Source: a virus. From it: a stretch of 27,565 nucleotides of DNA. Location of the stretch: the IMG/VR virus record IMGVR_UViG_3300020452_000311, positions 1 through 27,565 of that record, one strand, 5' to 3'. A model generated the notes under the pieces. That model saw only the letters and a program-made list of their open reading frames with translations. It was not told where the DNA came from and searched no databases. Positions 1 to 27,565 of the stretch are shown here, one piece after another (within the stretch, counting starts at the first letter, position 1; each line of letters begins with the position of its first letter). The position numbers were made by a program, and so were the translations under genes.

Positions 1-7
1 AGGAAAA

Positions 8-46
8 ATGAGTGCAGCATATTGGGCAGACAAAGTAAAATGGTAA
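8..46 (+). CDS. Short reading frame at left edge: 3' end of an upstream gene or 12-codon leader
   Basis: A reading frame that is open from the window edge ends at TAA 44-46. It contains an ATG at 8 with AGGA directly before it, which would give a 12-residue peptide. Its stop overlaps the ATG at 40 of the next gene (ATGGTAA), a usual arrangement for coupled genes in this phage. It may be the tail of a longer gene cut by the window edge, or a very short leader peptide. The sequence is too short to identify. Confidence 0.3.
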   Translation: MSAAYWADKVKW

Positions 47-216
47 ATTACATTGTAGTCAGAAAAGAGCAACTCGCAGAAGATCGTGACAAAGCTTCCA
101 AAGACTATGATAAGCAGTGGTACACTCGGTTAATCCAAGAATTAGATTGGGCCGAGCAAGCCATGAATAAGAAGTATAGACGTAATTGCTATATGGAAGG
201 AGATATGAAAGTATGA
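40..216 (+). CDS. Small charged helical protein, function unknown
   Basis: This frame encodes 58 residues from ATG 40. A TTG at 22 is possible but has no ribosome site, while ATG 40 overlaps the preceding stop. The protein is highly charged (many Lys, Arg, Glu and Asp) and looks mostly helical, with few hydrophobic stretches and no recognisable domain. Its stop overlaps the next start in an ATGA at 213-216, so it is translationally coupled to the membrane protein downstream. Its position just before the terminase would suit a small terminase subunit or a lysis accessory protein, but at 58 residues it is short for the first and I see no HTH. I do not recognise it. Confidence 0.6.
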   Translation: MVNYIVVRKEQLAEDRDKASKDYDKQWYTRLIQELDWAEQAMNKKYRRNCYMEGDMKV

Positions 217-584
217 GTGAGTTTGATAGTAGATTCTCAGGAGATATGAGCCGTAATGAGGTTGAGTTAGATCTTAATAAGTTTATGGAGCTTCTCCAAG
301 AAAAGTCTGCACTAAAGGATCGTATTCGAGAACTAGAAGATGTTGCGAATAACAATCCTTGGCAAAAGTTTATATTTATGGCTCAAGCCGTAGACGCATG
401 GAGAATATTCCCACGAGTATTTTTAAGTGTATATATTTTCCTACTTTATTATAGTACAATGTGGTTCATGGCATTACCCGAACCTAGCTTAGAACAGTCT
501 GGACTTATTTCAATAATTGTAGGTGCCGGTGCTGCTTGGTTTGGTTTATATGCTGGAACTAGTAAAGGAAAAACAGACCATTAA
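213..584 (+). CDS. Two-helix membrane protein, possible holin
   Basis: The product is 123 residues from ATG 213. That start overlaps the previous stop (ATGA) and has a purine-rich GGAAGGAG run about 10 nt upstream; an earlier in-frame TTG at 186 is less likely. Residues about 16-44 are charged and look like a coiled coil. Residues about 68-88 (FLSVYIFLLYYSTMWFMAL) and 96-114 (SGLISIIVGAGAAWFGLYAG) are clear membrane segments, followed by a short polar tail. Two membrane helices, small size and a place directly upstream of the terminase suit a holin, as lysis genes often lie there in lambdoid phages. No endolysin is in view, so the role is inferred. A membrane protein with another role during infection is the alternative. 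Confidence 0.65.
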   Translation: MSEFDSRFSGDMSRNEVELDLNKFMELLQEKSALKDRIRELEDVANNNPWQKFIFMAQAVDAWRIFPRVFLSVYIFLLYYSTMWFMALPEPSLEQSGLISIIVGAGAAWFGLYAGTSKGKTDH

Positions 585-594
585 GAGGTAGAAA

Positions 595-1899
595 ATGGCA
601 ATAGAAGTAAGTCGGAGAGATGTAACGTCCGAAAAAATTTTAGATTTACAATCTGAGGCAAGGTTTCTTAAATTACCAGTGGATCCTTATTTGGAACTAC
701 TCGGCGTAGAGCCTCTTGCATCGCAAAAGGCTATCATAAACGCGATAAATAATCCGAAATACCGTTTTGTATGTGCGGCAGTTTCAAGGAGACAGGGTAA
801 AACCTATATCGCAAATATAATTGGGCAGCTAGTTTCTCTAGTGCCCAATTCTAACATACTCATAATGTCCCCCAACTATGCCTTGTCTCAGATTTCTTTT
901 GACCTTCAAAGAAATCTGATCAAGCATTTCGATTTAGAGGTTTCAAAAGATAATGCAAAAGACAAAGTTATTGAACTCACCAATGGCTCCACAATACGTA
1001 TGGGTTCTGTCAATCAAGTTGATAGTTGTGTTGGTAGGAGTTACGACCTTATCATCTTTGATGAGGCCGCTTTGGCTGATGGAAGAGACGCCTTCAATGT
1101 TGCCCTTCGCCCCACGCTTGATAAAGATAACTCAAAAGCCATCTTCATAAGTACACCTAGAGGAAAGAACAACTGGTTCTCCGAGTTTTTCTACAGAGGA
1201 TTTTCAGATGAATTTACAGAATGGGCATCTATACGAGCTACTTATAAAGATAATCCTCGCATGTCTGAGAATGATATTTCGGAAGCTAGAAAATCTATGT
1301 CCGAGTCTGAATTTAGACAAGAGTATGAAGCTGACTTTAATACTTATGAAGGTCAAATCTGGAACTTTAATCATGAGGAGTGTATAGCTAATTTTAGCGA
1401 GTTAGATACTTCTAAGATGGATATGTTTGCAGGTCTTGACGTAGGATATCGAGATCCCACAGCCTTTTGTGTAATAGCGTATGACTGGGATGAAAAAACA
1501 TATTATTTAGTAGATGAGTACTTAGATGCGGAAAAAACTACTGAGCAGCACGCAAAAGAAATACAACAAAAGATACAGAAGTGGGATATAGATTATATTT
1601 ATATTGATTCAGCAGCTCAGCAAACACGATTTGACTTTGCTCAAAATTATGATATTTCTACTATAAATGCAAAGAAAAGTGTACTTGATGGAATAGCACA
1701 TGTAGCCGGAATAGTAGATAATAATAAATTACTTATAGAACAAACCTGTGCAGAATCATTATCATCTTTAGATCAGTATCAATGGGATCCAAATCCAAAC
1801 CTGGCTCGTGAAAAACCAAAACACAATAGAGCCTCACATATGTCAGATGCACTTAGATATGCATTATATTCGTTTGAAACATCTACAACAAGTTTTTAG
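595..1899 (+). CDS. terL: Terminase large subunit (packaging ATPase and nuclease)
   Basis: This 434-residue protein is the DNA-packaging motor, which docks on the portal, pumps DNA into the prohead and cuts the concatemer. The ATPase half shows a Walker A motif at residues 63-70 (VSRRQGKT), a Walker B at 151-157 (DLIIFDE, with catalytic Glu157) and the coupling motif IFISTPRG at 183-190. The C-terminal RNase H-like nuclease shows the expected acidic residues in GLDVGYRDPTA (Asp282), IYIDSA (Asp338) and HMSDALRYA (Asp418). Length is normal for the family. GAGGT at 585-589 precedes the ATG. No small terminase subunit is recognisable in the window; it may lie to the left. Promoter P1 follows the gene. 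Confidence 0.95.
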   Translation: MAIEVSRRDVTSEKILDLQSEARFLKLPVDPYLELLGVEPLASQKAIINAINNPKYRFVCAAVSRRQGKTYIANIIGQLVSLVPNSNILIMSPNYALSQISFDLQRNLIKHFDLEVSKDNAKDKVIELTNGSTIRMGSVNQVDSCVGRSYDLIIFDEAALADGRDAFNVALRPTLDKDNSKAIFISTPRGKNNWFSEFFYRGFSDEFTEWASIRATYKDNPRMSENDISEARKSMSESEFRQEYEADFNTYEGQIWNFNHEECIANFSELDTSKMDMFAGLDVGYRDPTAFCVIAYDWDEKTYYLVDEYLDAEKTTEQHAKEIQQKIQKWDIDYIYIDSAAQQTRFDFAQNYDISTINAKKSVLDGIAHVAGIVDNNKLLIEQTCAESLSSLDQYQWDPNPNLAREKPKHNRASHMSDALRYALYSFETSTTSF

Positions 1900-1920
1900 G
1901 ATACCTCCGAAAAATAATGT

Positions 1921-1949
1921 TTGACATAGTATCTCAAACTCGATATAAT
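1921..1949 (+). promoter_or_regulatory. Promoter P1, consensus sigma70
   Basis: TTGACA at 1921-1926 and TATAAT at 1944-1949 are separated by exactly 17 bp, a perfect match to the bacterial housekeeping consensus. An A-rich tract (1910-1917) lies just upstream of the -35 box. Transcription should start near 1956, about 27 nt before the HNH gene. It lies in the 83-bp gap between the terminase and HNH genes and would drive HNH, portal and the genes after them. Confidence 0.85.
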
Positions 1950-1982
1950 TCTGGTATTGAAATTTAGAAATCCAAGAACCTG

Positions 1983-2348
1983 ATGGCTGAACTGAAACGA
2001 GATATAGTAAAATATATCCGAGATAGAGCGAAAAATAATTACGATAAAGATTCGGAATGCTATATCTGTGGTATCGATCTTAAACTTGATTTTCACCATT
2101 ACTATACATTAGCACCTCTTATTCATAATTGGATGAAAAAGACCGGACACAATCCTAAATATATTCTTGCAATTAGGGATGATTTTATAGAAGAGCATTG
2201 GGCAGAGTTATACGAACATACTGTAACTTTGTGTCACGCACACCACAGACAATTACATAAAGTATATGGCCGCAACCCCGCATTGACAACAGCAAGAAAA
2301 CAAATGCGTTGGGTACAGATTCAAAGAGATAAACATGGCATGGTATGA
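1983..2348 (+). CDS. HNH endonuclease next to terminase
   Basis: The product is 121 residues. An HNH nuclease core is visible: Zn ligands Cys26 and Cys29 (CYIC), the catalytic-type histidines in LDFHHYY (38-39), and TLCHAHHRQLH (82-92). This last run fits the family pattern LCxxCHxxxH, except that the second Cys is His87. Phages with cos-type ends often carry an HNH protein beside the terminase that helps the terminase cut during packaging (known for HK97 gp74), so a packaging role is likely. A free-standing homing nuclease is the alternative. The gene has its own promoter P1 but no clear Shine-Dalgarno. Its end overlaps the portal gene by 14 bases. Confidence 0.85.
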   Translation: MAELKRDIVKYIRDRAKNNYDKDSECYICGIDLKLDFHHYYTLAPLIHNWMKKTGHNPKYILAIRDDFIEEHWAELYEHTVTLCHAHHRQLHKVYGRNPALTTARKQMRWVQIQRDKHGMV

Positions 2349-3522
2349 TAGATTTCTTGGTAAAGATGATGAGGATAAATTAAATCCTGCTCAACCTTTG
2401 CTTGGTGGAGATATACAAACTACTAGAGAACCTACTGTCAGCTATGAGCGTCAGTATGAAGAATTAGAAATTGTTAATCGTGCTGTAAATATGGTTGTTG
2501 ACGATGCTGCTGAGATTCCTGCAACAATTCAAGGCTCAGCAAAACACGCTGGAATTATAAAAGGAATAAAAAGGGCAAAAGTTGATACATTACTAAACTA
2601 TGAGCCCAATCTTTTTCAAGATATTAATACTTTTAAAAGAAACTTAATTACAGACTATGTTTTAGATGGAAACATTTTTATATATTTTGATGGAGTACAT
2701 TTATATCATCTTCCTTCTAGTAAAATGTCAATACATTCGAGCGAAAGCAGTTATATTGAAAAATTTACATTCGCACAAGATATTGACTATTCCCCAAACG
2801 AAATTATACATATTAAAGAAAACTCTTTCTTTTCAATTTATAGAGGAGTACCAAGATTAAGTCCTGCCCTTCGAACAATGCAACTAATGGCATCTATGAG
2901 AAAGTTTCAAGACAACTTTTTTAAGAATGGAGCGGTACCTGGACTTGTTTTAAAGAGTCCTAATACTTTATCTGAAAAGATTAAAGAAAGAATGATACAA
3001 TCTTGGGGTGTACGATATAAGCCAGAAGCAGGTGGAAAACGTCCTTTAATTTTAGATGGTGGAATAGAAATAGATTCTATATCAAATGTAAATTTTAAAG
3101 ATTTAGATTTTCAAAGTTCGATAGCAGAAAATGAAAAGATAATTTTAAAGGCGATCGGAGTCCCTCCAATTTTATTAGACTCTGGTAACAACGCCAACAT
3201 TCGCCCAAATATGCGATTATACTATTTGGAGACGATACTACCTATTGTTCGAAAAATGAATTTTGCATTTGAAAGATTTTTTGGATTTAGTATTAAAGAA
3301 GATGTAACAGATATACCTGCATTACAACCAGAACTGAGAGATCAATCTGCATATTATACTTCCCTAGTAAATGGAGGTATAATATCAGCAAATGAAGCAC
3401 GAATACAGCTTGGTTTTGAGCCGTTAAATGGACAAGATGATGTGAGAGTTCCAGCAAACATAGCAGGAAGTGCAGCAAACCCAGATGAAGGCGGAAGGCC
3501 TGTAGAAGAGGAAGAAGAATAA
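2335..3522 (+). CDS. Portal protein (HK97 family)
   Basis: This 395-residue protein forms the dodecameric ring at one capsid vertex, through which DNA enters and leaves and to which the terminase and neck attach. The length is typical of HK97-type portals. Recognisable family features are the segment DNFFKNGAVPGLVL near residue 195, a GG-LILDGG strand pair near 240, and the helix-loop ILKAIGVPPILLD near 280 followed by a long helix that would be the clip/stem. The C-terminal end is acidic (a run of Glu) and proline-rich. The start at 2335 lies inside the end of the HNH gene with only a weak purine-rich site (AGAGA), so translation is probably coupled. Confidence 0.92.
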   Translation: MAWYDRFLGKDDEDKLNPAQPLLGGDIQTTREPTVSYERQYEELEIVNRAVNMVVDDAAEIPATIQGSAKHAGIIKGIKRAKVDTLLNYEPNLFQDINTFKRNLITDYVLDGNIFIYFDGVHLYHLPSSKMSIHSSESSYIEKFTFAQDIDYSPNEIIHIKENSFFSIYRGVPRLSPALRTMQLMASMRKFQDNFFKNGAVPGLVLKSPNTLSEKIKERMIQSWGVRYKPEAGGKRPLILDGGIEIDSISNVNFKDLDFQSSIAENEKIILKAIGVPPILLDSGNNANIRPNMRLYYLETILPIVRKMNFAFERFFGFSIKEDVTDIPALQPELRDQSAYYTSLVNGGIISANEARIQLGFEPLNGQDDVRVPANIAGSAANPDEGGRPVEEEEE

Positions 3523-3833
3523 TGGCGGGATCGTCAAAACAAAAAAAGAACTTAGCAAGTACAATGTCAATGTATTTTGCAGAAGCAGGATGGATTGTTA
3601 CTCCAAAAGAATTCAGTGAAGATTCAAATAGACCAGAACTAATTAAGATGTCAACTATTCGAAAAATATTTGGCTCTTGGTCAATTATGGTAAAATTTAC
3701 ACAATCATTTTGTCCTGAGCTAATGCGGGGACTAACTGAAGAAAAGCCTAAACTAGCGAATCCGCTAGATGAGTTAAAGAAGGCACAGACCGCAGAAGCG
3801 GAAATAGAGGGGGCAAATGGAAAAAGTATTTAA
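3522..3833 (+). CDS. Conserved-position hypothetical protein between portal and protease
   Basis: This 103-residue protein starts in a TAATG overlap with the portal stop, with GAGGAAG at 3508-3514 as its ribosome site. The first 75 residues look like a compact alpha/beta or helical domain with several aromatic residues (WIV, FGSWSIMVKF). The last 25 are Ala/Glu/Lys-rich and helical. It ends 17 bases inside the protease-capsid gene and supplies that gene's ribosome site. The position suggests a head-assembly role (decoration, neck or scaffold accessory), but I do not recognise the family. Confidence 0.7.
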   Translation: MAGSSKQKKNLASTMSMYFAEAGWIVTPKEFSEDSNRPELIKMSTIRKIFGSWSIMVKFTQSFCPELMRGLTEEKPKLANPLDELKKAQTAEAEIEGANGKSI

Positions 3834-5799
3834 TCTCACCTCAACTTTTAAGTCTCATACCGAAGACGATGGTAGTGTTATGATTCGTGGTATGGCAAGT
3901 ACAAATGACTTTGATCGCGCGGGCGATTCAATTTCAACTGATGCATGGACTAAAGGTGGGTTGAACAATTTTGAAAAGAACCCCATAATTCTTTTCAACC
4001 ATGACTACAATAGACCGATTGGAAGAGCCACTGGCTTAAAAACAACCGAAAATGGTCTAGAGCTAACTGCTAAGATTAGCAAAGCAGCTAAAGATGTTGT
4101 AGATTTAGTTAAAGACGGTGTTCTTGGGGCCTTTTCTGTTGGTTTCCGAGTCAAGGACGCTGATTATATCGAGGAAACCGACGGATTAAAGATAAAGGAC
4201 GCTGAATTATTTGAGGTATCAGTAGTATCTGTACCTTGCAATCAGTCAGCTACTTTTTCATTGGCGAAGTCTTTCGACTCCATGGAGGAGTATGAAAACT
4301 TCAAAAAAACTTTCACTAATAGTGACGGGGCGCAAGTCCAAAAGGAGATAACGATGTCTGAAGAGACACAACAACCCGTTGACTTGGAAGCTTTTGCTAA
4401 AAAAGTAGCTGAGGAAACTGCTGCTAAAATTGCAATGAAGCAAGCCGAGCAAAAAGCAGCCGATGAGGCTGTACAAAAAGACGTTGAGGAAAAAGCCGCT
4501 GCTGATGCAGAAGCCAAAGCTCAACAGGACCAAGAAGTACAAACAGCCATTAAGACCGGTATTGAGTCAGGTGCAGACCGACTTATGGAAGATCTTAATG
4601 CAAAAATGTCTGAGAAAGACGCTAAGATCGATGAGATCATGAAGCAGCATGAGTCAGTTCTAAAAGAAAAGCAAGAAGAACTTGACAAGATGCGTGAATC
4701 AAAGCGTATATTTGCTGATCGTAAATCTACTACACTTTCTGACGATGTTAAGAAAGAAATGGTTTATGCTCATATTCTTGGAAAAGTTACAAGAAAGGGT
4801 TTTGACACCAATTACGGTCAAGACGTACTTCAAAAAGCAGGCATAACTTATGATGCTACTAGCGCAGCTGGTATCGACGTAAGTGTTTCTCAAGCTTTTG
4901 AAGAGGCTGTCAGACTCGAGCAAAAAGTAGCTCCTCTTTTTAAAGAGATCCAGGTATTGTCTGGTGCAACTGTACTACCAATTGCTCCTGATACTGAAGT
5001 CGCAAACTTCAATGCAACCGGTTTAGAAACCGCTGCTAACCTATTGGAAGAGAAAGGTGCAAGCGATAACAACTATAATGTAAATCGCATATTGCTACAA
5101 GCCTTCAGACTAGTTTCTGGTACTTTTATCAGCAACGATACTGACGAGCAAGTAGTAGTTACACTTCTTCCGATGATTACTTCCGCTCTTGCACGAGCAC
5201 ACGCGAAGGCAATTGACCAAGCAATCTTGCTGGGTAATTCATCCTTCAAGGGTCTTGTAGGCGGAACTGGTACTGATGGTGCTAACTCACCTTACGCATT
5301 TGACTCAACTCTCGTAGCTGATCTCGATGCCTCTGGTAGTTCAGACGCTGTTACTGGTGCTAACTTGCTTTCAATTCGATCTGAAATGGGCAAGTTTGGT
5401 GTTAGTCCTAGTGATGTTGCTTATATTGTTCCTGTGGATCAGTATTACAACCTTATTGGTGATGCAGCCTTCTCTGACGTGTCAGAAGTTGGTAGCGATA
5501 CAGCAATGAAGCTGATCGGTGCGGTTGGTTCTATCTACGGTTCACCTGTAGTAGCTTCCGACGCTCTGGCTAGCCAAACTGGTGCTGGCGGTGCTGTAAC
5601 AACTTCAGCTGCTGTTGCAGTTGCGGTTAATAACTATGTTATACCTCGGTTGAAGGGCGTAAGCATTGAAACCGATTACGAAGTTGCTGGTCAGCGTACC
5701 GCAATAGTAGCTGCTCAATCCTTAGGATTTAATGAGCTTGAAGCTGCTGCTGCAGCGCATCCTGGTGACAACGGTGCTGTTAGAATAGAGTACGCCTAA
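3817..5799 (+). CDS. Prohead protease fused to HK97-fold major capsid protein
   Basis: A single 660-residue frame carries two proteins that are usually separate. Residues 1-150 are a prohead protease (S78/U35 class): catalytic-type His62 in LFNHDY, Ser107 in GAFSVGF, and an acidic partner in ELFEVS near 130-133. Residues 180-300 are Ala/Glu/Lys-rich coiled coil, matching the HK97 delta (scaffold) domain that the protease removes. Residues from about 305 to 660 are the HK97-fold shell protein, with LFKEIQVLSGATVLPIA, an ARAHAKAIDQAIL helix and a C-terminal GVSIETDYEV strand. Cleavage near residues 296-305 is likely. GAGGGGG at 3807-3813 precedes the ATG. An internal start at 4354 probably gives most of the capsid protein separately. 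Codon choice is richer in G and C than in flanking genes, as expected for high expression. Confidence 0.9.
   Translation: MEKVFNLTSTFKSHTEDDGSVMIRGMASTNDFDRAGDSISTDAWTKGGLNNFEKNPIILFNHDYNRPIGRATGLKTTENGLELTAKISKAAKDVVDLVKDGVLGAFSVGFRVKDADYIEETDGLKIKDAELFEVSVVSVPCNQSATFSLAKSFDSMEEYENFKKTFTNSDGAQVQKEITMSEETQQPVDLEAFAKKVAEETAAKIAMKQAEQKAADEAVQKDVEEKAAADAEAKAQQDQEVQTAIKTGIESGADRLMEDLNAKMSEKDAKIDEIMKQHESVLKEKQEELDKMRESKRIFADRKSTTLSDDVKKEMVYAHILGKVTRKGFDTNYGQDVLQKAGITYDATSAAGIDVSVSQAFEEAVRLEQKVAPLFKEIQVLSGATVLPIAPDTEVANFNATGLETAANLLEEKGASDNNYNVNRILLQAFRLVSGTFISNDTDEQVVVTLLPMITSALARAHAKAIDQAILLGNSSFKGLVGGTGTDGANSPYAFDSTLVADLDASGSSDAVTGANLLSIRSEMGKFGVSPSDVAYIVPVDQYYNLIGDAAFSDVSEVGSDTAMKLIGAVGSIYGSPVVASDALASQTGAGGAVTTSAAVAVAVNNYVIPRLKGVSIETDYEVAGQRTAIVAAQSLGFNELEAAAAAHPGDNGAVRIEYA
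4342..4347 (+). promoter_or_regulatory. Internal Shine-Dalgarno deciding the nested capsid start
   Basis: AAGGAG lies 6 nt before the in-frame ATG 4354, inside the fused protease-capsid gene. It is as strong as or stronger than the sites of most genes in the window. It falls exactly at the junction between the protease domain and the delta domain, where an intergenic ribosome site would lie if the two genes were separate. Confidence 0.7.
4354..5799 (+). CDS. Nested start: major capsid protein with delta domain
   Basis: An in-frame ATG at 4354 (codon 180 of the fusion) is preceded by AAGGAG at 4342-4347 with a 6-nt spacer, which is a textbook ribosome site. The product would be 481 residues, starting MSEETQQPVDLEAF, and would hold the coiled-coil delta domain plus the whole HK97 shell domain without the protease. 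Capsids need hundreds of shell subunits but few proteases, so a nested start would supply the right ratio, much as lambda C and Nu3 share a frame. The site and frame are seen directly; its use is inferred. Confidence 0.7.
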   Translation: MSEETQQPVDLEAFAKKVAEETAAKIAMKQAEQKAADEAVQKDVEEKAAADAEAKAQQDQEVQTAIKTGIESGADRLMEDLNAKMSEKDAKIDEIMKQHESVLKEKQEELDKMRESKRIFADRKSTTLSDDVKKEMVYAHILGKVTRKGFDTNYGQDVLQKAGITYDATSAAGIDVSVSQAFEEAVRLEQKVAPLFKEIQVLSGATVLPIAPDTEVANFNATGLETAANLLEEKGASDNNYNVNRILLQAFRLVSGTFISNDTDEQVVVTLLPMITSALARAHAKAIDQAILLGNSSFKGLVGGTGTDGANSPYAFDSTLVADLDASGSSDAVTGANLLSIRSEMGKFGVSPSDVAYIVPVDQYYNLIGDAAFSDVSEVGSDTAMKLIGAVGSIYGSPVVASDALASQTGAGGAVTTSAAVAVAVNNYVIPRLKGVSIETDYEVAGQRTAIVAAQSLGFNELEAAAAAHPGDNGAVRIEYA

Positions 5800-5842
5800 A
5801 TCGTACGCTTAATTAGAATTACACTAGTGATTCTAGTAACTA

Positions 5843-5871
5843 GGGGGAGGAAATCCCTCCCCCAAGTTTTT
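5843..5871 (+). terminator. Hairpin terminator after the capsid gene
   Basis: GGGGGAGG (5843-5850) pairs perfectly with CCTCCCCC (5856-5863) around a 5-nt loop, an 8-bp GC-rich stem. A T-run follows at 5867-5871, offset by three bases. It sits 43 bases after the capsid stop, with no promoter visible before the next gene at 5884. Partial termination that lowers neck gene expression relative to capsid is likely. Confidence 0.75.
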
Positions 5872-5883
5872 AATAATTGACTT

Positions 5884-6474
5884 ATGGCTAATTTAATTAC
5901 ATTACAAGATTATAAAACTGCGGAAGGTATCACTCAACCGAAGGATGATGCCCGACTTAATGTATTAATTCCTTCCGTGAGCCAATTAGTAAAAACTTAT
6001 TGTGGAAATAGCTTTGTAGATTTTCATTCTTCAAATAAAACAGAGACTTTTGATATTAATTGGGGTACTCACGTTGTTCAATTAACAGAAAGTCCAGCAA
6101 ATACAATAGTAAGTGTACAAGAAAGAACTTCATATAATGGTTCTTACACAACTCTTACAACAACAGATCATGAATTTTATTTAAATACAACAACAGATAG
6201 TGTATTTAGAACTTTAAGTTCTGGAGGATTCAAAGACTGGCCTCAAGGAGTAGGCGCAGTCAAAATAGTTTATACAGCCGGCTATAGTGCTGTGCCTTCT
6301 GATCTTAAGCTCGCAGTACTTGATCTTATAACTTATTATCTAAAAGACGAGCATAAGCAAAGGCAATCTATAGCAGGTGCTAGTTTACAAAATCAAGGTA
6401 GTACAAGTCAAACAAATAATGTGTCTTTTCCAGACCATATTAAGAGAGTTTTAGACTTATATAAGAATTTTTAG
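5884..6474 (+). CDS. Head-tail connector (HK97 gp6-like adaptor)
   Basis: This 196-residue protein has the typical start of the family (MANLITLQDYKTAEGI, leading into a predicted helical pair) and the C-terminal signature VYTAGYSAVPSDLKLAVLDLITYYLKD, which is a helix that packs in the connector ring. The adaptor ring sits under the portal and links it to the tail. The middle section (residues about 60-120) is beta-rich. Position right after the capsid gene supports the call. No Shine-Dalgarno precedes the ATG; the leader is AU-rich (TTTTTAATAATTGACTT). Its stop overlaps the GTG start of the next gene (TAGTG). Confidence 0.82.
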   Translation: MANLITLQDYKTAEGITQPKDDARLNVLIPSVSQLVKTYCGNSFVDFHSSNKTETFDINWGTHVVQLTESPANTIVSVQERTSYNGSYTTLTTTDHEFYLNTTTDSVFRTLSSGGFKDWPQGVGAVKIVYTAGYSAVPSDLKLAVLDLITYYLKDEHKQRQSIAGASLQNQGSTSQTNNVSFPDHIKRVLDLYKNF

Positions 6475-7820
6475 TGGCAAAAGCAGACTTAAATAAATTG
6501 GCTAAACGTATTCAAAAAGAAATTGAACAAACTTCTACTGCGTACAGGCGTTTAGTTTCTGATAGAAAAGCGCATACTATTACTGTTAGTCAGCAGAAAA
6601 TATTGACACAAGTAAAAAGAGAGATGGAAAGTAGGGCAGGGTATGAAAAAAATAACTTGCCTAAAACTATTACTGATATAATTGATACTGAAGTACCAAA
6701 AATGGTAATGGGTATGTATAAAGATATTAAAAGTTATAATACTGACCAAAAATTTTCTTTTGTGTCAGAGTTAATCGGAAACAGTACTAGATTTACTTTT
6801 AATCTTGCAGCTAAAAAAGGAAGGTCTGCAAATATTTTTAATGCGTTTAGAAAAGTAAAACAAGACAATCAAAGAATTTTACTTAGAAAACTACGTGCTG
6901 CAATAAAAAAATTAAATGCGGGAAGAAAAGAAGGAAATCAAATTCGTACCATTGGCAAAAATTTTCTAGATATTGGACACCAGGAAGGATCTGCTGTATC
7001 TACTCAACGAACACAAAAAGCTCAACAAGTTTTATTTGAATGGGGTACAAATATAGCAGGTGGCGAAAGATTTTTAAAGGAAATTTCTGATAAAGTAAAT
7101 TTAAAACTTACTAAAAAAGACGGTGAACCAGTAGATACAGTTGAAGCAGAATTAGAAAGTAAGTTTTTAAATAGAAAAAGAGGTGGAGGAGCAGAAAAAG
7201 CTCTTTCCCTACAATTAGCAAAAGATTTAGATACAATTCTTAAAGGTGAAGGCGCAGATATGTGGGTAAATCAAGGGGGTTCTGATTCAAAGTTTGAAAA
7301 AATAGAAAAAACTTTTTTAAACCCTTTTGCAGCAAAAGCAAGACGAAGTGCAGGACTTACAGTAAATTTTTCTGAAAAAAAGGTTAAAAAATCTAATACT
7401 ACTGCGTCAGGAAAGGCAAGAAAAGTAAAAGTTACTAAAGGCGCTAGAACACTAGATAAGGTAGTGGGAGCAACACCAGCCTTTGCCATGGAAAATAGGC
7501 AAAATATGTTTGCTCTTATGGCACTGATAAATAAAAAATTACCTGATGTTGTTAAGAAAAATATGAGGTCTCCTGGATTAGAAAGCCGAACTGGGGCGTT
7601 AGCAAGAAGTGTAGAGATAAAAGACGTAAGGCCGACTAGAAAAGGTTTTCCTAGTTTTGGTTATACGTATGGAAAAGAACCTTATCAAGTATTTGAAACA
7701 GGAAAAGGATTAGAACCTTGGGCAACCCCAGAAAGAGACCCAAGAAATTTAATTGATCGATCAATACGAGAAATAGCAGCAGATATGGCTCTGGGGAGAT
7801 TCTTCACTAGGAGACTATAG
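6474..7820 (+). CDS. Large neck protein with tail-completion-like C-terminus
   Basis: This 448-residue protein starts at GTG 6474, in a TAGTG overlap with the connector stop and with no clear ribosome site, so it is probably coupled. Most of it is Lys-rich and helical (residues 1-330), without a domain I recognise. The last 110 residues resemble HK97 gp10-type neck/tail-completion proteins: a helix ending NMRSPG, then SRTGALARSVEI, a beta segment YGKEPYQVFETG, and a closing helix RDPRNLIDRSIREIAADM. Those proteins are usually only 100-160 residues, so this would be an extended version. The place between connector and tail terminator supports a neck role. The N-terminal function is unknown. 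Confidence 0.6.
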   Translation: MAKADLNKLAKRIQKEIEQTSTAYRRLVSDRKAHTITVSQQKILTQVKREMESRAGYEKNNLPKTITDIIDTEVPKMVMGMYKDIKSYNTDQKFSFVSELIGNSTRFTFNLAAKKGRSANIFNAFRKVKQDNQRILLRKLRAAIKKLNAGRKEGNQIRTIGKNFLDIGHQEGSAVSTQRTQKAQQVLFEWGTNIAGGERFLKEISDKVNLKLTKKDGEPVDTVEAELESKFLNRKRGGGAEKALSLQLAKDLDTILKGEGADMWVNQGGSDSKFEKIEKTFLNPFAAKARRSAGLTVNFSEKKVKKSNTTASGKARKVKVTKGARTLDKVVGATPAFAMENRQNMFALMALINKKLPDVVKKNMRSPGLESRTGALARSVEIKDVRPTRKGFPSFGYTYGKEPYQVFETGKGLEPWATPERDPRNLIDRSIREIAADMALGRFFTRRL

Positions 7821-8275
7821 TGGCATCAACAGAAAGACAATATACTTCTCGTAGAGCAGGAATAACAGCAGCTCTAGCGGATAAAATTGCAAAAATCGAT
7901 GGAAGAGGTTTATATAAACAAGCTGTAGCAGAAACTAGCTCTAGATTAAAATTCTGGGATGAAGTAGAAGAGTTTCCCGCAGTTCATTTAAATGCAGGAG
8001 CAGAAAGCAGGGAATATCAAACCGGCGGTTATAAAACTAGATTTCTAAATGTAACGGTAAGATGTTATGTTAATGAAGAAGATGCAGTTAGTGCACTAGA
8101 CGAATTATTAGAAGATGTAGAAACCGTTTTAGAAGAAAATAGTCGTTTAAAATACAACGATAGAAACGGACTAGAACAGTTTACTCAACAAATCACTATA
8201 GTTAGTATAGATACTGATGAAGGTGTGTTAGATCCTCTAGGGGTTGGAGAAATCCTTATAGAGGTTCGTTACTAA
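7820..8275 (+). CDS. Tail terminator protein (lambda gpU-like)
   Basis: The product is 151 residues from GTG 7820, with AGGAG at 7809-7813 six bases before it and a TAGTG overlap with the previous stop. The layout fits the tail terminator family: an N-terminal helix, beta strands carrying RFLNVTVRCYV, a helix (SALDELLEDVETVLEE) and a C-terminal strand pair ending LGVGEILIEVRY. Such proteins form a hexameric ring that caps the tail tube once it reaches tape-measure length and joins it to the head. The gene immediately precedes the tube protein, as in lambda-like tails. Confidence 0.72.
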   Translation: MASTERQYTSRRAGITAALADKIAKIDGRGLYKQAVAETSSRLKFWDEVEEFPAVHLNAGAESREYQTGGYKTRFLNVTVRCYVNEEDAVSALDELLEDVETVLEENSRLKYNDRNGLEQFTQQITIVSIDTDEGVLDPLGVGEILIEVRY

Positions 8276-8281
8276 GAAAAT

Positions 8282-8316
8282 ACTGACACGAACAAATGTT
8301 CACGACTCAGTCTTTT
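8282..8316 (+). other. Imperfect stem-loop before the tail tube gene
   Basis: GAAC (8290-8293) pairs with GTTC (8298-8301) around AAAT. After an internal loop, ACTGA (8282-8286) pairs with TCAGT (8307-8311), and TTTT (8313-8316) follows. It could be a weak terminator, an RNA processing site or a 5' stabiliser for the tube mRNA. No promoter is visible in this 62-base gap. Confidence 0.4.
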
Positions 8317-8337
8317 CAAGTTCATAGGAGATAATCT

Positions 8338-10047
8338 ATGGCTCAACAATTATATTTTAGCCGTGATACGCGAATGTTTATACAGTTTCGTAATCCGGCT
8401 GATAATACAGAGACCGCAAATAAATTAGGGGCGGGTGCTCTTTGGGAGGTACCAATCTTAGATGGATATAGTTTCTCACAGACTACGAACACCTCTGAAA
8501 TAACTCTGGCAGAAATGGAAAGTACGGCAGGTATTAGTAGACGAGGTCGTCGTATGTTTACAGACTCTCTTGCTCCGGCAGAGTGGTCTTTCTCAACATA
8601 TATTCGTCCTTTTAAGTCTCTTGGAGCAAATAGTACAGCTACAGGTGTAAAAGCAGCAGAAGTAACTACAGGCACTGATGTTCATGCGGTAGAAGAAGTT
8701 CTATGGGCTTCAATGTTTGGTGCAGATACATATACAGCATCAACTAGTACTTTTACTCGAGCTACAAACCCTGCAGTAAGTGGTGGACCGGTTCTAACAC
8801 CTGGAGCTACTAGTTCGGTGCTTTCAATTGCAGAATCAAACAGATCGGCATTAACCAGTTTTACGGTTTATTTTATGATTGATACCGCAACAAGCAATCC
8901 TTTAATATATCGACTACCAGAAGCAGTTGTTAATGAGGTGGCTATTGACTTTGATGTTGATGGTATTGCAACCTTAAACTGGAGTGGTTTTGCGAAAGAA
9001 GTACAAGATGTATCTGGAAATGCTATTGAAGGAACAACTGCTCCTTCAAACAGTGCAACTACAAAAGACGGTTCAACTATCACATTTGGTGATATCTTTA
9101 TCGATACTGATAATGCATTAGGACGAGCTTTCCATCTAGTAACTTCTGAAGCAAGTACAGTAGATATAGTACAAGCAATTGATGAAGCCAGTACAAGTAC
9201 AAAGAACTTTATTCGAAACCGACTAACTTCAGTAAGTATTGAAGCAGCTACCTCAACAGATAAAGTTACAACGATCTTCCCAGGTGCTATTGCTACTATC
9301 AGTGCAATTGATGTAACTAATGAAGTACTTACTACAGGTACAGCGCATAATCTTACTACAGGTGATCAAGTATTTATAACAGGTTGTACTGGAAATACTG
9401 ACTTAAATAATACTCATCACTTTGTTCGAGTAGGAGACGAGACTGGAACCTACGCAGGTACTACTAATCCTACTACTGAGTTTGCACTGTTTGGTACAAA
9501 AACCCAAGCAGAGAACTTAGGTAGTGCAACAGGATTAGTAGCAATTGGTTCAGGTTCTTATAATGCGAACACAGGCACAGTTGCAAACGGTAAGTATGAT
9601 CTCGTACTAACCGGAGGTAACTTTACTATTGGTAATAATATTACTTACTTGGTACCAGAAGAATTAGGTGCAATTAACAAGCCGCTGGAACACGTAACGG
9701 GTACACGAGCCGCTACAGGTACAGCAACCTGTTATTTAACCCTAGAAGATTCTGACTTAACAAGTGGTACTTCTAGACAGTTCTTTAATGATCTGGTCGG
9801 TACAGGTGCTATGGGTAAAGTTGTAAACAAGTTTAAGGTGACTATGAATATTGGTGGTGCAACCGCTACAACTAATACTACTGATCCTGCTTTGAAGGTT
9901 GAATTTCCAACTGCTCATATTACAGTACCAACTCACCAAATCGAAGATGTAATTTCACTAGAAACAAGCTTTGAGGCTTTACCGACAGACTTCGGAACAG
10001 CCGATGAAATAACAGCAGTTACCTACTTCCCAGTAGATACCTACTAA
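8338..10047 (+). CDS. Major tail tube protein with inserted surface domain
   Basis: This 569-residue protein is placed as the subunit of the tail tube by position and by its N-terminal pattern (residues 1-95: a beta-rich start with ILDGYSFSQTTNTSEITLAEME and RRMFTDSLAPAEWSFSTYIRP, as in long siphovirus tube proteins). The C-terminus (about 440-569) returns to tube-like strands. Residues about 316-400 look like an inserted module: TGTAHNLTTGDQVFITGCTG followed by aromatic-rich strands. This matches a motif that recurs in phage tail proteins and resembles the E1 FCCH-like fold. It is likely displayed on the outside of the tube. AGGAG at 8326-8330, 7 nt before the ATG, is among the strongest ribosome sites here. 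A strong terminator follows. Confidence 0.82.
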   Translation: MAQQLYFSRDTRMFIQFRNPADNTETANKLGAGALWEVPILDGYSFSQTTNTSEITLAEMESTAGISRRGRRMFTDSLAPAEWSFSTYIRPFKSLGANSTATGVKAAEVTTGTDVHAVEEVLWASMFGADTYTASTSTFTRATNPAVSGGPVLTPGATSSVLSIAESNRSALTSFTVYFMIDTATSNPLIYRLPEAVVNEVAIDFDVDGIATLNWSGFAKEVQDVSGNAIEGTTAPSNSATTKDGSTITFGDIFIDTDNALGRAFHLVTSEASTVDIVQAIDEASTSTKNFIRNRLTSVSIEAATSTDKVTTIFPGAIATISAIDVTNEVLTTGTAHNLTTGDQVFITGCTGNTDLNNTHHFVRVGDETGTYAGTTNPTTEFALFGTKTQAENLGSATGLVAIGSGSYNANTGTVANGKYDLVLTGGNFTIGNNITYLVPEELGAINKPLEHVTGTRAATGTATCYLTLEDSDLTSGTSRQFFNDLVGTGAMGKVVNKFKVTMNIGGATATTNTTDPALKVEFPTAHITVPTHQIEDVISLETSFEALPTDFGTADEITAVTYFPVDTY

Positions 10048-10051
10048 TAAC

Positions 10052-10074
10052 AAAAGGGGCTTCGGCCCCTTTTT
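10052..10074 (+). terminator. Strong intrinsic terminator with UUCG loop
   Basis: AAAAGGGGC (10052-10060) pairs with GCCCCTTTT (10065-10073) around a TTCG tetraloop (10061-10064) and runs straight into T residues. UUCG closed by a C-G pair is an unusually stable loop. It lies five bases after the tube gene stop and before promoter P2, so tube transcription should end here and restart. Confidence 0.93.
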
Positions 10075-10099
10075 CCCCTTAACCCCACAAAAAAAGTTC

Positions 10100-10128
10100 T
10101 TGACATTTTTTGTGGTTTACAGTATAAT
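10100..10128 (+). promoter_or_regulatory. Promoter P2, consensus sigma70
   Basis: TTGACA at 10100-10105, a 17-bp spacer and TATAAT at 10123-10128 form a perfect consensus promoter, with a seven-A tract (10089-10095) upstream. Transcription should start near 10135. GAGG at 10142-10145 then serves the chaperone ATG at 10156. It follows the tube terminator directly and drives the tail assembly block. Confidence 0.9.
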
Positions 10129-10155
10129 TTAGTTTTTAAATGAGGAATTTTCCAA

Positions 10156-10596
10156 ATGGCTGAACCAAAAGCACCAGTAAAAGAACCAGTATCTTTAGCG
10201 AGTCTTATGACTCCAAGCAAGACCGTAAAAATAGACTATCCCGGCTGTGAAGGCATGTATGTAAGTTTGTGTCACTTAGCAAGGGAAGAATTAGTTAGAC
10301 TACGAAAACGTTGTTTAAGTACAAAGTGGAATAAAAAGACACGACAGCCAGAAGAAAATCTTGATGATGAAAAATTTATTGTTGAATACTGTAATGCAGT
10401 AATAAAAGGCTGGGAAGGACTAAAATATACATACTTAGAAGAGCTTCTTTTGGTGGATATTTCGTCTTATGACCCTGAGGATTGCTTACCGTATACTGCA
10501 GAAAATGCAGAATTGCTTATGAAAAATGCAACTGATTTTGATACATGGGTAACAGAAACGGTAGGTGACCTAGAAAATTTTACCAGGAACAAGTAA
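10156..10596 (+). CDS. Tail assembly chaperone, short form (lambda gpG-like)
   Basis: This 146-residue acidic, mostly helical protein lies between the tube and tape measure genes, the invariant place of the tail assembly chaperone. It coats the tape measure and recruits tube subunits, and it is not in the final virion (known for lambda gpG). Near its end is a -1 slippery sequence, A AAT TTT at 10575-10581, five codons before its TAA. Position and frameshift make the assignment strong even though such chaperones share little sequence. First gene after promoter P2. Confidence 0.85.
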   Translation: MAEPKAPVKEPVSLASLMTPSKTVKIDYPGCEGMYVSLCHLAREELVRLRKRCLSTKWNKKTRQPEENLDDEKFIVEYCNAVIKGWEGLKYTYLEELLLVDISSYDPEDCLPYTAENAELLMKNATDFDTWVTETVGDLENFTRNK

Positions 10597-11009
10597 CTGA
10601 AGTATCTAAGTTACTTGAACGTTACGTAAATGATAAAAATGCATCGATTGATGTAGAAAAATATTTACTTATTTGCGAACAATTAGGCGAAGAGCCAGAT
10701 CCCAGAAGAATGCCGCTCGACCGATCTGAATTTCCAGAAGAGGTCCAAGTGGCATTTTTTATATCTGATCAAATTTCAGAGAATTGGGACGGAATGAGTG
10801 GTAGTTATTTAGGAAAAAATTGGTTAGAAGCAGGTCAACTTTTTAAACTATATGACATACTTAATCCAAAAGAAATTTTATACTTTATGCAATTATATGA
10901 TGCTTATTTAATGAAAAAACGATTTGAGGATGCAGAACGCAAAAGAGAGGCACGAGAGAAAAAACATTCTGCAGGGGGTAAAACTTATACCCATAATGTT
11001 AAAGGCTAA
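10156..11009 (+). CDS. Tail assembly chaperone, frameshifted long form (lambda gpGT-like)
   Basis: The -1 frame is open from 10569 to the TAA at 11007-11009, overlaps the end of the short form, and reads as normal protein well before its first ATG at 10710. Slippage at 10575-10581 keeps Phe and continues with YQEQVTEVSKLLERYV, giving about 142 residues from the short frame plus 142 from the new one (about 284). The T part includes the helical FKLYDILNPKEILYFMQLYD and a basic C-terminus; lambda gpT is known to bind tube subunits. ATG 10710 lacks a convincing ribosome site, so independent translation is unlikely. The stop overlaps the tape measure start (TAATG). Confidence 0.85.
10575..10617 (+). 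promoter_or_regulatory. -1 ribosomal frameshift signal: slippery heptamer plus stem-loop
   Basis: A AAT TTT (10575-10581) has the X XXY YYZ form in the reading phase of the short form. Both tRNAs can re-pair after slipping to AAA TTT. After an 8-nt spacer, CAAGTAACT (10590-10598) pairs with AGTTACTTG (10609-10617) around a 10-nt loop, a 9-bp stem that contains the zero-frame stop codon. Confidence 0.85.
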
Positions 11010-14000
11010 TGGCTAAAAATACAGTTACAATTAAAGTAAGAATTGATGATAAAGGCAACTTAAAACAAGTTGGTAAAAAGTCAAAACAAGCTGCAGAAGG
11101 CATGGATCAAGCCAGTAAGTCTGCAGGTACTTTAGATCGTAATTTAAAAGGAGCAGGGAAGGCTTCATCTGGCGCCAGTAAAAACTTTTCAAAAATGTCA
11201 CAAGGTATGGGCGGGTTTGTAGGTGCTTATGCAACTCTTGCAGCTAACGTATTTGCTGTTTCTGCAGCCTTTAATTTCTTAAAACGAGCAGCCGATGTAG
11301 AACAACTTAGAAAAAGTCAAGTTGAGTTTGCACGTTCTTCTGGTACAGCACTGCAGTCAGTTACTGATAGACTAAGAGAAGCTAGTGGCGGTATGCTAGG
11401 ATTTCAAGAAGCTGCACAAGCTGCTGCAATTGGCTCAGCAAAAGGATTTAGTCCACAACAATTAGAAGAATTAGCTATTAGTGCAGGTAAAGTATCTAAA
11501 GCTCTTGGAAGAGACTTTACAGACTCTTTTGACCGTTTAGTTCGTGGTATCTCAAAAGCAGAGCCTGAACTTTTAGATGAACTTGGTATTACTTTAAGAC
11601 TTGAGGAAGCAACAAATAGATATGCAGATGCTTTAAATAAAAATGCAAAAGAACTTACAACTTTTGAAAGAAGTCAAGCTGTTTTAGTCGAAACTCAACG
11701 ACAGGTAAATGCACAATTTGCAGATTTTGAAGGATCAGATAATGCTTTTGTAAAACTTCAGAAAACTTTTGAAGATGTAGTAAATATGGTTATGAAAAAA
11801 GTTTTACCTGTTTTTGAAGGTTTTGCAAATATAATTTCAAATAATATAGGTTTGGCTATTGGTATATTTGCTTTAATTGGTGCAAAAATTATTGGTACTA
11901 TTCCCGCAGTAGCAGGTTTAGGTACTAAACTAAATGAATTTGTTGAAAATTCTGAATCAGGCATGAAAAAAGCCCAAGAAGATATGGATACATATGCAGA
12001 GTCCGTAGGAATTGCAAAAGCAGAGTTAAAAAAGGCGTCAGATTTAGCCGAAACTGCTTTCTCTGCAGCAAAAGGAGGAGCACAAGATGTAGCAAAAGAC
12101 ATGAAAGCTAGGAAAGGTTCGGGATTAGAAAAACTTCAAAAAGGTGAAGATCCAAGCAAGAGACAACTAGCAGGAATGTTAAAAGCAGCAAAAGACAATA
12201 CAGGAGAGTATAAAAATTTAGATAAAGAAAGAAGACTGTATTTTATAAAACAGTTAGAAATTATGCAAAAAGAACACGGTAAAACTCATAAAACTATGAG
12301 AACTCGTGTAAAAAAATTAGGTTTAGGTTTTAAAAGTCTTGGGCTAACTCTTAAAAAGTCTGTAGTCGGTACTCTTCATATGGTTAAACGTGTAGGAGTA
12401 GGAAGTTTTGCAGCTGTAGGAAAAGCTGCTATATTTGCTGGTAAACAAATTAATAAAGCAATGAAATTTACTATCATTGCGAGTATATTTGTAGGAATTT
12501 TACAATCTTTAGAACAAATACGAAAGTTCCCTTATAGTTTTATGCAAAATATGATAGAGGCAGTTGTAGAAATAGGAAAAACATTTCAAATGCTTGTAAA
12601 TGCTGTATTCTTTGGGTTTAATAAAATGGGAAATGCATTTAGAGGTATATTTGGACTTGATAAAAAAGATCAATTTCAATTAAACTTAATCGATGAAGAT
12701 ACAGCATCAAATTTAATGAAAGGACTAGAAAGTAATGCACTTACAAAAGGTGTAATGAAGAGTGCAAAAGAAATGGAAGCTGCAAGTGTCAAGGCAGACA
12801 AGTATACCGAAGCTATTAAAAAAATAGGTGAAATGTCTCAAACCGTTGCAGAAGATTTAAAAGCTATAATTGAGGGTCTTAACGATCTGCCTAAAGGTGC
12901 AGCAAAAAGTCTACAGAAAATGACTGCAATTGGTAGTGCCGGAGTATCTGGATTAATTCAACGAGCACTTGATTCTGCTACAAGTCGAATTAAGGTTGGC
13001 GGTATGTTCGGTAGGGAAGAAGATGTAATTGATCAAGAGCAAGCACAAGCCGGTTTAGATGAAATAATCAACAAACTTGGAGCACGAATAAAAAGAATTT
13101 CTCCAGAACTTAGAAACGCTTTAAATGCACCAATAGAAGAAGCTCTTCAAAAGGTTCAAAGAATGGAAACTCAAGCTCTTGAATTTACAAGTGCAACTAA
13201 ACAAATGGGTGCACAAGTAGAACAAATACAAAGCAATCTTGGAGGTAAAAATTTCGAAGCAACTTTGGAGATGACAGACCCTTTAGTAGCAGTGAGAGAT
13301 CGACTTATAGATATCGGAAAGGCAACTAATGAGGTAACAAAAGCACAAGAACTTATGGATGAAGCTTTTGGTTTCGCAGGGGGATTGAACGCTTATAGAG
13401 AACAAATTACAAATCTTATACAAGAAGAAGAAAGACTAAAAGGAACAAGAACTGCTTTAGCTGTTTTATCAGCAAATACAGCTCTTTTATCGGGCGGATT
13501 TGTACAACAAGAACAAGAACGAATAGGTGTACAAAAATCCCGACTTGCCGTAGAAGAAAATTTACTTAAGATTGAAAAAGCTCAGTTCTTACTTAGGGAA
13601 GCAGAGGCAGCAGTAGGAGAAAACAAGAGTGTTGAAAAAATAACTGAGCTTGAAAAAGAAATAACAACACTTCAACGACTGGGAGTAGAACTTCAAAATA
13701 ATGCAGATATAGCAGAATCAAATGCAAATGATATAAACAAGATTGGCAAAACTATTGGACAATCTTTACAAGATAATTTATCTGGAGCTTTTAATGCTCT
13801 TGTACAAGGAACAAAATCATTTAAAGATGCTTTTAAAGATATGGCAAAAGCAATTCTTGCTGATATTGCACAAATGATAACAAGGATGTTAGTTATGAGA
13901 ATGCTTACTTCTGCTTTTGGTGGAAGTGGTTTTGGAGATTTTTTAGGTATTCCAGCAGCTAAAAAAGGTGGAATACTAGAGCCACCTCAGTATCGTTATG

Positions 14001-14332
14001 GTGGTATTGCAAGAATGGAGGACTACTCTAGAGGAGGAGTTGCAAGAGGAAAACAATCAGGATATCCTGCAGTTTTACATGGAACAGAAGCAGTTGTACC
14101 TTTACCTGATAATCGTTCTATTCCTGTAGAAATGAAAGGCGGAATGGGACAACAAAATAACGTAACTGTAAATGTAAGTATTGATGGCAATGGACAATCG
14201 CAACAACAAAATAGTCAATCAGATGGAGCAATGGGTGAAAACTTAGGAAGACTCATTGCTTCGGCAGTACAAGATGAATTACACTTTCAAAAACGATCGG
14301 GCGGAATACTTAATCCGTATGGAGTAGCATAA
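11009..14332 (+). CDS. Tape measure protein
   Basis: This 1107-residue protein sets tail length and is ejected ahead of the DNA. By the usual 0.15 nm per residue it predicts a tail near 165 nm. It is helical and Lys/Gln/Ala-rich, with hydrophobic segments at about 67-90, 279-303 and 486-504 that could form a channel in the host membrane. Residues 185-235 (ELLDELGITLRLEEA, ELTTFERSQAVLVETQ) carry a motif common in tape measures. The C-terminus has the frequent Gly-rich pattern GGIARMEDYSRGGVA followed by AVLHGTEAVVPLPDN near residue 1030. It starts in a TAATG overlap with the chaperone long form. No lytic peptidase domain is apparent. Confidence 0.93.
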   Translation: MAKNTVTIKVRIDDKGNLKQVGKKSKQAAEGMDQASKSAGTLDRNLKGAGKASSGASKNFSKMSQGMGGFVGAYATLAANVFAVSAAFNFLKRAADVEQLRKSQVEFARSSGTALQSVTDRLREASGGMLGFQEAAQAAAIGSAKGFSPQQLEELAISAGKVSKALGRDFTDSFDRLVRGISKAEPELLDELGITLRLEEATNRYADALNKNAKELTTFERSQAVLVETQRQVNAQFADFEGSDNAFVKLQKTFEDVVNMVMKKVLPVFEGFANIISNNIGLAIGIFALIGAKIIGTIPAVAGLGTKLNEFVENSESGMKKAQEDMDTYAESVGIAKAELKKASDLAETAFSAAKGGAQDVAKDMKARKGSGLEKLQKGEDPSKRQLAGMLKAAKDNTGEYKNLDKERRLYFIKQLEIMQKEHGKTHKTMRTRVKKLGLGFKSLGLTLKKSVVGTLHMVKRVGVGSFAAVGKAAIFAGKQINKAMKFTIIASIFVGILQSLEQIRKFPYSFMQNMIEAVVEIGKTFQMLVNAVFFGFNKMGNAFRGIFGLDKKDQFQLNLIDEDTASNLMKGLESNALTKGVMKSAKEMEAASVKADKYTEAIKKIGEMSQTVAEDLKAIIEGLNDLPKGAAKSLQKMTAIGSAGVSGLIQRALDSATSRIKVGGMFGREEDVIDQEQAQAGLDEIINKLGARIKRISPELRNALNAPIEEALQKVQRMETQALEFTSATKQMGAQVEQIQSNLGGKNFEATLEMTDPLVAVRDRLIDIGKATNEVTKAQELMDEAFGFAGGLNAYREQITNLIQEEERLKGTRTALAVLSANTALLSGGFVQQEQERIGVQKSRLAVEENLLKIEKAQFLLREAEAAVGENKSVEKITELEKEITTLQRLGVELQNNADIAESNANDINKIGKTIGQSLQDNLSGAFNALVQGTKSFKDAFKDMAKAILADIAQMITRMLVMRMLTSAFGGSGFGDFLGIPAAKKGGILEPPQYRYGGIARMEDYSRGGVARGKQSGYPAVLHGTEAVVPLPDNRSIPVEMKGGMGQQNNVTVNVSIDGNGQSQQQNSQSDGAMGENLGRLIASAVQDELHFQKRSGGILNPYGVA

Positions 14333-14742
14333 TGGCAGTAGGTGATATAGGGTTTATAGTCCCAAATATCAGTAATAGTATTCCTGTAGTACCTGATAAA
14401 ACATTAAACAGACAAACTCAACCAAAAGTTAGAGTAGCAAGGTTTGGTGATGGCTATCAACAAAGAATTGCTGATGGGTTAAATACTCTGAGAGATACTT
14501 TTACCGTAAATTTTGTTAATAGATTAAAAGCGGAAGCAGACGATATAGAAGCTTTCTTTAGAACTAAAAAAGCAGTCACAGCTTTTAGTTTTACTTATCC
14601 AGATTCTAATTCGGGAACAAATGATAGCGAAGGTAGTCCTGTTACTACAATTAAAGTGGTGTGTACTCAATGGAGTCAATCATGGTCAAATAGCGGCAGC
14701 TATAGTATTACAGCAACATTTGAAAGAGTGTATGAACCATGA
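14332..14742 (+). CDS. Minor tail protein (lambda gpM-like)
   Basis: The product is 136 residues, close to the length of lambda gpM (109). The family pattern is visible: PKVRVARFGDGYQQRIADGL at residues 27-46, then FTVNF, AFFRTKKAVTAFSFTYPD in the middle and a C-terminal SYSITATFERVYEP. gpM-type proteins build the distal tail below the last tube ring. GGAG at 14321-14324 serves the ATG, which overlaps the tape measure stop (TAATG). The end overlaps the next gene in an ATGA. Confidence 0.88.
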   Translation: MAVGDIGFIVPNISNSIPVVPDKTLNRQTQPKVRVARFGDGYQQRIADGLNTLRDTFTVNFVNRLKAEADDIEAFFRTKKAVTAFSFTYPDSNSGTNDSEGSPVTTIKVVCTQWSQSWSNSGSYSITATFERVYEP

Positions 14743-16229
14743 GTGTAGCAATAGCAACAGATACACAAGCTAGTGAAATTACTAGTGGTTTAATTCATTT
14801 ATATGAAATAGAATTAGGTACAGGCACAAATAACAAACTATATTTTCATTCAGAAAAAGATTTAGATGGTACTGACTCTAATAAAGATATAATTTTTGAT
14901 GGAAATACTTATATTTCCTTACCCATAATGATAGATAGTATTGAAAAGAAATCTGATGGGGCAATGAATCGCCCCAAAGTAACAATTGCTAATGTAGAAA
15001 GTTTATTAAAAACAGGTTCAGCATTTAAAACAGAAATGGAAGATGGAACTTGGGACTCCTTAATTCAAGGAGAAAATATAACAGCAGCAGGCTTTAAGTT
15101 TGAAAATTTAATTGGACAAAGATTTATAAGAAGAAAAACTTTAGAAAAATATACTGGTAGTGCTACTCCTGTAGAGTTTCCTAAAGAAACATTTATTGTG
15201 GATAGAATTACAGATAAAACTTTTTTATCCGTAACACTTGAACTTGCATCACCAATGGAACTATCAAATGTTAAAATTCCTGCAAGAGTTGTTGTAGGTA
15301 AATATTGTCCTTGGATATACAAAGAATTTAATAATGATCAAACAAAAAGTGCATGTTATTGGAAAACTAATGAACAAATATTAGATACAGAAGGTGATTC
15401 TTATACTTTTTATTTTACTCTTAATGATGAGCCTTTAGTATTTTATGATCATTTTTATAATGCAAATGGAACAAGAAAAACAGCATACACTTCTGTAATT
15501 TCAAGAGTTGCTATTGTGAATGCGGGAAGTGGTTATACTTCTCCGCCAACAGTAACAATTAGTGCTCCTAGTAGTGGAACTACAGCTACAGCGACAGCCA
15601 CTATTTCAGCAGGAAAAGTTACAGGAGTATCGATTACAAATGCAGGCACAGGATATGATGCAGCAGCCACAGTTACTTTTAGTGGCGCACCAAGTGGAGG
15701 GACAACAGCTATCGGAGTAGTGCATAATTCGATTGGAATATGGAAAGGAGACTATTCATCCAGTACTTCTTATGTTGCAGGGCACTATGTATATTCAAAT
15801 ACTCTTTCAAATAGTAATACAGTAGGTTCTGATACATGGCGAGCAGAAGGTTCCGTATCAGGAGTTACTCCCACTGAGGGAAGTATTTATTGGCAGGCTG
15901 TAAGAACTTATACAACTTGGAATAACTCTACTACTTATACAGTTAAACCTCATGATATTAGACAAAATTCTTATGTTAGGTATACGGATAATAATATTTA
16001 TAGAGCAATAAAAGAAAATACAAACATAACTCCGGGAACAGATGAGTCTGTTTGGATAAGAGCCGATGTTTGTGGAAAACTATTAAAATCTTGTAAGATA
16101 CGATATCAAGCGCTCCCATCAAGATTAGTTAGTAGTGATGTTAAAACTAACTCAATACCAGCAGCACAGTTTAATAGTGTAGTTTCTTTACCTTTCGGAG
16201 GCTTTCCTGGAAGTAAAAAGTTTAGATAG
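14739..16229 (+). CDS. Minor tail protein (lambda gpL-like) with split Fe-S domain
   Basis: This 496-residue protein is about twice the length of lambda gpL (232). Residues 1-185 match the gpL N-terminal beta domain (IHLYEIEL, RRKTLEKYTG, TLELASPMEL). Four cysteines fit the gpL iron-sulphur site: Cys190 and Cys206 (KYCPWIY, SACYWK), then Cys445 and Cys452 (VCGKLLKSCKIRY). The last pair has the same spacing as in lambda, followed by LPFGGFPG. About 240 residues are inserted between the two pairs: a Gly/Thr-rich repeat (AGSGYTSPPTVTIS and AGTGYDAAATVTFS) and a Trp/Tyr-rich part with WKGDYSSSTSYVAGHYVYS and SYVRYTDNNIYRAIKENTN. The latter resembles CBM5/12-like carbohydrate-binding modules. The insert is probably exposed at the tail tip. 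ATGA overlap with the gpM-like gene. Confidence 0.85.
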   Translation: MSVAIATDTQASEITSGLIHLYEIELGTGTNNKLYFHSEKDLDGTDSNKDIIFDGNTYISLPIMIDSIEKKSDGAMNRPKVTIANVESLLKTGSAFKTEMEDGTWDSLIQGENITAAGFKFENLIGQRFIRRKTLEKYTGSATPVEFPKETFIVDRITDKTFLSVTLELASPMELSNVKIPARVVVGKYCPWIYKEFNNDQTKSACYWKTNEQILDTEGDSYTFYFTLNDEPLVFYDHFYNANGTRKTAYTSVISRVAIVNAGSGYTSPPTVTISAPSSGTTATATATISAGKVTGVSITNAGTGYDAAATVTFSGAPSGGTTAIGVVHNSIGIWKGDYSSSTSYVAGHYVYSNTLSNSNTVGSDTWRAEGSVSGVTPTEGSIYWQAVRTYTTWNNSTTYTVKPHDIRQNSYVRYTDNNIYRAIKENTNITPGTDESVWIRADVCGKLLKSCKIRYQALPSRLVSSDVKTNSIPAAQFNSVVSLPFGGFPGSKKFR

Positions 16230-16930
16230 TGAATTTAGAAAAAATAGAAGAACATTTTAAAGATGAATATCCTAGAGAAGGCTGTGGAGTTTTAGCTGTT
16301 GTAAAAGGTAAAAAACAATTTTTTCCTTGCACAAATGTAGCGGAAGATAACGAAGATTTTGTAATTGATTCAAAAGAGTATATAAAACTTCTTCGAACAA
16401 CAGATATTATAGGAATAGTACATAGTCATCCAGATTCTACATCAGAGCCAACAGAAAATGATAAAAAATATTGTAATACACTAGGAATTCCTTATTATAT
16501 TTTTAGTTATCCGGACATGGATCTTACAGTAGTAGAACCAGAAAAGAATCTTACTGATCTATATGGACGAGAGTATGAGTTTGGAGTTGCAGATTGTTTT
16601 GAAGCAATGCGAGACTATTTAAAGTCTCAAAATATAAATATTCCTCCAAGAGCTTTATTTGAAGATGATTGGTGGAAAAAAGAGAAACTTGATTATTTTT
16701 CTCCTGAAGTAATAAAAGATTGGGGAGGACAACCAATTGATATTAATACTAATTTACAAATAAATGATGTATTAATATTTAAAGTTGAAACAGAAATAAA
16801 CAATCATTGTGGAGTTTATTTAGGAAACGATATATTTTATCATCATGCGGTAAATAGACTCTCATGTAGAGAGAATATTTATCCTTTTTGGCACAAGTAT
16901 CTAATAGGAGCATATAGATATGTTGCGTAA
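16229..16930 (+). CDS. Tail tip JAB/NlpC-P60 peptidase (lambda gpK-like)
   Basis: This 233-residue protein has two domains. Residues 1-105 are a JAB/MPN metallopeptidase-like domain with the JAMM pattern H65-x-H67-x7-T75-x2-D78 (VHSHPDSTSEPTEND) and Glu17; Thr replaces the usual Ser. Residues 115-233 are an NlpC/P60 domain with catalytic-type Cys123 (VADCFEAMRDYL), His193 (NHCGVYLG) and His205/206 (YHHAV). gpK-type proteins act in tail tip assembly and may cut peptidoglycan on entry. The start is GTG 16229 in a TAGTG overlap. The end overlaps the gpI-like gene by 11 bases. Confidence 0.9.
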   Translation: MNLEKIEEHFKDEYPREGCGVLAVVKGKKQFFPCTNVAEDNEDFVIDSKEYIKLLRTTDIIGIVHSHPDSTSEPTENDKKYCNTLGIPYYIFSYPDMDLTVVEPEKNLTDLYGREYEFGVADCFEAMRDYLKSQNINIPPRALFEDDWWKKEKLDYFSPEVIKDWGGQPIDINTNLQINDVLIFKVETEINNHCGVYLGNDIFYHHAVNRLSCRENIYPFWHKYLIGAYRYVA

Positions 16931-17627
16931 TGTATATTTAGAAGGTGAAATGGGAGAAAAGTTTGGAACTGGTTTTCAAATTTATGCCGAATCGGTAAGT
17001 GATGTAATACGTTGTCTTGATGTAAATATTGATGGAGATATTCGTAACTATTTAATTGACTGTCATAGCAAAGATATTGGATTTGTAGTTGATGTTGCAG
17101 ATAATACTTTTGAAGATGAAAAAGAACTTCTTATGCCTATGCATGAAGGAGATATTACAATTACCCCAATGGCAGCAGGGTCTAAATCAGCTTTTGGAAA
17201 AATACTTGCAGCTATAGCATTAGTAGTAGTTATACTGAATCCTGCATTACTTCCTGGAATAACCATGACTCCAGGCCCAATAGTTGTGCCAAAAGGAGCG
17301 TTTCTAGGTATGAGCGTGGGTACAACAAAACTAGTCTTAGGAGCAATCGCTATAAATTTAGCAATGGCAGGAATGACGCAAATGATGGCTCCTGACCCCG
17401 CAGTTGATACTAGTCAGCCTACTAATTATTTATTTAATGGTCCTCAACAAAATACCGTACAAGGAGATCCAGTTCCGCTTTTATATGGTAGACTTCGTGT
17501 TCCTGGACAACCAGTAAATTTTGAAATATCAGGGGTAAATAATAAACAAATAACTACTAGTTTTAATGAAAATGGGTCAACCGGCACAATGCATAATATA
17601 GCAGGCCCGGATATGGAGATAACTTAA
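16920..17627 (+). CDS. Tail tip assembly protein (lambda gpI-like)
   Basis: The product is 235 residues, near the 223 of lambda gpI. The N-terminus has the family pattern NVYLEGEMGEKFGTGFQIYA followed by SVSDVIRCLDVNI. Two hydrophobic segments follow (about 91-112, ILAAIALVVVILNPALLPG; and 137-155, LVLGAIAINLAMAGMTQMM). The C-terminal part carries DPVPLLYGRLRVPGQPVNFE, also typical. It is thought to help assemble the gpJ hub. AGGAG at 16906-16910 lies nine bases before the ATG. It ends in a TAATG overlap with the gpJ-like gene. Confidence 0.85.
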   Translation: MLRNVYLEGEMGEKFGTGFQIYAESVSDVIRCLDVNIDGDIRNYLIDCHSKDIGFVVDVADNTFEDEKELLMPMHEGDITITPMAAGSKSAFGKILAAIALVVVILNPALLPGITMTPGPIVVPKGAFLGMSVGTTKLVLGAIAINLAMAGMTQMMAPDPAVDTSQPTNYLFNGPQQNTVQGDPVPLLYGRLRVPGQPVNFEISGVNNKQITTSFNENGSTGTMHNIAGPDMEIT

Positions 17628-20600
17628 TGTTACATGGTTTAGATTTTCGCGTACATGATATGACTGCGGATGCAACTACATATGGAATAAATGGTTCCAG
17701 AGAACAAAATATTCTTGTAACAGACATTATTTCAGAAGGACCAATAGCCGGTCTTGTAGAAGGCGGTAAAAGTATTTTTTTAAATAATGATTCTTTACTA
17801 AATGTAGATATTGCTCCTTACATTGCTCCTCAGGGACAAACTATTACGTTAAATTCAGGAAGTGCTACGGGAACTGTTAATTTAAATAACACTACATTTG
17901 CAGAAGTACTCACAGCAGACTACGGTAAGAAATACTTAAATATTTGGGGGGCGTATGCAGCATTAAAAGCAACTATGAGTGCAAAACCTGAGCCCGCCTA
18001 TAGAAGCGATGGCAGTACTCCAGTTATAAATGGATGGAAATTTAGTTTATCTCGTACTTCCGGACCTAGTATGTTAACTGCATGGAATCACCCTGATGCG
18101 GATAAAGCTTTTGGCACAACTACAACTTGGAAGATCACGGATGGAAGTACAAGAGCAACTTTATCAACAGGTTCATCTCCTAGTGTAAAAATTCAAGGCG
18201 TTTTTACCGGTGTTACTGCAAATGGAACAGACTTTGAGTTTAGGTCTAAAGATGGACGACTAGAGTCACAGTTAATAAAAGCCGCAGACTATAATGGCAG
18301 TACTGAACATACTATTTATATTCATAGATTTTTTGAAATTGCTAGTATTTCAGGAACAACAATAACTCTTGCAAATAATTCTCCTATAAGTGTAACTAAA
18401 CGTTTTGGAATAACAAGTCCTCAACCTCAAACTAGTACACATACGGGTGCTACTGCATCTGTTGCGGCAAAAAAATATGCAGGAACTGACTTTTCTTTTA
18501 CCCCCGGAGATGTAGATCAAGAACCTTTAGTTTCTTTAGATGGTATTGGTAGCTCTTCGGTTGTTTTAAGTCAAATAAGTACAGCATCATTAGAAAAAGA
18601 TGCTGCTTCAATAATTACATCCACAGGTGTTCAAGCGAGTTTAATTGATGAGGTAAAAATTTTAATAGCTTACCCTCAAGGATTGTATGCTTTAGATGAG
18701 GGGGATGGAGATAAGTTTAGCGCCGGAGCAGGTTATAAAGTTGAGATACAACTAGATAGAGATGGCTTTGGTGATTTTATGATTATTGAAGGTAACCAGT
18801 CAGTAGGAGGTACTTCTGTATTTGGCCATGGAGGAGACTATAGAACTGCCGTAACTTTTGAATTTAGAATAGGACTAGAAGAGTTTCAACCTTTTAATGC
18901 GTTTAAAATTAGAATTACTCGACTAACACAACATGATTTTAACGCAGCAGGAGGAGTTCCTAGATATGGTAGCCTTACTTTAACAGGAAACGACGAACAT
19001 AAAATTATTGGAACAGCACAGCTTCAAGCTGTTACAGGGTTAATCAAAGAAAAACTTAATTTTCCGTATACTGCATATGCAAATGTAAAATTAAATTCAA
19101 AAACTTTTAATAATATGCCTACTCGTACATATGAATGTTATGGCTTGAAAGTTAAAGTTCCTTCGAATTATCAAACTCGTGAAGAAAATGATGGAGTAAC
19201 TGCAACCCAGAAAAGAAATACTTCTACAGGAGTAATAGAAAGTAGTTCTCAATTTTGGGATGGACAATTTAGAGACGATTTAGTATATACAGACAATCCT
19301 GCATGGATTTTTTATGATATTCTTACAAATAATAGATATGGATTAGGACAATATTTACAAGAACAAGATATAGATAAGTATTCTTTATATAAAATTGCAA
19401 GATATTGTGATGAGTTAGTTCCAGACGGTCTTGGGGGAGAAGAACCTCGTTTTAGAGCAAATCTTTATTTAACAAAAGCAACGGATGCTTATAAAGTCAT
19501 GAAAGATGTTGCTACAATTTTTAGGGGTATGCTATACTGGGCAGATTCTAAGTTTTTTGCAGTTATTGATGAAAGAAAAGAGCCTATTTTTAACTTTTCT
19601 CGTTCAAATGTTATTGATGGAGTATTTTCATATGAAAGTACAGGCGATAAAACTCGAGTAAATCAAATAATTGTTGAATGGAATAATCCAGACGGGGATT
19701 ATAAGCTAGAACCTATAATTGTAGAAGATGCTGAAAATCAAATAAAAACAAAACAAGTTAGATCTGAAAGAGCAATCGCATTTGGTTGTACTTCTTATGG
19801 ACAAGCTCTTAGATATGGACGTTGGAAGTTATGGACATCTATTAATCAAACAGAAATTGTAACTTTTAGTACCGCCATGGATGCTTCTTTTCTTACTCCA
19901 GGAGATATTATTAATATACAAGATGATGTCGACTATGAAGTACCTTTTAGCGGAAGAGTTTATGCTTATAATGCTTCCGGTCCTACTATAACTTTAGACA
20001 GAGACATTTCTTCACATTTTGCAGGTGGTTACACGTATGATATAGCTGTTATTCTTCCCAAAAGAACAATTTTATTAAATCAAGATAGTGCTACTATTAC
20101 TACTTCGGGTGGAAATGTTAATAAAGTAAGAGGAAACGAGATAACTGAAGCAACAGTTGCAGGCGCAGCAAAAACTCTTATTCATAGCACAACCGGTACT
20201 GTAAATGGTGCTGTAAATAATTCTGTAAATGTTACTTTAGATTCATCAAATTCTTTAATTACTATTGGAGATACAGTAACAGGTCTAGGAATTACTAGAA
20301 CCATAACAGTAGCAAATATAAGTGGAACAAGTTTAACTTTAAGTATTGCACAGACTATTGCCGATGATGCAACACTTACATTTGAAAATTCTGATACTAC
20401 TCGATTAAATATTTCCAGTGCTGTTGATTCTTCCGGTGCTTTTTTAAATTTACAATATGAAGAAAGTACTATTGTAGAGGAGCGAAGACTTACTACTGGT
20501 AGCACTACTACTTCCGCAGGTAGAAATACAATTCCTTTAAGTTCTGCTTTTTCGGTTGCTGCTACAGCGGGAGCTATTTGGGCAATAAAACAAATTTCTA

Positions 20601-23587
20601 CAAGTACAGCAGCCACTACAGCCTCCTCTTATAAAGAATATAAAATACTTAGTATAGCAGAGCTAAATAAATCAGAGTTTGCAATGGTAGCCGTAGAGTA
20701 TTATGAAGGTAAATTTAGTGCTGTAGATGATGTAGAGTTTGTTTTAGATGCAGAAGACCCGTTATATCCTCCTGAACCTATTCAAGAAGTACCAATGCCT
20801 AAAAATTTACATATACTAAGAGAGCCCGACTTCAGGTTCTCAGGTGAAGAATTAAGTTTAGTTTGGGATGCACCGGATCCTGCAGGAAGTTCAGGAGTTT
20901 CAACAACTTATGAACATTTAGCTGAGTATGAAATTTCTCACACTTTTGGTAAAAATACAGCAGAGAGTCCTATTACCGTTAGTTCAGAACAGCGTAGTTA
21001 TTCTTTTGCTCAAGTACCCAACGGACTACATAATATAGGTGTTAGAGCTATAAGTGGAAAAGGGCGTAGATCTGCTCGTGCATATGTTGAGATACAAGTT
21101 GATGATATTTTTAATGCTAAATATAACCGAGTATGGGGCGGAATTATAAAAGGAGGATACGTGAGTTCAGATGTTAGTATTTCTAACGCTGGCTCAGATA
21201 AAGGAACTTTTAAATTTAATATAAATGATTATGTAGCTGCTCCTTTCAGAGATGTAAAAATAGCAAAACGAAATACAACTGCAGATGCAGATACAACTAG
21301 TATTGTTCTCACAGCACTTGCTAGTGGAAGTTATCCTCAACAAGTTACAGGTACAACTATTGATTGGGGCTACGTCTTTATGGACTTTAGTTTACTAGAT
21401 GCTTCTAGTCCTAATGCTAATCCTTTAAAACTTATTGCTTATAAATCAGATACAACTACTTACCAAGAAAATATTACTTACTGGTATGATGTAATAAAGT
21501 TTTTAGCAGATGCTGATAGTATTTGGACAAGCGTAGGTAACGTTAATGTTACAAAAGGCTCTGTAAAAGTTACTGCTAGTTCAAGTATCTTTTCGGGATT
21601 AAAAATTCCTGAAACTATAAAAATAGGTTCTTCTTTTGCCGGAAAAGTAGCTTATGTAGAAAGCGGAACAGTTTTATATTTAGATAGGCCTTGGTTAGCA
21701 ACAAGTGCTACAAGTCAAGCATTATCTAAGCAAGAATTAGATATTGATTATAGAAATGATTTTGTTATTGCTTCGGTCGCTTTTAATGCATCAGGAACTG
21801 ATGATGATGGTAATGCTGGTAGTTATAGAATAGGCGGAGGAAACGGAGGAAACTCTTATATCTCCCTTATGCCTGAGTTAGAAAAACAGGGTCGATCAAT
21901 AGTTATAGAATCAGATGTTCAGTTTCTTGAGTATAATTCTAGCAGTGTTCAACAAAATGCTAGTGATATAAATCTTACTTTAAGAGCTGTAGGATTTCAG
22001 AGCGCTCAATTTCAAATTACAGGAGCAGGATTTGCTGAGGTAAGTACTGCTGCTACTGCTACTGAATTTGCAGATATAACCGTTACAAATAACACAGCTA
22101 CTGTTAAAATACATGAAACAGATGATCAAGCAACAATAGACTATGATAATGCAGCTATTCTTCCTTTTACAATTACTGCTCGTGAAAAAGAATTTCCAAA
22201 TAATGTAAATCGTCAAGCAACAGCAACTTTTAATCTTGGAAAAATACGAGAAGGATCACAAGGAAATTCAACGGCTTTAATATATTTATATAAAACTTCT
22301 GCAAACAATCCAGGAGCAAGCGATATTGATAGTAATTTTCCTACTGTTACCGTTACACTTTCGGGAACTAATGCTGGAACAATTACAGGTATATCAGCAG
22401 GCTCAATCTCAGGAGCGGGACAAATTGCAAGTACTGGATGGTTTAAAACTCCTCAAGATCCTGGCAATGCACTAACATGGGTAGTTGCAGCAACAGCAAA
22501 TGGTAGTGGAACTAGTGATGATATTGGATATACAGAATGGTCAGATCCTATACAGTTTACAGGATCAGATGGTGTACAAGGTGTTGCAGGACTTAATTCA
22601 GCAACCGTTGAAATTTATAAACGTACAAATTCTACTAGTGAAAGTACAAAACCAATAGGAAATACAACGTATACTTTTGACCCTGTAGATGTGAGTTTTG
22701 CAAATCCAAATGGTTGGTCAACAGCTGCAAGTAGTCCTATTCAAAGTGCTCAGTATGTATGGAAAAGAACTGCAGCAGCCGTTGCAAATACTGATACTGA
22801 TGTTATAGGAGATACAGAATGGTCTACTGCAATTATTTCTGCTCAATATGGTGCAGAAGGATCGGCAGGAAGACAAAATTTTGTAGGTACTTTGTTTTAT
22901 GGTGGAGGTATAATCTCTGGTCAAGCAGCTCCCGGAGCCCCAAGCGGAGGAACTTTTACTTTTGCTACTAAAGCGTTTAGTGGAGGTAGTGGTTTATCTA
23001 ACTCTTTAAGCACTACTGCATGGTCTTTTGCTGCCCCTACTTTCGATCCGTACGATGGCAGTGATAATCAACTAGTTTGGTACGCATGCACAATTAAAGC
23101 AATAGAAGAAACAAGTTTAAATGGTACTGCTACAGGAGGAAATCTTACTTTTACAGATGTACATGCAGTGCATTCTTTTAATGGAGTTGTAGCTTTTACA
23201 GATTTAAGTGCTTCAAGTGGAAGTACAGTTATTCATGGATCAAGAATTACTACCGGATCTATAGCAGGGCCGGGCTATAATAGTACTGGCAATGGAGCAT
23301 CTGGAGCTAAAATTGTGTTAGATACAGCATCTATCGGTAATACGGATGCAGTTATAGATGTCACAAGTGGAACTACTTCTAAGTTTAAAGTTACAAAAGA
23401 AGGAAATTTAACACTGTCAGGCACTATAAATGCAAGTAATTTTACAGGCACTTCTACAATTGAAGGAACTAACAATATTTTAACAGTAGGAGCGGACGGT
23501 CAAATAACTATTGATGGCAGTAACCAACGAATTCTGATAACAGATGGAAGTAATACTCGAGTTAGACTTGGTAAACTCACTGATTAG
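17627..23587 (+). CDS. Central tail fibre / host specificity protein (lambda gpJ-like)
   Basis: This 1986-residue protein is much longer than lambda gpJ (1132). The N-terminus has the gpJ start: TYGINGSREQNILVTDIISE, then GPIAGLVEGGKSIFLNN. The hub region continues with TRTYECYGLKVKVP, NPAWIFYDILTNNRYGLG and GYTYDIAVILPKRT. Residues about 70-260 and 850-925 look like insertions; the second has GDTVTGLGITRTITVANISG, a motif shared by many phage proteins. A fibronectin type III domain occupies about 1057-1155. Three related units of about 100 residues start near 1545, 1648 and 1743, each opening with Gly-rich triplets. The C-terminus (1860-1986) is a Gly/Thr/Ser beta stalk with HGSRITTGSIAG. 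It binds the host receptor at the tail tip. GGAG at 17615-17618 and a TAATG overlap support the start. Confidence 0.92.
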   Translation: MLHGLDFRVHDMTADATTYGINGSREQNILVTDIISEGPIAGLVEGGKSIFLNNDSLLNVDIAPYIAPQGQTITLNSGSATGTVNLNNTTFAEVLTADYGKKYLNIWGAYAALKATMSAKPEPAYRSDGSTPVINGWKFSLSRTSGPSMLTAWNHPDADKAFGTTTTWKITDGSTRATLSTGSSPSVKIQGVFTGVTANGTDFEFRSKDGRLESQLIKAADYNGSTEHTIYIHRFFEIASISGTTITLANNSPISVTKRFGITSPQPQTSTHTGATASVAAKKYAGTDFSFTPGDVDQEPLVSLDGIGSSSVVLSQISTASLEKDAASIITSTGVQASLIDEVKILIAYPQGLYALDEGDGDKFSAGAGYKVEIQLDRDGFGDFMIIEGNQSVGGTSVFGHGGDYRTAVTFEFRIGLEEFQPFNAFKIRITRLTQHDFNAAGGVPRYGSLTLTGNDEHKIIGTAQLQAVTGLIKEKLNFPYTAYANVKLNSKTFNNMPTRTYECYGLKVKVPSNYQTREENDGVTATQKRNTSTGVIESSSQFWDGQFRDDLVYTDNPAWIFYDILTNNRYGLGQYLQEQDIDKYSLYKIARYCDELVPDGLGGEEPRFRANLYLTKATDAYKVMKDVATIFRGMLYWADSKFFAVIDERKEPIFNFSRSNVIDGVFSYESTGDKTRVNQIIVEWNNPDGDYKLEPIIVEDAENQIKTKQVRSERAIAFGCTSYGQALRYGRWKLWTSINQTEIVTFSTAMDASFLTPGDIINIQDDVDYEVPFSGRVYAYNASGPTITLDRDISSHFAGGYTYDIAVILPKRTILLNQDSATITTSGGNVNKVRGNEITEATVAGAAKTLIHSTTGTVNGAVNNSVNVTLDSSNSLITIGDTVTGLGITRTITVANISGTSLTLSIAQTIADDATLTFENSDTTRLNISSAVDSSGAFLNLQYEESTIVEERRLTTGSTTTSAGRNTIPLSSAFSVAATAGAIWAIKQISTSTAATTASSYKEYKILSIAELNKSEFAMVAVEYYEGKFSAVDDVEFVLDAEDPLYPPEPIQEVPMPKNLHILREPDFRFSGEELSLVWDAPDPAGSSGVSTTYEHLAEYEISHTFGKNTAESPITVSSEQRSYSFAQVPNGLHNIGVRAISGKGRRSARAYVEIQVDDIFNAKYNRVWGGIIKGGYVSSDVSISNAGSDKGTFKFNINDYVAAPFRDVKIAKRNTTADADTTSIVLTALASGSYPQQVTGTTIDWGYVFMDFSLLDASSPNANPLKLIAYKSDTTTYQENITYWYDVIKFLADADSIWTSVGNVNVTKGSVKVTASSSIFSGLKIPETIKIGSSFAGKVAYVESGTVLYLDRPWLATSATSQALSKQELDIDYRNDFVIASVAFNASGTDDDGNAGSYRIGGGNGGNSYISLMPELEKQGRSIVIESDVQFLEYNSSSVQQNASDINLTLRAVGFQSAQFQITGAGFAEVSTAATATEFADITVTNNTATVKIHETDDQATIDYDNAAILPFTITAREKEFPNNVNRQATATFNLGKIREGSQGNSTALIYLYKTSANNPGASDIDSNFPTVTVTLSGTNAGTITGISAGSISGAGQIASTGWFKTPQDPGNALTWVVAATANGSGTSDDIGYTEWSDPIQFTGSDGVQGVAGLNSATVEIYKRTNSTSESTKPIGNTTYTFDPVDVSFANPNGWSTAASSPIQSAQYVWKRTAAAVANTDTDVIGDTEWSTAIISAQYGAEGSAGRQNFVGTLFYGGGIISGQAAPGAPSGGTFTFATKAFSGGSGLSNSLSTTAWSFAAPTFDPYDGSDNQLVWYACTIKAIEETSLNGTATGGNLTFTDVHAVHSFNGVVAFTDLSASSGSTVIHGSRITTGSIAGPGYNSTGNGASGAKIVLDTASIGNTDAVIDVTSGTTSKFKVTKEGNLTLSGTINASNFTGTSTIEGTNNILTVGADGQITIDGSNQRILITDGSNTRVRLGKLTD

Positions 23588-23608
23588 TAACCACCCTAAA
23601 AATAAAAC

Positions 23609-23637
23609 TTGACTATTTATGTCCTTTGAGATATAAT
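23609..23637 (+). promoter_or_regulatory. Promoter P3, near-consensus sigma70
   Basis: TTGACT at 23609-23614 (five of six -35 bases), a 17-bp spacer and TATAAT at 23632-23637 lie in the 70-base gap after the gpJ-like gene, with an A-rich tract (23598-23607) upstream. Transcription should start near 23644, which leaves a very short leader with GGAGA at 23646-23650 before ATG 23658. It would drive the distal fibre cassette. Confidence 0.82.
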
Positions 23638-23657
23638 TTCAGCATGGAGAAATATAA

Positions 23658-23996
23658 ATGAGTGCAGGAACATATAACTTAGTGATCGATCAAGGCTCTA
23701 GCTTTGCGCTAGACTTGGTGATTAAGGAAGGAGGAGTAGCTTTAAACTTGACTAACTACACAGGTCGAGCACAGCTGAGAACTACTGTTACTGCTAGTTC
23801 TGTTTCTGCTACCTTTACTGTAACAAAAACAAATGCGGCAGAAGGCGTTTTAAAAATGGAACTTGCAGCGACAACTAGTGCGAGTCTAGCGGCCGGACAG
23901 TATGTTTATGATTTAGAAATTTTTACCGCAAACGACGCAGTTGTAAAAAGAATTTTACAAGGAGATGTAACTCTTACACCAGAAGTAACACGATGA
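23658..23996 (+). CDS. Small beta-rich tail-associated protein downstream of gpJ
   Basis: The product is 112 residues. The pattern is one often seen right after gpJ in lambda-like phages: GTYNLVIDQGSSFALDLVI at the start, LTNYTGRAQLRTTV in the middle, and AGQYVYDLEIF then LQGDVTLTPEVTR at the end. It reads as a single immunoglobulin-like beta domain and is probably a baseplate or fibre attachment component; no enzymatic residues are apparent. It has a clear GGAGA ribosome site 7 nt before the ATG and is the first gene after promoter P3. Its stop overlaps the next start (ATGA at 23993). Confidence 0.75.
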   Translation: MSAGTYNLVIDQGSSFALDLVIKEGGVALNLTNYTGRAQLRTTVTASSVSATFTVTKTNAAEGVLKMELAATTSASLAAGQYVYDLEIFTANDAVVKRILQGDVTLTPEVTR

Positions 23997-24406
23997 GTAC
24001 TCAGACCACACTAGAAATAACGGAAAGCGTTACAGAAGTTACTGCAACCGGTACTTCTACAACTGTTTCAATTACTGATGATGTTACAACCGTTCAAGCC
24101 TATACCCTTGCAGTACCTATTAGTGTTCCAGGTCAGTTAGCGGCAGAGAATGTAATTGTTACTCCCTATAATACTATTGCATCCACAAATTTACAGACAG
24201 TATTACAAGGATTAGCAGATCAAGATTTTCGCGGTGCAAGTGCTCCTACAGGTTCAACAGTTTCAGAGGGTGATACATGGTATGATACCGACGATGACCA
24301 ACTTAAAGTCTATAGAGAAACAAGTTCTGGAAATTTTGCATGGGTTCCAATAATGGTTGGAAACATATCATCAGATTCAGACACAATAGACGCAGGATCC
24401 TATTAG
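23993..24406 (+). CDS. Small virion/fibre-linked protein
   Basis: The product is 137 residues. The first 45 are Thr/Val/Ser-rich (TATGTSTTVSITDDVTTVQA), a repetitive beta pattern. A middle segment resembles an anchor helix (TPYNTIASTNLQTVLQGLAD). The C-terminal third has SEGDTWYDTDDDQLKVYRE followed by WVPIMVG and DSDTIDAGSY, motifs recurring in marine phage structural proteins as part of a small beta module. Coupled to the preceding gene through ATGA. The role is probably structural, in the distal tail or fibre; the exact function is unknown. Confidence 0.7.
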   Translation: MSTQTTLEITESVTEVTATGTSTTVSITDDVTTVQAYTLAVPISVPGQLAAENVIVTPYNTIASTNLQTVLQGLADQDFRGASAPTGSTVSEGDTWYDTDDDQLKVYRETSSGNFAWVPIMVGNISSDSDTIDAGSY

Positions 24407-24426
24407 GATATTCGGAGCAATAATAA

Positions 24427-25542
24427 ATGTCTCAGACAATGAAAATCAAAAGAAGTACGGGAACAGGAAAACCTACTTCAGTAGCGCAAGGAGAACTCTT
24501 CTATGCTTATGGAAGTGGGGGCACTTATGGTAAACGACTTGCTATAGGAAATGTTAATGGCGGCGGTGATACTCCAGAAATTATTGGTGGTAAACATTTC
24601 ACGGACATGCTTGATCATACTGCTGGAACATTAACTGCAAGCAGTGCTTTACTTGTTGATTCTGGATCTTTTATTGATGAACTTAAACTAAAAGCACAAG
24701 GAGAACTAAAACTTTTTGAAGCGACTGCTAACGGTACTAACTACATAGCATTAAAGTCTCCTGCATCAGTAGGCAGTGATTTAACTTATACTCTTCCAGC
24801 AGATGTTACTAATGGTTATGTCTTATCTACTAACGGTTCAGGAGTATTGAGTTGGATAGATAATGCAGCAGGGTTAGTTGTTGCAGCAGATAGTGGCTCA
24901 AATGATACTGTTACTGTTGGAACTGATACTCTTACTTTTGAAGGTACAACAAATGAAATTGAAACTGCTGTATCAAATAATAAAATTACGATTGGACTTC
25001 CAAATAATGTAACAATCTCTGGAAATCTTACAGTATCTGGTACTACTACTACAATTTCTTCTACAACAATTACTGCAGCAGATTCCATGCTATCTCTTGC
25101 AACTGGAAATAATTCATCTGACGCAATAGACATTGGTTTTTATGGTTTATATGATGATTCTGGTTCTCAAGATGAGTATACAGGTTTTTTTCGTGACGCT
25201 GGAGATCAAAAATGGAAATTATTTAAAAACTTACAGGCAGAGCCAAGCACTACTGTAAATACAAGTGGAACAGGGTATGCTGTAGCAACACTTGTCGCAC
25301 ATCTTGAAGATAGCAGTACTACTATTACTGGCGGATCAATTACAGGAATTACAGATTTAGCAGTTGCAGACGGTGGAACAGGACTGTCAGCAGTTGCCAA
25401 AGGATCTATACTTGCAGCAAATACCGCAAACGTACTTACAGCTGTTGATGGCGGTGGATCAACAGATAAAGTATTATTATATACAGCATCTTCAGATACT
25501 GTTTCTTGGACAAATACTATAGACGGCGGCACTTATAGCTAA
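24427..25542 (+). CDS. Tail fibre-like structural protein
   Basis: This 371-residue protein has GGAG at 24414-24417 before the ATG. The N-terminus has an anchor-like motif, KRSTGTGKPTSVAQGELFYA, then RLAIGN. The middle carries TYTLPADVTNGYVLSTNGSG and the beta-helix-like repeat NVTISGNLTVSGTTTTISS. The end has LAVADGGTGLSAVAKGSILA and DGGTYS. These Gly/Thr/Ser-rich repeats are typical of trimeric phage fibre shafts. The N-terminal motif recurs, diverged, in the next gene, which suggests that both dock to the same site. There are no tip domains or enzymatic motifs that I can name. Confidence 0.75.
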   Translation: MSQTMKIKRSTGTGKPTSVAQGELFYAYGSGGTYGKRLAIGNVNGGGDTPEIIGGKHFTDMLDHTAGTLTASSALLVDSGSFIDELKLKAQGELKLFEATANGTNYIALKSPASVGSDLTYTLPADVTNGYVLSTNGSGVLSWIDNAAGLVVAADSGSNDTVTVGTDTLTFEGTTNEIETAVSNNKITIGLPNNVTISGNLTVSGTTTTISSTTITAADSMLSLATGNNSSDAIDIGFYGLYDDSGSQDEYTGFFRDAGDQKWKLFKNLQAEPSTTVNTSGTGYAVATLVAHLEDSSTTITGGSITGITDLAVADGGTGLSAVAKGSILAANTANVLTAVDGGGSTDKVLLYTASSDTVSWTNTIDGGTYS

Positions 25543-25554
25543 TAGGACAATACT

Positions 25555-27565
25555 ATGCCAGTAGTAATTAAAGTAAAAAAGAGTGAAACAGCTCTTTCTA
25601 AGCCTACGTCAAGTGATATAGCTGTAGGCGAAATTGCACTTAATGCGAAAGACCAACGAATTTTTGTCCGTGATGCCAATGGAGATATTATTACTATTGG
25701 AGAAGCCGGAGGAATTCGTCATGAAAGTTCTGCGGTTACTTTTAAAGTTACAGTAGCTACAAAAGATGCGACTCATAGATATAATGGCTCTGGTTCAAGT
25801 TCTGGATATAAGATAGACGGATCATTTTCTCCAACACTTATACTTGCTCCTGGAAATACATATAAGTTTGATCAAGCAGATAGTTCAAATAGTGGTCATC
25901 CACTTCTTTTTTACTATGAATCTGCAAAAACTACTGCTTACTCTACTGGAGTAACAACTAGTGGCACTCCTGGGTCATCGGGAGCATATACACAAATTGT
26001 AGTATCTGACGCCACACCGTTAGTATTACACTATCAATGCTCTTCCCACGGTTTAATGGGAAATCAAATTGTTACAAATACAAGAAATTATACAGGTGTA
26101 GATACAGATGACATTAGTGAAGGATCAAGTAATTTATACTTTACAAATGCGAGAGCTGATGCGAGAATAACAAATGCACTAAAAGATGAAGACAATATGG
26201 CTTCAAATAGTGCAACTCATGTAGCTTCACAACAATCAGTAAAAGCTTATGTGGATGCACAAGTAGCTACAAAAGATAACTCTGATGAAATTACAGAGGG
26301 CTCAACTAACCTTTACTTTACTAACGCAAGAGCAGATGCTAGAATTACAAATGCATTAGTAGACGAAGATAACATGGCTAGTGATAGTGCTACTAAAGTT
26401 CCATCACAGCAATCAGTTAAAGCATACGTTGATGCTTCAGCAGGTAGCTCTCTTACAGTACAAGAGGAAGGCTCATCTTTATCAACAGCAGCCACTACTT
26501 TAAATTTTGTAGGATCAGGAGTAGCAGCTAGTGGAACTGGTGCAACTAAAACAATTACAGTATCAGGCGGAGGAGGTTCTTCGACTGGAAACACAACTGA
26601 TATTACTCAATCAAGTCATGGACTCGCAGCAAAAGATGCAATAAGACACAATGGATCTAGTTGGGTAAAAGCACAAGCAGATGATAATTCAACTCTTGCA
26701 CTTGGAATTGTAACAGCAGTAGCAGATTCAAATACTTTTACTGTTGCACAAGCAGGAAGATTTACAATATCTTCTCATGGGTTGACAGTCGGACAATGGT
26801 ATTATTTAAGCTCTTCTTCTGCAGGAGGTTTAACTGCCACTGAGCCTACAATATCACAGCCAATTGTTTATGTAGAAAGTGCAAGTGTAATATTTGTTTA
26901 TCCTTATCGTCCTACAAATTTATTATTAGACGGTTCAAGTGGTGTAACTCCAGGGGATAACACGGTTACATCAGCAAAAATTGTAGATGGTACTATCGTA
27001 ACTGCTGACTTAGCCGATGATGCAGTTACTTCAGCTAAGATAGCTGACGATGCGATTACTTCAGCACTTATAGCTGACGATGCGATTACTTCAGCACTTA
27101 TTGCAGATGATGCGATTACTTCTGCACTTATAGCAGATGATGCTGTGGTTCAAGCAGCTATTGCGGATGATGCAGTCAATGAGGCTAGATTACAAGTTAG
27201 TAACTCTCCTACTAATGGGTATTTTCTTTCTGCTCAATCAGGAAACACTGGCGGGTTAACTTGGGCAGAAGCAGTAAGTGGAACATCTTGGGATATGACT
27301 GTTAAAACTGCTAATTTTACAGCCGTAGCAGGTAATGGATACTTAGTAAATACTACAGGTGGAGCATTTACTGTTACTCTTCCCGCTTCTCCAAGTAATG
27401 GCGATATTGTTGAGATAAAAGATGTAGCTGGAACAGCAGATACCAATAATATTTCTATCGCTAGAAATGGTAGTAAAATTAATGGGGAGAATGTTACTAA
27501 GAAGCTGCACGATGAACGTATTACAGTAACTTTACTATTTACGGGCAGCACTTATGGATGGGTTA
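25555..27565 (+). CDS. Tail fibre with cupredoxin-like domain, cut by right edge
   Basis: The frame is open from ATG 25555 (AGGA at 25544-25547) to the window end, 670 codons without a stop, so the 3' end is missing. Residues 1-55 hold an anchor motif like that of the preceding gene (KPTSSDIAVGEIALNAKDQR). Residues about 61-175 look like a cupredoxin-type beta domain with possible copper ligands His115 (GHPLLF), Cys162, His165 and Met168 (YQCSSHGLMG). Two 59-residue repeats follow (each with NLYFTNARADARITNAL and QQSVKAYVDA) at about 185-297, then a Gly/Ser-rich beta section. Six 10-residue repeats of the type ADDAITSALI follow at about 487-546. The final part (TLPASPSNGDIVEIKD) resembles fibre shoulder domains. 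Confidence 0.85.
   Translation, partial: MPVVIKVKKSETALSKPTSSDIAVGEIALNAKDQRIFVRDANGDIITIGEAGGIRHESSAVTFKVTVATKDATHRYNGSGSSSGYKIDGSFSPTLILAPGNTYKFDQADSSNSGHPLLFYYESAKTTAYSTGVTTSGTPGSSGAYTQIVVSDATPLVLHYQCSSHGLMGNQIVTNTRNYTGVDTDDISEGSSNLYFTNARADARITNALKDEDNMASNSATHVASQQSVKAYVDAQVATKDNSDEITEGSTNLYFTNARADARITNALVDEDNMASDSATKVPSQQSVKAYVDASAGSSLTVQEEGSSLSTAATTLNFVGSGVAASGTGATKTITVSGGGGSSTGNTTDITQSSHGLAAKDAIRHNGSSWVKAQADDNSTLALGIVTAVADSNTFTVAQAGRFTISSHGLTVGQWYYLSSSSAGGLTATEPTISQPIVYVESASVIFVYPYRPTNLLLDGSSGVTPGDNTVTSAKIVDGTIVTADLADDAVTSAKIADDAITSALIADDAITSALIADDAITSALIADDAVVQAAIADDAVNEARLQVSNSPTNGYFLSAQSGNTGGLTWAEAVSGTSWDMTVKTANFTAVAGNGYLVNTTGGAFTVTLPASPSNGDIVEIKDVAGTADTNNISIARNGSKINGENVTKKLHDERITVTLLFTGSTYGWV
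26107..26445 (+). repeat. Two-copy 177-bp coding repeat in the fibre gene
   Basis: Two in-frame units (26107-26283 and 26284-26445) encode nearly the same peptide, with EGS-NLYFTNARADARITNAL, DEDNMAS and QQSVKAYVDA in both. Their bases differ at many third positions, so the duplication is old and has been kept at the protein level. Confidence 0.85.
27013..27192 (+). repeat. Six-unit 30-bp tandem repeat in the fibre gene
   Basis: Six 30-bp units lie head to tail, each coding ten residues of the type ADDA-TSA-I. The units at 27043-27072 and 27073-27102 differ at one base, which points to recent slippage or unequal exchange. The outer units are more diverged. The peptide probably forms a regular stalk segment. 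Confidence 0.9.

Follow-up and report, generated by a model that had tools for sequence, protein, structure and literature searches.

The open reading frame at positions 3817-5799 of the window (the whole 27,565-nucleotide stretch of viral DNA analyzed here, IMG/VR record IMGVR_UViG_3300020452_000311) is very probably a two-product gene, as judged from sequence comparisons. It would encode a fusion of prohead protease, delta (scaffolding) domain and major capsid protein (MCP) and also, from an internal start, the plain delta-MCP precursor. The internal start site, a Shine-Dalgarno (SD) sequence plus start codon at the protease-capsid junction, is kept by selection at the nucleotide level, beyond what the encoded amino acids require. 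Fused protease-capsid genes seem paradoxical, since building one shell takes capsid subunits by the hundred but few protease copies. An additional start would resolve the paradox: a minority of lattice subunits would bring in the protease, and all subunits would be alike after cleavage.

Domain organization of the fused gene

The head module of the window has the T5 gene order, the same as that of annotated T5-like isolates (Table 1). The protease and the capsid protein were described beforehand as sharing one 660-residue frame, and this description holds: the frame is uninterrupted, with the maturation protease N-terminal and the structural part C-terminal. Residues 22-157 match the S78 prohead protease profile (and also TIGR01543). 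Residues H62 and S107, which from knowledge of the family we take to be the likely catalytic His and Ser, are invariant in A1 and A3. The MCP part matches the T5/DT57C capsids both by profile (6e-58, 8ho3) and by fold comparison (3.9e-19 against 8ho3). An AlphaFold2 model of the 660-residue protein, of modest confidence (mean pLDDT 59, low at residues 165-306), gives the order beta-rich protease, structureless segment (165-190), long helices (191-299) and capsid domain. As residues 165-190 lack secondary structure, Met180 sits in a linker. The predicted cleavage point K340/A341 aligns with K159/A160 of DT57C/T5, an alignment good to about one residue; K340 does not vary in A1 or A3, and A341 is constant in A1 and almost constant in A3. 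Assignment of the protein to NCBIfam NF045541 (prohead protease/MCP fusion protein) was rejected, because its score of 53.8 bits, which covers only the protease and linker region, is a tenth of the curated cut-off of 525 bits. For the tail tip genes at 14332-23587 the matches are to lambda-like families (minor tail proteins, tail assembly proteins and the central tail fiber J) and, given the T5-like head module, the genome of the window looks mosaic.

Table 1 Features of the head module and of the fused protease-MCP gene (window positions)
Feature	Positions	Strand	Basis or remark
Terminase large subunit	595-1899		
Small ORF	1983-2348		
Portal	2335-3522		
Small ORF	3522-3833		
SD-like GAGGGGG of the full-length (protease) start	3807-3813	+	Sequence; dG -7.0 in the window
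Protease-MCP fused ORF, 660 aa	3817-5799	+	S78 prohead protease, linker, MCP precursor
Prohead protease domain, residues 22-157	3880-4287	+	PF04586
Conserved RNA hairpin in the protease coding sequence	4117-4203	+	Outer stem 4117-4125/4195-4203; inner stem 4135-4146/4174-4185
Internal Shine-Dalgarno AAGGAG	4342-4347	+	
Nested ORF, plain MCP precursor, 481 aa	4354-5799	+	Putative start ATG 4354
Delta (scaffolding) domain, residues 180-340, 161 aa	4354-4836	+	Helical in model; boundary predicted by T5-type MCP alignment
Predicted mature MCP, residues 341-660	4837-5796	+	After K340/A341 cleavage; DT57C/T5 alignment; fold match to T5 capsids
Head completion	5884-6474		
ORF	6474-7820		
Tail terminator	7820-8275		
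Tail tube	8338-10047		

Nucleotide-level conservation of the proposed internal start and of an upstream hairpin

The preliminary description placed AAGGAG six nucleotides before an in-frame ATG, exactly at the domain junction. These coordinates are exact, the ATG being that of residue 180 in the modeled linker. In the window alone AAGGAG-N4-9-ATG occurs three times versus 1.7 expected, which is not beyond chance; such a single-window count is uninformative and the case for the site thus rests on conservation. All classifiable loci of the first scan were fused; with the second scan added, the totals were 155 fused loci (a number that includes the window and some contigs fetched twice), 5 separate loci, all of them named T5-like isolates, and 4 partial loci. 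The classifiable full-length IMG/VR relatives from these scans were all fused and comprised 135 unique genes, down to 50% amino-acid identity. The check that had been proposed, whether the SD and ATG are conserved beyond the amino-acid requirement, was run on these genes. A codon alignment has the ATG at residue 180 in 135/135, with GGAG at the identical six-nucleotide spacing; fused relatives lacking the site, which had been named as evidence against an internal start, were not found among the 135.

The same held for 55 divergent representatives (less than 85% nucleotide identity to each other, median 60% amino-acid identity), all 55 of which have NNG-GAG, a six-nucleotide spacer and ATG. The Glu177 codon is GAG in 55/55, although GAG makes up 37% of the Glu codons of the family and reaches at most 84% in other Glu-conserved columns. 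Residue 176 may be K, Q, E or L, and its codon is always NNG; no other column among the 372 with at least three amino acids has an invariant third base. Mapped on the tree, third-base changes number zero at 176 and 177 versus 12-15 at 173, 174, 178 and 179. The mean for the ten remaining Glu columns is 10.7 changes; one of these, Glu120, which lies inside the hairpin described below, is also unchanged. Of the 694 other in-frame ATGs, 6 have GGAG closely upstream, versus 55/55 at the junction. Conservation of codons, given the same residue, peaks at about residues 166-192, which span the site and the first capsid codons. Residues 181-192 (4357-4392), the first codons of the nested frame, are among the most codon-conserved of the gene, as is seen where translation of an abundant protein begins.

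Predicted SD strength was likewise exceptional. With an anti-SD that may differ from that of the host, pairing energy at the junction averaged -8.5 kcal/mol; other in-frame starts averaged -1.5, and synonymously shuffled sequences gave -4.2 +/- 0.4. Of the 21 ORF starts scored in the window, none has a stronger SD than the internal one (-8.7). The junction is also more open than other in-frame ATGs (mean unpaired probability 0.55 versus 0.40). These energies, the invariance of the site in 55/55 representatives and the lack of third-base change together lend strong support to the proposal that an internal start yields plain capsid protein. The further suggestion of a large excess of that protein is favored by the contrast between the stronger, invariant internal SD and the SD of the full-length start, which is weaker and variable among relatives (family mean -6.1). 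The internal SD is the stronger one in 114/126 relatives, an indirect argument because SD strength can only approximate the product ratio.

A second peak of codon conservation lies at residues 99-132. RNAalifold predicts a hairpin in this block at -26.3 versus -7.3 +/- 3.0 for shuffled columns, and the window's own RNA gives -33.2 versus -23 +/- 2.7. In 52 distinct sequences 98.5% of cells are paired, versus 78.6% upon synonymous resampling (a shared-draw null reached the observed value in 3/2000), and mean MFE is -33.3 versus -22.5 in resampled sequences. Third bases at paired positions vary almost only where pairing persists. Pair columns 13-93 show two-sided changes (A-U for G-C in 11 sequences) exceeding all 500 shuffles, and adding distant relatives gave a second pair with two-sided changes. 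Part of the family was fetched by an FRVKDAD pattern lying inside this block; the first-scan sequences, fetched by other patterns, show the hairpin too. A covariance model scored above 100 bits in the window, L370, L371, L373, L375, L376 and L379-L381. It gave about 58 bits in L383/L385 and less elsewhere, where similarity of the encoded protein would be enough to explain the scores. In the six most distant fused sequences 62% of cells are paired, and the hairpin is not clearly present in all fused relatives. An Rfam search with the hairpin returned two chance-level matches far below the gathering score. Two other readings of the block were discarded: a promoter, as the -10-like bases vary at third positions and the pattern fits the hairpin, and an overlapping gene, as the other frames have stops in nearly all sequences.

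Related fused and separate genes

Three fusion groups besides that of the window have a site at the same junction, kept less tightly. The first contains JLK-2012, PAJU2 and relatives in Enterobacterales, Hydrocarboniphaga and Mesorhizobium. In these genes an AGGA-type SD precedes an in-frame start where the MCP begins, and the SD falls in differing codon phases (AAA GGA AAA; AAG GAA AAG; CAG GAG GGC). The internal start codon of Hydrocarboniphaga is GTG. Of 30 sequences, 29 are at or below -5 kcal/mol, with a mean of -6.2 versus -4.7 +/- 0.3 for synonymous shuffles. The second group comprises the NF045541 proteobacterial prophages, for which the best ATG was picked per sequence. Over all members the mean best linker site is -7.6 versus -6.1 +/- 0.5, with 0/200 shuffles as low; for the core (n = 16) it is -7.6 versus -6.1 +/- 0.6, and the lowest of 200 shuffles just equals the observed value (about 1/200). 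The support from this group is moderate. In the third group (MD8, LESphi2, Kp4865-4, PSTCR8lys, Fels-1, mEp213 and one prophage) the protease is ClpP-like, and the same ATG is present in 7/7 with GAGGA, AGGAG or AAGGA upstream. This evidence is weaker because the SD-encoding residues are themselves conserved and the MD8 protease domain holds a stronger SD-like site. Note that the four groups are four fusion families, which does not imply independent origins.

Among distant fused T5-type loci, L358-L367, L370, L371, L374, L376, L378, L379 and L383-L385 also carry an SD followed by ATG at the junction, with different residues around them. Locus L372 has no site in the frame scanned; for L373, L375, L377, L381 and L382 the scanned frame started so far upstream that the junction was not reached. 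The internal start codon lines up with the MCP start of relatives whose two genes are separate (SOVA965, Mcat7, Mcat9 and the T5-likes). Stenotrophomonas phage SOVA965 (L303, 1055-1178) is a 63%-identical relative of PAJU2 having separate protease and MCP genes with AAGGA before the MCP start, and the two form a useful fused/separate pair.

The preliminary description also saw in the fused gene a former gene pair whose stop was lost, which is one possible direction of change. A scan of 80 loci with an MCP profile scored 54 as separate, 25 as fused and 1 as incomplete. In the tree the T5-likes (separate), L359/L366 (fused) and the large fused clade of the window join in an unresolved fork, and at least two changes of fusion state are needed overall, outgroup included. 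Stop loss and later splitting are both compatible with such a tree. Note that one of the loci scored as separate (L363) is really of the fused type, its frame being interrupted in the delta region (about 2534-2536) by a TAG in place of the AAA of close relatives; this TAG may be a sequencing error, a nonsense allele or a case of recoding.

Two proposed products, alternative readings and known systems

In the mechanism we propose, ribosomes starting at 3817 would make the protease-delta-MCP fusion, and independent initiation at the strong internal site (SD 4342, ATG 4354) would make the ordinary MCP precursor. The fusion would be a minority subunit and the plain capsid protein plentiful. Through the delta and capsid domains that both forms share, the fusion would co-assemble into the prohead and carry the protease inside. 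The protease would then cut both forms at about K340/A341, giving an identical mature subunit and freeing delta and protease-delta fragments. Because cleavage is expected to remove the delta domain (180-340), no peptide beginning at residue 180 is expected in mature virions, and the absence of such a peptide from virion proteomics, which had been named as evidence against the internal start, would mislead as a refutation.

The gene might instead encode a polyprotein, with full-length fusion as the only product, protease and MCP made 1:1, the protease excising itself and the internal SD-ATG being a relic. An autocatalytically cleaved fusion has been proposed for the PAJU2 capsid (PMC8306868), and self-processing by a fusion is possible in principle. 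A relic would decay, however, whereas this site shows zero synonymous change over 55 representatives even though an underlying residue changes, and the site recurs in other fusion groups. Moreover, a 1:1 ratio is far from that of HK97 proheads, which contain 415 MCP and about 60 proteases (PMC12749128). We consider the polyprotein very unlikely. Constraint on nucleotides does not by itself prove initiation, and a second constrained RNA element lies upstream; GGAG could be kept for another nucleic-acid reason, such as ribosome pausing at the domain border or RNA processing. Against this, the start codon and spacing are kept together with GGAG (the six-nucleotide spacing is fixed in the window's family), the GTG of Hydrocarboniphaga is still a start codon, and the MCP starts of unfused relatives align at the site, which makes a role other than initiation extremely improbable.

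The hairpin would be an addition to the two-product reading rather than an alternative to it. It ends 138 nucleotides upstream of the internal SD and might be cut (e.g., by RNase III) or slow ribosomes; much of the MCP would then come from mRNA or ribosomes that give no full-length protein. This position, the near-complete pairing, the MFE below the null and the pairing-preserving third bases are consistent with dosage control; the lower pairing in the six most distant sequences and the lack of an Rfam match at gathering score argue against it. We regard this role as speculation with a rather low chance of being right. Similarly tentative, and in our estimate improbable as a whole, is the extrapolation that tailed-phage protease-capsid fusions as a rule make two products (four groups, two unrelated protease types) and that the hairpin helps to set the ratio in the window's group. 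If the two-product arrangement is general, many phage and prophage annotations miss a highly made capsid protein and misname its N-terminus. A fused gene with an internal start would also be a clean, testable system for protease dosage and targeting in HK97-type assembly.

Nested-start protease genes and protease-MCP fusions are each known already. In the open literature searched we found neither their combination, in which selection maintains an MCP precursor nested in a fusion, nor any protease-MCP fusion described as having an internal start; an earlier description may exist elsewhere. PAJU2, MD8, Nocturne116, thaumarchaeal NCAV2-Pro1 and NF045541 all have protease and MCP in one ORF and, in the parts of their descriptions available to us, are presented as single fusions or self-cleaving polyproteins with no mention of a second start; the PAJU2, MD8 and NF045541 sequences gave candidate internal sites in the present analysis. 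In T5 the proheads contain 775 copies of pb8, the delta domain of which (159 residues; PMC10219371) is removed by the protease pb11 (PMC5292684). The window shares with the T5 head module the gene order, the S78 protease, a pb8-homologous MCP with a delta domain of similar length (161 residues) and the K/A boundary. It differs in that T5-like phages (e.g., phiR2-01, TrudiGerster, Vibrio phi 3, D360, Stubb and Slocum) have separate protease and MCP genes.

Two-product protease genes offer another parallel. In phage lambda the scaffold Nu3 is nested within the protease gene C. The protease genes of Mu and PaMx73 have a nested in-frame start with its own SD (PMC4378225). In herpesviruses (UL26/UL26.5) the long protease-scaffold form makes up about 10% of scaffold (PMC12474303), and the C-terminal part is likewise a separate, more abundant product; there it is scaffold rather than capsid protein that is nested, and these eukaryotic viruses have no SD-driven internal start. 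The fused gene of the window resembles Mu I/Z and lambda C/Nu3 in having a single frame, with a junction SD and start under nucleotide-level selection, that would give a long product with an N-terminal protease and a short C-terminal product from an internal start. In Mu and lambda a scaffolding protein is nested and a gene of its own encodes the MCP, whereas in the window the predicted nested product is the MCP precursor itself, with its delta domain as the scaffold.
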